Origin: Bacteroidota bacterium
GTDB taxonomy: Bacteria > Bacteroidota > Bacteroidia > Flavobacteriales > Flavobacteriaceae
NCBI GenBank assembly: GCA_020161455.1
Contig: JAIUNZ010000001.1
Span: 496,001-560,000 of the forward strand
Reading direction: 5' to 3'
Length of the DNA stretch: 64,000 nucleotides
In this document: positions 1 to 64,000 of the stretch, in pieces
Position numbering within the stretch: the stretch's first letter is position 1
How the letters are laid out: every line of letters starts with the position of its first letter
Position numbers and translations under genes: made by a program
Notes under the pieces: model-generated
What the model saw: only the letters and a program-made list of their open reading frames with translations
Databases searched by the model: none
Told to the model about the DNA's origin: nothing

Positions 1-2040
1 GACTGAGCCTGTAGGTGTAACAGAAGATCCTGGCAAGTTACTCGAAGTACTAACATAATATTGATACCCATTTGAAGGAGGTGGCACGGATTCATCCCAA
101 CTAATTGTAGCAGAATTGATTCCAACCGACGTTACAATAACATTAGAAGGCTCAAAACAAGTTGGAGAAATTATTATACTAATATCATCGATTATTAATT
201 TACTTTGTCCAGCAAAACTGTACCCTTGAAATCCTATAGTATAATCCCCATCAATAACCGCATTAAAATCAACAATTGCTGTTTGATAAACCGTATTTAT
301 ACTGTTGGGTAAATTAAGCAGTGTTAAATTCATTTGCGCTACAGTTGGTCCTGTTCCTAAACGAACCCTCAAATTTTCTGCAAACAAACCTGCACTTTCG
401 GTAGTGTATTTAAAACGCAATCTATAAGTTATCCCTGCATTCAATTGTAATGCTGGTGTAAAAAACCAATCGTCTGAATCGGTTGCTGTGTTAGTATTTA
501 AATGAATAGCATTGGGAGTTGTTGAAGATTGGCTATTTTTTACCTGCCAAATAGTTCCATCACTATTGGTATCTGTAATTGTAAAACATTGTGGCGTTGT
601 ATTAATTGGCGTCGTATCAAAAGATTGAAAATAGGGAATTGGAAATGAACCACATAATGTAGTTACATTTTGTGTGGCAGAATAGAAGTAACAAGCACCT
701 CCAACTGCTCTTACTCTAAAATAATATTTTGTAACTGCGTCCAATCCTGTTATAGCAATACTTGTTGCACCAGCCGTTGACAAACCATTATATCCTGGTA
801 CAATAGCCGAAAAAGTTGGCGTTGTAGATACATCAATTCTATAATTCGTAGCGTTTACAACTGGATTCCAAGATGCTGTAAATGAATTTCCCTCAACAGT
901 AGAAGCGATTAATCCCGTTGGTGCAGCGGCACATGTGGTATTGGAAGCGGTAACCATTCCCGTCAATCGATAATAAGGTCCACCAAGACAATCTGCATTA
1001 TAGGGAATTACCCAATAATAATAAGTGGTATTTGGTAATAAGCCTGTTTGCAAAAAAGTAGTAGTATTTGTATTACTCACAACGGTATAATTACCCGAAA
1101 TTACATTTCCAAGGTTCCAATAAGTTCTGTTAGGAATATCTGTAGCGGTTGGTGCTACATTAACAGTACTTCGTATTACTAAATAATTTGTTGGAGCTGG
1201 AGAAGCAGGTGCAAAACTATTTCCTACAAAACTTGTGGCTGTAACATTCGTTGATCCTACTACAAAACTAGAAGCACTTGCAGTTGGTGTAGCACAAGGT
1301 AAAGAAGGTGTATAAGTATATGTTAAACCATCATTTGGATATTCAGTCACACTAGTTCTTACAGTACTTGAATTTGCAGTTCCTTCAACCGTTTTTCCAA
1401 ACCATGATGCATTTACATTCACACCCGTTTGCAGTCTGTTTTTAACATTTCCTTGAAGAAAAACACTTGATTCACCTCTAATTCCTACCTGAGTATTAAT
1501 GGCAGTAACACCAGTTGGGGTGCAAGAGCCATAAACAATTTTAATAACATTTGTGCTTTCAGAGAGGCGAATTTGAAAGTTAAAATTTCCTGAGGCAACT
1601 TTTCTTTCAGTATTTGTCCATTGTACTACAAAAACCCTGTTTGGTGCAGACCCAATTGTGTTATATGTAACATCATCAGTTGAAGAAATTAAATCCATTC
1701 CTAAAGCACTTATGGTTCCTCCATTTGTAAATGGTGTAGCTAGACTCAAAGGAAGGTAGGTGTTAGATTGTGACCCGAAGGATATAAACCCATTTGGGCT
1801 AATGTAACATTGGGTTTGCACAATACCGTCGAAAACAAAGTTAAAACCAATTGTTGCTAAATGGGCAGCACCCACCACATTATTATCCCAAGGTGCTGCA
1901 TAAGCAACATTTGCGCCAGCAGAAGGTAGAACTGTATAGGAAGCATTGGTTTCTGCAAAGGTATAAGTAGTAACTTGACAATAGTTTGAACTACTTATTA
2001 ATAATGTAAGAAATATAAAAAATATATTATTTTTGAACAT
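1..2040 (-). CDS. Secreted fibronectin type III repeat protein (5' part only)
   Basis: The frame is open for 680 codons from an ATG at 2040 and runs off the left edge, so the C-terminus (where a T9SS sorting domain would be expected) is not visible. A signal peptide (MFKNNIFFIFLTLLISSSNYCQ-like, about 20 residues) is followed by a region with NGFISFGSQS and FVVQWTN motifs, as in large flavobacterial surface proteins, then at least two fibronectin type III units (motifs such as SFTASWNPV..ATNYRIDVS and SATISWDES..GYQYYVSTS). Between them is a segment with PYFQSFD and a jelly-roll-like stretch, as in MAM or cleaved-adhesin domains. It is probably a cell-surface adhesin or secreted enzyme exported by T9SS. 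The exact function cannot be told from this part. Confidence 0.85.
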   Translation of the reverse strand, partial: MFKNNIFFIFLTLLISSSNYCQVTTYTFAETNASYTVLPSAGANVAYAAPWDNNVVGAAHLATIGFNFVFDGIVQTQCYISPNGFISFGSQSNTYLPLSLATPFTNGGTISALGMDLISSTDDVTYNTIGSAPNRVFVVQWTNTERKVASGNFNFQIRLSESTNVIKIVYGSCTPTGVTAINTQVGIRGESSVFLQGNVKNRLQTGVNVNASWFGKTVEGTANSSTVRTSVTEYPNDGLTYTYTPSLPCATPTASASSFVVGSTNVTATSFVGNSFAPASPAPTNYLVIRSTVNVAPTATDIPNRTYWNLGNVISGNYTVVSNTNTTTFLQTGLLPNTTYYYWVIPYNADCLGGPYYRLTGMVTASNTTCAAAPTGLIASTVEGNSFTASWNPVVNATNYRIDVSTTPTFSAIVPGYNGLSTAGATSIAITGLDAVTKYYFRVRAVGGACYFYSATQNVTTLCGSFPIPYFQSFDTTPINTTPQCFTITDTNSDGTIWQVKNSQSSTTPNAIHLNTNTATDSDDWFFTPALQLNAGITYRLRFKYTTESAGLFAENLRVRLGTGPTVAQMNLTLLNLPNSINTVYQTAIVDFNAVIDGDYTIGFQGYSFAGQSKLIIDDISIIISPTCFEPSNVIVTSVGINSATISWDESVPPPSNGYQYYVSTSSNLPGSSVTPTGSV

Positions 2041-2071
2041 AAAATACAAGATGTTTTATTTAATTTTGACA

Positions 2072-2138
2072 ACTGTTACAGGAGAAATTCAAGTAAAATT
2101 ATTGTACTAAAAATACCTCAAAGAAAAGCTGTAACAGT
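2072..2138. promoter_or_regulatory. Inverted pair of CTGTWACAG sites upstream of the FN3 protein gene
   Basis: ACTGTTACAG at 2072-2081 and its exact reverse complement CTGTAACAGT at 2129-2138 lie 32-98 bp upstream of the start at 2040. Each copy is itself a 9-bp palindrome around a single central base. The arrangement looks like a paired operator; the binding protein is unknown. The 272-bp divergent region to 2312 holds no other gene that I can see. Confidence 0.4.
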
Positions 2139-2312
2139 GTAAAAATAAATTATTTGACATTAATTAACTAATCTAATAGCATTTTGTTAAAAATATATAG
2201 CTAATAGTTTAAAAATCATCAAAAAACACAAACTTTTCTTAAATAAAATTAGTTTATCTTTACTATTATTAACAAAAAAATCGTTTATTCAACACTAAAT
2301 ACACAAAACATA

Positions 2313-2810
2313 ATGGATAAAAATTTGATTTTAAACCGCTTAGAAATAAATCACAAAACTGCAAGAATTGCTTATCAAATTTATGAAACTTTTGATGAAA
2401 ATGATGAAATAATCTTAGCAGGAATTCACTCAAACGGATTTATTTTAGCCCAAATGATAAGCAGCTATTTATCAAAAATAATGAATTGTAAAATTACACT
2501 ATGCGAAGTATTTATTGATAAGAAAAACCCTTTAAATACCATTAAAACATCTTTAGAAAAAACAGAATATGCTAATAAAAATATTGTGCTAATTGATGAT
2601 GTTTTAAATAGTGGCTCAACATTAATTTATGGTGTGAAACATTTTTTAGAAGTTCCGTTGAAAAAATTCAAAACTGCTGTTTTAGTTGACCGAAATCATA
2701 AAAAATATCCTGTAAAAGTTGACTTTAAAGGTATATCATTATCAACTTCATCAAAAGAACATGTTCAGGTGATTTTTGAAGAAGACAATTGTTATGCTTA
2801 TTTAGAATAA
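2313..2810 (+). CDS. Phosphoribosyltransferase-family protein (PyrR-like)
   Basis: This is a 165-residue type I PRTase-fold protein. The PRPP-binding loop is clear: IVLIDDVLNSGSTL at about residues 91-104, with the acidic pair D95/D96 and the SGST phosphate loop. Members of this group bind PRPP and a base or act as regulators, as PyrR does, but the substrate cannot be assigned from the sequence. The gene converges on aroK, and the two 3' ends overlap by 13 bp. A weak promoter-like TATCTTTA lies at 2255-2262. Confidence 0.8.
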   Translation: MDKNLILNRLEINHKTARIAYQIYETFDENDEIILAGIHSNGFILAQMISSYLSKIMNCKITLCEVFIDKKNPLNTIKTSLEKTEYANKNIVLIDDVLNSGSTLIYGVKHFLEVPLKKFKTAVLVDRNHKKYPVKVDFKGISLSTSSKEHVQVIFEEDNCYAYLE

Positions 2811-3322
2811 AACTCTAAGATTTCATTACAAATTTCAGTTACATTTTTACCATCAACCTTAACTTTATAATTTGCCTTTTGATAGTAAAAACTTCTTTCA
2901 AACAGATGTTTTCCAATAAATTCTTTTAATTCAATTGGATTTAAATCTTTGACAAAAGGTCTTTGTTGTCTTTCTTCAACCAAACGATCGTAAATCATTT
3001 GTAAAGAAGCTTCTAAATATACCGATATTATATTTTCATCCTCCAATAATAAATGATTATTGTAATAACAAGGAGTTCCTCCACCAACACTCAGCACAAA
3101 GTTATCCTTGTTTTTTAATAACTCCTGAAAAAGTTGATGTTCAATTTTCCTAAAATAAAGTTCCCCTTTTTTATAAAATAGTTGATTGATAGTCTCTTTT
3201 TCTTGTTTTTCTATTAAATTATCTAAATCAAAGTGAACTAAATTCATTTTTTTTGCTAATGATTTTCCAGTTGTTGTTTTACCAACACCCATATACCCTA
3301 GTAGCACAATTTTATTATTCAT
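2798..3322 (-). CDS. aroK: Shikimate kinase
   Basis: The enzyme phosphorylates shikimate at the 3-hydroxyl with ATP, the fifth step of chorismate synthesis, in the cytoplasm. The 174-residue length is normal for the family. Walker A is GYMGVGKT at residues 9-16, the magnesium/shikimate-binding FDLD is at 31-34, FRKIE with the substrate-binding arginine is at about 57-61, and the GGGTPC shikimate loop is at 80-85. The lid with RQQRPF follows. It converges on the upstream PRTase gene with a short overlap. Confidence 0.95.
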   Translation of the reverse strand: MNNKIVLLGYMGVGKTTTGKSLAKKMNLVHFDLDNLIEKQEKETINQLFYKKGELYFRKIEHQLFQELLKNKDNFVLSVGGGTPCYYNNHLLLEDENIISVYLEASLQMIYDRLVEERQQRPFVKDLNPIELKEFIGKHLFERSFYYQKANYKVKVDGKNVTEICNEILEFYSK

Positions 3323-3390
3323 GATAATTACTTATAAATTAAGTTCTTAAGACTGCATATTTAAAAAAGGTAAATTTATAATAAAATTGC

Positions 3391-3422
3391 TTTGAAATAT
3401 AAAGAATAACGCCTTATATTTG
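3391..3422 (+). promoter_or_regulatory. Promoter of the tRNA-Lys/Lys/Leu cluster
   Basis: TTTG at 3391-3394, a 20-nt spacer, then TATATTTG at 3415-3422 match the Bacteroidota sigma-A consensus (TTTG and TAnnTTTG). The first tRNA starts 26 nt downstream. Confidence 0.75.
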
Positions 3423-3447
3423 CACCCGCATTCAAAAAAGAAAAAAA

Positions 3448-3520
3448 GACTCGATAGCTCAGTTGGTAGAGCACATCACTTTTAATGATGGGGTCCTGGG
3501 TTCGAGCCCCAGTCGGGTCA
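3448..3520 (+). tRNA. tRNA-Lys(TTT), copy 1
   Basis: This is a 73-nt cloverleaf. The acceptor arm GACTCGA (3448-3454) pairs with TCGGGTC (3513-3519), with one G-T wobble, and A3520 is the discriminator. The D arm is GCTC/GAGC, the anticodon stem CATCA/TGATG, the loop CTTTTAA with anticodon TTT at 3481-3483, and the T arm contains GGTTCGAGCC. CCA is not encoded. Confidence 0.97.
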
Positions 3521-3546
3521 CAATTTTTTTCTTTTTATATGCTTTT

Positions 3547-3619
3547 GACTCGATAGCTCAGTTGGTAGAGCACATCACTTTTAATGATGGGGTCCTGGGT
3601 TCGAGCCCCAGTCGGGTCA
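3547..3619 (+). tRNA. tRNA-Lys(TTT), copy 2
   Basis: This is an exact copy of the 73-nt tRNA-Lys located 99 bp upstream, with anticodon TTT at 3580-3582. The 26-nt spacer between copies has no promoter match, so the two are probably cotranscribed as a tandem duplication. Confidence 0.97.
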
Positions 3620-3659
3620 CAAAAAGTTGTTCGTTATACGGATGACTTTTTTTGTTTTG

Positions 3660-3743
3660 GGCCACGTGGAGAAACTGGTAGACTTGCCATCTTGAGGGGG
3701 TGGTGTTCGAAAGGACGTGTGGGTTCGAATCCCATCGTGGTCA
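3660..3743 (+). tRNA. tRNA-Leu(GAG)
   Basis: This is an 84-nt class II tRNA with a long variable arm. The acceptor GGCCACG (3660-3666) pairs with CGTGGTC (3736-3742), and A3743 is the discriminator. The anticodon stem is CCATC/GGTGG and the loop TTGAGGG, with anticodon GAG at 3694-3696. The T arm is GTGGG/CCCAT around TTCGAAT. It is third in the cluster and is followed directly by a terminator. Confidence 0.93.
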
Positions 3744-3753
3744 CTCTTTTTTT

Positions 3754-3785
3754 AAAGACAAACATTTTGTTTGTCTTTTTTTTTT
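3754..3785 (+). terminator. Rho-independent terminator of the tRNA cluster
   Basis: A perfect 10-bp stem, AAAGACAAAC/GTTTGTCTTT, with loop ATTTT (3764-3768) is followed by a T tract. Confidence 0.85.
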
Positions 3786-3792
3786 GTTACTT

Positions 3793-3825
3793 TTTGCTTT
3801 ACTAAATATATTTTTAGTACTTTTG
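3793..3825 (+). promoter_or_regulatory. Carotenoid operon promoter with a palindromic operator in the spacer
   Basis: TTTG at 3793-3796, a 21-nt spacer and TACTTTTG at 3818-3825 form a Bacteroidota promoter; transcription should start about 15 nt before the ATG at 3847. The spacer contains ACTAAATATATTTTTAGT (3801-3818), an 18-bp palindrome with 8 of 9 half-site positions matching. A dyad between the two promoter boxes is the classic position for a MerR-type operator, so the regulator encoded next probably binds here and controls itself and crtI-crtB-crtZ. Confidence 0.7.
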
Positions 3826-3846
3826 TTTAACTTTTAAATAAAAAAG

Positions 3847-4743
3847 ATGAACAACATTAAGAGTGTATTTAGCATCAAAGACTTAGAAAACCTTTCAGGA
3901 ATAAAAGCACATACCATTCGGATTTGGGAAAAAAGATACAACATCCTCGAACCAATGCGAACAGATACTAATATCCGTTTGTATGATGTTGCCAATCTTC
4001 AAAAATTGTTAAATATAACACTCCTACACGACCATGGGTATAAAATTTCTAAAATATCACGATTTCCTAAAGAGCAAATTCCTCAAATAGTAAACGAAAT
4101 TATAACCAAAAAAAGTGCTAAGAGTCATGCCATTAGTGCTTTTAAAATGGCGATGATGAATTTTGATCAGACACTATTTTTTTCAACGTATAATGATTTA
4201 CTTAATGAAAAAACCTTTAGAGAAATCTTTTTTGAAGTTTTTATTCCTTTGATTGAAGAAATTGGAATCTTGTGGCAAAATAACACTATTAGTCCGGCTC
4301 ACGAACACTTTATTAGTTATTTAATCAAACAAAAAGTATTGATTAATACCGAAAAGCTTCAGATGCAAGAACCAATAAAAAATGATACTGTGTTCATTTT
4401 ATACCTTCCCTTAAATGAAATTCATGAATTAGGCTTGATGTATCTAAATTATGAAATACTATTACAGGGTTACAAAACAATATTTTTAGGTGAAAGTGTT
4501 CCTATTGAATGTATTAAAGAGATGAATGTTCATTTTGATAACATTACATTCATTTGTTACATGACCGTAGAACCATCGCCAAGTGATATAAACAATTATG
4601 TGATACAATTGAAAGATGAGTTTAAAAACTTTGAGCATAAATTTTGGTTCATCGGTAGAATGATAGAAAATATAGATCCAAAATTACTAGATAATCAATA
4701 TCAATCGTTTCACTCAATTTTAGAGTTAACCCATAATTTATAA
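3847..4743 (+). CDS. MerR-family regulator with a CarH/LitR-like cobalamin-binding domain
   Basis: This is a 298-residue regulator. The N-terminus (about 8-75) is a MerR helix-turn-helix with IRIWEKRY at 25-31 and RLYD at 44-47. The C-terminal half resembles the four-helix cap and Rossmann B12 domains of CarH/LitR: W143-x9-E153-H154 reproduces the Wx9EH signature that contacts the adenosyl group, and E191-I-H193-E-L-G196 stands where family members have DxHxxG with the lower axial histidine. Residue 144 is Gln where Thermus CarH has the histidine used after light exposure. It is the first gene of the crt operon, so it is most likely a B12-binding repressor of carotenoid synthesis. Whether it senses light is open. 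Confidence 0.85.
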   Translation: MNNIKSVFSIKDLENLSGIKAHTIRIWEKRYNILEPMRTDTNIRLYDVANLQKLLNITLLHDHGYKISKISRFPKEQIPQIVNEIITKKSAKSHAISAFKMAMMNFDQTLFFSTYNDLLNEKTFREIFFEVFIPLIEEIGILWQNNTISPAHEHFISYLIKQKVLINTEKLQMQEPIKNDTVFILYLPLNEIHELGLMYLNYEILLQGYKTIFLGESVPIECIKEMNVHFDNITFICYMTVEPSPSDINNYVIQLKDEFKNFEHKFWFIGRMIENIDPKLLDNQYQSFHSILELTHNL

Positions 4744-4766
4744 TTTCTCTTTTGAGAAAAAATTAA

Positions 4767-6224
4767 ATGAAAAAGAAAATAAACATAATTGGTTCTGGTT
4801 TTTCCTCTTTAGCTGCTGCTTGTTATTTAGCCAAAGAAGGAAACGAGGTAACTGTATTTGAGAAAAATAACACTATTGGAGGTAGAGCACGACAACTAAA
4901 AAAAGAAGGGTTTACTTTTGATATTGGTCCAACTTGGTATTGGATGCCCGATGTTTTTGAACGTTTTTTTGCTGATTTCGATAAAAAACCATCGGATTAT
5001 TATGAACTGATAAAATTAGCACCTGCATACCAAGTCTATTTTGGAATAAATAATTTTATAACTATAGCTGATAATTTATCTGAAATTGTTAAAACTTTTG
5101 AAAATATCGAAAAAGGAAGTGGTAAAAAATTAACTTCATTTATCAAAGAAGCACAAGACAATTATAACATTGCAATTAAAGATTTGGTTTATCGACCAGG
5201 CGTTTCACCATTGGAGTTAGTAACTTTAGAAACCGCAAAAAAAGTAAATCAATTTTTTGGAAACATTTCTAATGATATTCGCAAAAAGTTTAAAAACAAA
5301 AAATTAGTGCAAATTTTAGAATTTCCGGTGTTATTTCTTGGAGCAAAACCTTCGGACACACCTTCTTTCTATAGTTTTATGAATTTTGCCGATTTTGGTT
5401 TGGGAACTTGGCATCCGAAAAACGGAATGTACAGTGTGATTTTAGCTATGGAACAATTGGCTCTTGAGCTTGGTGTAAAAATAACAACCAATGCCAATGT
5501 TACAAAAATAAATGTTCAAAATAATAAAGCTGTCTCTATTACAGTAAATGAAATTGAAGAAAAAGCAGACGTTATTTTAAGTGGTGCCGATTATCATCAT
5601 AGTGAAACATTGTTAGACGAAAACTACCGTGTTTATTCTGAAAAATATTGGAACAAAAAAATATTTGCTCCCTCTTCGCTCCTATTTTATGTAGGTTTTA
5701 ATAAAAAAATATACAATGTTGAACACCATTCCTTGTTTTTTGATGTTGATTTTGATGTTCATGCATCCGATATTTACGACAATCCAAAATGGCCTGAAGA
5801 ACCATTGTTTTATGCCAGTTTTCCATCTAAAACAGACCAAAATGCTGCACCAAAAGATTGTGAAGCTGGAATCTTTTTAATTCCGCTAGCTCCAGGTTTA
5901 GAGGATACTCCAGAATTAAGAGAAAAATATTTTAACAAAATTATATCCCGTTTTGAAAACATAACGCAACAAGCTGTTCAAAAAAATATTATATGTAAAG
6001 AATCTTTTTGTGTTAATGACTTTATTAAAGAATATAATTCTTATAAAGGAAACGCCTACGGATTGGCAAATACCTTGCTTCAAACTGCTTTTTTAAGACC
6101 AAAGTTGAAAAGTAAAAAAGTGAATAATTTATATTTTACGGGACAATTAACAGTTCCTGGACCAGGAGTTCCACCATCTTTAATTTCAGGAAAATTGGTT
6201 TCTGAATTGATTACTAAAAATTAA
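4767..6224 (+). CDS. crtI: Phytoene desaturase
   Basis: This FAD-dependent enzyme introduces double bonds into phytoene to give lycopene, at the membrane surface. The 485-residue length fits CrtI. The N-terminal dinucleotide-binding motif is IIGSGFSSLAAACYLA (about 7-22), followed by the FEKNNTIGGRAR motif and the family's FDIGPTWYWMPD. The C-terminus has the CrtI signature YFTGQLTVPGPGVPPSLISG. It starts 23 bp after the MerR-type regulator and 11 bp before crtB, so it belongs to the same operon. Confidence 0.95.
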   Translation: MKKKINIIGSGFSSLAAACYLAKEGNEVTVFEKNNTIGGRARQLKKEGFTFDIGPTWYWMPDVFERFFADFDKKPSDYYELIKLAPAYQVYFGINNFITIADNLSEIVKTFENIEKGSGKKLTSFIKEAQDNYNIAIKDLVYRPGVSPLELVTLETAKKVNQFFGNISNDIRKKFKNKKLVQILEFPVLFLGAKPSDTPSFYSFMNFADFGLGTWHPKNGMYSVILAMEQLALELGVKITTNANVTKINVQNNKAVSITVNEIEEKADVILSGADYHHSETLLDENYRVYSEKYWNKKIFAPSSLLFYVGFNKKIYNVEHHSLFFDVDFDVHASDIYDNPKWPEEPLFYASFPSKTDQNAAPKDCEAGIFLIPLAPGLEDTPELREKYFNKIISRFENITQQAVQKNIICKESFCVNDFIKEYNSYKGNAYGLANTLLQTAFLRPKLKSKKVNNLYFTGQLTVPGPGVPPSLISGKLVSELITKN

Positions 6225-6235
6225 AAACTACCGCT

Positions 6236-7075
6236 ATGAAATCTATTTTTGACACCGTATCATTCGACTGTAGTAGGCATGTTACTAAATCATACAGTAC
6301 CTCTTTTTCGGCAGCTGTAAAAATGTTGTCTCCAAAAATCAGACAAGACATTTATAATATTTATGGTTTTGTTCGTTTCGCAGATGAAATTGTTGACTCT
6401 TTTCACGAGTATAATAAAGAGGAACTTTTTTTGCTTTTTGAAAAAGATTTGTCTGAAGCTTTAAAAAATAAAATAAGTTTAAATCCTATTTTAAATTCTT
6501 TTCAACACACGGTACATAAATATAAAATTCCACACACCATGATTGCGGCATTTATGAAAAGTATGAAACTTGATTTACACAAGTCAACCTATAACTCGTT
6601 TGAAGAATATAATGAGTACATTTATGGTTCCGCTGATGTGGTGGGTTTGATGTGTTTAAAAGTATTTGTAGATGGTGATAAACAAAAGTTTGAAGAATTA
6701 GAACATTCCGCTATGCGATTGGGTTCTGCTTTTCAAAAAGTTAATTTTTTAAGAGATTTAAAAGCTGATTTTGAAGATTTAAACCGAACTTATTTCCCAA
6801 ATACAGATCTAACTCGATTGGACGAAGCGTCAAAAAACGAAATCATTCGTGAAATTGAGGCAGATTTTGAAGCAGGTTTTAAAGGAATTGTTAAATTACC
6901 ACTTGAAGCAAAATTTGGAGTTTATACTGCTTATATTTACTACAAAAAACTATTGTCCAAATTGAAAAAAACACCTTCTTTGGAAATAAAAAATACTCGA
7001 ATTCGTGTTTCTGATTACCAAAAATTTGGTTTATTGGCACGTTGTTATTTTAATTATCATTTAAATTTAATTTAA
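6236..7075 (+). CDS. crtB: Phytoene synthase
   Basis: The enzyme condenses two geranylgeranyl diphosphates head to head to phytoene, the committed carotenoid step. The 279 residues carry both aspartate-rich magnesium sites of the squalene/phytoene synthase family: D50-E-I-V-D54 and D174-L-K-A-D178 within NFLRDLKADFEDLNRTYFP. The start codon lies 11 bp after crtI and crtZ follows 6 bp later, a tight operon. Confidence 0.95.
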   Translation: MKSIFDTVSFDCSRHVTKSYSTSFSAAVKMLSPKIRQDIYNIYGFVRFADEIVDSFHEYNKEELFLLFEKDLSEALKNKISLNPILNSFQHTVHKYKIPHTMIAAFMKSMKLDLHKSTYNSFEEYNEYIYGSADVVGLMCLKVFVDGDKQKFEELEHSAMRLGSAFQKVNFLRDLKADFEDLNRTYFPNTDLTRLDEASKNEIIREIEADFEAGFKGIVKLPLEAKFGVYTAYIYYKKLLSKLKKTPSLEIKNTRIRVSDYQKFGLLARCYFNYHLNLI

Positions 7076-7081
7076 ACTATT

Positions 7082-7525
7082 ATGTGGATACATATTCTTG
7101 TTTTTGTTCTTACTTTTTGTATTATGGAATTTATGGCATGGTTTACTCATAAATATGTGATGCATGGCTTTTTGTGGTATCTCCATGCCGACCATCACAA
7201 AAAAGACCATGATTCTTGGTTTGAACGCAACGATGCTTTTTTTATTTTTTATGCAGTAGTCAGCATTGGTTGTTTCTTATTGTGGCAAAGAGAAATACTT
7301 GAAATCGGTTTGTCTATCGGATTAGGAATATTTGCTTATGGAGTTGCTTATTTTATTGTTCATGATATTTTTATTCATCAACGCTTTAAATTGTTTCGAA
7401 ATGCGAACAATATTTATGCAAAAGGTGTGAGAAGAGCACACAAGATGCACCACAAACACCTCGGTAAAACTGATGGCGAATGTTTTGGGATGTTATTTGT
7501 CCCATTTAAATACTTCAAGAAATAA
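7082..7525 (+). CDS. crtZ: Beta-carotene hydroxylase
   Basis: This di-iron membrane hydroxylase acts at C3/C3' of beta-ionone rings, converting beta-carotene to zeaxanthin. The 147 residues contain the histidine clusters of the fatty-acid-hydroxylase superfamily: HKYVMH (23-28), HADHHKKDH (35-43), HDIFIHQRF, and HKMHHKH near the C-terminus. Hydrophobic stretches occur at about 3-20 and 54-105. It ends the crt operon. A lycopene cyclase, needed to make its substrate, is not in this window. Confidence 0.93.
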   Translation: MWIHILVFVLTFCIMEFMAWFTHKYVMHGFLWYLHADHHKKDHDSWFERNDAFFIFYAVVSIGCFLLWQREILEIGLSIGLGIFAYGVAYFIVHDIFIHQRFKLFRNANNIYAKGVRRAHKMHHKHLGKTDGECFGMLFVPFKYFKK

Positions 7526-7554
7526 AAAAATCCTGATAAATTCAGGACTTTTTC
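7524..7554. terminator. Bidirectional terminator after crtZ
   Basis: TCCTGA (7531-7536), loop TAAAT and TCAGGA (7542-7547) are flanked by an A tract on the left and a T tract on the right, so the hairpin can serve both crtZ and the converging DUF4252 operon. Confidence 0.75.
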
Positions 7555-7578
7555 AATTCTAATAACTAACCTTCTTTT

Positions 7579-8118
7579 TTATTTCATCAACCCTTCTAAT
7601 GGTTTTAATTGCTCCATATCAATACCCGAATTCTTTATAATGGATAAAATTGACATCACATTATTTGGATTCATATCATCACCAAGAATTCTAACTATGG
7701 CAAAACCTGTGTCTTTTCCTTTGGCATAAATTACAAATTCATCAATTTTATCTTCATCACCAACAAAACTTATAGAAGCGGCATTAGTTCCCGAACCAAC
7801 TTTCATCAGTTCTTGATACTCTTTCCCTTTTAGAATTTGTTTTACTTTAGCCGATTCAATTTCAAATTGTTTGGTTTTCGTTTTTGCACTGTCCATTTTG
7901 AATAGTAAGATATTCATTTTTTCAAATGATTCCAAAGCATCTTTTTCTTCTGAAGTTAATTTGGCTTTGTCAATATTGATAATATTTGACGATACATCTA
8001 ACGAAACAAAATCTTTATTTTCTAAATTGTCAACAAAATAACGCTGCAAACTTGGCTCCGAATGGCAACTAAACAGCATCATTACAATGGTGAACCCTAT
8101 CAAATATACTAATTTCAT
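7579..8118 (-). CDS. DUF4252 lipoprotein
   Basis: The 179-residue protein has a lipoprotein signal with lipobox LFSC (C18). The rest resembles DUF4252, a Bacteroidota family of small exported proteins of unknown biochemical role. It is the last gene of the ECF sigma operon and follows a paralogous DUF4252 gene by 6 bp. The two share the pattern of an N-terminal FV..L region, a central hydrophilic helix, and a C-terminal VxxxGDxD/NxxxVSILS-like segment. It is probably a target or output of the sigma factor's stress response. Confidence 0.75.
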   Translation of the reverse strand: MKLVYLIGFTIVMMLFSCHSEPSLQRYFVDNLENKDFVSLDVSSNIINIDKAKLTSEEKDALESFEKMNILLFKMDSAKTKTKQFEIESAKVKQILKGKEYQELMKVGSGTNAASISFVGDEDKIDEFVIYAKGKDTGFAIVRILGDDMNPNNVMSILSIIKNSGIDMEQLKPLEGLMK

Positions 8119-8124
8119 GATGTT

Positions 8125-8673
8125 TTATTTTTTGCCTTTAGATGCTTTTTTCAAATCATCGCCTCCAGGTAAATTCATCTTATCAGTCAATACTGAAATA
8201 TCGTTTAAATCAAATTCGCCAGTTAATGATAATAGTACTGTTTGCTCTTTTGGTGCACCTTCCACAAACATGAACAACTCTTTAACCAAAGTGTCTTTAC
8301 TGCCCGAACGCACATAGATTTTCACGCTTTTTCCGCCTTGATTAACGCGCATTAATTCTTCTAAATTAGCAGATTTCAAATACTTATCGGCAACCGATTT
8401 CATTTCGCCTGCTTTGCCACTATTGTTTGTTACAAATACTTTTAAATTGTCTAACTTCTTAATTAAGTTAACATACTGTTGAGTTTCTTTGTCGTCAACC
8501 TTCATTTTGCTCATCAACTGAAACATCTTTTGATTTACAATTACTGCAGTAACATTATCTTGGTCTTCAAACTTATCAAAGAGCGACTGTTGCCCAAAGA
8601 ATACATTGGTTACGAATAATAACACTAGGGTTAATATTGCTTTTTTCATCGATTTATAATTTATTTTTTTCAT
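8125..8673 (-). CDS. DUF4252 exported protein
   Basis: This exported protein of 182 residues (or 174 if it starts at the second Met, 8649, which gives a more compact signal peptide, MKKAILTLVLLFVTNVFFGQ) belongs to DUF4252. It has a signal-peptidase I site after FFG/QQ and no lipobox cysteine. The mature part starts with SLFDKFEDQDNVTAVIVNQKMFQLMSKM, as in family members. It is third in the sigma/anti-sigma operon, 9 bp after the probable anti-sigma gene. Function is unknown. Confidence 0.75.
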   Translation of the reverse strand: MKKINYKSMKKAILTLVLLFVTNVFFGQQSLFDKFEDQDNVTAVIVNQKMFQLMSKMKVDDKETQQYVNLIKKLDNLKVFVTNNSGKAGEMKSVADKYLKSANLEELMRVNQGGKSVKIYVRSGSKDTLVKELFMFVEGAPKEQTVLLSLTGEFDLNDISVLTDKMNLPGGDDLKKASKGKK

Positions 8674-8682
8674 GATTTCTTT

Positions 8683-9129
8683 TTATTTAAAAACTTTATT
8701 TTTTGATTGTTCAAACTCATTAATATAACTCATACTTTCAATTCCGGTATTTACATTTGTAGAAATTAAATCCAATGCTTTTTGGGTTTCTTTGAAAGCC
8801 ATTTCCGGATTGTCAAAGGTTCCTAAATCTTCGTTGGAAGATGCAAAAGAAGTATTGTACACATAAAAACCAACTCCAAACATTACAACAACAGAAGCGG
8901 CAACGGATAACCACGCTACATAATTTCGTTTTTTAGCTTTTAATGGCACCTTGGCTGTAAACTGCTCTTGTTTTGCTTGAGAGAAAAACCCAAAAACTGA
9001 CTTGTATTGTTCCAAATGCTGCGCAACATTGGAAGAAGCAAAATAATTTTTCAATTCTTTTTCTTCGGCAATACTAGTTTCGCCTTCAAAGTATTTTTCT
9101 AGTAGTATTTCTATTCTATCCAATTCCAT
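8683..9129 (-). CDS. Probable anti-sigma factor, single-pass membrane protein
   Basis: In this 148-residue protein the cytoplasmic N-terminal region (1-70) is helical, with ILLEKYFEGETSIAEEKELKNYF as in flavobacterial anti-sigma-like proteins. One transmembrane segment (about 72-90, VAWLSVAASVVVMFGVGFYV) and a short periplasmic tail follow. The start overlaps the ECF sigma gene by 14 bp, indicating translational coupling. Assignment as an anti-sigma factor rests on position and topology, not on a conserved catalytic motif. Confidence 0.65.
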   Translation of the reverse strand: MELDRIEILLEKYFEGETSIAEEKELKNYFASSNVAQHLEQYKSVFGFFSQAKQEQFTAKVPLKAKKRNYVAWLSVAASVVVMFGVGFYVYNTSFASSNEDLGTFDNPEMAFKETQKALDLISTNVNTGIESMSYINEFEQSKNKVFK

Positions 9130-9625
9130 AGTTGTGTGTTTTTGTCATTTTTTCTCTAATCGTTTTTCGGGCTCTTGATAGCGCAACTCTTATTGCTGTT
9201 TCATTCATCTCCAAAACAGTGCCAATTTCTTCAAACTCCATTTCTTCAATGTCTCGCATTTGAACAATTAACTTTTGTTGTTCGGGCAGCTCATGCATTA
9301 TCTTTTCTACCCAACGCCAAGTATCACTATCTTCCACTTTTTGTTGTAAACTAGCTTCTCTGTCTGTATAATTATTATGCACAATCTTTAGATTACTAGC
9401 GCGTTTTGATTTCAATTGGTCTAAACAATAATTCTTGGTCATGGTCATCGCCATCGCTTCTACACTATTATACTCATCTAAAGCTTCATTCTTATTCCAA
9501 AGTTTTACTAACACTTCTTGAGTAGCATCTTCGGCTTCTTCGGTGCTAACGAGCAATCGCTTAGCCATCCGAAAGAGTTTGTCCTTAAAAGGAGAAACGA
9601 TTTGCATAAACTCATTTTGGTTCAT
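9116..9625 (-). CDS. RNA polymerase ECF sigma factor
   Basis: This is a 169-residue sigma-70 family, ECF-type protein. Region 2 is at about 10-80 (FRMAKRLLVSTEEAEDATQEVLVKLW, the region 2.2-2.3 signature) and region 4 at about 110-160 (LPEQQKLIVQMRDIEEMEFEEIGTVLEMNETAIRVALSRARKTIRE). It directs RNA polymerase to a stress regulon and is normally held by the membrane protein encoded just downstream. It heads an operon with the anti-sigma gene and two DUF4252 genes. Confidence 0.92.
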   Translation of the reverse strand: MNQNEFMQIVSPFKDKLFRMAKRLLVSTEEAEDATQEVLVKLWNKNEALDEYNSVEAMAMTMTKNYCLDQLKSKRASNLKIVHNNYTDREASLQQKVEDSDTWRWVEKIMHELPEQQKLIVQMRDIEEMEFEEIGTVLEMNETAIRVALSRARKTIREKMTKTHNYGIG

Positions 9626-9735
9626 TGGTTTAACTTTGGTTCTATAATCAAGACGATACAGTTATTATTTTGTTACAAATAATATGTTTTTAATCTAAAC
9701 TTAGTAAATTTACGTTTATTAAAAGAAAAACTGCT

Positions 9736-11142
9736 ATGAAAAAAAGTCTTTTGTACCTCTTATTTACATTTCTATTTATCTCAATCGTTAGTTGTGAAGA
9801 CATTGATGATAACCCTGTTCCTTCCAAACTAGCCATCAACGATTTCGTTTGGCAAGGCATGAATTACTATTATTTGTGGCAAGGCGAAAGTCCTGATTTG
9901 GCAGACAATCGCTTTAGTTCGCAAGGCGAATACAATTCGTTTTTAGATTCGTTTGAAACTCCAACAAACTTGTTCAATCATCTTAGAATTGACAATGCTA
10001 TTGATAGATTTAGCGTTATCTATAGCGATTACTCCTTACTTGAAGGCGTATTATCTGGAAACACTAAAAACAATGGCATGGATTATGGGTTAAAATATAC
10101 AGATGCTTCAAATACTTCTGTTGTTGGCTGGGTGCGCTACATTATTCCAAATTCGGATGCGGCGACTAAGAACATTCATCGTGGCGACTTGTTTTATGCA
10201 ATTGATGGGATTCCTATAACGGGCGACAACTTTCGAACGCTTTTGGCAAGTGATACCTATACCATCAATCTTGCCGATTATAATGGTGGTGCATATACGC
10301 CAAATGGCAATTCTGTTTCGTTAACCAAAACCAATCTGGCCGAAAACCCAATTCTTATAAACACTGTTATAACCCAAGGCACACACAATATTGGTTATTT
10401 GATGTATAACGGATTCTATGCTTCTTATGACGACCAACTTAACACGGTTTTTGGTGGTTTTCAATCGCAAAATGTTACTGATTTGGTACTCGATTTACGA
10501 TACAATTCAGGTGGTTCTATTGCTACAGCAACCAAATTGGCGAGCATGATTACTGGTCAATTCACTAATCAAGTGTTTGCCAAGCAACAATGGAATGAAA
10601 AACAGCAAGCTTTTCGAGAAAGCCAAGATCCTAATTCTTTGCTGAATAAATTTGTTGGCGGATTAAACAGTTTGAATTTAAATAAAGTTTATATTCTTAC
10701 TACAAAAGGCACAGCTTCGGCAAGCGAATTGGTCATCAATTGTTTAAAACCTTATATTAATGTAGTGCAAATTGGCGATGTAACCACGGGCAAAAATGTT
10801 GGGTCGGTTACATTGTATGATTCGCCTTCTTTTACAAAATCGAATGTCAATCCTTCTCACAAATATGCCATGCAACCCATTGTTTTAAAAACAATTAATA
10901 ACAATGGTTTTGGCGATTATACTGCTGGCATTGCTGCAAATGCACCCTTTAATGTAATAGAAAACATTGGCAATCTTGGTGTTCTTGGCGACCCCAACGA
11001 ACCACTACTAAACATTGCGATAAACGATATTACCGCCAGTGGAAGAATGAGAACACAATCGGCTGCTATTAGTACTCGCGATTTTAAAGATGCTAAATCA
11101 ATCAATCCGTTGCGCACTGAAATGTATGTGGAAATGAAATGA
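9736..11142 (+). CDS. S41-family peptidase, lipoprotein
   Basis: This is a 468-residue C-terminal-processing-type serine protease anchored as a lipoprotein (FISIVSC, C20). After an N-terminal region typical of Bacteroidota S41 proteins (NDFVWQGMNYYYLW), a PDZ-like segment spans about 125-180 (IIPNSDAATKNIHRGDLFYAIDG). The catalytic domain has DLRYNSGGS, then TKGTASASE at about 324-331 with the nucleophilic serine, and K353 in TTGKNVGS as general base. It probably processes exported or outer-membrane proteins. It is divergent from the sigma operon with a 110-bp gap. Confidence 0.9.
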   Translation: MKKSLLYLLFTFLFISIVSCEDIDDNPVPSKLAINDFVWQGMNYYYLWQGESPDLADNRFSSQGEYNSFLDSFETPTNLFNHLRIDNAIDRFSVIYSDYSLLEGVLSGNTKNNGMDYGLKYTDASNTSVVGWVRYIIPNSDAATKNIHRGDLFYAIDGIPITGDNFRTLLASDTYTINLADYNGGAYTPNGNSVSLTKTNLAENPILINTVITQGTHNIGYLMYNGFYASYDDQLNTVFGGFQSQNVTDLVLDLRYNSGGSIATATKLASMITGQFTNQVFAKQQWNEKQQAFRESQDPNSLLNKFVGGLNSLNLNKVYILTTKGTASASELVINCLKPYINVVQIGDVTTGKNVGSVTLYDSPSFTKSNVNPSHKYAMQPIVLKTINNNGFGDYTAGIAANAPFNVIENIGNLGVLGDPNEPLLNIAINDITASGRMRTQSAAISTRDFKDAKSINPLRTEMYVEMK

Positions 11143-11190
11143 AAATAAGTAGCGTATAAAAAAAATAGTAGTATATTTTTACTTAAAAAA

Positions 11191-11859
11191 CTATTTCTTT
11201 TTCTTGCCGTTTTCCCAATACTTTGTCAAAGCATCCATGTCAATGTCAAAAGCGGGTTTTTGTTCGCGTAATCTGCCTATTGCAAAGGCTCTGTCTAAAA
11301 TATATTCGATTAGGTAATCTTCATTAACTTGATAGGGTTTGTATTCTGCCTTTAAATTAATGTCGAATAATTTTGCAGTATTGTTGGACCAAAAAGCCTT
11401 CCATCCGCTTTTATATTCTTTAATTAATCCAAAAGTGGTTTGCCCAGTTTGTCGATGAATCAATTTAACCAATATCTGTCCTTGTTTTCGTGAAAGCTTT
11501 TTTAGTTGCTCTGTGAATTCATTCTCCATGTAATTTTCAACCAACTTCAGGTACTTTTTCTTCTCTCTGTCAGTTTTCAATCTGTCGATATATTTATTTA
11601 AATTAACCAATCGTTCCGAAGCTATTTTTGCATAAGGATAAACTTTATAAACTCTATTTTGAAGCAACACAAAATCTTTATTATTGATGTATTCGTATAA
11701 ATTTTTGCTGATTAATACTTCGTCGAGCTGAATGGTGTCGGTAAAAGTTGTGTCAACTTCAATCTGTGGTGCTTCAGAATGAATCGAATCTTTCTTTGGT
11801 TGCCCAAAAGTAAAAGAGCAAAAGAACAACAATAATAAAAGCAACTTTTTAGTTAGCAT
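11191..11859 (-). CDS. DUF4294 exported protein
   Basis: The 222-residue protein has a signal peptide (MLTKKLLLLLLFFCSFTFGQ). The body matches DUF4294 of Bacteroidota, with VYPYAKIASERLVNLN and KLSRKQGQILVKLIHRQTGQTTF as conserved-looking blocks, and it has a lysine-rich C-terminus. Function is unknown. It is divergent from an M42 peptidase gene. Confidence 0.8.
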   Translation of the reverse strand: MLTKKLLLLLLFFCSFTFGQPKKDSIHSEAPQIEVDTTFTDTIQLDEVLISKNLYEYINNKDFVLLQNRVYKVYPYAKIASERLVNLNKYIDRLKTDREKKKYLKLVENYMENEFTEQLKKLSRKQGQILVKLIHRQTGQTTFGLIKEYKSGWKAFWSNNTAKLFDINLKAEYKPYQVNEDYLIEYILDRAFAIGRLREQKPAFDIDMDALTKYWENGKKKK

Positions 11860-11936
11860 GTAGAAATATTTAGTGTAAAAATAAATATTATATTAACAAT
11901 TCTAATGCCAAATTTATATTTTAGCAAAAAAAAAAT

Positions 11937-13028
11937 ATGGCAACTAAATCGATACTTACCAAATCATCTACCACTTTCTTAGAAAAATACCTCAACAATG
12001 CATCGCCAACAGGCTATGAATCAGAAGGTCAAAAAATATGGATGGAATACCTAAAGCCTTATGTGGATGACTTTATCACCGACACTTATGGAACTGCGGT
12101 TGGAGTAATAAACCCTAAAGCAGCTTTTAAAGTTGTCATCGAAGGTCATAGCGATGAAATATCTTGGTATGTAAATTATATTACAGACGACGGTTTAATC
12201 TACGTGATTAGAAATGGTGGTTCGGATCATCAAATTGCACCGTCAAAAAGAGTCAATATTCATACTAAAAAAGGAATTGTAAAAGGCGTTTTTGGATGGC
12301 CAGCCATTCATACTAGAAATCGCGATAATGAGCAAAACGCATCGTTGCACAATATTTTTATCGATTGTGGTTGCTCTACAAAAGAAGAAGTGGAAACACT
12401 AGGCGTTCATGTAGGTTGTGTTATCACCTATCCGGATGAGTTTATGATTTTAAACAAAGATAAATTTGTTTGTCGTGCGATTGACAATAGAATGGGCGGA
12501 TTTATGATTGCCGAAGTAGCTCGTTTGTTGAAAGAAAACAAAAAGAAACTTCCTTTTGGTTTGTATATTGTGAATTCGGTTCAAGAAGAAATTGGTCTTC
12601 GTGGTGCCGAAATGATTACACAAACCATTAAGCCAAATGTTGCTATTGTTACTGATGTTTGTCACGACACTACAACACCAATGATTGACAAGAAGATTGA
12701 AGGTGATTTGAAAATGGGTAAAGGTCCAGTTATTGCTTATGCGCCAGCCACACAAAACGTGTTAAGAGAATTAATCGTTTCAACGGCAGAAGAAAAGAAA
12801 ATACCTTTTCAAAGACACGCAACTTCAAGAGTCACTGGAACCGACACGGATGCTTTTGCATATAGCAATGGTGGCGTGGCTTCAGCTTTAATATCGTTAC
12901 CTTTGCGTTACATGCACACAACCGTGGAAATGGTGCACAAAGATGATGTTGAAAATGTGATAAAATTAATTTACGAAAGTTTGTTGAAAATTGAGAACAA
13001 CCATAATTTCTCTTATTTTAAAAAATAA
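11937..13028 (+). CDS. M42-family metallopeptidase (glutamyl aminopeptidase/deblocking type)
   Basis: This 363-residue cytoplasmic di-metal aminopeptidase would cleave N-terminal residues from peptides. Metal and catalytic motifs fit M42: EGHSDEISW near residue 70, RAIDNRMGG at about 181-189, VQEEIGLRGA at about 215-225 with the general base and metal glutamates, TDVCHD at about 240, and the C-terminal RYMHTTVEMVH. The length is normal. A strong terminator follows directly. Confidence 0.9.
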   Translation: MATKSILTKSSTTFLEKYLNNASPTGYESEGQKIWMEYLKPYVDDFITDTYGTAVGVINPKAAFKVVIEGHSDEISWYVNYITDDGLIYVIRNGGSDHQIAPSKRVNIHTKKGIVKGVFGWPAIHTRNRDNEQNASLHNIFIDCGCSTKEEVETLGVHVGCVITYPDEFMILNKDKFVCRAIDNRMGGFMIAEVARLLKENKKKLPFGLYIVNSVQEEIGLRGAEMITQTIKPNVAIVTDVCHDTTTPMIDKKIEGDLKMGKGPVIAYAPATQNVLRELIVSTAEEKKIPFQRHATSRVTGTDTDAFAYSNGGVASALISLPLRYMHTTVEMVHKDDVENVIKLIYESLLKIENNHNFSYFKK

Positions 13029-13031
13029 TCA

Positions 13032-13059
13032 AAAAAGCATCACAATTGTGATGCTTTTT
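13032..13059. terminator. Bidirectional terminator after the M42 peptidase gene
   Basis: A perfect 28-bp palindrome centred on AATT at 13044-13047 (stem GCATCACA/TGTGATGC) is flanked by A5 and T5. It serves the peptidase gene and the converging ankyrin gene. Confidence 0.85.
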
Positions 13060-13099
13060 CTTTTAACCCTATTATAATGTATGAAAGAAAATAGGTCAA

Positions 13100-13474
13100 C
13101 TAAACGTCTTTTAGATAAGCGATAGCGGCTGTAGCGTTTGATAACGTTGCATATTTTAATGCCGTATATCCTTTTTCATCTTTTGCGTTAACATGTGCAC
13201 CATTGTCCACCAATAATTTTAGAATTTCAACTTTATTGTAACGAGCAGCTATCATTAATGGTGTTAATCCATTAGAGGTTTCGTTGACATTTGCGCCATA
13301 TTCGATAAATTTTTTGACTGTCTCCACGTCGCCTTTCACAATTGCAAGACAAAGTGGTGTGTTTGAACTATACATTAACTCGGTACGAGTTTCTGAAGTT
13401 ACTTGTTGCGACGCAAATGAAACATTTGCAAAAGCGACTAGCGCTAAACTTAAATGAATGATTGTTTTTACCAT
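13100..13474 (-). CDS. Small exported ankyrin-repeat protein
   Basis: The 124 residues comprise a signal peptide (MVKTIIHLSLALVAFANVSFA) followed by about two and a half ankyrin repeats: NTPLCLAIVKGDVETVKKFIEYGANVN, GLTPLMIAARYNKVEILKLL and GYTALKYATLSNATAAIAYL, in continuous register. It is a periplasmic protein-interaction module whose partner is unknown. Confidence 0.85.
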   Translation of the reverse strand: MVKTIIHLSLALVAFANVSFASQQVTSETRTELMYSSNTPLCLAIVKGDVETVKKFIEYGANVNETSNGLTPLMIAARYNKVEILKLLVDNGAHVNAKDEKGYTALKYATLSNATAAIAYLKDV

Positions 13475-13571
13475 GATGATTAAATTTTTGATTAATAATT
13501 GTATATATAGAAAAGAGTAAAAACTCTTAGTTATTTTTGATTGGAATATAAAATTTTAGTAAAGTTTTATA

Positions 13572-13597
13572 AAAAGCACCACCGAAATGGTGCTTTT
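13572..13597 (-). terminator. Terminator of the small exported protein gene (13631-14089)
   Basis: AAAAGCACCA (13572-13581), loop CCGAAA and TGGTGCTTTT (13588-13597) form a hairpin 34 bp beyond the stop codon on the minus strand, with a T tract in that direction. Confidence 0.75.
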
Positions 13598-13630
13598 CAC
13601 AACTAAAACCAAATTTTACAACGATAAAAT

Positions 13631-14089
13631 TTAAAGTTTAATGTTCTCTTGTTTCAAAGAACATTTGTTTTGAAGTTCAATAACACCATTAGGGTTATTG
13701 TTTATAGCTTCAAAATCTAAAGGTTGATAAACATCCAAATCTTTTGCTTCTGTAACTTGAATGTCTTCTTGAATAATTTTTTGGATAGACGTAGAGTATA
13801 ATCCCGACAATGTTACTTGGGTTTCTATATTACCTTCAATAATTAAATTGTCTTCTCTAATTTCTTGCTCCAAAGATTTGATAGCTTTTGGCAAAACCGT
13901 TGTTGGGTCAAAATAGAAATTCTTTTCGGTAGTGTTTTCGACAACTTTAATTCTTGTTTTAAGCGAAACTAATTCTAAAAACTGTTCGTTGTCTGATTGA
14001 TTGATGAAACTTGTTTGTTCTGCGCTTGTTGCATGGTTTTGATTTAGAAATCCTAAAGAAACCATTCCGATTAAAATGATTGTTTTCAT
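13631..14089 (-). CDS. Exported hypothetical protein
   Basis: I do not recognise the family. It has 152 residues with a short N-terminal signal (MKTIILIGMVSLGFLNQNHA). The mature part is acidic and has IETQVTLSG and TSIQKIIQEDIQV-like beta segments and a single Cys near the C-terminus. It stands alone between the ankyrin gene and purC with its own terminator. The signal, start and stop are consistent with a real gene, but the start could be a few codons different. Confidence 0.6.
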   Translation of the reverse strand: MKTIILIGMVSLGFLNQNHATSAEQTSFINQSDNEQFLELVSLKTRIKVVENTTEKNFYFDPTTVLPKAIKSLEQEIREDNLIIEGNIETQVTLSGLYSTSIQKIIQEDIQVTEAKDLDVYQPLDFEAINNNPNGVIELQNKCSLKQENIKL

Positions 14090-14283
14090 GATGATTGATT
14101 TTGAAGATTGATGATTAATTCTTCTACAAAGATATATAAAAAGGTATTTGGTTTTACATAGTACTATTTTATTAACTAAAATTTAACATTTGAACAATTT
14201 GATTAAGATTATCCAATATATCAATTAGACGAAGCACTTTTTGATTTGTAACACAAAAAGAAAGAAACTTTAATTTACACCAT

Positions 14284-14309
14284 AAAAAAACCACGGCAGT
14301 GCCGTGGTT
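14284..14309 (-). terminator. Terminator of purC
   Basis: CCACGGC (14291-14297), loop AGT and GCCGTGG (14301-14307) are followed, on the minus strand, by a run of seven T. It lies 28 bp beyond the purC stop. Confidence 0.9.
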
Positions 14310-14336
14310 GTCATTATTTCATTATAAATAAGTCAT

Positions 14337-15284
14337 TTAACTATTTAAATAATTCATTACATTCATTCTAATGCGTTCATGAATGCTTTCAATATTGGCT
14401 TTTTCAAACGGTTCGCCCAATATGTTTTCATACAATTCGATGTAGCGATCAGAAACATTTTCGATATACTCCTCGGTCATATCAGGAATTTGTTGTCCTT
14501 CCTTTCCTTGAAAACCATTAGCAATTAGCCATTGCCTAACAAATTCTTTAGATAATTGTTTTTGTTGTTCACCATTATTTTGGCGTGATTGATAGCCTTC
14601 AGCATAAAAATATCTTGAAGAATCAGGTGTATGAATTTCATCAATTAAAACAATTTTTCCCTCTTTTGTTTTTCCAAATTCATATTTTGTATCTACTAAA
14701 ATCAAACCTCTATTATAAGCAATTTCTGTTCCACGTTGATATAAAGCTCTTGTATATTGTTCTAAAACAATATAATCTTCTTTAGAAACAATACCATTTT
14801 CTAAAATTGATTCTCTTGAAATGTCTTCATCATGTGAACCATTTTCGGCTTTGGTAGTTGGCGTAATAATCGGTTCGGGAAACTTATCGTTTTCTTTTAA
14901 TCCTTCAGGCATAGCTACACCGCAAATCGTTCTTTTCCCCGCAGCATATTCTCTGGCTGCATGTCCAGAAAGATAACCTCTGATTACCATTTCTACTTTA
15001 AAAGGCGTACACAAATGTCCAATAGTAACATTTGGGTCAGGTGTTGCAATCAACCAGTTGGGTACAATATCTTCCGTCAATTGCATAAATTGAGTGGCAA
15101 TTTGGTTTAAAATTTGTCCTTTGTATGGAATTCCTTTTGGCAAAACGACATCAAAAGCTGAAAGTCTATCAGTAGCAATCATGACCAATAACTCGTCATT
15201 GATGTTATAGACTTCGCGAACTTTGCCTCTATAAACTGATTTTTGGTTTGGGAAATCAAAATCTGTAGTAGTGATTGTATTCAT
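14337..15284 (-). CDS. purC: Phosphoribosylaminoimidazole-succinocarboxamide synthase
   Basis: The ATP-dependent ligase joins CAIR and aspartate in de novo purine synthesis. The 315 residues carry the family motifs YRGKVREVY (18-26), [18 protein letters not shown] (31-48), [17 protein letters not shown] and, in the C-terminal half, LVDTKYEFG and [12 protein letters not shown]. The length is that of the longer SaicarS type found in Bacteroidota and fungi. A promoter with a spacer palindrome lies upstream and a strong terminator downstream, so it is a single-gene unit. Confidence 0.95.
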
Positions 15285-15309
15285 TATATAATGTTGTGTT
15301 GTTGTTTTA

Positions 15310-15340
15310 CAAAAGTACTTTGTTTACCATTGTTAAACAA
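15310..15340 (-). promoter_or_regulatory. purC promoter with an inverted repeat in its spacer
   Basis: On the minus strand TTG (15340-15338), a 20-nt spacer and TACTTTTG (15317-15310) form a good Bacteroidota promoter. The spacer is largely covered by TTGTTTA-N7-TAAACAA (15320-15340), an inverted repeat that could be an operator for purine control. Confidence 0.6.
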
Positions 15341-15350
15341 TATCAAAAAT

Positions 15351-15380
15351 AAAAAAAGGAAAAATAAACTTTCTCCTTTT
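15351..15380 (-). terminator. Possible terminator of the outer-membrane barrel gene
   Basis: On the minus strand AAAAGGA, a 13-nt loop and TCCTTTT run into further T. The stem is short and AT-rich, so support is moderate. It lies 25 bp past the stop. Confidence 0.45.
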
Positions 15381-15404
15381 AATCATCATCAAAAATAAAA
15401 TTGA

Positions 15405-15917
15405 CTACTTAAATCTTATATTATAAGTTACTCCAACTCCAACAGATTGTAAATTAGTATTATTTTGAGCAATAGTGTTTTGATAAAATGCATAAATATT
15501 CCAATCTCTATTATGATAACCAAGATGTGGATTTAGATACATTCCTCCTTCATTATTATCAACATTTGATAAAAACCCATACCCTAAATCTGTACCGATA
15601 AATATGCCGCTTTTAGTAAAATAATATCGTGCAAAACCTGCAACAGGAATTATTCCAAAATCATCAAAATCGTTTTTAGCAAAATAATGTGTATAACCCG
15701 AAGCTAATCCAATTCCAAAATTAGGGTTAAATAAATATTGCCCTCTTAAATCTAAACCCAAATTAAATGTAGAAAAATTGCTAGCATCTCCAACTGGTAT
15801 TCCGGCGGTTATACCCGCTTTAAGCCAAGAATTATTTGGAGTAATATCAATTTCGTTTTGTTGTGCAAAAATGAAGTTAATACTAACCAATCCGATAAAT
15901 AAAAATAGCTTTTTCAT
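15405..15917 (-). CDS. Outer-membrane beta-barrel protein
   Basis: The 170-residue protein has a signal peptide (MKKLFLFIGLVSINFIFAQ). The mature part alternates hydrophobic and polar residues in strands (LKAGITAGIPVG, GLDLRGQYLF, FGIGLASGYTHYF, GIFIGTDLGYGF) and ends with the aromatic-type strand VGVGVTYNIRFK, as in eight-stranded porin/OmpA-like barrels. The ligand or role is unknown. It is transcribed alone. Confidence 0.75.
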   Translation of the reverse strand: MKKLFLFIGLVSINFIFAQQNEIDITPNNSWLKAGITAGIPVGDASNFSTFNLGLDLRGQYLFNPNFGIGLASGYTHYFAKNDFDDFGIIPVAGFARYYFTKSGIFIGTDLGYGFLSNVDNNEGGMYLNPHLGYHNRDWNIYAFYQNTIAQNNTNLQSVGVGVTYNIRFK

Positions 15918-16041
15918 AATGTTTGTTTTTATAAGTTTATGTTACAAATTTCAATAAAACCAATACATAAGTATTTACAAGATTTTTACAGAAATTTATA
16001 GAATTAAACCATTTACATATCTACTTTGCTGAAAATCAACA

Positions 16042-16073
16042 AAAAAACCAATTACAGAAGCAATTGGCTTTTT
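16042..16073 (-). terminator. Terminator of the PhoH-family gene
   Basis: CCAATT (16048-16053), an 8-nt loop and AATTGG (16062-16067) are followed on the minus strand by seven T. Confidence 0.75.
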
Positions 16074-16099
16074 ATTAAATGTATTTCAAAAACATCTAT

Positions 16100-17050
16100 T
16101 TAATCATGATTCTCTATACTTTTATAAGCATCGATAACTTTTTTCACTAATCTGTGGCGAACAATGTCTTTATCATCCAAATAAATTATCCCAATGCCTT
16201 CAATATCTTTCAATACTAAAATGGCTTCTTTTAAACCAGATATTGTTCTTCTTGGTAAATCTACTTGACCAGGATCGCCAGTAATGATAAACTTAGCATT
16301 TTTACCCATACGTGTCAAAAACATTTTCATTTGATTGTGCGTAGTATTTTGAGCTTCGTCTAAAATTACAAAAGCATTATCCAACGTTCGACCACGCATG
16401 AAAGCTAATGGTGCTATTTGAATAATTCCTTTTAAGAGGTAATCTTCCAGCGTTTGCGGAGGCAACATATCGCGCAATGCATCATATAAAGGTTGCATAT
16501 ACGGATCGAGTTTTTCTTTCATATCACCCGGAAGAAAACCTAGATTTTCACCAGCTTCAACCGCAGGACGTGTTAGTATAATACGTTTTACTTGTTTTTC
16601 TTTTAAAGCTTTTACTGCTAGCGCAACACCAGTATAGGTTTTTCCTGTACCTGCTGGTCCAATTGCAAAAACCATATCGTTTTTTTCAACATATTCTACC
16701 AATTTTTGCTGATTTGGCGTTAATGCTTTAATTAGCTTTCCTCCTATTCCATGCACCAAAATCTTATCACTGTTTGGCATTCGTTGCTCTTCATTAGAAT
16801 CACTTTGAATTACTCTGTCTATAACATTGGTATCTATATTATTGTAGCGCGTAAAATGAAGCATTAGTCGGTTGAACCGCTTTTCAAACTCGTCTAGCTC
16901 TTCTTTTTCACCAAAAGCCTTTAAAGTTGTACCTCGAGCTACAATCTTTAGTTTTGGATAATATTTTTTGATCGTTTCAAGATGTGTATCTTGAGCACCC
17001 CAAAATTCTTTTGGAGCGATGTCGTGTAATTCAATGATGCGTTCGTTCAA
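16100..17050 (-). CDS. PhoH-family ATPase
   Basis: This 316-residue cytoplasmic NTPase related to superfamily 1 helicase cores is thought to act in RNA metabolism. An N-terminal KH-like region (about 1-80) precedes the ATPase domain: Walker A GPAGTGKT at 131-138, LTRPAVEAGENLGFLPGD in the middle, Walker B FVILDEAQN at about 226-234, and the sensor-like ITGDPGQVDLP. The length fits the PhoH (PhoL/YbeZ) group. Confidence 0.93.
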   Translation of the reverse strand: MNERIIELHDIAPKEFWGAQDTHLETIKKYYPKLKIVARGTTLKAFGEKEELDEFEKRFNRLMLHFTRYNNIDTNVIDRVIQSDSNEEQRMPNSDKILVHGIGGKLIKALTPNQQKLVEYVEKNDMVFAIGPAGTGKTYTGVALAVKALKEKQVKRIILTRPAVEAGENLGFLPGDMKEKLDPYMQPLYDALRDMLPPQTLEDYLLKGIIQIAPLAFMRGRTLDNAFVILDEAQNTTHNQMKMFLTRMGKNAKFIITGDPGQVDLPRRTISGLKEAILVLKDIEGIGIIYLDDKDIVRHRLVKKVIDAYKSIENHD

Positions 17051-17173
17051 AAGCGTAAGTATTAAATTAATTTTTTTGCTAAAAATAAATTAGCTTTGCA
17101 TTCAAATTTAATCAAATAAAAGATTAGGTTTTTCTATTTTTGGAATCAATTTCAATGAAGTTATAAACAATCA

Positions 17174-17998
17174 ATGTCAATAATTACTTTAACAACAGAT
17201 TACGGATTGAAGGACCACTTTGTTGGTGCTTTGAAAGGGAAAATTCTAACCGAGTTTCCCGAAGCACAAATTGTAGATATTTCACACGATATTGATTTGT
17301 TTAATATTTCTGAAACCAGCTACATTATCGGTGCAGCCTACTCTAGTTTTCCAAAAGGAACGGTGCATTTAATTGGTGTTGACATCGAAATTAGCAAAGA
17401 AACTACCCAACATATTGCCATGCAATGGAATGACCATTACTTTATTTGTGCTGACAATGGTATTTTGAGCATGTTGATTGAAAAAATAGTACCTCAAAAA
17501 ATAGTTGCTATCAATATTCACGACCGTTTGCACACGGATGCGTCTGAATTGGACGTTTTTATAATGGTTGCTGTTCATCTGGCAAAAGGTGGATTATTAA
17601 ACGTTATTGGAAAAGAAATAAAATCATTAAAGGAAGCTACTGATTTAAAACTTATTGTTTCTGAAAATCAATTGAAAGGTTTTGTGATATATATTGACCA
17701 TTTTGGTAATGCTGTAACTAACATTACCAAAAAAATGTTTTTGGAACAAAGCAAAGGTCGAAATTATGAAGTGCGTTTTAAAAACAAAGTAATTAAAACC
17801 ATTCTCGCTAAATATTCTGATATTGGGAAAAACAAACCCCGAAATTTAAAAGAGTTTGAAAGCGAAAAATTAGCGATATTTAATGATGCTGATTTCCTAG
17901 AAATCGCCCTTTATAAAAGTAATCCGAAAAATTCTGGCTCAGCTTCGTCTTTGCTAGGTTTAAGTTTTCGTGACACTGTAACTATTGATTTTTATTAA
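17174..17998 (+). CDS. SAM hydroxide adenosyltransferase (DUF62 / fluorinase-like family)
   Basis: This 274-residue enzyme of the SAM-dependent halogenase/hydroxide adenosyltransferase fold splits S-adenosylmethionine into adenosine and methionine with water. Family motifs are ITLTTDYGLKDHFVGALKG (3-21), DISHDID, FPKGTVHLIGVD, the nucleotide-binding FICADNGILS, and the C-terminal IYIDHFGNAVTNI. The physiological role is unclear. A TAGCTTTG box at 17091-17098 may be its promoter. Confidence 0.88.
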   Translation: MSIITLTTDYGLKDHFVGALKGKILTEFPEAQIVDISHDIDLFNISETSYIIGAAYSSFPKGTVHLIGVDIEISKETTQHIAMQWNDHYFICADNGILSMLIEKIVPQKIVAINIHDRLHTDASELDVFIMVAVHLAKGGLLNVIGKEIKSLKEATDLKLIVSENQLKGFVIYIDHFGNAVTNITKKMFLEQSKGRNYEVRFKNKVIKTILAKYSDIGKNKPRNLKEFESEKLAIFNDADFLEIALYKSNPKNSGSASSLLGLSFRDTVTIDFY

Positions 17999-18022
17999 CT
18001 CTATAATCTGAAAAGCTAAAAA

Positions 18023-18319
18023 ATGTTCATACGCATAGTAAAAATGAGTTTTCATCAGGAAAATATTTCAAAGTTCTTGGAAAACTTCGATTTAATGAAA
18101 GAAAAAATACGAAACTCCGAAGGAAATCGTTATCTAGAATTATATCAGGACAAAAACAATCCGTGTATTTTTTTCACTTATAGTTTTTGGGAAACCGAAC
18201 AAGATTTGGAAAACTACCGACAATCGGCTTTATTCGATGAAGTTTGGACATTTACCAAGAAACTATTCAACGATAAACCAGAAGCTTGGAGTGTGGATAA
18301 AATAGCAACTTTAAAATAG
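18023..18319 (+). CDS. Antibiotic-biosynthesis-monooxygenase-like (ABM) protein
   Basis: This 98-residue ferredoxin-like-fold protein of the ABM superfamily starts with the typical MFIRIVKMSFHQENISKFL and has a central FFTYSFWETEQDLENYRQS and C-terminal F..VWT. Family members include quinol monooxygenases and heme-degrading enzymes, but the substrate cannot be inferred. It lies 24 bp after the SAM hydroxide adenosyltransferase gene, so the two are probably cotranscribed. Confidence 0.75.
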   Translation: MFIRIVKMSFHQENISKFLENFDLMKEKIRNSEGNRYLELYQDKNNPCIFFTYSFWETEQDLENYRQSALFDEVWTFTKKLFNDKPEAWSVDKIATLK

Positions 18320-18404
18320 TTTAATTAAAGTTTAAAATGTATGATTTGGTTAGATTTTGTTTCCTTTTTGAACAAATTTAAACTTTTAAACAAAAAATAT
18401 ATAA

Positions 18405-19130
18405 ATGAAATCAATCGCATTACGAGAAATAAAATCCTTTTTTGGTTCACCCATAGGTTATTTGGTAATCGCCATTTTTCTTTTACTCAACGGATTATTC
18501 CTATGGGTTTTTGATGGCGAATACAATATATTACAAAGTGGTTTTGCCGACTTAACACCTTTCTTCACACTTTCGCCTTGGATATTGATTTTTTTGATTC
18601 CAGCGGTTACTATGAGAAGTTTTTCGGATGAAATCAAACAAGGAACCATTGAGTTATTACTAACAAAACCTTTGTCGGTTTGGCAGATTGTAAACGGAAA
18701 GTTTCTTGGTGCCTTTTTACTCATCATTTTTGCAATTATTCCAACGTTTATCTACGTTTACGTAATTTCATCTTTAGGTTTACCAGCCGGAAATATCGAC
18801 CTAGGAAGCATCATGGGTTCTTATTTTGGATTATTATTTTTAGTAGCAGCCTATACTTCTATTGGCATCTTTACTTCTACACTTTCCGAAAATCAAATTG
18901 TATCGTTTATACTATCGGTATTCTTGTGTTTTTTATTCTATTATGGATTTGAAGGCATTGCCAATCAAGTAAAAGGCTTTGAAGATGTTATTGCACGTAT
19001 CGGAATGGATTATCATTTTAAAAGCATGGCGCGTGGTGTTATTGATACACGAGATGTGATTTATTTTTTGAGTATTTCTTTTTTATTTTTAACAATGACG
19101 GTTTATAAACTAAAAGCTTTAAAATCTTAA
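18405..19130 (+). CDS. gldF: Gliding-motility ABC transporter permease GldF
   Basis: This 241-residue ABC-2 type membrane protein has about six transmembrane segments (starting at about residues 17-33, 51-65, 104-124, 137-158, 167-181 and 222-236). The N-terminus ALREIKSFFGSPIGYLVIAIF and the motif RSFSDEIKQGTIELLLTKPLS are typical of GldF. With GldG and the ATPase GldA, which is not in this window, it forms a transporter needed for gliding motility. gldG follows after 4 bp. Confidence 0.93.
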   Translation: MKSIALREIKSFFGSPIGYLVIAIFLLLNGLFLWVFDGEYNILQSGFADLTPFFTLSPWILIFLIPAVTMRSFSDEIKQGTIELLLTKPLSVWQIVNGKFLGAFLLIIFAIIPTFIYVYVISSLGLPAGNIDLGSIMGSYFGLLFLVAAYTSIGIFTSTLSENQIVSFILSVFLCFLFYYGFEGIANQVKGFEDVIARIGMDYHFKSMARGVIDTRDVIYFLSISFLFLTMTVYKLKALKS

Positions 19131-19134
19131 TCTG

Positions 19135-20811
19135 ATGAAAGTACAATTGATAAAAAAAACAGCTTCTGTCCTACTCATTGTTGTTGGAATAAACATAGCC
19201 AGCCATTTTGTTTTCAAACGATTTGACTTAACTGCGGATAAACGCTATACACTTTCGGAAACATCGTTGAAGATTATTGATGAAGTTACTCAACCGTTGT
19301 ATGTTGATGTTTTCTTAGAAGGAAATTTTCCAGGAGAATTTAAAAAACTACAAACGGAAACCCAACAATTATTAGAAGAATTCAAATCTAAAAATCCTAA
19401 CATCATTTTTCAATTCGTCAATCCGATGGAAGATGAAGAAGTGGATAAAGATGTCCTATTTCAATCGTTTATGGAACGTGGATTAACACCCGTTAACGTT
19501 ACTCTAAACGATAAAGGACAACAAACACAAGAAGTAGTTTTTCCTTGGGCAATAGCTACTTATGGCGACAAAAGCGTGAAAGTACCGTTGTTAAAAAACA
19601 TGATTGGCGCTTCAACTGCCGAGAAAGTAGTAAGCTCTGTGCAACATCTAGAATATGCTTTTGTCAATGCTTTCAACACCGTTTCCAAAGAAAAACAAAA
19701 GAAGATAGCCATCCTAAATGGAAATGGTGAACTAGAAGATAAATACATCGCCGATTTTGCTCGAAGTGTTAAAGAGAACTATTACATCGGACCATTCACT
19801 TTAGATTCTGTAGCAAAACAACCAACAGAAACTTTAAAGTATTTAAAAAAATATGATTTAGTCGTTATTGCCAAACCAACCGAAGTTTTTACCGATGCTG
19901 AAAAACAAGTCATAGACCAATACGTCATCAACGGTGGAAAAACCATTTGGTTAATGGATCAGGTAAACATGGAAATGGACAGTTTGATGCAAACAGGTGA
20001 AAATCTTGCCTTTCCTAGAGATTTAAACCTTAACGATATGTTTTTCAAATACGGAATACGAATCCAACCCGATTTGATTAAAGACGTTATGGCAACACCT
20101 ATTTCTTTGGCTACTGGCGATAAAGGAAGTGCCACACAATACACCCAATTTCCATGGATGTTTTCTCCAATGATTTACCCAAACTCAAAAAATCCGATTG
20201 TTAGTAACTTGGACGGCATAAAATTTGAATTTGCAAGCCCAATTGAACTACTCAAAAATGATATTAAAAAAACAGTATTATTGACTTCTTCCCAATATTC
20301 AAAATTAGTTGGAACACCAACCGAGGTAAATCTGAATATGGTAGAAGAACGACCAGAACAAAAGGAATTTGAAGGCAATGGTAATTATCCTGTAGCCGTT
20401 TTGCTAGAAGGAAAGTTTCATTCCGTATTTGAAAATAGAGTCTTGGCGTTTAAAGAAGCTAGTTTTTCAAATTCAGGAAAAGACAGCAAAATGATTGTCA
20501 TTTCGGATGGTAATGTCATCAAAAACCAACTCGACAAAAACTACCAACCGCTCGAACTTGGTTTTGACAAATGGACAAACACCTTGTATGCCAACAAAGA
20601 ATTTATGCTCAATTGTGTTAACTACCTCTTAGACGACAACGGACTTATCAACATTAGAAGCAAAGAAGTAGATTTACCAATGCTCGATAAAGAAAAAGTA
20701 TATGCCCAATATACCACATCACAAATCATAACCGTTGGCTTACCGCTAGTTGTATTGCTTCTTTTTGGTGTTTTATTTACCATTTTACGCAAGAGAAAAT
20801 ACAGCAAGTAA
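19135..20811 (+). CDS. gldG: Gliding-motility ABC transporter substrate-binding protein GldG
   Basis: The 558-residue protein has an N-terminal membrane anchor (about 11-28), a large periplasmic domain with FDLTADKRYTLSE at 35-48 and FLEGNFPGEFKKLQ, and a C-terminal transmembrane helix (about 530-552, ITVGLPLVVLLLFGVLFTIL). This is the ABC auxiliary architecture of GldG. It acts with GldF at the inner membrane. Start and stop positions leave 4 bp to gldF, indicating a two-gene operon. Confidence 0.93.
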   Translation: MKVQLIKKTASVLLIVVGINIASHFVFKRFDLTADKRYTLSETSLKIIDEVTQPLYVDVFLEGNFPGEFKKLQTETQQLLEEFKSKNPNIIFQFVNPMEDEEVDKDVLFQSFMERGLTPVNVTLNDKGQQTQEVVFPWAIATYGDKSVKVPLLKNMIGASTAEKVVSSVQHLEYAFVNAFNTVSKEKQKKIAILNGNGELEDKYIADFARSVKENYYIGPFTLDSVAKQPTETLKYLKKYDLVVIAKPTEVFTDAEKQVIDQYVINGGKTIWLMDQVNMEMDSLMQTGENLAFPRDLNLNDMFFKYGIRIQPDLIKDVMATPISLATGDKGSATQYTQFPWMFSPMIYPNSKNPIVSNLDGIKFEFASPIELLKNDIKKTVLLTSSQYSKLVGTPTEVNLNMVEERPEQKEFEGNGNYPVAVLLEGKFHSVFENRVLAFKEASFSNSGKDSKMIVISDGNVIKNQLDKNYQPLELGFDKWTNTLYANKEFMLNCVNYLLDDNGLINIRSKEVDLPMLDKEKVYAQYTTSQIITVGLPLVVLLLFGVLFTILRKRKYSK

Positions 20812-20849
20812 TGTTAATAAAAAACTTTTCAAAATCTATTAGTTTAAGA

Positions 20850-20857
20850 TATATTTG
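20850..20857 (+). promoter_or_regulatory. -7 box upstream of dnaN
   Basis: TATATTTG matches the Bacteroidota -7 consensus. A clear TTG at the -33 position is missing. Transcription would start near 20864, about 100 nt before dnaN and about 10 nt before a 21-codon ORF. Confidence 0.45.
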
Positions 20858-20873
20858 TAAAAATTAAAGTTAT

Positions 20874-20939
20874 ATGAAATCGGACTTAAAAATGAGTTTG
20901 CGTAAGCAAACACAGTTAAAGAAAAGCGGTACCATATAA
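20874..20939 (+). CDS. Possible 21-residue upstream peptide of dnaN
   Basis: A short ORF starting with ATG right after a -7 box encodes a basic peptide, MKSDLKMSLRKQTQLKKSGT plus Ile (7 Lys/Arg in 21 residues). It ends 25 bp before dnaN. It could be a leader peptide or an uncharacterised small protein; chance occurrence is also possible. There is no recognised family. Confidence 0.3.
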   Translation: MKSDLKMSLRKQTQLKKSGTI

Positions 20940-20964
20940 CAGCTAAAAAAATAAATACTTACAT

Positions 20965-22083
20965 ATGAAATTTATAGTTTCGAGTTCATACTTATTAAAA
21001 CAACTTCAAGTGCTTGGAAGTGTTATCAATAGTAGCAATACGTTACCAATTCTTGATAATTTTCTATTTGAATTAGATAATAACACACTAACCGTTTCGG
21101 CTTCCGATTTAGAAACCACAATGTCTGCTACTTTAGAAATCGATTCTAGTAGCGAAGGTAGTGTTGCCGTTCCTGCGAAACTTTTATTAGATATTTTAAA
21201 AACATTCCCAGAACAACCCTTAACGTTTACTGTTGAAGAAAACAGTACGATTGAAATTAGTTCAAACTCTGGAAAATATGCTATTGCTTATGCTCCAGGA
21301 ACTGAATTTCCAAAAGCACAAGTAATCGAAGAACCATCGTCAACACTTGTTCCTGCCGATGTTTTGGCAACAGCTATTAGCAAAACAATATTTGCTGCCG
21401 GAAACGATGATTTACGTCCAGTAATGAGCGGTGTATTTTTTCAATTTTCTCCCGAAGGATTAATATTTGTAGCTACTGATGCTCACAAATTGGTGAAATA
21501 TGCAAGAACGGATGTAAAAGCTTCTGAGGTAGCTGATTTTATCATGCCAAAAAAACCTTTGAACATTCTAAAAAGCATTCTTGGAGCAACAGATACCGAA
21601 GTAAAAATTGATTACAACGATTCGAATGCTACTTTTTCTTTTGATAATTATGTATTGATGTGTCGCTTAATTGATGGGAAATATCCAAACTATGAAGCCG
21701 TTATTCCAAAAGAAAATCCAAATAAATTAATGATTAACAGAAACTTGTTTTTAAGTTCTGTGCGTCGTGTAGCAATCTTTTCAAACAAAACTACGCACCA
21801 AATTCGTTTAAAAATTGCTGGTGCCGAATTGAATATTTCTGCAGAAGATATTGATTATTCAAACAAAGCAGAAGAACGTTTGACATGTGATTACCAAGGC
21901 GACGATATTCAAATTGGTTTCAACTCACGTTTCCTTTCAGAAATGTTGACCAACTTAACCTCAGACGAAATTCAATTGGAAATGTCGATGCCAAACCGTG
22001 CAGGAATTCTAACGCCAATTGATGGTTTGGATGAAGGTGAAACAGTAACAATGTTAGTGATGCCAGTAATGCTAAATAGTTAA
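20965..22083 (+). CDS. dnaN: DNA polymerase III sliding clamp (beta subunit)
   Basis: The 372-residue clamp encircles DNA and tethers the polymerase. The three-domain pattern is evident: domain I starts MKFIVSSSYLLKQLQVLGSVINSSNTLPIL, domain II contains GNDDLRPVMSGVFFQF and ATDAHKLVKY, and domain III ends with the typical VTMLVMPVMLNS. The length is normal. It is followed by a strong terminator, and oriC is not seen here. Confidence 0.97.
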   Translation: MKFIVSSSYLLKQLQVLGSVINSSNTLPILDNFLFELDNNTLTVSASDLETTMSATLEIDSSSEGSVAVPAKLLLDILKTFPEQPLTFTVEENSTIEISSNSGKYAIAYAPGTEFPKAQVIEEPSSTLVPADVLATAISKTIFAAGNDDLRPVMSGVFFQFSPEGLIFVATDAHKLVKYARTDVKASEVADFIMPKKPLNILKSILGATDTEVKIDYNDSNATFSFDNYVLMCRLIDGKYPNYEAVIPKENPNKLMINRNLFLSSVRRVAIFSNKTTHQIRLKIAGAELNISAEDIDYSNKAEERLTCDYQGDDIQIGFNSRFLSEMLTNLTSDEIQLEMSMPNRAGILTPIDGLDEGETVTMLVMPVMLNS

Positions 22084-22111
22084 AATTTATTCACTAAAAC
22101 TATATATTCTC

Positions 22112-22144
22112 AACCGTCTTGATTTGCTTCAAGACGGTTTTTTT
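22112..22144 (+). terminator. Terminator of dnaN
   Basis: An 11-bp stem AACCGTCTTGA/TCAAGACGGTT with a 6-nt loop is followed by T7. Confidence 0.92.
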
Positions 22145-22293
22145 ATTTACAGATATGCACCAGTTGTCAACGTATAATAATTGAAACCTAACGAATTTTC
22201 ATTTTCTGGGCATCTTTTTGAATTATGTCAATCTTTATTCTATTTTTACTAAAACTAGAGATAAGATTTATTTCTTATTCTCAACAATAAAAA

Positions 22294-22605
22294 ATGAAAA
22301 AAAAGAATCAAATTATTATATCGATATATTTCTTTGCAGTGTTAATAATACTTCACTGGTGCTTTATTGCATCATTTGATGACTTACTATATTTACATAA
22401 AAAAGGTTTTAGCCCTGATATCATTGAAACACTTCCTTTCTTTTTAAAACCACTCTATAAAGGCACCCCAAATTTAATTACTTTAATCGCTTTAATCCTT
22501 TTTACTTTTCCAGCAGTTTTATTCTCAAAAGAGAAAAGTAAATCACTGCTATTTATCAGCATGAGTTCATTTGTTCTGATATTTTTATTATTTTTATTAT
22601 TCTAA
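22294..22605 (+). CDS. Small membrane protein, unknown
   Basis: The protein has 103 residues with three predicted transmembrane segments (about 7-26, 59-75, 84-102) and a short loop FDDLLYLHKKGFSPDIIETLPFF between the first two. I recognise no family. The 190 bp between dnaN and this gene hold only the dnaN terminator and AT-rich DNA. Codon use is like that of the neighbours. Confidence 0.55.
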   Translation: MKKKNQIIISIYFFAVLIILHWCFIASFDDLLYLHKKGFSPDIIETLPFFLKPLYKGTPNLITLIALILFTFPAVLFSKEKSKSLLFISMSSFVLIFLLFLLF

Positions 22606-22668
22606 AATTTAACATAAAAATGGAGCAACCGAAAATCCTTAAGAGTAGGCAAACTAACAAAACAAATT

Positions 22669-23364
22669 ATGAAAAAAATTATTCTTTCAAGTGCTATTTG
22701 TATAGCAATGGGATTAACCGCAACGGCGCAAAAACTTGACAAATTCGGAGCAGATTTAGCCAAAAAATCAATGATGGGAAAAGAAATTCGTGTTCCTTAT
22801 ACTGATATGACAAGTTATTTTGGTTATATCAAACCAGGTGCTGCACCCGACGAAGTAAAAAACGGAAAGAAAATGTACTACATCTACGTTTGGATACCCA
22901 TTGCAGCACCAGAAATCGGAATTAGAATGATTTCACCAGCACCAGATAGTGTAAAACCAACAGATAAAGATTATGCATCTGCTGATTATACTGAAAATGC
23001 TGCTGACACGAGCAATTATTTCGATACTTGGGTTACCTTAGAACGAGCAGAAGGAATCATGAAAATTGAAGATGTTGCAGGAAAAGCAAAATCAGCAAGT
23101 TGGACAACAATTGAATCTAATGATGATTCTTCTGAAATGCCGGCACAACCATCAGGAAAAAAATACAACTCATTAATGAGAATTACAAGTGATACTTCTA
23201 ACCCTTCAAAATCATTAGTAATGGGTTTATATAGAATTGGATTCACTACTTATAAAAAAGGTGAAGTTCAAGGAAGTTTCTTAGCACAAATGGGTGCTCC
23301 AATCAAATTGCCAGGAGTTTCTATTGCTGTTAAACCAGAAGATATTTTGGCTAATAAAAGATAA
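22669..23364 (+). CDS. LipL32-family surface protein
   Basis: The 231-residue exported protein shows extensive similarity, recalled from the Leptospira major outer-membrane lipoprotein LipL32: YFGYIKPGAAPDE (50-62), YYIYVWIP (70-77), IGIRMISP (83-90), YFDTWVTLER (117-126), KKYNSLMRI (164-172), and GLYRIGFTTYKKGEVQGSF (186-204). The acidic segment SNDDSSE (150-156) lies where LipL32 has its calcium-binding Asp cluster. Unlike LipL32 it has a signal-peptidase I type leader (AMGLTATAQ) and no proper lipobox; C11 lies inside the leader. The role is unknown; in Leptospira the protein binds calcium and host matrix but is dispensable. Confidence 0.85.
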   Translation: MKKIILSSAICIAMGLTATAQKLDKFGADLAKKSMMGKEIRVPYTDMTSYFGYIKPGAAPDEVKNGKKMYYIYVWIPIAAPEIGIRMISPAPDSVKPTDKDYASADYTENAADTSNYFDTWVTLERAEGIMKIEDVAGKAKSASWTTIESNDDSSEMPAQPSGKKYNSLMRITSDTSNPSKSLVMGLYRIGFTTYKKGEVQGSFLAQMGAPIKLPGVSIAVKPEDILANKR

Positions 23365-23380
23365 AAAATTAAGTACTAAA

Positions 23381-23413
23381 AAAACCGTTTTGAACTTTCA
23401 AAACGGTTTTTTT
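23381..23413 (+). terminator. Terminator of the LipL32-family gene
   Basis: A 13-bp perfect stem (23381-23393 with 23398-23410) and an ACTT loop run into T7. Confidence 0.92.
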
Positions 23414-23428
23414 ACTTAACTAGAGTTA

Positions 23429-23803
23429 TTACTTCCTAATTATATTCTTTAATACTGCTTTGCTCTCGTAGTTAATGATTTCTAGAGTAATTTCAACATC
23501 CTTGGTGGTTTTACCTTCAACAATGTAGCGTTTTCCTCCTTCGTCTGGAATATTGCTTTTATCAAAGTCAACATCGCCATATTGCAAAGTATTTTTAACG
23601 TCTATACTATCCACCCAATCCTCACTAAGTTTGCGAGAAGCTTCGGTATCATAATGAAAAGGTTTGTTTCTAAGGTCATTCAATACTCTAGCATTTGGAA
23701 AATAATTGCAGCGTGTGTCTTTTCCGCTCCAAACCATCGCCACAAAAAACATTCCGATAACAAAACCCACTAAGTAGTAGGCAAAACGTTGGTAAAACTT
23801 CAT
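23429..23803 (-). CDS. DUF4258-like membrane-anchored protein
   Basis: In this 124-residue protein one N-terminal transmembrane helix (about 7-25) is followed by a short soluble domain. The sequence SEDWVDSIDVKNTLQYGDVDF..GKRYIVEGKTTKDVEITLEIINYESKAVLKNIIRK has the DUF4258 pattern, a small RelE-like fold. In flavobacteria, membrane-anchored forms like this occur beside alanine dehydrogenase genes, as here. It is probably not a toxin given the anchor and the absence of an antitoxin gene. Function is unknown. Confidence 0.65.
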   Translation of the reverse strand: MKFYQRFAYYLVGFVIGMFFVAMVWSGKDTRCNYFPNARVLNDLRNKPFHYDTEASRKLSEDWVDSIDVKNTLQYGDVDFDKSNIPDEGGKRYIVEGKTTKDVEITLEIINYESKAVLKNIIRK

Positions 23804-23882
23804 CTGTTGAGTATTTTTTTTGCAAAAATAATCATTTGTTTTGCTTTGACAGATAGTTTATAGAAGTTATTTTAGGATTTAC

Positions 23883-24026
23883 TTCTCGATACAATTTATA
23901 AAACTTAAAACTAGCGTTTCCACTTTTATAAATCGAAGTGACGAAGATTAAATATTGATTTTTATTCCGATGCTTCTGTTCGATTGGTTTTTGTGTAACA
24001 AAGTGAAACAAAAATTGTATCGAGAA
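23883..24026. repeat. 144-bp element with 15-bp perfect terminal inverted repeats
   Basis: TTCTCGATACAATTT (23883-23897) and AAATTGTATCGAGAA (24012-24026) are exact inverted copies. The interior holds a second, imperfect inverted pair around AATCGAA (about 23930-23990). It has no coding capacity. It fills the gap between the alanine dehydrogenase stop and the DUF4258-like gene and looks like a MITE- or REP-like intergenic element. Confidence 0.6.
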
Positions 24027-24034
24027 CTTTTATT

Positions 24035-25228
24035 TTAAAAAACAATTAAATTAATATCATTATCGGGCAAATTGAACCAATCTCCAATGGCTTTGTTGGT
24101 CAAAATTCCGTGATATAAATAGACACCATTTTTCAAACCTTTACTGCATCTGATTGCATGCTCTAATCCTCCATCTTCGGCTATTTGTAGCAAATAAGGT
24201 GTAATAATATTACTAATAGATAGCGATGCCGTTTTTGAATATCGTGAAGGAATGTTGGGAACACAATAATGTATGACATTGCTTTTAATAAACGTTGGAT
24301 GTTCGTGTGTGGTTACTTCGGAGGTTTCAAAGCACCCACCAGTATCAATACTAACATCTACTATTACTGCACCCTTTTTCATGTGCTCTACCATCGTTTC
24401 GGTTACTACAACAGGACAGCGGTCTTTACCACGCATGGCACCAATGACGACATCGGTTCTTCTCAAGGCTTTTAACAAGGTTTTGGGTTGTATAGTAGAG
24501 GTAAACACACGTTGGTTTAAATTGTTTTGTAAACGCCGTAATTTGGTTATCGAATTGTCAAACACTTTTACTGTTGCGCCTAATCCTAAAGCGGTTCTTG
24601 CGGCAAATTCGCCTACTGTTCCTGCTCCTAAAATTAAAACATCCGTTGGTGGAACGCCTGTAATATTTCCGAGAAGCAAGCCATTTCCATACTCATTGTT
24701 AATCATCAATTCGGCAGCGATTAGTATTGAAGCCGTTCCTGCAATTTCGCTCAAAGATTTGACTGCAGGATATGAACCGTCTTCATCTTTGATGTATTCG
24801 AAAGCTAAAGCAGTAACCTTCTTTTTGGATAAGGCTTCGAAATATTCTTTTTTTCTAGTCTTTAATTGAATGGCAGAAATTACGATGGCATTCATATTTA
24901 GCAATCCAATTTCTTCCATAGACATCGGCTCTACTTTAAGGATGATTGGGCAATTGAATACTTTTTTGGTATCATTTGTTATTGTTGCACCAGCATCGCT
25001 ATAGTCTTTGTCTGAATAGCTCGAAGACAATCCTGCACCTGCTTCAATCATAATTTTATGACCATGTGAGCAAAGTGAGTTCACGGCATCTGGGGTTAGG
25101 CAAATTCTTCGTTCTTGATAGGAAGTTTCTTTGGGAATACCAATAAACAATTCGCTTTTATGACGAATTATTTCTAACATTTCTTCTTGTGGAAGCAATT
25201 GTTGCTTTGTAAATGGTGTAGTAGCCAT
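24035..25228 (-). CDS. ald: Alanine dehydrogenase
   Basis: This enzyme of the AlaDH/transhydrogenase family interconverts L-alanine and pyruvate plus ammonia with NAD. The 397 residues include the N-terminal IGIPKETSYQERRICLTPDAV (29-49), the substrate region with LKVEPMS, the Rossmann motif ILGAGTVGEFAA at about 200-211, and VIVDVSIDTGGCFETSEVTTHEHPTF near the C-terminus. It is slightly longer at both ends than the Bacillus enzyme, as usual in flavobacteria. tsaE and porX lie upstream on the same strand. Confidence 0.9.
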   Translation of the reverse strand: MATTPFTKQQLLPQEEMLEIIRHKSELFIGIPKETSYQERRICLTPDAVNSLCSHGHKIMIEAGAGLSSSYSDKDYSDAGATITNDTKKVFNCPIILKVEPMSMEEIGLLNMNAIVISAIQLKTRKKEYFEALSKKKVTALAFEYIKDEDGSYPAVKSLSEIAGTASILIAAELMINNEYGNGLLLGNITGVPPTDVLILGAGTVGEFAARTALGLGATVKVFDNSITKLRRLQNNLNQRVFTSTIQPKTLLKALRRTDVVIGAMRGKDRCPVVVTETMVEHMKKGAVIVDVSIDTGGCFETSEVTTHEHPTFIKSNVIHYCVPNIPSRYSKTASLSISNIITPYLLQIAEDGGLEHAIRCSKGLKNGVYLYHGILTNKAIGDWFNLPDNDINLIVF

Positions 25229-25273
25229 CGTGGTTAGGTAAATTTAGCCGAAGTTACAAAAAAAATAAATTAC

Positions 25274-25681
25274 TTATTGCAATACTACTTTTCTTTTTCC
25301 ATCGGGTAAAATAGAAATAAAAACTTCTGAATAGTCATCAGGCAATAGGTTAGGTATTTTTTCAGGCCATTCTATAAAACACCAATTTCCTGAATACAAA
25401 TAGTCATCGATGCCAAAATCGAGTGCTTCGCTTTCATTTTTCAATCGATAGACATCAAAATGATATACGAATTCATTTGACGTAATTTTATATTCGTTAA
25501 CTAAAGAAAATGTTGGACTACTTGTAGCTCCAGTTACACCAAGTTCTCTAGCCAGCGTTTTAATAAGTGTTGTTTTACCTGCACCCATTTCGCCATGAAA
25601 GAGGATTACTTTTTTTGGATTTTCAGATAAAATATTCCGAGCTACTTGCTGAATTTCCTCAATTGAAAATTGAATTTCCAT
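25274..25681 (-). CDS. tsaE: tRNA threonylcarbamoyladenosine biosynthesis protein TsaE
   Basis: This 135-residue ATPase works with TsaB/TsaD in forming t6A37 in ANN-decoding tRNAs. Walker A is FHGEMGAGKTTLIK (about 29-42), followed by GATSSPTFSLVNEY (about 51-64), HFDVYRL (about 73-79) and FIEWPEKI (about 102-109), all diagnostic of TsaE. It lies 46 bp upstream of ald. Confidence 0.93.
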   Translation of the reverse strand: MEIQFSIEEIQQVARNILSENPKKVILFHGEMGAGKTTLIKTLARELGVTGATSSPTFSLVNEYKITSNEFVYHFDVYRLKNESEALDFGIDDYLYSGNWCFIEWPEKIPNLLPDDYSEVFISILPDGKRKVVLQ

Positions 25682-25682
25682 A

Positions 25683-25755
25683 TTTTAAGCAATTAGTAAT
25701 TAGTGAAAAGTGAATAGTATTCTATTTGTTGGTTAATTACTATTCACTAATTACT
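25683..25755. repeat. Intergenic inverted repeat of AGTAATTAGTGAA type
   Basis: AGTAATTAGTGAA near the tsaE start and TTCACTAATTACT near the porX stop form 13-bp arms around an AT-rich loop that repeats the same words. Similar words recur at about 34277-34298. It looks like a short simple-repeat family. Confidence 0.5.
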
Positions 25756-27309
25756 TTATTTAGGATTAAAAACTAAAAACGGTACAATCATTTCTTCCAA
25801 AGAAATGCCACCATGTTGGTAGGTGTTTCGATAATAACTCACATAATGATTGTAATTATTGACGTAAGCTAAGAAGAAATCATTTTTTGCAAAAATATAA
25901 GAACTACTCATATTTATAGTCGGTAATCCTATTTTTTTTGGATCTTTCACGGCATAAACCTCTTTATCTTCATAGGTCAAACTTCTGCCTGTTTTGTAAC
26001 GAAGATTTAAACTTGTGTTTTTATCACCAATTACTTTACTTGGGTTTTTCACATTAATTGTTCCGTGATCAGTAGTAATAATTAATTTGAACCCCAATTT
26101 TTGGGCTTGTTGAATAATTTCCAACAACGGTGAGTTTTTAAACCAACTCAATGTTAATGAGCGATAGGCTTTATCGTCAGAAGCCAGTTCTTTCACTACA
26201 TCCATTTCGGTTTTGGCATGCGAAAGCATATCAACAAAATTATAAACTATCGTTACAAGATTGTTATCTTTTAGACCTTTGAAGTTTTCGGCCAATTTTT
26301 TTCCACTTTGCAGATTGGTGATTTTAAAATAATCTTCTTTAATATTCAAACCCAAACGTTTTAGATGTGCCGATAAAAATTCGGCTTCATAAAGGTTTTT
26401 CCCACCATCTTCGACATCATTTTTCCAATATTGAGGAAATTGTTTTTCCATTTCACTTGGCAACATTCCAGAGAAAATAGCATTTCGAGCATATTGAGTT
26501 GCTGTTGGCAAAATGGCGTAATAAGGCACTTCTTTTTCAAGTTTATAAAAGTTACTTACTACGTTTTCCATCACTTTCCATTGGTCATAACGCAAATTAT
26601 CAATTACGACAAATAACACTGGTTTTTCTTTTTTAACCAATTCTGGCACGACTAATTCTCTAAACAAATTGTGCGATTGCACTGGTTTATCTGCTTTTGG
26701 TTCAAACCAATCTTCATAATTACGCTCAATAAATTTTCCAAACTGAACGTTGGCTTCTACTTTTTGACTTTCTAAAATTTCGAACATCGCTTGATCGTTG
26801 ATGTTTTCAAGTTCCAATTCCCAAAACATTAGTTTTTTGTAAAGTTCTATCCAATCTTCATAAGAATTTACCATAGCCATATCCATAGCTATTTTTCGAA
26901 ACTCTTTTTGATAATCAAGCGTTGTTTTTTCGGAAACCAATCGAGAATGGTCTAGGTTTTTCTTCAAACTCAACAATATTTGATTTGGATTAACCGGTTT
27001 TATCAAATAATCGGCAATTTTTGAACCAATAGCTTCTTCCATGATATATTCTTCCTCACTCTTCGTAATCATAATCACTGGTGTTGAAGATTTTTTCTCT
27101 TTCATTTCTGATAAGGTTTCCAGTCCACTCATTCCAGGCATGTTTTCATCAAGAAAAACGATGTCAAAGTTTCCTTCTTCAAAAACATCTATGGCATCTC
27201 GTCCATTATTACAGGTAGTTACGTTATAATTTTTCTTTTCTAAAAATAAGATATGAGGTTTTAGTAAATCTATCTCGTCATCAACCCAAAGAATTTTTAT
27301 TGGCTCCAT
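25756..27309 (-). CDS. porX: T9SS regulator PorX: response regulator with PglZ phosphatase domain
   Basis: The 517-residue protein combines a CheY-like receiver (1-125) with acidic pocket D10/D11, phosphoacceptor D54 in FLDENMPGMSG and K in DYLIKP, a helical linker, and a PglZ-type alkaline-phosphatase superfamily domain from about residue 210 (VLFVVIDNLRYDQW, LPTATQYARNAIFSGMLPSEM, IITTDHGT). This is the PorX architecture; PorX with sensor kinase PorY controls type IX secretion gene expression and hydrolyses oligonucleotide substrates. PorY is not in this window. It is transcribed with tsaE downstream. Confidence 0.93.
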   Translation of the reverse strand: MEPIKILWVDDEIDLLKPHILFLEKKNYNVTTCNNGRDAIDVFEEGNFDIVFLDENMPGMSGLETLSEMKEKKSSTPVIMITKSEEEYIMEEAIGSKIADYLIKPVNPNQILLSLKKNLDHSRLVSEKTTLDYQKEFRKIAMDMAMVNSYEDWIELYKKLMFWELELENINDQAMFEILESQKVEANVQFGKFIERNYEDWFEPKADKPVQSHNLFRELVVPELVKKEKPVLFVVIDNLRYDQWKVMENVVSNFYKLEKEVPYYAILPTATQYARNAIFSGMLPSEMEKQFPQYWKNDVEDGGKNLYEAEFLSAHLKRLGLNIKEDYFKITNLQSGKKLAENFKGLKDNNLVTIVYNFVDMLSHAKTEMDVVKELASDDKAYRSLTLSWFKNSPLLEIIQQAQKLGFKLIITTDHGTINVKNPSKVIGDKNTSLNLRYKTGRSLTYEDKEVYAVKDPKKIGLPTINMSSSYIFAKNDFFLAYVNNYNHYVSYYRNTYQHGGISLEEMIVPFLVFNPK

Positions 27310-27419
27310 AATTTATTTGTTGTCATTTAGTGTGCAAGTTACTATTATATAAACGTTGTTTTTATTAAAAATTGTATAAAACTTTTAACTTTTTTAATCA
27401 ATTATTTAAACATTACCTT

Positions 27420-27427
27420 TATTTTTG
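27420..27427 (+). promoter_or_regulatory. -7 box of the Crp/Fnr-family gene
   Basis: TATTTTTG matches TAnnTTTG 36 nt before the ATG. No GTAAC dyad lies 22 nt upstream, unlike the five promoters of the putative regulon, so this promoter is probably not activated by the same site. Confidence 0.5.
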
Positions 27428-27462
27428 GGTATTCATTACCAAATTTGAAATAAATTTAAAGT

Positions 27463-28095
27463 ATGCATACTATCCTAAAAGAAAACTACGGCTTTGTTTT
27501 TGAAGATAAACTAATAGATGAAATTGCTCAAGTAGCCACTTTAAAAGATTTTAAAGAAGGTGATGTTTTGATTGATTTTGGAGATTATATCAAAAAAATA
27601 CCATTATTAATTTCAGGTGCTATTAAAATTCTAAGAGAAGATTTTGACGAAGGTGAATTACTGCTTTATTTTATTGAAAAAGGAGAAACATGTGCAATGA
27701 CGATGGCGTGTTGTTTGGGCGAAACAAAAAGTGAAATTAGAGCCATTGCCGAAAACAAAGGAAAAGTAGTCATGATTCCTGTAAACTTCATGGAAGAATG
27801 GTTGGGTAAATATAAGTCATGGCGAAACTTTGTTTTTAACAGCTATAACAATCGATTAAAAGAAATGTTAGCCGCAATTGATAGTTTAGCCTTCTTGAAT
27901 ATGGATGATCGTTTAATGAATTATTTATTGGAGAAATCAAAAATCAATTCATCAAAAGAAATTAAAAGCACGCATCAAGAAATCGCTTATGATTTGCATA
28001 CATCTAGAGTTGTAATTTCTAGATTATTAAAAGCATTAGAAAATCAAGGACAAATAAAACTACATCGCGCTATTATTGAAATAGTGAAATCTTAG
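27463..28095 (+). CDS. Crp/Fnr-family transcriptional regulator with a cysteine cluster
   Basis: This is a 210-residue regulator. The N-terminal cyclic-nucleotide-binding-type beta roll (about 25-120) is followed by a dimer helix and a C-terminal winged helix-turn-helix (about 160-205; STHQEIAYDLHTSRVVISRLLKALENQG). In place of a canonical cNMP phosphate-binding cassette it has ETCAMTMACCLGE with C77, C83 and C84, so thiol or redox sensing is more likely than cAMP binding. It stands directly upstream of TauE and persulfide dioxygenase genes, and GTAACA-type dyads precede five promoters in the following 13 kb. I infer that it is their activator. Confidence 0.85.
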   Translation: MHTILKENYGFVFEDKLIDEIAQVATLKDFKEGDVLIDFGDYIKKIPLLISGAIKILREDFDEGELLLYFIEKGETCAMTMACCLGETKSEIRAIAENKGKVVMIPVNFMEEWLGKYKSWRNFVFNSYNNRLKEMLAAIDSLAFLNMDDRLMNYLLEKSKINSSKEIKSTHQEIAYDLHTSRVVISRLLKALENQGQIKLHRAIIEIVKS

Positions 28096-28138
28096 TAACA
28101 AATGTTGCTTTGGTTAAAAACAAAAAGCCAAACCTTTG
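28095..28138 (+). promoter_or_regulatory. tauE promoter with Crp-type dyad (site 1)
   Basis: Dyad GTAACAAATGTTGC (28095-28108), a 22-nt gap and -7 box AACCTTTG (28131-28138). The dyad overlaps the last codon and stop region of the Crp gene. The position of the box supports the ATG at 28155 as the tauE start. Confidence 0.75.
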
Positions 28139-28154
28139 TATTAAATTAATTGTA

Positions 28155-28958
28155 ATGGAAACTTCTTTGATTATTGGAAATATATTTGCAGTTTTAGTTG
28201 GCATTTCATTAGGAATTATTGGAAGCGGCGGATCCATATTATCGGTTCCAATTTTCACCTATATCATGAGTGTTGAACCTGTTTTGGCAACAGCCTATTC
28301 ATTGTTTGCAGTTGGTTCAACAGCTTTGTTTGGAGGAATTCAGAAAGCGAATCAAAAATTAGTTGACTTTAAAAAAGTATTTTTATTTGGAATTCCAACG
28401 GTTATTGCTGTTTTCATAACCCGAAAATACATAGTGCCTTCCATTCCCGATGTAGTTTTTGACACCGATTTATTTACATTACACAAATCGGTTTTAATCA
28501 TGTTGGTTTTTGCAGTTGTTATGATTTTGGCGGCAATTCGAATGATAAAACCATTAAAAGAAAGTGAATTAATTCTTGATGGAAAACTAAATTATGGTTC
28601 TATATTCTTTCAAGGAATATCCATCGGATTAGTAGCCGGGTTTGTTGGTGCTGGTGGTGGATTTTTAATTATTCCTGCTTTATTACTGTTGGCAAAAACT
28701 CCGATGAAAAAAGCTATTGGAACCTCATTGTTTATTGTTGCCATTCAATCACTAATTGGTTTTCTAGGCGATTTAAGTTCGAATGTAGAAATAGATTGGA
28801 AAATGCTTTTAACTTTTACAGCTTGTTCTATTGTCGGCGTTATTATTGGAAATTTGATTTCAAAAAAAATAACAGCTACAAAATTAAAAATTGGTTTTGG
28901 TTATTTTGTATTGACAATGGGTTTTTATATCATTATCAAAGAACTATTTCTAAAATAA
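28155..28958 (+). CDS. TauE/SafE-family sulfite/organosulfur exporter
   Basis: This 267-residue polytopic membrane protein of the TauE/SafE family has two repeats, beginning with LVGISLGIIGSGGSILSVPIF (about 15-35) and VAGFVGAGGGFLIIPALLLL (about 165-184). The family exports sulfite, sulfoacetate or thiosulfate. I chose the ATG at 28155 rather than an upstream one at 28110 because the upstream codons overlap the predicted promoter. The neighbouring persulfide dioxygenase produces sulfite, which this protein would remove. Confidence 0.88.
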   Translation: METSLIIGNIFAVLVGISLGIIGSGGSILSVPIFTYIMSVEPVLATAYSLFAVGSTALFGGIQKANQKLVDFKKVFLFGIPTVIAVFITRKYIVPSIPDVVFDTDLFTLHKSVLIMLVFAVVMILAAIRMIKPLKESELILDGKLNYGSIFFQGISIGLVAGFVGAGGGFLIIPALLLLAKTPMKKAIGTSLFIVAIQSLIGFLGDLSSNVEIDWKMLLTFTACSIVGVIIGNLISKKITATKLKIGFGYFVLTMGFYIIIKELFLK

Positions 28959-28967
28959 ATCTTAAAA

Positions 28968-29011
28968 GTAACATTGGTTACCTTTCAAAAAAATTATAAA
29001 GCTTAAATTTG
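28968..29011 (+). promoter_or_regulatory. cstB-like gene promoter with Crp-type dyad (site 2)
   Basis: Dyad GTAACATTGGTTAC (28968-28981), a 22-nt gap and -7 box TAAATTTG (29004-29011), with the start codon 23 nt further. The half-sites GTAAC/GTTAC are perfect. Confidence 0.8.
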
Positions 29012-29033
29012 TAATACTATTAAAAATTAAAAC

Positions 29034-30440
29034 ATGAAAATCGAACAAATATATACCGGATGTTTAGCACAAGGTGCTTATTATATTGAAAGTAATGGAG
29101 AAGTTGCCATCATTGATCCTTTGCGTGAAGTACAACCTTATCTAGATAAAGCAACTGCTGCTGGGGCAAAAATAAAATACATTTTCGAAACGCATTTTCA
29201 TGCCGATTTTGTGTCGGGACATGTTACTCTTGCCGAAAAAACAGGTGCGCCTATCGTTTTTGGACCAAATGCAAATCCTTCCTTTAAAGCACATGTTGCC
29301 AAAGATGGTGAAGTTTTTAAATTAGGTGATATTACCATTACATTACTCCATACACCAGGACATACGATGGAAAGTTCTTGTTATTTATTGAAAGATAAAA
29401 ACGGTAATGATTATGCATTGTTTAGCGGTGATACCTTATTCTTAGGTGATGTAGGTCGGCCAGATTTGGCCCAAAAAGCAGCACACATGACACAAGAACA
29501 ATTAGCAGGATTGCTATTTGATAGTTTAAGAAATAAAGTAATGACACTTGCAGATGACGTTATTGTATATCCAGCTCATGGTGCCGGAAGTGCTTGTGGA
29601 AAAAATTTAAGTAAAGAAACGGTTGGTACAATTGGAGAACAAAAAGCAACTAATTATGCTTTAAGAGCAAATATGACCAAAGAAGAATTTGTCAAAGAAG
29701 TTACCGATGGTTTATTGCCGCCGCCAGCTTATTTTCCAATGAATGTCAAGTTGAACAAAGAAGGCTATGAAAATGTAGAAACCATAATTAGTGAAGCGAA
29801 AGCATTTGATGCCAAAACTTTTGAATTGGTTGCCAATGAAACCGATGCTTTGATTCTTGATGTTCGTCATCAGGATGATTTTGAAAAAGGACACATTCCA
29901 AAATCTATTTTTATTGGAATTGATGGTGGATTTGCTCCGTGGGTTGGTGCCTTAATTTTAGATTACAAACAGCCAATTCTTTTAGTTACACCAGAAGGAA
30001 GAGAAGAAGAAACCATAACCCGATTGGCTCGAGTAGGTTATGATAACACAATTGGTTATCTCGAAGGAAGTTTTGAAGCGTGGAAAAATGCTGGATTAGA
30101 ATATGATACGCTAACTTCCGTTTCTGCCGAAGTTTTGGAAGATAAAATAAATAAAAATGCTAAAGTTTTTGATGTTAGAAAACCAGGTGAATACCAATCT
30201 GAGCATATAGTTGATGTTCCATCTACGCCTTTAGATTTTATAAACGACCATATTGCTGAGTTTCCAAAAGAAGAAGAATTTTATTTACATTGTGCAGGTG
30301 GTTATCGTTCTGTAATTGCAGCTTCTATTTTAAAAGCACGTGGCTATCATAATGTAATCAATGTTCTTGGAGGATTTTCGGCTATTAAAAATACGGGAAT
30401 AAAAACAACAAATTACGTTTGTCCATCTACACTAAAATAA
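29034..30440 (+). CDS. Persulfide dioxygenase-rhodanese fusion (CstB-like)
   Basis: The 468 residues comprise an N-terminal metallo-beta-lactamase domain (about 1-230) with THFHADFVSGH (53-63), HTPGHT and FSGDTLFLGDVGRPD as in ETHE1-type persulfide dioxygenases, then two rhodanese domains. The first (about 265-360) lacks a catalytic cysteine (LLVTPEGREEE where the loop should be); the second (about 375-465) has LHCAGGYRS with the active Cys. MBL, pseudo-rhodanese, active rhodanese is the order in Staphylococcus CstB, which turns persulfide into thiosulfate. It would detoxify excess sulfide-derived sulfane sulfur in the cytoplasm. Confidence 0.9.
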   Translation: MKIEQIYTGCLAQGAYYIESNGEVAIIDPLREVQPYLDKATAAGAKIKYIFETHFHADFVSGHVTLAEKTGAPIVFGPNANPSFKAHVAKDGEVFKLGDITITLLHTPGHTMESSCYLLKDKNGNDYALFSGDTLFLGDVGRPDLAQKAAHMTQEQLAGLLFDSLRNKVMTLADDVIVYPAHGAGSACGKNLSKETVGTIGEQKATNYALRANMTKEEFVKEVTDGLLPPPAYFPMNVKLNKEGYENVETIISEAKAFDAKTFELVANETDALILDVRHQDDFEKGHIPKSIFIGIDGGFAPWVGALILDYKQPILLVTPEGREEETITRLARVGYDNTIGYLEGSFEAWKNAGLEYDTLTSVSAEVLEDKINKNAKVFDVRKPGEYQSEHIVDVPSTPLDFINDHIAEFPKEEEFYLHCAGGYRSVIAASILKARGYHNVINVLGGFSAIKNTGIKTTNYVCPSTLK

Positions 30441-30643
30441 TGAAAAAGTTACTCTTTACCAATTGGCATTTTATGCGATTTTTTAGAATTGCGTTGGCAT
30501 TGTTTCTTTTTTACAATGCTTACATAACTCATGAATGGTTTTTTATTGTATTTGGAATATTCTTTTTAATTCAAGCTATTTTTAATTTGGGTTGTAGTCC
30601 TAATGGATGTAATGTTTCTTACAAATCAACTAAAAATGAATAG
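30440..30643 (+). CDS. YgaP-type (DUF2892) small membrane protein
   Basis: The 67-residue protein starts at the ATG overlapping the previous stop (TAATG at 30438-30442). Two transmembrane segments (about 14-28 and 32-50) fit the DUF2892/YgaP membrane domain. A short tail contains GCSPNGC, a CxxxxC pair close to the membrane. In other bacteria this domain is fused or adjacent to rhodaneses and is linked to sulfur transfer. It is translationally coupled to the cstB-like gene. Confidence 0.75.
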   Translation: MKKLLFTNWHFMRFFRIALALFLFYNAYITHEWFFIVFGIFFLIQAIFNLGCSPNGCNVSYKSTKNE

Positions 30644-30938
30644 TAGTTTTCAAAATATTATTAATTCTGATAAACCAGTTTTGATTGATTTTTTTGCCAC
30701 TTGGTGCGGACCATGTAAAATGCTTGCACCAATTTTAAAAGAAGTTAAAGATAGTTTAGGCGAAAAAATTTCAATTATCAAAATAGACGTTGATAAAAAC
30801 CAAGATTTAGCATCAATGCAACAAGTTCGTGGTGTTCCAACGATGATTATGTATCAAAATGGTAAACAATTATGGCGACAATCGGGAGTATTATCAAAAG
30901 AAGAATTAATTAATGTTATTTTAGAAAAAATTAATTAA
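30636..30938 (+). CDS. Thioredoxin
   Basis: This 100-residue thioredoxin-fold protein has active site WCGPCK at about 26-31, cis-proline loop GVPT at about 67-70, and no signal peptide, so it is cytoplasmic. The start is taken at 30636, overlapping the upstream stop by 8 bp (ATGAATAG). Within this operon it probably reduces persulfides or disulfides formed on the rhodanese or on the flanking membrane proteins. Confidence 0.93.
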   Translation: MNSSFQNIINSDKPVLIDFFATWCGPCKMLAPILKEVKDSLGEKISIIKIDVDKNQDLASMQQVRGVPTMIMYQNGKQLWRQSGVLSKEELINVILEKIN

Positions 30939-31129
30939 TGTCAAAAAAAGGGTACATCATTACAGGAATTGGAATAGTAGTAGGCTTAATTGCTGGTTAT
31001 GCTTATTATTACTTTGTTGGTTGTTCGTCAGGAACTTGTGCCATTACTTCAAAACCATTAAACAGTACGTTGTATGGTGGATTAATGGGTGGATTGCTGT
31101 TTAATATGTTTGTAAAAGAGAAAAAATAA
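30938..31129 (+). CDS. DUF6132-like small membrane protein
   Basis: The 63 residues have two hydrophobic segments (about 7-26 and 44-58) separated by a loop with GCSSGTCAITSKPLNSTLYGG. The ATG overlaps the thioredoxin stop (TAATG). The pattern GCSxxxC repeats that of the DUF2892 protein on the other side of thioredoxin. The family is common in Bacteroidota sulfur operons; its function is unknown. Confidence 0.75.
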   Translation: MSKKGYIITGIGIVVGLIAGYAYYYFVGCSSGTCAITSKPLNSTLYGGLMGGLLFNMFVKEKK

Positions 31130-31160
31130 AAAAGTATTTCATTGTGAACTACTTTTTTTA
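31129..31160 (+). terminator. Terminator of the sulfur cassette
   Basis: AAAAAGTA (31129-31136) pairs with TACTTTTT (31150-31157), with further inner pairs TTCA/TGAA, followed by T. It separates the cassette from the TetR gene. Confidence 0.7.
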
Positions 31161-31197
31161 TGTATCTTTGTTAACCAAATGGTTAAACTAATTAGTT
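31142..31197 (+). promoter_or_regulatory. tetR promoter with two palindromic operators
   Basis: TTG at 31142-31144, an 18-nt spacer and TATCTTTG at 31163-31170 make the promoter. Immediately downstream are TTAACCAAATGGTTAA (31171-31186, 7-bp arms) and the perfect palindrome AACTAATTAGTT (31186-31197), just before the ATG at 31200. Both cover the transcription start, as expected for autorepression by the TetR-family protein. Confidence 0.7.
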
Positions 31198-31199
31198 AA

Positions 31200-31808
31200 A
31201 TGAAAAAATTAGAATCAAATACGGAAGAATTAATTTTTGCAAGTGCTATCAAAATCTTTCACAAAAAAGGTTTAGCTGGTGCTCGAATGCAAGAAATTGC
31301 AGATGAAGCAGGAATAAATAAAGCAATGCTTCATTATTATTTTAGAAGCAAACAATTGCTTTTTGAAGCCGTTTTTAAAAAAGCATTCATGCAATTGGCA
31401 CCACAAATTCATCAAGTGTTGAATTCTGAAGATTCGTTATTTGAAAAGATTGAAAATTTTGCTGACAAGTACATTTCGTTTGTAATGGAAAATCGGTTTT
31501 TACCCACTTTCATTATTCAAGAATTAAATAACAATCCAGATTTTGCAAATCAATTTTTTAGTCAAGCTGAATTTCCAAAATCAACACGCTTTTTAATCCA
31601 AATTGAAGAAGGCATTCAAAATGGAACAATCAAAAATGTAAATCCAAAACAATTATTGATTGATATGTTTTCGTTAGCCATTTTTCCATTTGTTGGTGCA
31701 CCATTACTTCAAAAAATAACAAATGTTAATGAATCAGCATATAACAACTTGTTAATCGAACGAAAAAAACACATAGCTTCAATGCTAATAAATAGTATTA
31801 AAAAATGA
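31200..31808 (+). CDS. TetR/AcrR-family regulator of the ABC exporter
   Basis: In this 202-residue protein the N-terminal HTH (about 10-55) has ILFASAIKIFHKKG-like and MQEIADEAGINKAMLHYYFRSKQLLFEAVFKKAF, the classic TetR signature; the C-terminal domain is variable. It heads the exporter operon, overlapping the TolC-type gene by 4 bp. The E. coli analogue in an equivalent operon is CecR, upstream of ybhGFSR. The inducer is unknown, probably a substrate of the pump. Confidence 0.9.
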   Translation: MKKLESNTEELIFASAIKIFHKKGLAGARMQEIADEAGINKAMLHYYFRSKQLLFEAVFKKAFMQLAPQIHQVLNSEDSLFEKIENFADKYISFVMENRFLPTFIIQELNNNPDFANQFFSQAEFPKSTRFLIQIEEGIQNGTIKNVNPKQLLIDMFSLAIFPFVGAPLLQKITNVNESAYNNLLIERKKHIASMLINSIKK

Positions 31809-33055
31809 GAAATTTAATAATAATTTTATTCCTGTTTTTCGGAACTTTCCTTCAAGCGCAACAAAAGTTGACTTTGGAAGAATGTTACAACTTGGTAGAT
31901 AAAAATTATCCTTTAGCCAAACAAAGGCAATTGTTAGACCAAAAAAATACATTTGAAGCTGATGCTTTACAAAAAGCAAAACTCCCAAAAATAGATGTCA
32001 ACGCACAAGCAACGTATCAATCTGAGGTTACACAATTGCCAATTAGTTTACCAAATATTTCCGTAAATCCAGCTAACAAAGATCAGTATCGAGCGACTTT
32101 GGATGTCAATCAATTGCTTTATAATGGTGGTTTAATTGATGCCAATATGCAATTGAAACAAATGCAAACCAAAGTGCAACAACAACAAATTGCGGTGAAT
32201 TTGTATCCATTGAAATCAAAAATAAATTATCATTTTATGTCGGTTTTGTTATTGCAAGAGCAGAAAAACTTGTTGATTTCCAAAAGGAATTTGCTTTTAG
32301 AAAAAATAAAAGAAGTACAATCGGCGGTAAAATTTGGTGCTTTACTGCCATCATCAGAACAAGTCTTAGAAGCTGAAATTCTAAAAATAAAACAAGCGTT
32401 AACCGAAAATGATTTTCAACGCATTAAAGAAATTCAAAATTTAGCAGCTTTAACAAGTACCGTTATTTCAAATGATGTGGAATTCGTACAACCCATTACG
32501 ACAATTAACACCAACGGAAATCGTCCAGAACTTGAGCTTTTCAAATTGCAAAACCAACAAATTGAGCAGTCAAAAAATATTTTGTCAAAAAGTAATTTAC
32601 CTAAACTAAATGCTTTTGGTCAAGCAGGTTATGGAAATCCAGGTTTAAATATGCTAAACAATTCCTTTGAAACATTTTATATGGTTGGATTAAAAATGAA
32701 TTGGAATGTATTTGATTGGCATAAATCAAAATCAGAGAAACAAGCATTAGATGTTGCAAAACAAGTAGTTGCCACAGAAAAAGAATCATTTGAATTGAAT
32801 AACGAAATGCAATTAAAAGAATTGGAAACTGAAATTCAAAAGATGCAAAAAATCCTTGAAACCGATGCTGAAATTATTGCTTTGCGCGAAAAAATCATCA
32901 AAGTTTCTGATTCACAACTTAAAAATGGAGTCATCACAACTTCTGAATATATAATAGAAGTAACGAATTTATTTGATGCGAAAACCAACGAAAAAATACA
33001 TCAAACGCAACTCGAATTAACTAAAGTAAATTATCAAATAAATAAAGGAATATAA
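31805..33055 (+). CDS. TolC-family outer-membrane efflux protein
   Basis: The 416-residue protein has a signal peptide (MRNLIIILFLFFGTFLQA). Long helical stretches with periodic Q/L/K and two structural repeats (LTLEECYNLVDKNYPLAKQR early, NELQLKELETEIQKMQ late) are typical of TolC/OEP. ATG overlaps the tetR stop. It forms the outer-membrane channel of the downstream ABC exporter. Confidence 0.88.
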   Translation: MRNLIIILFLFFGTFLQAQQKLTLEECYNLVDKNYPLAKQRQLLDQKNTFEADALQKAKLPKIDVNAQATYQSEVTQLPISLPNISVNPANKDQYRATLDVNQLLYNGGLIDANMQLKQMQTKVQQQQIAVNLYPLKSKINYHFMSVLLLQEQKNLLISKRNLLLEKIKEVQSAVKFGALLPSSEQVLEAEILKIKQALTENDFQRIKEIQNLAALTSTVISNDVEFVQPITTINTNGNRPELELFKLQNQQIEQSKNILSKSNLPKLNAFGQAGYGNPGLNMLNNSFETFYMVGLKMNWNVFDWHKSKSEKQALDVAKQVVATEKESFELNNEMQLKELETEIQKMQKILETDAEIIALREKIIKVSDSQLKNGVITTSEYIIEVTNLFDAKTNEKIHQTQLELTKVNYQINKGI

Positions 33056-33107
33056 TAAAGAAACCCCAATATTTAAAATTCCAAATTCCAACAAAAATAG
33101 TCATCAA

Positions 33108-33980
33108 ATGAAAAATATCATAACAATACTAATTATATTAACGATAATTTCTTGCAACAAAGACAAAAACGAAGCTGATGCTTTCGGAAATTTCGAAGCT
33201 ACAGAAATAACAATTTCAGCTGAAGCAAACGGTAAAATTGAATTCTTAAACTTAGAAGAAGGAGATGTTTTGCAAGAAAATGCTATTGTTGGTCAAATTG
33301 ACACTGTACAATTGTATTTAAATAAACAACAATTATTGGCTTCAAAAAATACGATTTATTCTAAATCAACCAATGTTTTATCACAACGTAATGTGTTAAA
33401 CGAACAACTAAAAACGACTTTAATTGAGCAAAAAAGAATTCAGAATATGTTTGCTGAAAGTGCTGCAACAAAACGTCAAGTGGATGAAGTAAATGGAAAA
33501 GTAAGCGTTTTAAAACAACAAATGCAAAGTGTAGAAACCCAAAACGCACCAATTATTAACGAAGTTAAATCAATTGATGTTCAAATAGAAAAAATCAACG
33601 ACCAACTAAAAAAATCGAAAATTATCAATCCAGTTTCAGGAACAGTTTTAGCAAAATATGCTGAGCCAAATGAAATTACAGCGTTTGGCAAACCCTTATA
33701 CAAAATAGCTAATTTAAATGAAATGACTTTACGCGTTTATTTTAGTGAAACCCAATTAGCATCTATAAAAGTTGGGCAAGAAGTAAATGTAACCATTGAC
33801 GACAAAGACGGAACAAAACCCTACAAAGGAAAAATTTCATGGATTTCATCATCGGCAGAATTCACCCCAAAAATCATTCAAACAAAAGAGGAAAGAGTCA
33901 ACTTAGTTTATGCTGTAAAAGTTATCGTAAAAAATGAGGGTGCATTGAAAATTGGAATGCCTGCAGAAGTTAAATTGTAA
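33108..33980 (+). CDS. HlyD/YbhG-type membrane fusion lipoprotein
   Basis: The 290-residue protein has lipobox IISC (C16). It has the biotinyl-lipoyl half motifs (ISAEANGKIEFLNLEEGDVL; INPVSGTVLAKYAEPNE), a coiled-coil hairpin in between (about 75-165), and a beta-barrel domain. It is the periplasmic adaptor linking the ABC permeases to the TolC-type protein, as YbhG does. Confidence 0.88.
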   Translation: MKNIITILIILTIISCNKDKNEADAFGNFEATEITISAEANGKIEFLNLEEGDVLQENAIVGQIDTVQLYLNKQQLLASKNTIYSKSTNVLSQRNVLNEQLKTTLIEQKRIQNMFAESAATKRQVDEVNGKVSVLKQQMQSVETQNAPIINEVKSIDVQIEKINDQLKKSKIINPVSGTVLAKYAEPNEITAFGKPLYKIANLNEMTLRVYFSETQLASIKVGQEVNVTIDDKDGTKPYKGKISWISSSAEFTPKIIQTKEERVNLVYAVKVIVKNEGALKIGMPAEVKL

Positions 33981-33990
33981 AACAACCACT

Positions 33991-34275
33991 ATGAATTTAA
34001 AAAACTTACATACGGAAGAAAAAGCAGTTCAAACTAAAGTATTATTTGAACCAACTCAAAATGTGATTTCTATACAAATTGCAAAAGAAGAACAATTGAA
34101 AGAACATATCACAAAAATACCAGCATTATTAGTTTGTGTTTCTGGTGGTGGAAGTTATAGCGATGAAAGTGGCAGAAAACTGAGCTTAAAATCAGGTGAT
34201 TATGTAAATATAGAACCAAACGTAAAACATTGGGTAGATGCATTTGAAGAAAGTAATTTTCTTTTGATTAAATAG
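33991..34275 (+). CDS. Small cupin-domain protein
   Basis: The start is set at the ATG at 33991 (94 residues), since the longer reading frame overlaps the HlyD gene. The sequence PALLVCVSGGGSYSDESGRKLSLKSGDYVNIEPNVKHWVDA is a cupin-2 barrel with GDYVNIEPNVKHW as the second motif and only one clear metal histidine. It lies within the ABC operon. Its role is unclear; it may be a small-molecule sensor or scaffold. Confidence 0.75.
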   Translation: MNLKNLHTEEKAVQTKVLFEPTQNVISIQIAKEEQLKEHITKIPALLVCVSGGGSYSDESGRKLSLKSGDYVNIEPNVKHWVDAFEESNFLLIK

Positions 34276-34300
34276 TTAATCACTAATCACTTTTTAACAT

Positions 34301-35197
34301 ATGAGCATTTCTGTCCAAAACATATCAAAATCCTATAAATCAATCCAAGCCATTGATGACGTTTCTTTTGAAGTAAACGAAGGAGAATTATTTGGATTAA
34401 TTGGACCGGATGGAGCAGGAAAAACTACTATTTTCAGAATTCTAACCACACTTTTGATAGCCAATGAAGGCAATGCCAAAGTTTTAGAATATGATGTAAA
34501 GCAGGATTATAAAGCCATTCGAAATTCTGTGGGTTATATGCCAGGAAAGTTTTCACTATACCAAGATTTAACAGTAGAAGAAAATTTGACCTTTTTTGCG
34601 ACGATTTTCGGAACAACCATTGAAGAAAACTACGATTTAATCGAAGATATTTACGTTCAAATAGAACCGTTTAAAAAACGAAGAGCAGGAGCATTATCTG
34701 GCGGCATGAAACAAAAGTTAGCCTTATGTTGTGCCTTAATTCACGCACCAAAAGTCTTATTTTTAGACGAACCAACTACTGGAGTTGATCCCGTTTCTCG
34801 AAAAGAATTTTGGCAAATGCTGAAACGTTTACAACAAAAAGGAATTATCATTTTAGTTTCCACACCTTATATGGACGAAGCTGCATTGTGTGATAGAATT
34901 GCCTTAATCCAAAAAGGAAAAATATTAAAAATCGATTCACCAAGTAACATCATTTCAAAATATGACAAGACTATTTATGACATTCAATCCAATAATACGC
35001 ATGGATTAATTCACGATTTAAAAAATTATTCCAGTAATTACAGTGTTTATGCTTTTGGAGAATTCATTCATTATATTGATAAAAATCCTGATTTCAATTC
35101 AAATGATTTAAAGAAATATTTAGAAAATAAAGGTCATGCAGAAATAATAATAAAAAATGCAACCACAACAATTGAAGATGTATTTATGGATTTGTAA
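34301..35197 (+). CDS. ABC transporter ATPase (YbhF N-terminal half type)
   Basis: The 298-residue nucleotide-binding protein has Walker A GPDGAGKTT at about 35-43, signature LSGGMKQKLALCCAL at about 134-148, Walker B VLFLDEPTTGVDP, and a C-terminal extension of about 80 residues. It and the next ATPase correspond to the two halves of the fused YbhF ATPase of E. coli. It would energise export through the two downstream permeases. Confidence 0.9.
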   Translation: MSISVQNISKSYKSIQAIDDVSFEVNEGELFGLIGPDGAGKTTIFRILTTLLIANEGNAKVLEYDVKQDYKAIRNSVGYMPGKFSLYQDLTVEENLTFFATIFGTTIEENYDLIEDIYVQIEPFKKRRAGALSGGMKQKLALCCALIHAPKVLFLDEPTTGVDPVSRKEFWQMLKRLQQKGIIILVSTPYMDEAALCDRIALIQKGKILKIDSPSNIISKYDKTIYDIQSNNTHGLIHDLKNYSSNYSVYAFGEFIHYIDKNPDFNSNDLKKYLENKGHAEIIIKNATTTIEDVFMDL

Positions 35198-35200
35198 AAA

Positions 35201-35230
35201 GTATTAAGATTTGAGTATTAAGTATTAAGA
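35201..35230 (+). repeat. 30-bp intergenic repeat, copy 1
   Basis: The unit begins GTATTAAGATTTGAG and ends with two tandem GTATTAAG-like words. It recurs at 36017-36046 (identical) and inverted at 37441-37470 (one mismatch), always between genes of this operon. Confidence 0.8.
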
Positions 35231-35276
35231 CATTTTGAAGAAGTAAATTTGTGGTAATTTGTGTCAAAAAATAAAA

Positions 35277-36011
35277 ATGAAAAAAGAAACCATCATACAA
35301 GTTGAAAACTTAACCAAAAAATTTGGAGATTTCACAGCTGTGAAAGGCATTACTTTTGATGTGTATAAAGGAGAAATTTTCGGTTTTCTTGGTGCAAACG
35401 GAGCAGGAAAAACAACTGCAATGAAAATGCTCATCGGAATTTCTAATCCAACTTCTGGTAAAGCAAATGTAGCAGGTTTTGATGTGTTGACACAAAGAGA
35501 AATAGTTAAGAAAAGTATTGGTTACATGAGTCAAAAGTTTTCACTTTATGATGATTTAACAATTAACGAAAACATCACTTTTTTTGGTGGAATTTATGGG
35601 TTAACGCGAAAGCTGATTAAAGAAAAAACAATTCAATTAGTACAAGAATTAGAAATGCAAGACGTTGCGGATAATCTGGTAGGTTCATTGCCATTAGGTT
35701 GGAAACAGAAATTATCTTTTTCAGTAGCCTTATTACACGAACCCAAAATAGTTTTTCTAGATGAACCAACAGGTGGCGTTGACCCAATAACCAGAAGACA
35801 ATTTTGGGAAATGATTTACACCCAAGCATACAAAGGCACAACCATATTCGTAACCACGCATTACATGGACGAAGCCGAATATTGCGACCGAGTTTCCATT
35901 ATGGTTGATGGCGTAATTGAAGCCTTAGACACACCAAAAAAACTAAAAGAACAGTTCAAAGTAGATTCTATGAATGATGTGTTTTTAAAGTTGGCTAGGA
36001 ATATAGAATAG
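35277..36011 (+). CDS. ABC transporter ATPase (YbhF C-terminal half type)
   Basis: This ATPase has 244 residues from the ATG at 35277; an in-frame ATG 18 bp upstream lacks support. Walker A is GANGAGKTT and Walker B IVFLDEPTGGVDP. The ABC signature is degenerate, SLPLGWKQKLSF, as in the second half of YbhF (SLPLGFKQ). It pairs with the preceding ATPase, which has a canonical signature, suggesting an asymmetric heterodimer. Confidence 0.9.
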   Translation: MKKETIIQVENLTKKFGDFTAVKGITFDVYKGEIFGFLGANGAGKTTAMKMLIGISNPTSGKANVAGFDVLTQREIVKKSIGYMSQKFSLYDDLTINENITFFGGIYGLTRKLIKEKTIQLVQELEMQDVADNLVGSLPLGWKQKLSFSVALLHEPKIVFLDEPTGGVDPITRRQFWEMIYTQAYKGTTIFVTTHYMDEAEYCDRVSIMVDGVIEALDTPKKLKEQFKVDSMNDVFLKLARNIE

Positions 36012-36016
36012 GTAAA

Positions 36017-36046
36017 GTATTAAGATTTGAGTATTAAGTATTAAGA
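36017..36046 (+). repeat. 30-bp intergenic repeat, copy 2
   Basis: This is identical to copy 1 over 30 bp. It begins the 211-bp gap between the ATPase and permease genes. Confidence 0.8.
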
Positions 36047-36084
36047 TTTAATAAGAAAATAGAACAAAGAGTAAAGAAGAAAGA

Positions 36085-36215
36085 GTAAAGAAAAAAAATC
36101 CGTGAAAATCCTTGAAAATCGAGGCAAAAAATTTCTTTAATTTCTTAAATCCGTGTTCCAAAAATTAAACCTTGCGAACTTTGCGTAAACCTTTGCGGAC
36201 TTTACGGTTAAAAAA
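36085..36215. repeat. Flavobacterial intergenic repeat with alternating CTTTGCG/ACTTTGCG words
   Basis: The stretch includes ATTTCTTTAATTTCTTAAAT, CCGTGTTCC and then a short-period array of CTTGCGAACTTTGCG and CTTTGCGGACTTTACGG words. Similar phrases (TTTCTTTAATCTGTGTTCC) recur at about 60870-60905. It has no coding potential, and such families are dispersed between genes in this group. Confidence 0.55.
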
Positions 36216-36222
36216 TAACAAA

Positions 36223-37329
36223 ATGAAAAGATTCATCGGTTTTGTAAAAAAAGAATTCTATCACATTTTTCGTGATAAACGTTCTATGTTCATCCTTTTC
36301 GGAATGCCAATTGCACAAATTATGCTATTCGGATTTGCCATTACAAACGAAATAAACAACGTAAAAATTGCTATTTTAGACCAATCAAAAGATGTAGAAA
36401 CGCATAAAATAATCCAAAAAATTAGTAATTCTTCCTATTTTACAATAGATCAAGAAATTAAAAAGGAATCAGAAATTGAATCTATTTTCAAAAAAGGGAA
36501 AGTAAAAGCAGTTTTGGTTTTTGAAAAAGATTTTGTCAAGCATTTACAAACTCAAAAAAACGCAAAAGTTCAGGTAATTACCGATGCAACAGACCCGAAT
36601 ATGGCAAATACCATTTCTAATTATATTACTTCTATTTTACAAAATCATATCCAAGAAAAAAACAAAAACACCAAACAAGTCTATCAAATTAATACCCAAA
36701 CGCAGCTGTTTTATAATCCAGAAATGAAAAGCGTTTTCACCTTTGTTCCAGGTGTAATGACTGTTATTTTAATGCTCGTTTCAGCTATGATGACTTCCAT
36801 TTCTATAACTCGCGAAAAAGAATTAGGAACGATGGAAATTCTATTAGTTTCTCCGCTAAAACCGTTTCAAGTCATCATCGGAAAAGTATTTCCTTACATC
36901 TTTTTATCTGTAATCAACGCTGCAGTTATTCTACTTTTAGGTTTTTTTGTGTTCAAAATGCCTATTGAAGGAAGTCTTTTTTTATTAGCTATAGTAAGCG
37001 TTTTGTTTATAGTTTGCGCATTAGCATTAGGGATTTTAATTTCCACTTTAGCAGATTCCCAACAAACAGCAATGATGATTTCACTATTTGGGCTCATGTT
37101 ACCTGTAATATTGTTGTCTGGATTCATTTTTCCTATTTCAAGTATGCCGTTTCCATTACAAGTTATCAGTAATATTATTCCGGCTAAATGGTTCATTATT
37201 ATCATAAAAGCGATTATGCTTAAAGGTGCAACTTTTGCACTAATTTGGAAAGAAACGCTAATTTTAGTATTCATGACTATAGTATACATAGGATTAAGCA
37301 TCAAAAAATACAAAATACGATTAGAATGA
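36223..37329 (+). CDS. ABC-2 type permease (YbhS-like)
   Basis: The 368 residues run from the ATG at 36223; the longer frame from 36172 would translate the repeat. The N-terminus GFVKKEFYHIFRDKRSMFILFGMPIAQIMLFGFAI is characteristic of YbhS/YbhR permeases. One N-terminal transmembrane helix precedes a periplasmic domain (about 55-180), then five helices, with the ISITREKELGTMEILLVSPL elbow motif. It pairs with the next permease. Confidence 0.9.
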   Translation: MKRFIGFVKKEFYHIFRDKRSMFILFGMPIAQIMLFGFAITNEINNVKIAILDQSKDVETHKIIQKISNSSYFTIDQEIKKESEIESIFKKGKVKAVLVFEKDFVKHLQTQKNAKVQVITDATDPNMANTISNYITSILQNHIQEKNKNTKQVYQINTQTQLFYNPEMKSVFTFVPGVMTVILMLVSAMMTSISITREKELGTMEILLVSPLKPFQVIIGKVFPYIFLSVINAAVILLLGFFVFKMPIEGSLFLLAIVSVLFIVCALALGILISTLADSQQTAMMISLFGLMLPVILLSGFIFPISSMPFPLQVISNIIPAKWFIIIIKAIMLKGATFALIWKETLILVFMTIVYIGLSIKKYKIRLE

Positions 37330-37440
37330 TTTTTTTTTAGGAGCTATTTCCTGCTATCCGTTGCAATCTTTTATTTTAAAAAAAATAAAAGGATTTCCAC
37401 TACTATCAGGGCTATAAATTCGCTTTTCTAACAAAAAAAG

Positions 37441-37470
37441 TCTTAATACTTAATACTCCAATCTTAATAC
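37441..37470 (-). repeat. 30-bp intergenic repeat, copy 3 (inverted)
   Basis: This is the reverse complement of copies 1 and 2 with a single mismatch. It ends 7 bp before the GTG start of the second permease. Confidence 0.8.
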
Positions 37471-37477
37471 TCACAAA

Positions 37478-38602
37478 GTGAAAACAATACTATTCATCAT
37501 ACAAAAGGAATTCAAGCAAATTTTTAGAAATAAAAGCATGTTGCCTATTATTTTTATTTTGCCTTTGTTACAATTGGTTATTCTATCCAATGCAGCGAGT
37601 TTTGAAGTCAAAAACATCAAATTCTCTTTTGTAGATAACGATCATTCAGCAGCTTCACGCGAGTTGATTAGTAAGTTTCAAGCATCTACTTATTTTAACG
37701 TAGTAACCGATTTTAAATCTAAAAAAGAAGCGGATTTACAAATGCAAAATGGAAATGTCGATGTTATTTTAGAAATTCCAATTCACTTTGAGCGCAATTT
37801 AATCAAACAGCAAAACACCAATCTTTCAGTAAGTATCAATGCAATTGATGGAGCAGCAGCTGGAGTTTCAAACGTTTATATTTCTCAAATTATTACGGGC
37901 TATAATCAATCTATACAAACACAATTGCAAACCTATAATCAAGGAATTATTGAACAACCTGAAAACATTATGACCATTCCTTCTTTTTGGTACAACAAAA
38001 CGTTGAATTACAAAACCTTTATGGTGCCGGGAATATTAGTGTTATTAGTAACAATGCTTACCCTATTTTTATCCTCAATGAATATCGTTCGCGAAAAAGA
38101 AGTTGGAACTTTAGAACAAATAAACGTAACACCAATAAAAAAACACCAATTCATCATTGGGAAATTATTTCCATTTTGGGTTTTAGGCTTGGTGATTTTA
38201 ACGGTTGGGTTAATTATCGCAAAAGTAATTTTTAGTGTACCCATTTTAGGAAATATATTTTTGATTTATGGATTTACATCTGTTTATCTAATTTTAATTT
38301 TAGGTATTGGTTTGTTTATTTCTAATCATACCGAAACCCAACAGCAAGCGATGTTTATTGCGTGGTTTTTTACCGTGATATTCATTTTAATGAGCGGACT
38401 TTTCACACCTATAGAAAGCATGCCCGTATGGGCTCAAAAAGTAACGTTATTAAATCCAATTCGCTATTTCGTAGAAGTAATTAGAATGGTAATGCTCAAA
38501 GGAGCAACTTTTACTGATATAAAAATACAATTAGGTGTAATAGTAATATACGCTATGATTGTGAATGGTTTAGCTGTGTGGAGTTACAAAAAAGTTAATT
38601 AA
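37478..38602 (+). CDS. ABC-2 type permease (YbhR-like), GTG start
   Basis: This 374-residue permease starts with GTG at 37478; no ATG lies in a suitable position. The N-terminus FIIQKEFKQIFRNKSMLPIIFILPLLQLVILSNAA and the motif MNIVREKEVGTLEQINVTPIKKHQFIIGK are those of YbhR-type permeases. One N-terminal helix, a periplasmic domain and five C-terminal helices are predicted. It completes the tripartite exporter. Confidence 0.9.
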   Translation: MKTILFIIQKEFKQIFRNKSMLPIIFILPLLQLVILSNAASFEVKNIKFSFVDNDHSAASRELISKFQASTYFNVVTDFKSKKEADLQMQNGNVDVILEIPIHFERNLIKQQNTNLSVSINAIDGAAAGVSNVYISQIITGYNQSIQTQLQTYNQGIIEQPENIMTIPSFWYNKTLNYKTFMVPGILVLLVTMLTLFLSSMNIVREKEVGTLEQINVTPIKKHQFIIGKLFPFWVLGLVILTVGLIIAKVIFSVPILGNIFLIYGFTSVYLILILGIGLFISNHTETQQQAMFIAWFFTVIFILMSGLFTPIESMPVWAQKVTLLNPIRYFVEVIRMVMLKGATFTDIKIQLGVIVIYAMIVNGLAVWSYKKVN

Positions 38603-38665
38603 TTTTTTTCAATAAAAAAAAAGTATATATTTGAATTCTAAAGCTAAAGCAAAGTTTGTTTTAAT

Positions 38666-38709
38666 GTATCATTTGTTACATTAAATTTAGAATAATGAAA
38701 TTATATTTG
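38666..38709 (+). promoter_or_regulatory. Promoter with Crp-type dyad (site 3)
   Basis: Dyad GTATCATTTGTTAC (38666-38679; one mismatch in the left half), a 22-nt gap, and -7 box TATATTTG (38702-38709). The gene begins 48 nt downstream. Confidence 0.7.
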
Positions 38710-38756
38710 TTTTAGCAAATAGGTTTACAAATTAATCACAAATAAGAATAATCAAA

Positions 38757-38960
38757 ATGAAAAAATTAGTTTCTACATTGGCAGTTGTAGCTTTTATGTT
38801 TACAATGTCAGCAAATGCTTCAACAGGTGAGCCAAAACAAAAAAAGAAAAAAGCTAAAACTGAAAAAACTTGTTCAACAGAAGAGAAAAAGTCTTGTGAA
38901 AAAGGTGAAGAGAAAAAAGGCGGATGTTGTGCTTCAAAAAAAGCAGAAGTTAAGTCTTAA
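38757..38960 (+). CDS. Small exported Cys/Lys-rich protein
   Basis: The 67 residues comprise a signal peptide (MKKLVSTLAVVAFMFTMSANA) and a 46-residue mature part with about 17 lysines, eleven Glu/Asp and four cysteines (C39, C47, C57, C58, the last as GGCCAS). I recognise no family. Such a composition suggests a periplasmic thiol- or metal-binding peptide. It has its own promoter with a Crp-type dyad and its own terminator, and the composition argues against a chance ORF. Confidence 0.7.
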   Translation: MKKLVSTLAVVAFMFTMSANASTGEPKQKKKKAKTEKTCSTEEKKSCEKGEEKKGGCCASKKAEVKS

Positions 38961-38982
38961 TTTCTTTCGAAATTATCATAGA

Positions 38983-39013
38983 AAAGTGTTTGAGAAATCA
39001 AGCACTTTTTTTG
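38983..39013 (+). terminator. Terminator of the Cys/Lys-rich protein gene
   Basis: AAAAGTGTTTGA pairs with TCAAGCACTTTT (one G-T pair), with loop GAAA, followed by further T. Confidence 0.85.
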
Positions 39014-39014
39014 T

Positions 39015-39058
39015 GTAACAAATGTTGCAATCTATATGTTTTTAATAGGTTAAATTTG
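39015..39058 (+). promoter_or_regulatory. Promoter with Crp-type dyad (site 4)
   Basis: Dyad GTAACAAATGTTGC (39015-39028), identical to site 1, a 22-nt gap, and -7 box TAAATTTG (39051-39058). The start codon at 39078 follows. Confidence 0.8.
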
Positions 39059-39077
39059 TTAAATTCAAATCCATCTT

Positions 39078-40673
39078 ATGAAAAAACATTACTATTTATT
39101 GTTGATTGTTTTTAATTTTACTTTTTCCCAATCAACTTTCGATTATCAGTTAGAAATCAATCCAGTTACTATTCCAAACTTCCCAGGAATACATTCGTAT
39201 GCATTTGGTCAGAGCAATGGAAAATGGTTAATCATTGGTGGAAGAGTTGACGGAATTCATGCGAGACAACCTTTTAATGCATTTCCTGCTTCAAACAATA
39301 ATACAAATATTTATGTGGTTGATATTAATACACAGCAATTTTGGACTGCTTCAACTAATTCCTTATCAACGAGTATAAAAGAACAACTACAGGCTTCCAA
39401 TTTTAATTTTTATCAAGACAATAGTTCTTTATATATTATTGGTGGTTATGCTTTTTCTGCTACAGCAAATGATCATATTACTTTTGATAAATTAACATCA
39501 ATAGATGTTCCTAATCTAATTGATGCAATAATTAACGGAAATCCAATTCAAAGTTATTTTAAACAAATTCAAAATTCAAACTTTGCCATTACAGGCGGAC
39601 AATTAGGTAAAATTGACGATACTTTTTATTTGATTGGTGGACATCGTTTTGATGGAAGATACAACCCAATGAATAACCCAACGTTTACACAAACCTATTC
39701 CAATCAAATTCGAAAATTCAATATTGATAATTCTGGAAACCAATTGAGTATTTCTAATTATGAAACCATTACAGATGCGGTTCATTTGCATCGAAGAGAT
39801 TATAATTTAATGCCGTAAATATTCCCAGATGGCACACAAGGTTACACGATTTCTTCGGGAGTTTTTCAAATAAATGTTGATTTGCCATTTTTGTATCCGG
39901 TAGATATTAAATCAACAGGATATTTTCCGCAAACAAATTTCAATCAATATTTGAGTAATTACCATAGTGCAAAAGTTGGTTTGTATGATGCCACTGAAAA
40001 CCGTATGCACAATTTGTTTTTTGGTGGAATTAGTCAATATTATTATAACGGAACAATTTTAGTGCAAGACAATAATGTTCCTTTTGTAAATACCATAAGT
40101 AGGACTACTCGATTTGCAGATGGTTCTTTGATAGAATACCAATTACCCGTTTCAATGCCGTCACTAAAAGGCGCTAGTGCCGAATTTATTCTAAATAAAA
40201 ATTTACCTTATTTTGAAAATGAAGTTATAAAATTGGATGAAATTACTTCAGATGAATTTGTAATTGGTCATATTGTTGGTGGAATTCAAAGTTCAACTGC
40301 CAATCCATTTACTTCAAATCAAACGGGCACTACTTCTGCAAATGCAACCATTTATGAAGTAAAATTAATACGTCAACCTAATCTAAGTGTTTATGAAATA
40401 AATGGTAAAAATCCATTTTCTATGAAAGTTGTTCCAAATCCTAGTGTAAACGGAAAACTAAAAATCAATTTCTTTATGGATTATGTTACCTCAATCGATT
40501 ATTTTGTGTCAACAATGGATGGAAAAATAATTGCCGATGGAGAAATTTCAGATACTTCTATAGGTGAGAACACAATGAATTTTGAAATAGATGAGGTTTC
40601 AAATCAAACGGTTGTAGTTACTTTTATTTTTGATAATAAGTTTTATGTATCTCAAAAAGTGCTGGTTAAATAA
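39078..40673 (+). pseudogene. Kelch-like T9SS-exported protein interrupted by an in-frame stop
   Basis: Two ORFs (39078-39818 and 39882-40673) are in the same frame, and the 63 bp between them translate sensibly (IFPDGTQGYTISSGVFQ and so on) apart from one TAA at 39816-39818, which would be CAA (Gln) in an intact gene. The whole protein of about 531 residues has a signal peptide, kelch-like units (WLIIGGRVDG, LYIIGGYAF, FYLIGGHRFDG, NLFFGGISQ) and a C-terminal T9SS type A sorting domain (VVPNPSVNGKLKINF..SQKVLVK). The product would be a beta-propeller surface protein. A sequencing error is possible. Confidence 0.8.
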
Positions 40674-40694
40674 TTTATTTAGTTGTTTTGGTTG

Positions 40695-40725
40695 AAAAGT
40701 GTTCTAGTAATAGAGCACTTTTTTT
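40695..40725 (+). terminator. Terminator after the kelch-like gene
   Basis: AAAAGTGTTCTA (40695-40706) pairs with TAGAGCACTTTT (40711-40722), with a GTAA loop, followed by T. Confidence 0.85.
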
Positions 40726-40740
40726 ATATCTGACTTTAGT

Positions 40741-40784
40741 GTAACACTTGTTACTGTCATCCGGTTAATCTAGCCTTAAATTTG
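40741..40784 (+). promoter_or_regulatory. RND operon promoter with Crp-type dyad (site 5)
   Basis: Dyad GTAACACTTGTTAC (40741-40754, perfect 6-bp half-sites), a 22-nt gap and -7 box TAAATTTG (40777-40784). The gene starts at 40808. Confidence 0.82.
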
Positions 40785-40807
40785 CTACATAATTAAGAAA
40801 TACAATT

Positions 40808-42121
40808 ATGAAACAGATGAAGTTTATTTTAACATGTGCTATTTTTCTAAGCTCATTTATTGGATTCAGTCAAGATACTTTGATGGTTTCCAAAAATGAT
40901 TTAGTGCAAAAAGTAACCGATAAAAATTTACAATTAAAAATTACTGAAAAAAGTTATCAATCGGCAAAAGCTGATTATAACCAATCGAATGCACTTTTTT
41001 TGCCTAATATAAATGTGTCATATACCGGAATTTCTACTACAAATCCGTTGATGGCTTTTGGTTCCAAATTAAACCAGGAAATTTTAACCCAAGCTGATTT
41101 TAATCCTGTTTTATTAAATGATCCCGCAAAAATTCAAAATTTTGCTACTAAAATTGAAATTCAACAACCATTGATTAATATCGATGGTCTATATGAAAGA
41201 CAAGCTGCCAAAGCAAAAATGGAAGCTTTTCGATTGCAAACTGAGCGTACCAAAGAATACCTAGAACTCGAAGTTTCCAAAGCCTATATGCAATTGCAAT
41301 TGGCGTATAAAGCCGTAAAAGTGCTTGAAAAAGCAGATGTTACGGGCAAAGCCAATTTGAAATTAGTGGAAAATTATTTTAAACAAGGAATGTTGCAAAA
41401 AACCGATTTGTTGAATGTTCAAGTGCGTGTAAATGAAATCAATAATCAATTGCAATATGCTAAAAGTAACGTGCAAAATGCATCCGATTATTTGGCATTT
41501 TTATTAAATGAAGATACAAACGGAAAGGTATTTAAACCTTTAGAGGAATTAGAAAATACTATTTCTATTGAAAGCTTAAACACTGAAATTTCCGAGAACA
41601 GAAAAGATATTCAGGCAATGAATAAATCTTCGGAAGCGTATAAAAAAATGATACAATCGTCAAAAATGGGATTTTTACCAAAATTGAATGCTTTTGGAAG
41701 TTATGAATTGTATGATGATAAATTTCTGCAAACTGATGCAAAAGGATATTTAGTTGGAGCACAATTGTCTTGGAATGTTTTTGATGGCTATAAATCCATT
41801 GGAAAATACAACAAGGCCAAAGCTGATTTTCAAAAGGCTGAAGTAGAAACCGAGCAGTATAAAAAACAAAGTCAATTGGAATTGAATAAAACCAATCGCC
41901 AATTAAAAGATGCTGAAAACAAAGTAAATCTATCCCAATTAGCTTTCGAACAATCGCAAGAAGCATTCAGAATTCGTCAAAATCGATTTGCGCAAGGTTT
42001 AGAAAAAACAACAGATTTACTTCAATCGGAAACACAAATGATACAAAAAGAATTAGAGCATTTACAAGCCGTTTTTGAATACAATTTCACCAAACAATAT
42101 TTACAGTTTTTAACCAAATAA
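40808..42121 (+). CDS. TolC-family outer-membrane protein of the RND pump
   Basis: The 437-residue protein has a signal peptide (about 1-21, ending GFSQ). Helical OEP repeats are seen (DLVQKVTDKNLQLKITEKSYQSAKADYNQ; later QSQLELNKTNRQLKDAENKVNLSQ). It is the first gene of the RND operon and would form the outer-membrane duct. The promoter carries a Crp-type dyad. Confidence 0.88.
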   Translation: MKQMKFILTCAIFLSSFIGFSQDTLMVSKNDLVQKVTDKNLQLKITEKSYQSAKADYNQSNALFLPNINVSYTGISTTNPLMAFGSKLNQEILTQADFNPVLLNDPAKIQNFATKIEIQQPLINIDGLYERQAAKAKMEAFRLQTERTKEYLELEVSKAYMQLQLAYKAVKVLEKADVTGKANLKLVENYFKQGMLQKTDLLNVQVRVNEINNQLQYAKSNVQNASDYLAFLLNEDTNGKVFKPLEELENTISIESLNTEISENRKDIQAMNKSSEAYKKMIQSSKMGFLPKLNAFGSYELYDDKFLQTDAKGYLVGAQLSWNVFDGYKSIGKYNKAKADFQKAEVETEQYKKQSQLELNKTNRQLKDAENKVNLSQLAFEQSQEAFRIRQNRFAQGLEKTTDLLQSETQMIQKELEHLQAVFEYNFTKQYLQFLTK

Positions 42122-42147
42122 TCATAAAGTAATAAAAATACATACAA

Positions 42148-43233
42148 ATGAAAAAAATATTCACAATCCTTTCTTTGTCAGCAATTTTATTCATTTCCTG
42201 TGGAAAAGATAAAAAAGAGTTAACCAATACCGAAGCGCCAATTGCTGTAAAAGTAAGCGGAATTTCAGCAGATAATCAGTCAGAATTTGTAACGGCAAGT
42301 GGAAAAATTGAAGCCGAAAATAGTGCAAATGTTTCCACCAGAATGATGGGTTATGTTACAAAGATAAATGTTAAAGTAGGTCAAAAAGTAAGTGCAGGAC
42401 AACTTTTGGTTAGCATTAATAACACTGACCTACAAGCCAAAAAAGCACAAGTAGATGCTTCTATTTTACAAGCTACCGCGGGATATAATAATGCCAAAAA
42501 AGACTACGAACGTTTTGTAGCGTTGTTTGCGCAACAAAGTGCTTCTCAAAAAGAATTGGACGACATGACATCGCGTTATGAAATGGCAAAAGCAAGTTTG
42601 GAAGGTGCAAAACAAATGCGAAATGAAGTCATGGCACAGTTCAATTATTCTAATATTACAGCGCCATTTTCAGGAGTAGTTACCAATACTTTCGTTAAAG
42701 AAGGCGACATGGCCAATCCTGGTATGCCATTAGTAAGTATCGAAGGAACCAATCAAATGCAAGTAACTGCAATGGTTTCTGAAAGTGATATTACAGCCAT
42801 TCAAAACGGAATGAAAGCAAAAGTATTAGTAAAATCTACTAACGAAGAATTTTCAGGAACAGTAACAGAAGTTAGTAGTTCTGCAAAAAATACGGGCGGA
42901 CAATACTTAGTGAAATTAAATTTAAGTAAAATAGATAAAAAAGTATTAGCAGGAATGTTTGTCAACGTTCAATTTCCAATTCTAAATAAAACGAAAGAAA
43001 CCACAAATTCAACGGATAAGGTAGTAGTGCCAGAAAGCGCATTAATCCATCAAGGTCAATTGACAGGAATTTATACCATCAGCGATGATAAAAAAGCCAT
43101 TTTAAGATGGTTGCGAATAGGCAAATCTTTTGGAAATCAGGTAGAAGTATTGTCTGGGTTAAATTCAAACGAGCAATACATCGTTTCTGCTGAAGGAAAA
43201 TTATACAACGGAGCAAAAGTGAAAATTGACTAA
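42148..43233 (+). CDS. RND membrane fusion lipoprotein
   Basis: The 361 residues begin with lipobox FISC (C18). Lipoyl-like halves (ENSANVSTRMMGYVTKINVKVGQKVSAGQLLV and APFSGVVTNTFVKEGDMANPG), a helical hairpin between them, and beta-barrel and membrane-proximal domains are in the usual order for the periplasmic adaptor of an RND pump. It starts 26 bp after the TolC-type gene. Confidence 0.9.
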   Translation: MKKIFTILSLSAILFISCGKDKKELTNTEAPIAVKVSGISADNQSEFVTASGKIEAENSANVSTRMMGYVTKINVKVGQKVSAGQLLVSINNTDLQAKKAQVDASILQATAGYNNAKKDYERFVALFAQQSASQKELDDMTSRYEMAKASLEGAKQMRNEVMAQFNYSNITAPFSGVVTNTFVKEGDMANPGMPLVSIEGTNQMQVTAMVSESDITAIQNGMKAKVLVKSTNEEFSGTVTEVSSSAKNTGGQYLVKLNLSKIDKKVLAGMFVNVQFPILNKTKETTNSTDKVVVPESALIHQGQLTGIYTISDDKKAILRWLRIGKSFGNQVEVLSGLNSNEQYIVSAEGKLYNGAKVKID

Positions 43234-43279
43234 TACATTTTCAAATTATCTCATTTTCAAATTTTCAAATTAAAAAATT

Positions 43280-46200
43280 ATGCAAGAAGGTATATCAGGT
43301 AAAATCGCCAATTTTTTCATCAATTCTAAATTAACTATTTTGTTAATGATTGGATTAATGATCATTGGTGTATACAGTTCGTTCCTAATTCCTCGTGAAG
43401 AGGAACCACAAATTAATGTTCCAATGGCTGATGTTATGATTGGCTACCCAGGAGCAAGTCCATCAGAAGTCGAAAGTCGTGTGATAAAACCACTCGAAAA
43501 AATATTGTCAAATATCAAAGGTGTAGAACATTTGCATAGTATGGCCATGAACGGACAAGGAATGATAATCGTTCAGTTTTATGTTGGTCAAGATGTAGAA
43601 CGTTCGTATGTGAAATTATACGACGAATTGGCAAAACATGAAAATATGTTTCCACAAGGTGTATTCAAACCTATAGTAAAAACACGTTCTATTGATGATG
43701 TTCCTATGCTTGGGTTAACACTTTGGAGTGAAAAATTGAATGATTTTGAAATCCGTCAAGTAGCTGAAGAAGTAACTTCGGAAATTGAAAAAGTAAAAGA
43801 TGTTGCTATTACCAAAGAAATCGGTGGAAGAAATCGTCAAGTAAAAGTGATTTTGGACAAAGATAAAATGGCTGAAAATGGGGTTGATGCAATGGGAATT
43901 ATGCAAATGATTCAAGCCAATAACGGCAGTTCACAATCTGGAAGCATCATAAATAATGATCAAGAATATTTAGTTACAACAGGTCAATTTCTTAAATCAT
44001 CAGAAGATGTAGAAAATCTAGTAGTTGGTGTCAATGCTAATTTACCAGTTTATTTAAAACAAGTAGCAACCATTAAAGACGGACCATCATCTCCAATAAG
44101 TTATGTGGCATTTGGTTACGGAAAAGCCAATGAAAAATTCAAACAAAATAAATCAGAATATCCTGCCGTTACTATTTCTATCGGAAAAGTAAAAGGTGCT
44201 GATGCCATGAAAATTTCCGAGAAAATTTTAGACAAAGTTGAGCATTTAAAGAAAACTTTAATCACAGATGATGTTCATGTTGAAGTGACTCGAAATTATG
44301 GTGAAACAGCTTCTGATAAAGTAGGTGAGTTGCTACTTCACTTAGGAATTGCAATCATAGCCGTAACCTTTTTAGTAATTTTAGCTATGGGTTGGCGTGG
44401 CGGATTGGTAGTGTTCTTTTCGGTACCATTAACGTTTGCCTTAACCTTATTTGCTTATTATCTATTAGGTTATACGCTAAATAGAATTACACTTTTTGCC
44501 TTAGTATTTGTCGTCGGAATTGTGGTTGATGATAGTATTATCATTGCCGAAAACATGCACCGACATTTCAAAATGAAACGATTACCATTCAAACAAGCTG
44601 CAATTTATGCGATAAATGAAGTTGGAAATCCTACTATACTGGCAACATTTACCGTTATTGCCGCAATTCTTCCAATGGCGTTTGTATCCGGAATGATGGG
44701 ACCATATATGAGTCCGATGCCAATTGGTGCTTCCATTGCGATGATACTTTCGTTGTTTGTGGCTTTAACAGTAACTCCTTATTTAGGGTATCATTTACTT
44801 CAAGAAAAGGAAGAACAAAAACATAAGGAAGAACAAGGATTAGAAACTAGTTGGGTGTATAAAATTTACAACAAACTTGAACGACCATTATTAGAAAGCA
44901 GCAAGAAAAGACGACTTTTAGTTGGTATTACCGTTGTATTATTAATTGGTTCAGTAGTAATGTTTTTCACCCAATCGGTGGTGGTTAAAATGCTTCCATT
45001 TGATAATAAAAATGAATTCCAAGTAGTGATTGATTTACCGGAAGGAACTACTTTAGAACGAACGGCTGCGGTTACTCAAGAAATTGCTCAATATCTTTCT
45101 ACTATTCCAGAAGTGGTTGATTACCAAAACTATATTGGAACTTCGGCACCAATTACTTTTAACGGTTTAGTGCGTCATTATGATTTACGTGGCGGAAGTA
45201 ATATGGCAGATATTCAAGTGAATTTATTGCACAAAGAAGACCGTGATTTACAGAGTCATGATATTGCAAAAGAAATTAGGAGTAGAGTACAAGCTATTGG
45301 AAAAAAATATGGAGCTAATGTTAAAATTATTGAAGTTCCGCCTGGACCACCAGTTTTATCAACACTAGTAGCGGAAATTTATGGTCCAAATTACAAAGAC
45401 CAAATAAAAGTAGCCAATCAAGTTAAAGGAATACTTGAAACTACAACTGATATTGTTGATGTGGATTGGATGACGGAAGATAATCAAGTGGAATACAAAT
45501 TGGAAGTTGATAAAGAAAAAGCAATGCTTAATGGAATTGCACCACAACAAGTCGTTGGAAATTTGACGTATTTATTGAAAGAATATCCAATTTCAAATTT
45601 GTATGATGAAAATTCGAATGATAATGTTGGAATAGTACTTTCATTAGATGACAAAGACAAAACATCATTGCAAGACATTGGAAATATAAAAATAAAAGGA
45701 AGTCGAGGAAATGTGGTGCCAGTTTCAGATTTAGTTAAAATAGTGCAAGACACATTGCAGAAAACCATCTATAGAAAAGACCAAAAACGTGTGGTTTATG
45801 TTACAGCTGATATGGCTGGAACATTAGAAAGTCCTGTTTATGCCATTTTGGGAATGAATGAGAAATTACAAAAAATGAAATTGCCAAAAGGTTATAAAGT
45901 CAATGAATTATACATGGAACAACCAACAGATGAAAGTGATTTCACTGTAAAATGGGATGGAGAATGGCAAATTACGCTGGAAGTTTTCCGCGATTTGGGA
46001 ATTGCGTTTATGGTGGTTATTGTAATCATTTATATGTTGATTGTAGGTTGGTTTCAAAACTTCAAAACGCCAATGGTGATGATGATGGCGATTCCACTTT
46101 CATTAATCGGAATTGTTTTAGGGCATTGGTTGTTAGGCGCTTATTTTACAGCAACATCATTTATTGGAATGATTGCATTAGCTGGTGTTATGGTGAGGAA

Positions 46201-46504
46201 TTCAGTTTTGCTGATTGACTTTATCGAAATCCGTTTGAATGATGGTGTTCCTTTAAAACAAGCCATAATTGATGCTGGAGCAGTTAGAACAACGCCAATT
46301 TTGTTAACCACCGGTGCTGTTGTTATTGGAGCATCGATTATACTATTTGACCCAATATTTCAAGGATTAGCCATATCATTAGTTTTTGGTGCAATAGTTT
46401 CTACCATATTAACTTTGTTAGTTGTGCCAATAATTTATTATGTGACAGAACGAAAAAAATGGGAAAAGAAAGAAGCGGTAACAGAAAAGGAAATTAATAA
46501 TTAA
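43280..46504 (+). CDS. RND efflux transporter, inner-membrane pump
   Basis: The 1074-residue AcrB/MdtB-type protein has an N-terminal helix LTILLMIGLMIIGVYSSFLIPREEEPQINVP, two periplasmic domains, and TM4 with GIVVDDSIIIAENMHRH whose DD pair is the proton relay. The C-terminal bundle has AGVMVRNSVLLIDFIEIRL. Substrates cannot be deduced; the heavy-metal motif DFG..DGA..MVEN is absent. It works with the two preceding gene products. Confidence 0.93.
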   Translation: MQEGISGKIANFFINSKLTILLMIGLMIIGVYSSFLIPREEEPQINVPMADVMIGYPGASPSEVESRVIKPLEKILSNIKGVEHLHSMAMNGQGMIIVQFYVGQDVERSYVKLYDELAKHENMFPQGVFKPIVKTRSIDDVPMLGLTLWSEKLNDFEIRQVAEEVTSEIEKVKDVAITKEIGGRNRQVKVILDKDKMAENGVDAMGIMQMIQANNGSSQSGSIINNDQEYLVTTGQFLKSSEDVENLVVGVNANLPVYLKQVATIKDGPSSPISYVAFGYGKANEKFKQNKSEYPAVTISIGKVKGADAMKISEKILDKVEHLKKTLITDDVHVEVTRNYGETASDKVGELLLHLGIAIIAVTFLVILAMGWRGGLVVFFSVPLTFALTLFAYYLLGYTLNRITLFALVFVVGIVVDDSIIIAENMHRHFKMKRLPFKQAAIYAINEVGNPTILATFTVIAAILPMAFVSGMMGPYMSPMPIGASIAMILSLFVALTVTPYLGYHLLQEKEEQKHKEEQGLETSWVYKIYNKLERPLLESSKKRRLLVGITVVLLIGSVVMFFTQSVVVKMLPFDNKNEFQVVIDLPEGTTLERTAAVTQEIAQYLSTIPEVVDYQNYIGTSAPITFNGLVRHYDLRGGSNMADIQVNLLHKEDRDLQSHDIAKEIRSRVQAIGKKYGANVKIIEVPPGPPVLSTLVAEIYGPNYKDQIKVANQVKGILETTTDIVDVDWMTEDNQVEYKLEVDKEKAMLNGIAPQQVVGNLTYLLKEYPISNLYDENSNDNVGIVLSLDDKDKTSLQDIGNIKIKGSRGNVVPVSDLVKIVQDTLQKTIYRKDQKRVVYVTADMAGTLESPVYAILGMNEKLQKMKLPKGYKVNELYMEQPTDESDFTVKWDGEWQITLEVFRDLGIAFMVVIVIIYMLIVGWFQNFKTPMVMMMAIPLSLIGIVLGHWLLGAYFTATSFIGMIALAGVMVRNSVLLIDFIEIRLNDGVPLKQAIIDAGAVRTTPILLTTGAVVIGASIILFDPIFQGLAISLVFGAIVSTILTLLVVPIIYYVTERKKWEKKEAVTEKEINN

Positions 46505-46521
46505 GTAAAAAATAATTTAAA

Positions 46522-46827
46522 ATGAAACTATTAATTATCACTGCTATAGCCGAATTTGAAAAAGAAATAAAAAAAATATTAAAAAAGGCTAAGGTTAAAA
46601 CATTCTCTTTTAAAGAAGTTACTGGCTATCGCGATAGTACAGAAGATGCGCTTGAAACCAATTGGTTCGCTACTGAAATGAATGAAAATACATCAATTTT
46701 ATTTTATGCTTTTGTTCACGATGAAAGTGTGGATTCAATTTTCAAATCTATTGAAGAACATAATAATAAGCAAGAAACGTTATCGCATATACATGTGGCA
46801 GTAACCAATATAGAAAGATCAAATTAA
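46522..46827 (+). CDS. Small PII-like/ferredoxin-fold hypothetical protein
   Basis: The 101 residues begin MKLLIITAIAEFEKEIKKILKKAKVKTFSFKEVTGYRD and end LSHIHVAVTNIERSN. The beta-alpha-beta pattern and GYRD loop resemble PII-like signal proteins that accompany cation or metal pumps, but I cannot assign a family firmly. It has no signal peptide. It lies 18 bp after the RND pump gene, so it is in the operon and may sense or regulate pump activity. Confidence 0.6.
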   Translation: MKLLIITAIAEFEKEIKKILKKAKVKTFSFKEVTGYRDSTEDALETNWFATEMNENTSILFYAFVHDESVDSIFKSIEEHNNKQETLSHIHVAVTNIERSN

Positions 46828-46842
46828 CTCAAATTAAAACGT

Positions 46843-47028
46843 ATGAAAAATAGAATTATTAGAGCAGTTGCAGGAACATTCATCCTTATAAGTTTAGTAC
46901 TTTCCATTTATGTTAATCAAAATTGGCTTTGGTTTACAGCCTTTGTTGGAGCAAATTTGCTGCAATCATCTATAACAAAATGGTGCTTATTAGAAGATAT
47001 TCTCACTAAGCTAGGCGTAAAAGACTAA
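46843..47028 (+). CDS. DUF2892 (YgaP-type) small membrane protein
   Basis: The 61 residues have two hydrophobic segments (about 8-23 and 28-43), with MKNRIIRAVAGTFILISLVLSIYVNQNWLWFTAFVGANLLQSSITKWCLLEDILTKLG typical of DUF2892. A single cysteine (C48) follows the second helix. This second DUF2892 gene in the window links the RND operon to the sulfur cassette at 30440, which also has one. Confidence 0.8.
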   Translation: MKNRIIRAVAGTFILISLVLSIYVNQNWLWFTAFVGANLLQSSITKWCLLEDILTKLGVKD

Positions 47029-47033
47029 AATTT

Positions 47034-47063
47034 AAAGCTTCATTGAAAAATGAGGCTTTTTTT
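47034..47063 (+). terminator. Terminator of the RND operon
   Basis: AAAGCTTCATT (47034-47044) pairs with AATGAGGCTTT with one G-T pair, a GAAA loop and T tract. Confidence 0.85.
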
Positions 47064-47139
47064 AGGACTTATTTTTTTACTTTTGGTAACTATTAGTAAC
47101 AAATACTACTAATAAATTACATTTAACAAAACTGTAACT

Positions 47140-49176
47140 ATGACGAAATTCAACTTCCTATTTGTTCTACTTTTAGTAATAACAATTACAAGCTGTTCCA
47201 AAAAAACAACCACTCAAGAAGACCCAATCATTACGCATCGCGATTCAACAGTTAATCCTGCTGATGATTTTTTTATGTATGCCAATGGAAATTGGTTTAA
47301 ACAAAACCCTATCCCAGCTAGTGAAAGATACAATGGAATTTTCAGAACTATTGGCGATACTATTAATGCTCAAATAAAACAAATTTGCGAAAAATCAGCC
47401 AAAATGACAGATGCTCCAAAAGGTAGTAACGAACAAAAAATTGGTGATTTCTATACCGCAGGTATGGATACTGCAACCATTGAAAAACTTGGGATTTCTC
47501 CATTAACCGAAGAAATTAACAAAATCAAAGCAGTAAAAGATATTCCAACTTTATTGGCATCGATCGCTCATTTACATTCTATTGGAGCAAATCCTGCATT
47601 TTCAATTTATGTAGCTCAAGATGATAAAATCAGTGATAAATATGCTGTGTTTTTAAGTCAAGGCGGACTAACGTTGGGCAATCGCGATTACTATTTTAAT
47701 ACCGATAAAGAAACGGAAAACATTAGAAATGAATATGTAAAACATATTCAAGCTATGGCAGAACTTGCGGGCTATTCTAAAGAAATAGCACAACAAAATG
47801 CGGCAATTATCATGAAAATGGAAACTGAAATGGCTCAAAATTCAAGAAAATTAGAAGCTCTTCGCGATCCTATTAAAAATTATAATAAGATGAGTTTAGA
47901 AGCTTTTTCAGCTACTACTCCAAATATAGATTGGAAAGAAATTACAACTTCCATTGGTTTAAAAAATGTAGATAGTTTGATTGTTGGTCAACCAGAATTT
48001 TATAAAGCATTAAACCAAATGGTCAAAAGTTATTCAATAGAAAACTGGAAAACTTATTTAGAATGGCAATTACTTGATGGCTATGCTGGGTATTTGAATA
48101 GTGCTTTTGAAAAACAAAATTTCTATTTCTTTTCAACCGTAATGAGCGGCGTGAAAGAACAAAAACCACGTTGGAAAAGAATTGTTGAACAAACCAATGG
48201 TGCTTTGGGTGAGTTAATCGGTCAAATTTATGTGAAAGAATATTTGCCAAAAGGCTCTAAAGAAAAACTATTAGAAATTGGAAATAACATTCGTGATGTT
48301 TATGCCGAACGCATCAAGAAATTAGATTGGATGAGTGAAGAAACTAAGAAAAAAGCACTTTTCAAACTAAGTAAAATTGTGATGAAAGTGGGTTATCCAG
48401 ATAAATGGAAAGATTTAAGCGGAATATCTATTGATAGAAAATCATACATTGATAATATAATGGCTGTCAATAAATGGGCTGTTAACGATATGGTTTCAAA
48501 ATACGGCAAACCTGTAGATAGAACCGAATGGGATATGCAACCACAAACCTATAATGCTTATTACAACCCAAGCAACAACGAAATTTGTGTGCCAGCATGT
48601 AACATTTTAGTGCCTGGTTTTGAAGGCAGAATGCCTGATGATGCTATCCTTTACAGTATCATTGGAGGATCAACATTTGGACATGAAATCACGCATGGTT
48701 TTGACGATCAAGGAAGTCAATATGATGAAAAAGGAAACCTAAACAATTGGTGGACAGCCGAAGATTTGAAAAAATTCCAAGCCAAAACAAAACTGATTGT
48801 TGATCAATACAACGAATTTGAAGCATTGCCTGGTAAATTTGTAAATGGTGATGCCACTCAAGGTGAAAATATTGCAGACCTTGGTGGAATTGTCATGGGA
48901 TATGAAGCCTTCAAAAAAACAGCACAGTATAAAAATAAAGAAATTATTAGTGGTTTATCACCCGAAAAGCGTTTCTTTTTAGGCTATGCTTATGCTTGGA
49001 TGGTTAACTACAAAACAGAATCTTTAGCACAGCAATTATTGACCGATGTACACTCGCCAGCAAAGTATAGAATAAATGGACCGTTGCAAAACATGCCTGA
49101 ATTCTTCGAAGCATTTGGTATAAAACCAGGAAGCAAGATGCGAAGAGCTGATGATAAGATTATTGTTATTTGGTAA
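47140..49176 (+). CDS. M13-family zinc metallopeptidase (neprilysin/PepO type), lipoprotein
   Basis: The 678-residue protein has lipobox TSC (C19), so it is anchored in the periplasm or at the surface. The N-terminal helical domain begins with NPADDFFMYANGNWFKQNPIP. The catalytic zinc site GHEITHGFDDQG is at about residue 513-524, the third ligand is in GENIADLGG (about 575-583), and the C-terminus is shortened with KIIVIW. It degrades oligopeptides. A promoter-like TACTTTTG lies at 47078-47085. Confidence 0.92.
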   Translation: MTKFNFLFVLLLVITITSCSKKTTTQEDPIITHRDSTVNPADDFFMYANGNWFKQNPIPASERYNGIFRTIGDTINAQIKQICEKSAKMTDAPKGSNEQKIGDFYTAGMDTATIEKLGISPLTEEINKIKAVKDIPTLLASIAHLHSIGANPAFSIYVAQDDKISDKYAVFLSQGGLTLGNRDYYFNTDKETENIRNEYVKHIQAMAELAGYSKEIAQQNAAIIMKMETEMAQNSRKLEALRDPIKNYNKMSLEAFSATTPNIDWKEITTSIGLKNVDSLIVGQPEFYKALNQMVKSYSIENWKTYLEWQLLDGYAGYLNSAFEKQNFYFFSTVMSGVKEQKPRWKRIVEQTNGALGELIGQIYVKEYLPKGSKEKLLEIGNNIRDVYAERIKKLDWMSEETKKKALFKLSKIVMKVGYPDKWKDLSGISIDRKSYIDNIMAVNKWAVNDMVSKYGKPVDRTEWDMQPQTYNAYYNPSNNEICVPACNILVPGFEGRMPDDAILYSIIGGSTFGHEITHGFDDQGSQYDEKGNLNNWWTAEDLKKFQAKTKLIVDQYNEFEALPGKFVNGDATQGENIADLGGIVMGYEAFKKTAQYKNKEIISGLSPEKRFFLGYAYAWMVNYKTESLAQQLLTDVHSPAKYRINGPLQNMPEFFEAFGIKPGSKMRRADDKIIVIW

Positions 49177-49177
49177 T

Positions 49178-49217
49178 AAAACAAGAAACCCTAACTTTTG
49201 TTAGGGTTTCTTGTTTT
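49178..49217. terminator. Bidirectional terminator overlapping the SOD stop codon
   Basis: An 18-bp perfect stem (49178-49195 with 49200-49217) with a TTTT loop includes the last codons of the minus-strand SOD gene. It serves the peptidase gene and the converging SOD gene. Confidence 0.9.
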
Positions 49218-49983
49218 TTAGAGCTTCTTCATAGCGTTCACCAACTTTTTTCCAGTTAATGATTTTGTAAAAAGCATCAATATAGCGTCGTCGTTTGTAT
49301 TGGTAATCTAAATAATAGGCATGTTCCCAAACATCAAGATTTAAAATTGGTGTTCCCGAAACCACTTGTTTTGGCATCAACGGATTGTCTTGATTTGGTG
49401 TACTTGTAATGACTAATTTTCCAGTATTATCAACAATTAACCAAGCCCAACCGGAACCAAATTGATCCTCTGCAGCATCTGTAAATTGAGTTTTAAATAA
49501 CTCAAAACTTCCAAAATCCCTAGCAATTGCTGATGCTAAAGTATCTTTAGGTTGCCCGCTAGATTTTGGTGTGAGGTTTTCAAAAAACAAGGTGTGATTA
49601 TAATAACCACCAGCATTATTCCTTAAATCGACATTGTTTATATCAAGTTTTTTTAAAATATCCTCAATACTTAAATCAACCAAAGCTTGATTGGCAGCAA
49701 TTAGTGTGTTCAAATTATTGGTATAGGTCAAATAATGTTTTGAATAATGATTCTCCATGGTCAATACACCAATACTTGGTGCAAATGCTTCATAGTTATC
49801 AGGAAGCTTTGTTAAGGAAAAAGCACCATCTTCAACACGAACATCTTCGGGCAAACCGATAGTGATTTTATCATCAACAGATGGCAATGGCACTTCCACC
49901 ACTTCGGTTAGCTTTTTATTATTACAACTCATAACAAGTAAGCTTCCAAGAAAAACAATAGTAAGTATTTTATTTGTATTCAT
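49201..49983 (-). CDS. Iron/manganese superoxide dismutase, lipoprotein form
   Basis: The 260-residue protein has lipobox LLVMSC (C20), so it is exported. The SOD domain starts about residue 58 (FSLTKLPDNYEAFAPSIGVLTMENHYSKHYLTY), with metal-ligand positions NHYSKH, NHTLFF (about 128-133), D and H in LDVWEHAYYLDY (about 217-228), and GSGWAWLI. It disproportionates superoxide. Export as a lipoprotein is unusual compared with the cytoplasmic enzyme, though similar forms occur in flavobacteria. Confidence 0.9.
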   Translation of the reverse strand: MNTNKILTIVFLGSLLVMSCNNKKLTEVVEVPLPSVDDKITIGLPEDVRVEDGAFSLTKLPDNYEAFAPSIGVLTMENHYSKHYLTYTNNLNTLIAANQALVDLSIEDILKKLDINNVDLRNNAGGYYNHTLFFENLTPKSSGQPKDTLASAIARDFGSFELFKTQFTDAAEDQFGSGWAWLIVDNTGKLVITSTPNQDNPLMPKQVVSGTPILNLDVWEHAYYLDYQYKRRRYIDAFYKIINWKKVGERYEEALKNKKP

Positions 49984-50005
49984 TTTTGCTAAAATTATTT
50001 GAAAT

Positions 50006-50272
50006 TTATAGCTCTAAAGAATGTATCATTTCAATATACAATTCTTTGGCTTGGTCAACAGAAAGATGACTTATTTGCATCCATGCGTTGGTTTTGAATG
50101 CATTTCTTAAATCTAAACCTGAACTCGAATTGGTACTCAAGGTACCAATTGTAGCTTGTTTGTAATAGGCATATAATCGCAATTGTACATCTTGAGGCAA
50201 AGATGCTTGAGACATTTTTGAAGCTATTGCTACGGCTTCATTAAATCGTGTATCTAAATCTTTTTCAGACAT
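50006..50272 (-). CDS. Acyl-CoA-binding protein
   Basis: The 88-residue four-helix protein of the ACBP family begins with LDTRFNEAVAIASKM, has LRLYAYYKQATIGTLS as the signature (YAYYKQAT), and ends with AWMQISHLSVDQAKELYIEMIHSL. It binds long-chain acyl-CoA in the cytoplasm. Its place next to phospholipid genes fits lipid metabolism. Nine bp separate it from psd. Confidence 0.9.
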   Translation of the reverse strand: MSEKDLDTRFNEAVAIASKMSQASLPQDVQLRLYAYYKQATIGTLSTNSSSGLDLRNAFKTNAWMQISHLSVDQAKELYIEMIHSLEL

Positions 50273-50281
50273 AGAAAATTA

Positions 50282-50932
50282 TTATTTTACAGCGATGATA
50301 GTTTTTCCACCAACCGCTTTCTGATTGAGTTTTACGTTAACTTCCGTTCCTAAAGGTAAATATAAATCAACTCTTGAGCCAAATTTGATAAATCCAGCGT
50401 CTTCTCCTTGTACTACTTCGGTTCCTTCTATCGCATAGTTTACAATACGTTTTGCCAAAGCACCCGCTATTTGTCGGTATAGAACTTCTCCAAATACTTC
50501 GTTTTCGATAACTACAGAAGTTCGTTCGTTTTCGGTACTTGCTTTTGGATGCCAAGCTACCAAGTATTTCCCAGGATGGTATTTGCTATAATTGATTTTC
50601 CCGCTCATTGCATAACGCGTTACGTGCACATTTATTGGCGACATAAATATCGATACTTGCAGTCTTTTATCTTTGAAATATTCTGGTTCAAAAACCTCTT
50701 CAATCACCACTACTTTTCCATCAACTGGAGCGATAAGATTGTGAATAGAATGATCCACCACCCTTTTTGGATTGCGGAAAAATTGCAATACAATTAGCAA
50801 GAAAAAAAGCAACACCAATTGCAAAGTCATTTTTAACCAAGCTAACTCTACGAATTTATCCAATAAAAGGATACCCGCAATAAAGCTAACTAATGTAATA
50901 AAAATAATCTTGTAACCTTCTTTATGAAACAT
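50282..50932 (-). CDS. psd: Phosphatidylserine decarboxylase-family protein
   Basis: The 216-residue short type has two hydrophobic helices at the N-terminus (about 9-25 and 34-50), a catalytic His region VHVTRYAMSGKINYSKYHPGKYLVAWHPKAS, and the self-cleavage site FGSR at about 185-188, where Ser becomes the pyruvoyl group. It converts phosphatidylserine to phosphatidylethanolamine in the membrane. The start overlaps cdsA by 11 bp, so translation is coupled. Confidence 0.92.
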   Translation of the reverse strand: MFHKEGYKIIFITLVSFIAGILLLDKFVELAWLKMTLQLVLLFFLLIVLQFFRNPKRVVDHSIHNLIAPVDGKVVVIEEVFEPEYFKDKRLQVSIFMSPINVHVTRYAMSGKINYSKYHPGKYLVAWHPKASTENERTSVVIENEVFGEVLYRQIAGALAKRIVNYAIEGTEVVQGEDAGFIKFGSRVDLYLPLGTEVNVKLNQKAVGGKTIIAVK

Positions 50933-51746
50933 ATTGTAAAATTATATAAAACAAATTAATAAATGGAATTACAAATATAATACTATCTAAGCGATCTAAA
51001 ATACCTCCATGACCAGGCATAATTACTCCGCTATCCTTTACACCTACAATTCGCTTTAATTTAGATTCAATCAAATCTCCTAAAGTACTGAAAATACTTA
51101 TGATAATAGCACTTATTGACCAAATTAATATTGAAGTATTGAGATAACTAGGTTTTGGATTAATATAAAATTTAGAAATTAAAACCCCAGCAATTATTGA
51201 AAAAAACAATCCTCCAACAAAACCTTCTACTGTTTTTTTTGGTGAAACAGAAGGAAATAATTTATTCTTTCCAAAATTCTTTCCTATTAAGTATGCAAAA
51301 GTATCATTTGTCCAAATTAATATAATTATCGTAATTAATATATCCGAATTGTATCCCTTATTACCAATTGGAACATAATTTATAAGTATAAATGGAAAAA
51401 TAATATACCCTATTAAAAGAATATATTGAGTAATGATGTTAAAGTTTTTTTCGCTTTTTTGAAACAAGAAATAGAGTAATCTTATTGACACTGCTATTGA
51501 AAAAAACGTAACCCCTTTGTTTATAAACGGGTTATGGTGCTTGTCGTAGAAAAAGTAATAGGAAATTCCTGCAATTATTATTCCTGCATAAAAATTGACA
51601 GAGGTCATTTTTGAAAATTCATATACACCAAAGACTAATAATATTGAGAATAATATTGCTAAACTTTCTTTAGAATATATTATACAACTTAATAATAAAA
51701 TAATATAAACTGCACCAGAAATAGCTCTTTTTAAGGTTTCATTCAT
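50922..51746 (-). CDS. cdsA: Phosphatidate cytidylyltransferase
   Basis: This 274-residue integral membrane enzyme with about eight helices makes CDP-diacylglycerol from phosphatidate and CTP. The family signature near the C-terminus is intact: SKLKRIVGVKDSGVIMPGHGGILDRLDS, with KD, PGHGG and DRLD. It supplies the pathway that leads to phosphatidylserine and then Psd. It starts 1 bp after the LUD-domain gene. Confidence 0.95.
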   Translation of the reverse strand: MNETLKRAISGAVYIILLLSCIIYSKESLAILFSILLVFGVYEFSKMTSVNFYAGIIIAGISYYFFYDKHHNPFINKGVTFFSIAVSIRLLYFLFQKSEKNFNIITQYILLIGYIIFPFILINYVPIGNKGYNSDILITIIILIWTNDTFAYLIGKNFGKNKLFPSVSPKKTVEGFVGGLFFSIIAGVLISKFYINPKPSYLNTSILIWSISAIIISIFSTLGDLIESKLKRIVGVKDSGVIMPGHGGILDRLDSIIFVIPFINLFYIILQYVS

Positions 51747-51747
51747 T

Positions 51748-52353
51748 TTACAAATCTTCTAAAAGCAGAAGATATAAGTTTTTTGCAACACTTCCATATT
51801 GAAGAAAATCTTCGTCTTTGGCTTTTTCAAAATATTTTATGGTTGTGATGTTATTTGGATAATCTTTGTCGTAATTCTTTTTTATGCCTCTGAGTCCATC
51901 GCTTTTAGATTCTATAATTTGGCTTGTTTTTGCCAAAATAACAATGTTAACAGGTAAATCGTTTGGTTTATGTTGTTTTATTTGATTGGAAGAAAACAAT
52001 ACCGAACCTTCTTCGGCAATTAAGTTTTCACATGTTGCAAAAAGAAACTTAGGATTTTCAACATCCTTATATTGCAATTTGTTTTCGTCCAACATCGAAA
52101 ATAATTTTGGTTCTATACACATTGCTTCACATTCAAACCAATCATTTTCTTCTAAGATGTTTAAAAATTGTTCTTTTACTTCACCCAAATCTTCGCAATA
52201 GATGAACTTTCCACCGTTTTTCTTAAAATTATACGTGAATTTTTCATCAACAGGAAGCAATGAAAAGCTAGAAGGAATGTTGTTAAATTCGCTCTGGTTA
52301 TCATCGTCGGAGGCATCATTGCTGCTGCCAAATATTTTTCTAAAAAGGCTCAT
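51748..52353 (-). CDS. LUD-domain protein (LutC/YkgG-like)
   Basis: This 201-residue protein of the lactate-utilisation LUD family has the order of elements ATCENLIAEEGSVLFSSNQIKQHKPNDLPVNIVILAKTSQIIES and GLRGIKKNY. It is not beside lutA/lutB here; in Bacteroidota a short LUD protein is regularly found between ftsH and cdsA, as in this window. Its role there is unknown. Confidence 0.8.
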   Translation of the reverse strand: MSLFRKIFGSSNDASDDDNQSEFNNIPSSFSLLPVDEKFTYNFKKNGGKFIYCEDLGEVKEQFLNILEENDWFECEAMCIEPKLFSMLDENKLQYKDVENPKFLFATCENLIAEEGSVLFSSNQIKQHKPNDLPVNIVILAKTSQIIESKSDGLRGIKKNYDKDYPNNITTIKYFEKAKDEDFLQYGSVAKNLYLLLLEDL

Positions 52354-52403
52354 GCGCTATATATAAACTTAAGCTTACTATTAGGAATCGTTCAAAGATA
52401 AAA

Positions 52404-52442
52404 AAATCTTAATTCAAAAACAGTTTTTGAATTAAGATTTTA
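52404..52442 (-). terminator. Terminator of ftsH
   Basis: A 39-bp nearly perfect palindrome (arms 52404-52422 and 52424-52442) is followed, on the minus strand, by T7. It separates ftsH from the LUD gene. Confidence 0.85.
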
Positions 52443-52464
52443 TAAAATTGTTAAATTTTGTGTT

Positions 52465-54387
52465 TTAAGCGTCGGCTACTAATTCGTCTTCATGCTTATC
52501 AAAAGGACGTTTCCCAAAAATAGTTTCTAAATCGTCTTTAAAAATAACTTCTTTTTCAATTAGTATATCGGCTAGTTTCAGCAGCTTATCTTTATTTTCT
52601 TCAAGTAGTTTTATTGCTCTTTGATATTCGTTTTCAATCAGTGTGTTAATTTCTTTATCAATTACCAAGGCTGTTTCTTCCGAATAGGGTTTTGAAAAAC
52701 TATACTCACTTTGCCCAGACGAATCGTAATAAGTTATGTTTCCCAGTTTTTCGTTCAAACCATAGATGGTAACCATGGCACGTGCTTGTTTGGTTACTTT
52801 TTCTAAATCACTCAATGCACCAGTAGATATTTTATCAAACACTACTTTTTCAGCAGCACGACCACCCATAGTAGCACACATTTCATCTAGCATTTGATCC
52901 GTTCTAACAATTAGTCGTTCTTCGGGCAAATACCAAGCGGCTCCAAGACTTTGTCCACGAGGAACAATAGTTACTTTTACTAATGGTGCAGCATGTTCTA
53001 GCATCCAACTTACAGTAGCATGTCCAGCTTCATGAACCGCAATAGCACGTTTTTCGTCTTTAGTAACAATTTTATTTTTCTTTTCCAATCCACCAACAAT
53101 TCGGTCAACGGCATCCAAAAAATCTTGCTTATCAACGGCTTCTTTATTTTGTCTAGCAGCAATCAATGCCGCTTCGTTACAAACATTAGCAATATCAGCA
53201 CCCGAAAAACCTGGTGTTTGTTTGGCTAAAAAATCCAAATCCAAATTATCCACTTTTTTCAATGGTGCCAAATGCACTTCAAATATTTCTTTACGTTCTC
53301 TAACGTCTGGCAGGTCAACATATATTTGTCTGTCAAAACGACCAGCACGCATCAAAGCTTTGTCTAAAACGTCTGCTCTATTGGTGGCTGCCAAAACGAT
53401 AACGTGAGTGTTCGTTCCAAAACCATCCATCTCGGTCAGTAATTGATTTAAAGTGTTTTCGCGCTCATCGTTAGAACCCGACATATTGTTTTTTCCTCTA
53501 GCACGACCAACAGCGTCAATTTCATCAATAAAGATAATAGCTGGCGATTTTTCTTTGGCTTGTTTGAATAAATCTCTAACACGAGACGCTCCTACTCCAA
53601 CAAACATTTCCACAAAATCAGAACCTGATAAAGAGAAGAACGGTACTTTTGCTTCACCCGCAACGGCTTTGGCCAATAAGGTTTTACCCGTTCCTGGAGG
53701 TCCAACCAATAAAGCTCCTTTTGGAATTTTACCGCCAAGTTTAGTGTATTTTTCTGGGTTTCTAAGGAATTCTACGATTTCTTGTACTTCCTCTTTTGCA
53801 CCTTCTAGTCCGGCAACATCCTTGAATGTAATTTTTACATCCGTTTTCTCATCAAATAGTTTTGCTTTCGATTTTCCAATATTGAATAATTGTCCGCCTC
53901 CGCCACCAGAGCCACCAGACATTCTTCGCATGATAAAAAACCACAAACCAATTATGAAAACAAATGGTAAAATAGAGACTAAAATCCCAGTCCACTCACC
54001 TCTTTGTTTGAAATCAAAAGATTTAAGTTTGTTCTCACTTTTAGCTTCTTCAAGTTTCTTTTGAAATAATTCATCATTCCCTATTTCAAAACTATAATGA
54101 GGTCCTTTATTTTCTCTTCCCAACACGTCGGAAGCTACTTTTTTATTCTCTTTTTCTTTCATTGCAGCAGCGGTCAAATAAACATCTGCTTCTGTTTTAT
54201 TGTACACAATAACTTTATCTACTTTTCCACTATCCAACATGGTGTTGAATTTAGATGAAGTTATTTTGCCTACTTCTTGGAAACTTCCACCGCCGAATAC
54301 ATTCAACAATAGGAACACTCCGATTAAAAGTCCATAAATCCAATACGGACTGAACTTAAAATTATTTTGTTTTTTTTCGTTAGCCAT
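52465..54387 (-). CDS. ftsH: ATP-dependent zinc metalloprotease FtsH
   Basis: In this 640-residue membrane AAA protease two transmembrane helices (about 14-30 and 133-152) bracket a periplasmic domain. The AAA module has Walker A GPPGTGKT (229-236), Walker B with FIDEIDAVG (286-294) and SRH NRADV..AGRFDR. The zinc site HEAGH lies at 452-456. It degrades misfolded membrane proteins and controls lipid A or sigma levels in other bacteria. A transcript with rsfS upstream is likely (18 bp gap). Confidence 0.97.
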
Positions 54388-54405
54388 TTTTTGTGTAGGT
54401 ATTTT

Positions 54406-54777
54406 TTAGTAATTCGTTGGAATGGTAGTTATTTTGGCATCGCCCCAAAGACCTTCAATATTGTAAAATTCTCGGATTTGTTTTTGGAACACATGAACCA
54501 CAATGTTCACATAATCCATCAAAACCCACTCGCCATTGTCCGTTCCTTCTACGTGCCATGGTTTGTCTTTTAATTCTTTGGATACTAATTTTTGGATGGA
54601 GTTAACAATAGCGTTAACTTGGGTGTTTGAATTTCCGTTGCAGATGATAAAATAATCACAAACTGCTGTGTCTATTTCTCTTAAATCTAGGATGTCAATA
54701 TCATTTCCTTTTACTTCTTCTATGCCTTTTATTATGTTTGCTAATAAAATATCTGATTGAACTTCTCTTTTCGCCAT
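54406..54777 (-). CDS. rsfS: Ribosome silencing factor RsfS
   Basis: This 123-residue protein of the Iojap/RsfS family has IDILDLREIDTAVCDYFIICNGNSNTQVNAI and W..EGTDNGEWVLMDYVNIVVHVF as conserved blocks. It binds ribosomal protein L14 and blocks subunit joining in stationary phase. The gene precedes ftsH in many Bacteroidota. Confidence 0.95.
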   Translation of the reverse strand: MAKREVQSDILLANIIKGIEEVKGNDIDILDLREIDTAVCDYFIICNGNSNTQVNAIVNSIQKLVSKELKDKPWHVEGTDNGEWVLMDYVNIVVHVFQKQIREFYNIEGLWGDAKITTIPTNY

Positions 54778-54872
54778 GTATTATTTTTCTATGAATTGCA
54801 AAGGTATTACTTTTTGTGTTTATTTTTGCTTAATAAAAGTCTAAAATTAGCAACAATAAAGTACCTTGTTCC

Positions 54873-55601
54873 ATGCTTATAATCAAACTCAATGCCACAG
54901 ATTCTACTAATGATTATTTGAAGCAATTGAATAAGGAAAAACCACTTGACAATTTCACCACAGTTACTACGGTTTCTCAAACCAAAGGAAAAGGACAAAT
55001 GGGTGCGCAATGGACTAGCCAACCTGGTAAAAACTTAACCTTTAGTCTTTTATACAAACCAAAAAAACAATTTTGCACTTCTATTTTTGACGTAAATGTA
55101 ACCATTGCTGTTTCGATTATTGAAGCATTAGAAACATTTGAAATTCCAAAACTAAACATCAAATGGCCGAACGACATTTTGGCAGAAAACAAAAAGATTG
55201 GTGGCATACTTATCGAAAACAGTCTAAAAGCCGATGCAACTATCGATACCATCATCGGAATTGGCATCAACGTTAACCAAGAATCTTTTCCTGATTTTAT
55301 TCAAGCGAGTTCGTTGAAAAAAATAACTGGTCTCGAATACGACCTAGAAATATTGCTCGACAAAATAACGAACACTATTCAACAAAACTTAGAAGAAATC
55401 GATTCTCAAAAAGAATTCTTTTGGAAACAATACCATCAGCATTTATTCAAACACAACCAACCTATGGCGTTTGAAAACACATCTCAAGAAAAGTTTATGG
55501 GCATCATTAAAAATGTTTCTACCGATGGAAAACTACAGATACAATTGGAAGATGACTCAATACAGTCTTTTGGATTGAAGGAAATTAAGATGTTGTATTA
55601 A
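54873..55601 (+). CDS. birA: Biotin-[acetyl-CoA-carboxylase] ligase
   Basis: The 242-residue ligase lacks the N-terminal DNA-binding domain of E. coli BirA, so it is a pure enzyme without a repressor role. ATP/biotin motifs are TDSTNDYLK, KGKGQMGAQWTSQPGKNLTFS (the GRGRxxRxW-type loop) and IKWPNDILAENKKIGGIL, with the C-terminal SH3-like domain at about 195-242. It attaches biotin to carboxylases in the cytoplasm. It is divergent from rsfS. Confidence 0.95.
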   Translation: MLIIKLNATDSTNDYLKQLNKEKPLDNFTTVTTVSQTKGKGQMGAQWTSQPGKNLTFSLLYKPKKQFCTSIFDVNVTIAVSIIEALETFEIPKLNIKWPNDILAENKKIGGILIENSLKADATIDTIIGIGINVNQESFPDFIQASSLKKITGLEYDLEILLDKITNTIQQNLEEIDSQKEFFWKQYHQHLFKHNQPMAFENTSQEKFMGIIKNVSTDGKLQIQLEDDSIQSFGLKEIKMLY

Positions 55602-55602
55602 T

Positions 55603-56769
55603 CTAAAACAACCCTTTAAAACCAGCATTCTTTATCCCAATCTTACGGGCATCAAAGTTCATTTTGTCGTGCAACAAGCTAGCATATACGGAGCGGAAAT
55701 CAATCTCATGTTTTAAATCACCATTATCAAGGTCAGACAGGTTTGGATTGTTCCCAAATACTTTTCCTTTGTTGCTGCCGCCAATAACAAACATCGGAGC
55801 TGCCTTTCCATGGTCTGTGCCACTGCCGTTGTCTTTTACTCTTCTTCCAAATTCGGAAAACACTACAACAGTTACATTTTGCATCAGTTTGGCATTCTTC
55901 AAGTCGCTATAAAAACTCGCCACAGCATCGTTCAGTTCCGTTAAGTTTCGATTCTGAATATTTAATTGATTGTCGTGCGTGTCATAACCATTTTGCGATG
56001 TATAATACACTTTCGAATTCAAGTTTCCTTTTACCAATCGTGCAATCCATTCTAAGTTTTTACCCAAATTAGTTTTCGGATAACTTACCTCAGCCGTTGA
56101 TTTTGCCAACGCTTTCTGAATGTCTTCCGAACCTTCCATCACCGAGTTGGCAATCTTCCGAACAAAGTCTAACTGCGGATTATCCGAAATTTTTCCTACT
56201 TCTTCTTTCTCGTTTTTAATCTTAAATCTATTTGGGTCTTTCACTGTGATTGAATTTGGCTCATCACCTTTCAATGCCAAGTTGTCAATATTGTCTAAGT
56301 TTATTCCCGCCGTTGGTTCGTGGTCGTTACACTTCAAATCTAAATACTTCCCAAGCCAACCATTGTTTGCATAAGTATTACTATCGGTAGCCGTTTGCCA
56401 TATTTCTTGACTGCGAAAGTGGGAACGCACTGGTTCGGGATAACCCACGTTTTGCAACACACTCAAATCACCATTTTGTTGCATATTGGCAAAATCTTTT
56501 AACGCAGGATGAAAACCCATACCGTTGTTTTTGCCTAAAAGAACATCTTTAGAAAGCGCAATTTTACTTCGCAAATCATAATACAACGGATTATCATAAG
56601 GCACAAACGTATTTAAACCATCATTACCACCGTTTAGCTGAATGAACACCAAACATTGCTCACCAATCACCAAACTAGGTTGTTGTCCAAAAGCATGTAA
56701 AAAGCTTGGCAACAATAATGAACCTCCTGTAAAAGTTCCTGTTAAGGATAAAAAATTTCTTCTATTCAT
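55603..56769 (-). CDS. DUF1501 protein with twin-arginine-like leader
   Basis: The 388-residue protein has leader MNRRNFLSLTGTFTGGSLLLPSF, which has an RRxFL twin-arginine pattern. The body matches DUF1501 (sulfatase/alkaline-phosphatase fold): QLNGGNDGLNTFVPY (about 44-58), GFHPAL, VVVFSEFGRRVKDNGSGTDHGKAAPMFVIGG. The function is unknown. The ORF begins 2 bp after the DUF1800 gene, its standard partner. Confidence 0.88.
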   Translation of the reverse strand: MNRRNFLSLTGTFTGGSLLLPSFLHAFGQQPSLVIGEQCLVFIQLNGGNDGLNTFVPYDNPLYYDLRSKIALSKDVLLGKNNGMGFHPALKDFANMQQNGDLSVLQNVGYPEPVRSHFRSQEIWQTATDSNTYANNGWLGKYLDLKCNDHEPTAGINLDNIDNLALKGDEPNSITVKDPNRFKIKNEKEEVGKISDNPQLDFVRKIANSVMEGSEDIQKALAKSTAEVSYPKTNLGKNLEWIARLVKGNLNSKVYYTSQNGYDTHDNQLNIQNRNLTELNDAVASFYSDLKNAKLMQNVTVVVFSEFGRRVKDNGSGTDHGKAAPMFVIGGSNKGKVFGNNPNLSDLDNGDLKHEIDFRSVYASLLHDKMNFDARKIGIKNAGFKGLF

Positions 56770-56771
56770 AA

Positions 56772-58166
56772 CTATATCAATTGGAATTCAGGCAATTTCA
56801 CCATCGTGTTAAACAATCGAAGTACAGCGTTTTCTGCACCTTCGCTCTTGGGATTAAAATCATATTTCAACAACTCTTCAAAGTCTTTCTGCATCGAGTC
56901 ATCTGTTTGAAACAACACTCGTTCGCTCAGTTGTGCAATAATTGTTTTGTTGGTGCCATTTGCATCAAAATCTATCGAAACCCGAAGCATCGTATCACTA
57001 TTTTCATCCATCATTTCATCGCTCATATACTTTCTTCTTCGGTTTAACGGCTGTCCGCTACACAACAAATCTGCCACATTATTGCGTTGCAAATACATTT
57101 GTGATGACAACCATTCATTCCCACCATTCCAACCTTTTACATTTGGTTGATTAAACAAATCCATGCCTTGTTGTTTCAAGAAAAACGTCAATACTCGTGT
57201 ATTCATTTTTTCTATCTTCAATTCGTATTTCAGTTGCAGGATATACACCAATGGATCTTTGATTTTGCTTCCCGATATATTCTTTTGGTATTCTTCTGTA
57301 AAAATCTTGGTCAACAACGGTTGCAGTTCAAAATTCACTTTTCTAAAATAATCTCCATAATACGTCACCAATTCTTCCGAAGGTTTGTCATAGAGAAACC
57401 ACTTTAAAATTTTTCGGGTAACAAAATAAGGGATTGCTTTTTGCTCAAAAATAATATCCACCAATTCATCGGCTTTAAACGTTCCCGTTTTGCCAAAATA
57501 GGTTATGGTATCATTGTTCTCTAATAATTTTCGGTAGTTGGCGTTGGTTTCGCCAATTGTTAAACCCGCCAATCCTTTAGCACCATTCTTAATGTCTTCC
57601 TCCGTATAATTGCCAATACCTAGCGTGAACAACTCCAACAATTCCCTACTAAGGTTTTCATTAATTTTATCTCGTCTATTATCCACATTGTCCAGATAGC
57701 GCACCATTGCATTAGTTTTTAGCACCGCTTTGGTCAAGGTTTTAAAATTACCAAACGCTTGCTCGCGCAACAACTGATTGTGCTGAAAGACCCAATGGTT
57801 TACTTTTACTTTCTGATAGGTAGATACAAAATGATTGTGCCAAAAACAAGTCATCTTTTCGCGAAGCGGAAAAGCCTCATCCATCATTTTTTCGAGCCAC
57901 CATTCTTTTAGTTTTTGCGACACCTGAATTTCTTTTCGCAATATTTTTTTAACAGCGTCTTCATCATCAGTCGTTTTCATCAGTTGACGAGCAGCTTTCA
58001 ATTCTGCTTTAGTTTTAGGGCTATCGACCAACAAATCGGGTTCTTTTTTATCTACTTTGGTGGCAAACGATTGCTCCAAAAACTTTTGAAGTCCTAATGT
58101 TTCTATTTTTTGTGCTTCTTTTCCCGAAAAACCCAAGCGAAGTGACCAAAGCGTATTGCGATTCAT
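56772..58166 (-). CDS. DUF1800 protein
   Basis: I set the start at the ATG at 58166 (464 residues, MNRNTLWSLRLGFSGKEAQK), as the longer frame from 58307 adds 47 residues without similarity or a start context. DUF1800 motifs are REKMTCFWHNHFVSTYQKV, NENLSRELLELFTLGIGNYTEEDIKNGAKGLAG and the tail FNTMVKLPEFQL. DUF1800/DUF1501 pairs are common in marine and soil bacteria, but the biochemical role is not known. Confidence 0.88.
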   Translation of the reverse strand: MNRNTLWSLRLGFSGKEAQKIETLGLQKFLEQSFATKVDKKEPDLLVDSPKTKAELKAARQLMKTTDDEDAVKKILRKEIQVSQKLKEWWLEKMMDEAFPLREKMTCFWHNHFVSTYQKVKVNHWVFQHNQLLREQAFGNFKTLTKAVLKTNAMVRYLDNVDNRRDKINENLSRELLELFTLGIGNYTEEDIKNGAKGLAGLTIGETNANYRKLLENNDTITYFGKTGTFKADELVDIIFEQKAIPYFVTRKILKWFLYDKPSEELVTYYGDYFRKVNFELQPLLTKIFTEEYQKNISGSKIKDPLVYILQLKYELKIEKMNTRVLTFFLKQQGMDLFNQPNVKGWNGGNEWLSSQMYLQRNNVADLLCSGQPLNRRRKYMSDEMMDENSDTMLRVSIDFDANGTNKTIIAQLSERVLFQTDDSMQKDFEELLKYDFNPKSEGAENAVLRLFNTMVKLPEFQLI

Positions 58167-58332
58167 AACCAAAATTTGAAAATTTAAAGTTAAGACTTTT
58201 GATATCAAATAAGGTTTAATTATGCTTAAGTAATTTTGTCCAAATCTGTTTTTCAGTAAAGAGATGCGATTAACTGCAGCTACGCAACATCGCCCGAATC
58301 TATTCATTACAAATCAATTAAACTTAGTTTAG

Positions 58333-58340
58333 TATCTTTG
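58333..58340 (+). promoter_or_regulatory. -7 box of the SdiA-regulated-like gene
   Basis: TATCTTTG fits TAnnTTTG, 32 nt before the ATG at 58372. No convincing -33 TTG is seen. Confidence 0.5.
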
Positions 58341-58371
58341 AACATTGGAGAATTAAAGCAATCAAAGTGCT

Positions 58372-59268
58372 ATGAAAATATTTAGTTGGAAAATTATTAG
58401 TTTATTCGTTATAACTTTATCATTAGGCTGGACAACCGAAATGGGTTCGGGGTACAACATCCAGAAACCCAATACCACATTTGTGCTTCCTGATATTCTT
58501 CATGAAATCTCTGGATTGACAGATATTGACCAAAGAACTATTGCCTGTATTCAAGACGAAAATGGTATTATTTTTATCTATGATATTGTTCTGAATAAAA
58601 TCAAGAAACAATATAATTTCCATCTTGATGGCGATTATGAAGGCATAACTAAGGTAGGCACCACAATGTATGTACTAAGAAGTGATGGTGTTTTATTTGA
58701 GTTTTTGAATTATGAAAGTCCAAATTTTAAATTAAAAACCTATCAAACAGGAATTCCTGCCCACAACAACGAAGGACTTTGCTATGATGCTGACAGCAAC
58801 ATACTATTGATAGCCAACAAAGGAAAATCCGTAAAAGGCAAAGAGTTTAAAGACAAAAGAGCTATTTATGGATTTGATTTAAAAACCAAAAAACTAACCA
58901 CTTCTCCCGTTTATGAATTTGATATTAATGTTATTAAAAAACATGTTGCCGACAAGAAAATAAAAGTACCTACAAAACTAAAAAAAGGGGAAAACCCAGA
59001 ACCTTTTATTAAACTTATGACCTCAGCAATTGCTATTCATCCCATGTCAAAAAAACTCTATGTACTTTCGGCTGCCGACCATTTGTTTTTTGTGTTTAAT
59101 AGAAATGGAAGCATACATCACATTGAACCTTTAAGCACAACTGTTTTTAACAAGGCAGAAGGCATTACTTTTTTAGAAAATGGCGACATGCTTATTACCA
59201 ACGAAGGACAACAAAAAAAGCCAACCTTTCTTCGATTTAACTATAAACCAACTGGAGTTAAAAAGTAG
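58372..59268 (+). CDS. SdiA-regulated-like beta-propeller protein
   Basis: The 298-residue protein has an N-terminal hydrophobic signal (about 5-22, without a lipobox). The propeller-like repeats LHEISGLTDIDQRTIACIQDENGIIFIYD, DYEGITKVGTTMYVLRSDGVLFEF, NNEGLCYDADSNILLIANKGK and AEGITFLENGDMLITNEGQ match the SdiA-regulated domain family. It would be a periplasmic or surface protein with unknown ligand. Confidence 0.8.
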   Translation: MKIFSWKIISLFVITLSLGWTTEMGSGYNIQKPNTTFVLPDILHEISGLTDIDQRTIACIQDENGIIFIYDIVLNKIKKQYNFHLDGDYEGITKVGTTMYVLRSDGVLFEFLNYESPNFKLKTYQTGIPAHNNEGLCYDADSNILLIANKGKSVKGKEFKDKRAIYGFDLKTKKLTTSPVYEFDINVIKKHVADKKIKVPTKLKKGENPEPFIKLMTSAIAIHPMSKKLYVLSAADHLFFVFNRNGSIHHIEPLSTTVFNKAEGITFLENGDMLITNEGQQKKPTFLRFNYKPTGVKK

Positions 59269-59328
59269 TTTGCAACAACATTGCTACTCCAATTTCGCAA
59301 CAACACAAACCAACAACCCACTTAGTAA

Positions 59329-59348
59329 CCCTGAGCGCAGTCGAAGGG
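59329..59348. repeat. CCCTGAGCGCAGTCGAAGGG palindrome-like repeat
   Basis: This 20-bp word, with CCCT/AGGG ends, resembles a short sequence dispersed in many Bacteroidota genomes. It sits in the gap between the SdiA-regulated-like gene and the next lipoprotein gene. Confidence 0.5.
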
Positions 59349-59397
59349 CACAAATCGCTCATCACACAACATCCTTTTTCTGGCGTTTTGTTTTGTA

Positions 59398-59886
59398 TTA
59401 GTTTGTTTTAGTACTACAGTCAACCGAAGCAAATTTGTATTTCACCTTTTCAAAATCAATAGGTTTATCTTTTTTAAAATAGGAAGCCCCTAGATACATT
59501 TCAATTTCTCCATTGCCTAAAATGAGTTCGTCGCCTTGTTTTAAAAATGCCATCGGATTTTTATACGTTTTAGTTACATCCTTAGTAAGTATGAATGTAT
59601 AGGAACAAAACAAAGTATCTCCTTTAAACTCGCCTTCAATTTTACCTTCTCTTTTAGGTTCATCAAAAACCTTCATCACCAAACTACCTCCTATTTTCCC
59701 ATCTTTTAATGGCGTAATTTTTAAATCTAGTGTGTCTTTTTCATACACCGCTTTGTAGCATTGTTCGGTAGCTAGTTGTTCTGTTTCTGTGTTTGTCTTC
59801 TCAGTTTCTTTTTTATCTTCATTCTTTTTACAACTCTGAAAACCAATTAAAATTAAAACCAAACCTACTATTCTTATTTTTTTCAT
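59398..59886 (-). CDS. Lipoprotein of unknown function
   Basis: The 162 residues begin with lipobox IGFQSC (C19), followed by a charged Lys/Glu/Thr linker (KKNEDKKETEKTNTETEQL), then a small domain with alternating beta-like segments (YKAVYEKDTLDLKITPLKDGKIGGSLVM, GKIEGEFKGDTLFCSYTFIL) resembling lipocalin- or META-like barrels. I do not recognise a named family. Transcription appears to be monocistronic. Confidence 0.7.
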   Translation of the reverse strand: MKKIRIVGLVLILIGFQSCKKNEDKKETEKTNTETEQLATEQCYKAVYEKDTLDLKITPLKDGKIGGSLVMKVFDEPKREGKIEGEFKGDTLFCSYTFILTKDVTKTYKNPMAFLKQGDELILGNGEIEMYLGASYFKKDKPIDFEKVKYKFASVDCSTKTN

Positions 59887-60056
59887 GTCAATAAAATTTA
59901 GTTACTAAATGAGTATTAATAAATATAAATGTACGAATTAATTATTGAGTAGTATTAAAAATTTAGTGATTTAAAATGTTTTGCCAATTGCACTTACTAT
60001 AAGTACACATTTGTGCAACTGCTTATGCATTTAATTTCAGTAAGCAGTCAATTGTC

Positions 60057-60739
60057 TTAATTTATCGCTTTATCTTTTTTAAAATTATATTTAACTGCAA
60101 AATTTACGAGGTTATTTTCAACATTATACGATCTTCTTCCCAGAAGATTATCACTAAATCCCTTTGAATCACCACTGTAATATTCAAAATCTAAATACAC
60201 AGCCAATTTTTTATTGATAAAATAATTCAAACCATAACCGGAATTAATACTACCATATTGTTTTGGGTAATCTATTGGTTGTAAATTTGCTGAGTAATTT
60301 CCATAATTACTTTTACTTTCCATAGTATAAGCAGCCCCAATTTTTAGACTACCTACTAAATTTTTATAAATTCTAAACTCCCATTTGACATCAATTGGAA
60401 CACAAATAACGGCTCCATTAAAACTACCATAACTTTCATCTGAACCAAAATCAATCCAACTTCCACCATGAGTATCTGGTTTATAAAACGAAACTCCAGT
60501 TTCATAATATTTAATTCTAGCAGACAAACTCCAATGTCTTGCAAAATAATATTCAGATAAAAAACCACCTTGAAACGAACTTTTTGATGCCTCATTTGAA
60601 AAAGAACTAATTTTATTTATTCCAATTTCTACACCAAAAAAAACCAATTCCCTTTTGGATTTATATTTTCATTTGTTTGAGAAATAATTCTATTTGAAAA
60701 CAAACTCAGTAGGGCAATAATAAATATTTTACTTTTCAT
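60057..60739 (-). pseudogene. Outer-membrane barrel gene with a one-base frameshift
   Basis: Translation from ATG 60739 gives a signal peptide (MKSKIFIIALLSLFSNRIIS) and 30 or so residues to GNW, then runs out of frame at an A8 tract (60636-60643); nine A would give WFFFGVEIGINKISS and continue in the long frame to 60057. The total span of 683 bp is one base short of a codon multiple. The remainder has barrel-type strands and a final strand NLVNFAVKYNFKKD. It is a frameshifted gene, a phase-variable gene, or a sequencing error. Confidence 0.8.
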
Positions 60740-61007
60740 ATTTACTTTTTTAAGTTAACATTGATTTCTTTTAATAATCATTCAAAAATTATTATTTTTA
60801 TTACTTTAAAAATACGAATGTAATAAAAATAGTAACCCAAAAATTACGGTTTCCCACATTTCAAAAAAGATTTCTTCAATTTCTTTAATCTGTGTTCCTT
60901 TCACCAAGAATTAAAATCCGTATTTATTTGCGTTTGGCACCGTCAATCCGATTTAACCGCGTTCCAACAAACCGTCAAACAAAAAAAACATTTCCCATAA
61001 AAATCTT
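60740..61007. other. Non-coding gap with dispersed repeat words
   Basis: This AT-rich sequence without a gene is followed by a moderate-GC patch (about 60865-60985). It has the phrase TTTCTTTAATCTGTGTTCC, also found in variant form near 36131-36153, and repeats CCGTCAA-type words. I see no tRNA, riboswitch or small ORF here. Confidence 0.5.
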
Positions 61008-61015
61008 TATCTTTG
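61008..61015 (+). promoter_or_regulatory. -7 box of the class V aminotransferase gene
   Basis: TATCTTTG fits TAnnTTTG, 20 nt upstream of the start codon at 61036. Confidence 0.5.
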
Positions 61016-61035
61016 AACTCTAAACAATTTAGGGC

Positions 61036-62520
61036 ATGCAAGCAACACAATTACAATCGGAATTAGAAGTCTATTTTGAAAAATTCCGCAACAACATCAT
61101 CGGGATAGACCAAGAATTTCAATCACCATTTGGCACCCAAAAAATAATCTACACCGACTGGACCGCCAGCGGAAGACTATACCGCCCAATTGAGGAAAAA
61201 ATGACGAATGTTTTTGGACCTTTTGTAGCCAACACCCATACCGAAACTACCATCTCAGGAACCGCCATGACAATGGCGTACCACGAAGCACGAAGCATCA
61301 TCAAACGCCACGTTAACGCCAACGATAACGACGTACTAATCACCGACGGCACTGGTATGACAGGCGTGGTCAACAAACTGCAACGCATACTAGGATTGCG
61401 GATAGCCGAAAACCTAAAAGAATATACCAGCATTCCCGATGCCATCAAGCCCATCGTGTTTATATCGCACATGGAGCACCATTCTAACCAAACCTCATGG
61501 CTAGAAACCATCGCCGATGTAGTGGTAATCGATTGCAACGAAGAAGGGTTATTCTGTTTAGAAAATTTTAAAAAGACTTTGGAACAATACAAACATAGAA
61601 GTTTCAAGATTGCCTCCATTACCTCTTGCTCCAATGTTACTGGAATACAAACACCTTACCACGAAGTGGCAAAAATCATGCACCAAAACAACGGTGTATG
61701 CTTTGTTGACTTTGCTTGCTCTGGACCGTATGTTGAAATCGATATGCATCCCGATGAGGAAAGCTATTTGGATGCCATATTCTTCTCGCCACACAAATTC
61801 CTTGGCGGACCAGGAACAACGGGTGTTATGCTGTTCAACAAAAACTTATACAAAAACAATATTCCCGACTGTCCCGGCGGAGGAACCGTAAGCTGGACCA
61901 ATCCGTGGGGCGAACACAAATACATAGACAACATCGAAGACCGCGAAGACGGCGGAACTCCTGGTTTTCTTCAAGTTATCAAAACAGCATTGGCCATTCA
62001 GTTGAAAGAAGAAATGGGTGTGCAAAACATCATCAAGCGCGAGCATGAAATTGTGGATTACATTTTCAGTAGATTGAACAATGTAGAGGATTTAAACATC
62101 CTTGCCAACCAACATCAAGACAGATTGGGAGTACTATCTTTCTACATCAACGATTTACATTTCAACCTAGGGGTAAAAATATTAAACGACAAATTTGGGA
62201 TTCAATCCCGTGGTGGATGCAGTTGTGCCGGAACCTATGGGCATTTCCTATTACACGTTGACCAAGAAACCTCAAACAATTTAGTTTCTCAAATCTCTTT
62301 GGGCGAACTATTAAAGAAACCGGGATGGATTAGAATGTCTATTCACCCAACAACTACCAATCAAGAAATAGAATACGTTTGTGATAGCATCATTGCTTTA
62401 GCAAAGAATCATAAAGAATGGAGCAAAAACTATCAATATGATAGCAAAAGCAATAATTTTCATCACGAAAACGACCCACTGCTTGAAAAAGAAATGGTTC
62501 AAAACTGGTTTAAAACCTAA
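61036..62520 (+). CDS. PLP-dependent class V aminotransferase (cysteine desulfurase-like)
   Basis: The 494-residue protein of the NifS/SufS-related fold has the GTGMTGVVNKLQ loop (about 112-123), DFACSGPYVEIDMH (substrate-pocket aspartate), and the PLP lysine in FFSPHKFLGGPGTTGVML (about 252-269). Near the C-terminus RGGCSCAGTYGHF holds two cysteines where desulfurases have their catalytic loop. It is longer than SufS by about 85 residues. Substrate is unknown; cysteine desulfurase and lyase are both possible. Confidence 0.85.
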   Translation: MQATQLQSELEVYFEKFRNNIIGIDQEFQSPFGTQKIIYTDWTASGRLYRPIEEKMTNVFGPFVANTHTETTISGTAMTMAYHEARSIIKRHVNANDNDVLITDGTGMTGVVNKLQRILGLRIAENLKEYTSIPDAIKPIVFISHMEHHSNQTSWLETIADVVVIDCNEEGLFCLENFKKTLEQYKHRSFKIASITSCSNVTGIQTPYHEVAKIMHQNNGVCFVDFACSGPYVEIDMHPDEESYLDAIFFSPHKFLGGPGTTGVMLFNKNLYKNNIPDCPGGGTVSWTNPWGEHKYIDNIEDREDGGTPGFLQVIKTALAIQLKEEMGVQNIIKREHEIVDYIFSRLNNVEDLNILANQHQDRLGVLSFYINDLHFNLGVKILNDKFGIQSRGGCSCAGTYGHFLLHVDQETSNNLVSQISLGELLKKPGWIRMSIHPTTTNQEIEYVCDSIIALAKNHKEWSKNYQYDSKSNNFHHENDPLLEKEMVQNWFKT

Positions 62521-62529
62521 AACAACTTT

Positions 62530-63171
62530 ATGGAAAACATGTTTCTTTATGGTTTAATCGCCGTTAACGCAATAGTAAGTTTTAAAGGTTTTGAAGACCA
62601 ATTTTTTTTTAGAAAATACCAATTTCACATGGGAAGCATTCGCGCGGGAGAACAATATCGTGTGGTTACTTCGGGCTTTCTTCATGCCGATATTGGACAT
62701 TTGGCGTTCAACATGATTACGCTCTATTTCTTTGCACCTATAGTATCACAGTCTTTGGGCGATTTTTCGTTTCTACTTATTTATTTCGCCAGTTTGGTTT
62801 GCGGTAGTTTATTAACGATGGTGTTTCACGGCAATGAGTATTCCTATAGTGCCGTTGGAGCTTCGGGAGCAGTAACCGGAATTCTATATTCAGCTATATT
62901 AATGTATCCTCAAATGACGATTGGCATCTTTGGAATTATCCCCATGCCTGCTTACATCTTCGGTATTGGGTATTTGTTATATTCTATTTATGGTATGCGT
63001 GCCAAGAACGATAATATTGGTCACACGGCACACTTTGGTGGTGCTATTGGGGGCTATGTTATTACTTTGTTAAAAGTGCCAACACTGTTTCAAGACAATC
63101 TGTTGATGGTTATTTTATTAGCCGTTCCAATAGTATTATTGTTTATCTTAGCCAAAGCTGGTAAACTATAA
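62530..63171 (+). CDS. Rhomboid-family intramembrane serine protease
   Basis: The 213-residue protein has six transmembrane helices. The oxyanion/motif H..N is in GFLHADIGHLAFNMITLYFF, the nucleophile in GASGAVTG (GxSG, about 117-124), and the catalytic His in GHTAHFGGAIGGYV. It cleaves membrane proteins inside the bilayer. It lies 9 bp after the aminotransferase gene and may be cotranscribed. Confidence 0.92.
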   Translation: MENMFLYGLIAVNAIVSFKGFEDQFFFRKYQFHMGSIRAGEQYRVVTSGFLHADIGHLAFNMITLYFFAPIVSQSLGDFSFLLIYFASLVCGSLLTMVFHGNEYSYSAVGASGAVTGILYSAILMYPQMTIGIFGIIPMPAYIFGIGYLLYSIYGMRAKNDNIGHTAHFGGAIGGYVITLLKVPTLFQDNLLMVILLAVPIVLLFILAKAGKL

Positions 63172-63219
63172 TTGGCACAACTTTTGTTTTTCTAGTTCTA
63201 AATTTAAATACATATCATC

Positions 63220-63915
63220 ATGAAAAAATCAATTGCCTTAGTAGCTTTATTATTTACTGTTGTTGCTTTTGCACAAGATAATAAAGCACAAGTTCCTCAA
63301 ATATCCGTAACTGGTGAAGGAAAAGTAAAAGTAACTCCAGACAGAGCCATTATTAATGTAGGTGTTTTAAATACTGGAAAAGACGCCAAAGAAGTAAAAT
63401 CCTTGAATGACGAAACGGTAGATAAAGTAATCAAGTTTTTAAAGAAAAGTGGTCTTAATGCTGCGGATTATAAGACTAACAATGTAAGCTTGCACAAAAG
63501 CTATGATTATGAAAAAAAGAAACAAGTTTATCAAGCCAATCAATCAATAAGCATCACGTTAAAAGACTTGTCAAAGTATGACGAAATCATGATGGGATTG
63601 AATGATACTGGAGTAAACAACATACAAGGCGTAGAATTTAAATCGTCTAAAATGGAAGAATTGGAAAAAGAAGCCAGAAAGAAAGCTATGTTGAATGCGA
63701 AACAAAAAGCAGAAGATTATGTTTCGGTTTTAGGACAAAAAGTGGGCAAAGCATTATTAATCTCAGACAGTTCTCAAGCCTATTATCCGCAACCAATGTA
63801 TAAAAACAGTATGATGGGTGGAGAAGCAATGGTAAGTGGCGATAGTCAAGAAACATTAGCCGTTGGTGAAATAGAAATTATTGCTACTGTAAATGTTACT
63901 TTTATATTAGATTAA
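63220..63915 (+). CDS. SIMPL-domain (DUF541) exported protein
   Basis: The 231-residue protein has a signal peptide (MKKSIALVALLFTVVAFAQ). The SIMPL motif begins with ISVTGEGKVKVTPDRAIINVGV and includes YKTNNVSLHKSYDYEKKKQVYQANQSISITLKDLSKYDEIM. The family forms periplasmic or membrane-associated oligomers. It is present as a single gene here with a possible stem-loop downstream. Confidence 0.88.
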   Translation: MKKSIALVALLFTVVAFAQDNKAQVPQISVTGEGKVKVTPDRAIINVGVLNTGKDAKEVKSLNDETVDKVIKFLKKSGLNAADYKTNNVSLHKSYDYEKKKQVYQANQSISITLKDLSKYDEIMMGLNDTGVNNIQGVEFKSSKMEELEKEARKKAMLNAKQKAEDYVSVLGQKVGKALLISDSSQAYYPQPMYKNSMMGGEAMVSGDSQETLAVGEIEIIATVNVTFILD

Positions 63916-63960
63916 ATAAAGAGCAATCTCAATACGATTTTCAAAAGAAAATCACTCAAA

Positions 63961-63993
63961 ATGCCCCAAATAGTTTCTAACTTTTTGGGGCAT
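63961..63993. other. Stem-loop at the right edge
   Basis: ATGCCCCAAA (63961-63970) pairs with TTTGGGGCAT (63984-63993) across a 13-nt loop. There is no proper T tract on either side, so I do not call it a terminator with confidence. Confidence 0.4.
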
Positions 63994-64000
63994 GTACAAT

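Follow-up and report, generated by a model that had tools for sequence, protein, structure and literature searches.

A predicted sulfur-stress regulon of a Crp/Fnr-family regulator, with putative operators at a fixed distance from the -7 box in Flavobacteriaceae

Introduction

A gene for a Crp/Fnr-family protein starts at 27463 of the window (the whole 64-kb stretch of DNA that was analysed), and five dyads lie at or to the right of its 3′ end, each upstream of a gene or operon. The locus raises the question of whether these dyads are operators of the adjacent regulator and, if so, to what stress the genes behind them respond. On sequence evidence, it is highly probable that they belong to a sulfur-stress regulon that is read by the 27463 regulator at a class II position.

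Putative operators and promoter geometry

The five dyads (28095, 28968, 38666, 39015 and 40741) have the sequences given for them in the first-pass annotation, and direct reading of the window gives a gap of exactly 22 nt between dyad and box at all five. The constant spacing that had been claimed stands, as do the -7 boxes, except that the box at the 28095 site is off consensus. The dyad consensus is corrected here to GTAAC-N4-GTTAC, because dyad positions 6-9 are degenerate.

28095..28108, plus strand: dyad GTAACAAATGTTGC, centre 28101.5, upstream of the TauE gene
28131..28138, plus strand: -7-type box AACCTTTG, one mismatch to TANNTTTG, spacing 22
28968..28981, plus strand: dyad GTAACATTGGTTAC, centre 28974.5, core matched exactly, upstream of the MBL-rhodanese gene
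29004..29011, plus strand: -7 box TAAATTTG, spacing 22
38666..38679, plus strand: dyad GTATCATTTGTTAC, upstream of the gene for a Cys/Lys-rich exported peptide
38702..38709, plus strand: -7 box TATATTTG, spacing 22
39015..39028, plus strand: dyad GTAACAAATGTTGC, upstream of the kelch-like gene
39051..39058, plus strand: -7 box TAAATTTG, spacing 22
40741..40754, plus strand: dyad GTAACACTTGTTAC, centre 40747.5, exact match, upstream of the TolC/HlyD/RND operon
40777..40784, plus strand: -7 box TAAATTTG, spacing 22

With no more than one mismatch, GTAACANNTGTTAC matches the window at these five sites only; allowing up to two mismatches raises the count to 13, against a mean of 3.26 in shuffled sequence, and 13 was reached in none of 100 shuffles. 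Across the source genome the dyad alone is not enriched: up to two mismatches give 238 matches, compared with 325 when the pattern is reversed, and exact matches to GTAACN4GTTAC number four, compared with 16. Dyad and box together at N22, with up to three mismatches, are found at 22 places against 12 in the control, and the surplus sits at the good end (six places with at most one mismatch, four of them in the window). Of the four exact genomic cores, three are followed by an exact box at N22, for which the rough chance is 3e-8. Beyond the window there are two more likely sites, one at C3:110285, before a rhodanese gene, and one at C3:165878, before a gene that we take to be DUF983-like. Random placement of dyad-box pairs in the genome, which the first-pass annotation had named as evidence that would speak against a regulon, was looked for and was not what was found.

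In F. psychrophilum the sigma-A box is at -12 to -5 (PMC9723704). When this box position is applied to a spacing of 22, the dyad centre falls at -41.5, in agreement with the class II position, about 41 bp upstream of the start, that had been proposed; the sites therefore have an operator position near -41.5 at constant spacing, on start sites deduced from the published box. TTG starting at -34, -33 and -32 is present at 0, 0 and 1 of 122 sites, respectively. An activator is preferred over a repressor because of the strict phasing to the -7 box and the lack of a -33 TTG. The five sites would thus be operators of the 27463 regulator, bound by a dimer on GTAAC-N4-GTTAC centred at -41.5, and sigma-A transcription would be activated through class II contact between the regulator and RNA polymerase, the promoters having no -33 TTG. 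The class II position is also that of E. coli-type CRP, and is shared by the sites of the 27463 regulator.

A similar layout is found for NtcA, a class II activator of the Crp family in cyanobacteria, whose GTA-N8-TAC is contained in GTAAC-N4-GTTAC; the centre of the NtcA site lies near -41.5, and the promoter has a TAN3T -10 box (PMC3898017). The sites described here likewise have GTA-N8-TAC near -41.5, a position deduced from the F. psychrophilum box (PMC9723704). It is unlikely that the regulator is instead a repressor, covering -48 to -35 and blocking sigma-A until released by persulfide. The dyad does abut the -33 region, and among known persulfide regulators CstR, SqrR and BigR are reported to be repressors (PMC9774590, PMC7315123), but the phasing and the missing TTG suit an activator and the NtcA-activated promoters share this layout (PMC3898017). 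Genes repressed by NtcA, in which the box has another position, are mentioned there as well.

Genes behind the sites

The genes that follow the five sites are listed below.

28155..28958, plus strand: TauE/SafE-family exporter (PF01925, E 1.2e-38)
29034..30440, plus strand: metallo-beta-lactamase with two rhodanese stretches (PF00753, two stretches of PF00581), presumably CstB/persulfide-dioxygenase-like
30440..30643, plus strand: 67-aa small protein, likely in the MBL-rhodanese operon, no Pfam match
30633..30938, plus strand: thioredoxin, likely in the MBL-rhodanese operon (PF00085; TIGR01068 above cut-off)
30938..31129, plus strand: DUF6132 small protein, likely in the MBL-rhodanese operon (PF19628)
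38757..38960, plus strand: Cys/Lys-rich exported peptide, 67 aa, no Pfam match, homologues in seven fetched loci
39078..40673, plus strand: gene for a kelch-like predicted secreted protein, labelled T9SS in the first-pass annotation, Kelch match below the curated cut-off
40808..42121, plus strand: outer-membrane efflux protein, TolC type (PF02321)
42148..43233, plus strand: putative HlyD-type adaptor, named by eye and position
43280..46504, plus strand: RND permease, NCBIfam RND matches all below curated cut-offs
46522..46827, plus strand: 101-aa small protein, no NCBIfam match, which we assume to be DUF3240
46843..47028, plus strand: YgaP-like transmembrane protein (PF11127)

The small protein at 30440..30643 has homologues in 13 of the fetched loci, and the reading frame of the kelch-like gene is interrupted by an in-frame stop at 39816-39818. 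Behind 122 inspected sites outside the window, the first genes include TauE (24), TolC of the RND pump (23), MBL-rhodanese or related (22) and rhodanese (9). The targets named in the first-pass annotation are therefore supported in part: sites recur in many genera before TauE, MBL-rhodanese and RND genes, but not before the Cys/Lys-rich peptide, with no site within 400 nt upstream in any of seven homologues, or the kelch-like gene, with no site within 320 nt upstream of its single homologue. The targets in the source genome (TauE, MBL-rhodanese, rhodanese, thioredoxin and the RND pump) would remove and export sulfur. In other genomes, sites also precede genes for SQR-like proteins, YeeE/YedE, SulP, molybdo/NrfD enzymes and cytochrome bd, which would be targets there. 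Two SQR queries gave no convincing match in the source genome (best 28 % over 112 aa for one, none for the second), in a search run with no positive control.

The trigger would most likely be sulfide-derived persulfide or polysulfide, sensed by Cys77, Cys83 and Cys84 of the regulator. The same regulon and regulator could also answer to a metal (copper) or to general thiol or oxidative stress; the Cys triad would then bind metal or form disulfides. Such a signal would suit the RND pump and the Cys-rich exported peptide of the source genome, as well as targets seen in other genomes, namely HMA (at 2 of 122 sites), cupredoxin (at 1 of 122) and peroxiredoxin. It is improbable, however, given that TauE, MBL-rhodanese and rhodanese are the most frequent targets and that YeeE/YedE and SQR-like genes are also among them. 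A YgaP-like protein at the end of the pump operon likewise speaks against it: a homologue lies behind RND in 10 of the 11 judgeable loci, which are those that have RND together with one or both of the two small genes.

The target functions predicted here are also those of known persulfide-responsive regulators, namely FisR (SQR, PDO and TauE) and BigR of A. baumannii (YeeE-YedE-PDO2; PMC7315123). FisR, SqrR/BigR and CstR are, however, sigma-54 activators or ArsR- or CsoR-family repressors (PMC9774590), whereas the 27463 protein has the Crp/Fnr fold and a predicted class II sigma-A site.

The regulator

27463..28095, plus strand: Crp/Fnr-family regulator, 210 aa (PF00027 and PF13545, HTH_Crp_2, above cut-off)

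The protein has a cNMP-binding domain followed by a Crp-type HTH (HTH_Crp_2), as is expected of the Crp/Fnr superfamily, with Cys77, Cys83 and Cys84 and the recognition helix TSRVVISR. The 50 Foldseek matches listed are all Crp/Fnr-type, with TM-scores mostly about 0.5, and 0.75 to 4ev0_D. Cys77, Cys83 and Cys84 are the only cysteines of the regulator; all are within the ligand domain, where they align with the part of the CRP domain that holds cAMP, and there is no N-terminal Cys cluster. All three are kept in 44 of 49 copies in alignment A1, one or two being absent in the other five, and in 38 of 39 in alignment A2. R182 is kept in every copy (49/49 and 39/39) and V183 in 49/49 and 38/39. 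The AlphaFold model, which is monomeric, has low confidence in the stretch from residue 71 to 90 (block means 65 and 56), too low for distances between the cysteines to be read from it.

E. coli-type CRP shares the fold, the domain order and the Arg at the R180 position, but E181 is replaced by Val183 and the aligned cAMP contacts are changed (E72 to Met79, T127/S128 replaced). Identity as cAMP-CRP is rejected at 52.8 bits against a cut-off of 266, with E72, T127 and S128 not conserved in the alignment, for which the residue numbers and list of cAMP contacts are those of CRP. The NtcA recognition helix STRVTVTR aligns with TSRVVISR, although overall similarity is low, the targets concern sulfur rather than nitrogen and the Cys triad lies in the ligand domain; as an NtcA equivalog the protein is likewise rejected (NCBIfam NtcA 37.6 bits, cut-off 244.95). 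The best PDB sequence match is 3dv8 (E 5.5e-24), a solved structure of a Crp/Fnr-family protein from Eubacterium rectale, which has Cys aligned with Cys77 and Cys83, but none at position 84, and comes from a different phylum.

An FNR-like oxygen or Fe-S sensor, its Cys cluster holding an iron-sulfur cluster or haem, would account for a Crp/Fnr fold with conserved Cys and for cytochrome bd among the targets. FNR has four Cys for its 4Fe-4S cluster, three of them N-terminal, and its recognition helix carries Glu, as in CRP. The 27463 protein, with Cys only at 77, 83 and 84 and no such Glu in the helix, is not FNR, and a sensor of this kind is very unlikely.

The Crp-like A1S_1182 of A. baumannii is a Crp-fold protein that is persulfidated after sulfide (PMC7315123). 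It is close to E. coli Crp and Vfr, has its conserved Cys opposite the pocket, and is not described as a dedicated sulfur regulator in the available part of that report.

Position 183 is Val in 72 copies and Glu in six, as found by the helix pattern in 76 of 80 named loci. A Val/Glu183 switch between GTAAC and GTGAC half-sites was considered and rejected, since L295 (Glu) has two GTAAC sites and L251 and L252 (Glu) carry a GTAAC site before TolC. Some copies do fit the switch: those with Glu183 in L248 and L251 have one GTGAC half-site each, and second copies in L303 and L291 are near GTGAC-N4-GTCAC and a mixed dyad.

Conservation across the family and phylum

In a family sample of 100 genomes, one per genus, exact dyad-N22-TANNTTTG is present in 62 genomes, at 124 sites, and the reversed control in none. 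Over spacings 8-36, N22 accounts for 124 of the 163 dyad-box pairs; the approximately 39 others compare with 38 control matches summed over all 29 spacings, and beyond a small excess at spacing 21 the remaining non-22 spacings together are at control level. Spacing 22 is likewise seen in 53 of 59 exact pairs in the 80 named loci, some of which come from genomes also in the family sample. Reversed-control matches number 0 in 100, 1 in 148 and 0 in 296 genomes. A chance origin of the pairs is ruled out by the shuffles, the reversed controls and these spacing counts.

Searching family genomes against presence of the 27463 orthologue, a check proposed in the first-pass annotation, shows that site and orthologue co-occur in family, phylum and genus, with p values that ignore the kinship of the genomes. 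The exact site is present in 60 of 76 family genomes with a strong regulator match, and in 2 of the 24 in which the match is weak or missing (p 5e-10). For the phylum the figures are 22 of 54 genomes where there is a match at E 1e-45 and 4 of the 242 others (p 8e-15); within the same genus they are 5 of 5 genomes whose match is below E 1e-80 and 1 of the 13 others (p 7e-4). In 11 of the 16 strong-orthologue family genomes that lack the exact site there is a near-match at N21-23 close to the regulator (17 near-matches in the 16 flanking stretches, none for the reversed dyad), and five of the 76 have neither exact site nor near-match in the stretch fetched near the regulator. Counted against the proposal are genomes that have the site but no strong orthologue: 4 of the 26 site-bearing genomes in the phylum and 2 of the 62 in the family. 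Although family genomes have several Crp-like candidates, and these few carry the site without a strong orthologue, it is most improbable that a different Crp/Fnr paralogue acts on the sites, as 66 of the 124 family sites are within 10 kb of the regulator gene and site presence follows the orthologue even inside a genus.

Spacing, co-occurrence and sulfur targets thus support a regulon of the adjacent Crp/Fnr-family protein at a fixed class II position, as was first suggested. The likelihoods given to the alternatives overlap in part with that of this regulon, and the cysteine mechanism is graded separately below.

Relation to known regulators and significance

Among the matches listed, no paper was found that treats the GTAAC-N4-GTTAC motif or a Crp/Fnr protein dedicated to persulfide regulation, in searches where 'Crp/Fnr' with a slash was partly unreachable and subscription papers were mostly outside the scope; in the literature searched, the role of class II activator in sulfide or persulfide stress is described for no Crp/Fnr protein. 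Other Bacteroidetes Crp/Fnr proteins are treated in PMC6955866 and PMC13370916, the available parts of which contain no matching motif. Named sulfide and persulfide regulators are of the CsoR, ArsR and Fis/sigma-54 types, OxyR, LasR and OhrR (PMC9774590), and the available part of that source names none from the Crp/Fnr family or from Bacteroidota.

The evidence is evenly balanced on whether this Bacteroidia Crp/Fnr branch is a dedicated persulfide sensor, with its cyclic-nucleotide pocket rebuilt as a three-Cys sensor, and activates a sulfide-oxidation regulon throughout the class from a promoter of rigid GTAAC-N4-GTTAC/N22 layout. Because the same mark stands before sulfide and persulfide genes in dozens of related genera, it most likely belongs to a system of sulfur-stress control that extends across the family. 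This would give a concrete predicted regulator, operator and target list, usable for target prediction in Bacteroidia with few false matches, and would bring the RND pump, along with several unknown families, into a sulfur regulon.

Dyad-box sites in the window and in the genome

The first-pass annotation had proposed a putative Crp/Fnr regulon of five sites, each a dyad followed by a -7 box. All five dyads (core GTAAC-N4-GTTAC) and boxes are present, at the positions listed here, and the gap between them is exactly 22 nt in 5/5.

27463..28095 (+), Crp/Fnr-family regulator gene (210 aa)
28095, site, TauE
28968, site, MBL-rhodanese
38666, site, Cys/Lys-rich exported peptide
39015, site, kelch-like protein
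40741, site, TolC/HlyD/RND operon

With up to one mismatch, GTAACANNTGTTAC matches only these five dyads in the window. Across the 3.08 Mb genome the dyad alone is not over-represented, with 238 matches against 325 for the reversed pattern (up to two mismatches) and four exact cores against 16. The signal in this genome comes from the box at 22 nt and not from the dyad, because three of the four exact cores have the box at that distance. For dyad plus box with up to three mismatches there are 22 places against 12 in the control, therefore the weak end of this list is mostly noise. Two further sites outside the window are likely, at C3:110285, before a rhodanese gene, and at C3:165878, before a gene presumed to be DUF983-like. 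The latter is supported, since homologues of its downstream gene carry the site (3 of 122 inspected sites, and 6 of the 137 named-locus sites that have no more than one mismatch). The sites before the peptide gene (38666) and the kelch gene (39015) are candidates on their sequence and spacing in this one genome.

The kelch-like secreted protein gene (39078-40673) has an in-frame stop at 39816-39818, and a homologue in the relative's stretch L237 is open. Between the two regulon blocks, 31200-38602 holds genes named by eye as TetR, TolC, HlyD, two ABC ATPases and two ABC permeases; no dyad with up to one mismatch was found there, and two have two mismatches (31716, 38048).

Conservation among relatives and co-occurrence with the regulator

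In a family sample of 100 genomes, one per genus (judged from the named loci to be Flavobacteriaceae), the exact GTAACN4GTTAC-N22-TANNTTTG occurs at 124 sites in 62 genomes; the reversed control gives 0. Over spacings of 8-36 there are 163 matches, about 39 of them outside 22, and 38 in the reversed control; spacing 21 has at least 12 among the matches listed, against one or two expected per spacing. In 80 named loci, which overlap in part with the sampled genomes, 53 of 59 exact pairs are at spacing 22, as are 76 of 85 when one mismatch is permitted in the dyad. More widely, the exact site is found in 17/148 genomes of the order-level sample and 26/296 of the phylum-level sample, these 26 all belonging to the same class.

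Both Crp/Fnr domains are present in the 27463 product, which has matches at E 1e-30 in 83 of the 100 family genomes (76 strong, seven weak). Site presence follows the strong orthologue: by tests that ignore relatedness, the site is in 60/76 family genomes with it against 2/24 others, in 22/54 genomes of the phylum with an orthologue (E 1e-45) against 4/242, and within the genus in 5/5 against 1/13. Sixteen family genomes have a strong orthologue and no exact site. Eleven of these have an N21-23 near-match beside the regulator, and the other five have none in the stretch fetched around it; overall, the stretches beside the regulator in the 16 genomes hold 17 near-matches against 0 for the reversed dyad.

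A Porphyromonas loveana record (L264) holds a regulator 69% identical to the 27463 product, but the stretch has no site with one mismatch or fewer; transfer or a contaminated record may account for this.

Cysteines, recognition helix and known systems

Cys77 is invariant in two alignments (49/49 and 39/39), and the Cys triad is complete in 44/49 and 38/39. The triad aligns with the cAMP-holding part of CRP, in which Glu72 is among the residues contacting cAMP; here a Met occupies that position. In the recognition helix, Val183 stands at the position of CRP Glu181, and NtcA too has Val there; among 78 regulator copies from the named loci, 6 carry Glu instead. Second copies in L303 (14476-16150) and L291 (14844-15870) have the Val replaced by Glu; near them, 22 nt from a box, are a GTGAC-N4-GTCAC dyad (L303) and a mixed dyad (L291). 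A simple Val/Glu code for half-sites is contradicted by L295. In L046 (574-587), GTGACAAATGTCAC has a TANNTTTG box on either side, each at a spacing of exactly 22; these may be two divergent promoters served by a related regulator of the Crp type.

NtcA reads GTA-N8-TAC near -41.5 (PMC3898017), a pattern contained in the GTAAC-N4-GTTAC dyad. The proposed function of the 27463 regulator would match that of FisR, BigR/SqrR and CstR, which belong to other protein families (PMC7315123, PMC9774590). In A. baumannii, sulfide leads to persulfidation of a Crp-like protein (PMC7315123). Among the literature matches listed, there was no dedicated Crp/Fnr persulfide regulator and no report of the dyad-N22-box motif.

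Genes following the sites

First genes were labelled by homology, several by eye, at 122 sites (121 in other genomes and the rhodanese site of this one, the five window rows being excluded). The 39 unlabelled genes were grouped by eye, with Pfam run on one representative of most groups.

First genes after the 122 sites
TauE, 24
TolC of RND pump, 23
MBL, 22 (17 with at least 57% identity to the window MBL-rhodanese; five at 31-36%, one of these merely 150 aa)
Rhodanese, 9
DUF983-like, 3
Thioredoxin, 1
Regulator itself, 1
Unlabelled, 39, namely:
cytochrome c/Tll0287, 5
small protein without known family, 5
Thioredoxin_9, 5
YeeE/YedE-type Sulf_transp, 4
SulP, 3
NrfD/Fe-S with molybdopterin subunit, 3
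fatty-acid hydroxylase, 3 (an MBL gene after one)
cytochrome bd, 2
HMA, 2
second kind of small protein, 2
YgaP-like, 1
cupredoxin, 1
cyclase, 1
no gene or contig end, 2

The median distance from box to start codon is 20 nt (121 sites, gene sought within 300 nt), and it is at most 120 nt in 116. Two kinds of flavoprotein, recognized by eye, follow 13 sites in the named loci; for the three tested, the best NCBIfam match is type III sulfide:quinone reductase, under the curated cut-off. Two queries found no clear SQR in this genome. An RND match is present in 41 fetched loci, 11 of which also hold one of the window's two post-pump small genes; among those 11, the pump is followed by a YgaP-like homologue in 10.

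In five stretches (L084, L091, L106, L136 and L141) the first gene after the site encodes a small protein whose start resembles (V)KFI(A)VDANGL; the one tested had no Pfam match. Downstream of it in L091 come DoxX, a further small gene, a 5'-nucleotidase-like gene and a redoxin gene. An adenylate/guanylate-cyclase-like gene (PF00211; L161 3790-4914) has site G031 86 nt upstream, possibly a cyclic-nucleotide link or chance.

Promoter geometry and proposed role

For F. psychrophilum the published position of the sigma-A box TAnnTTTG is -12 to -5 (PMC9723704); on that basis and with the 22-nt gap, the 14-bp dyad would fall at -48 to -35, centred at -41.5. This predicted centre is the class II position. 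TTG begins at -34, -33 and -32 in 0, 0 and 1 of the 122 sites. As TTG is the consensus of the -33 element, its near-absence argues that these promoters have no such element and should therefore need an activator. Because of this promoter layout and the sulfur targets, the regulator is best read as a class II activator acting in sulfide/persulfide stress, in which sulfide or persulfide would be the signal, as the target genes and the Cys triad suggest.
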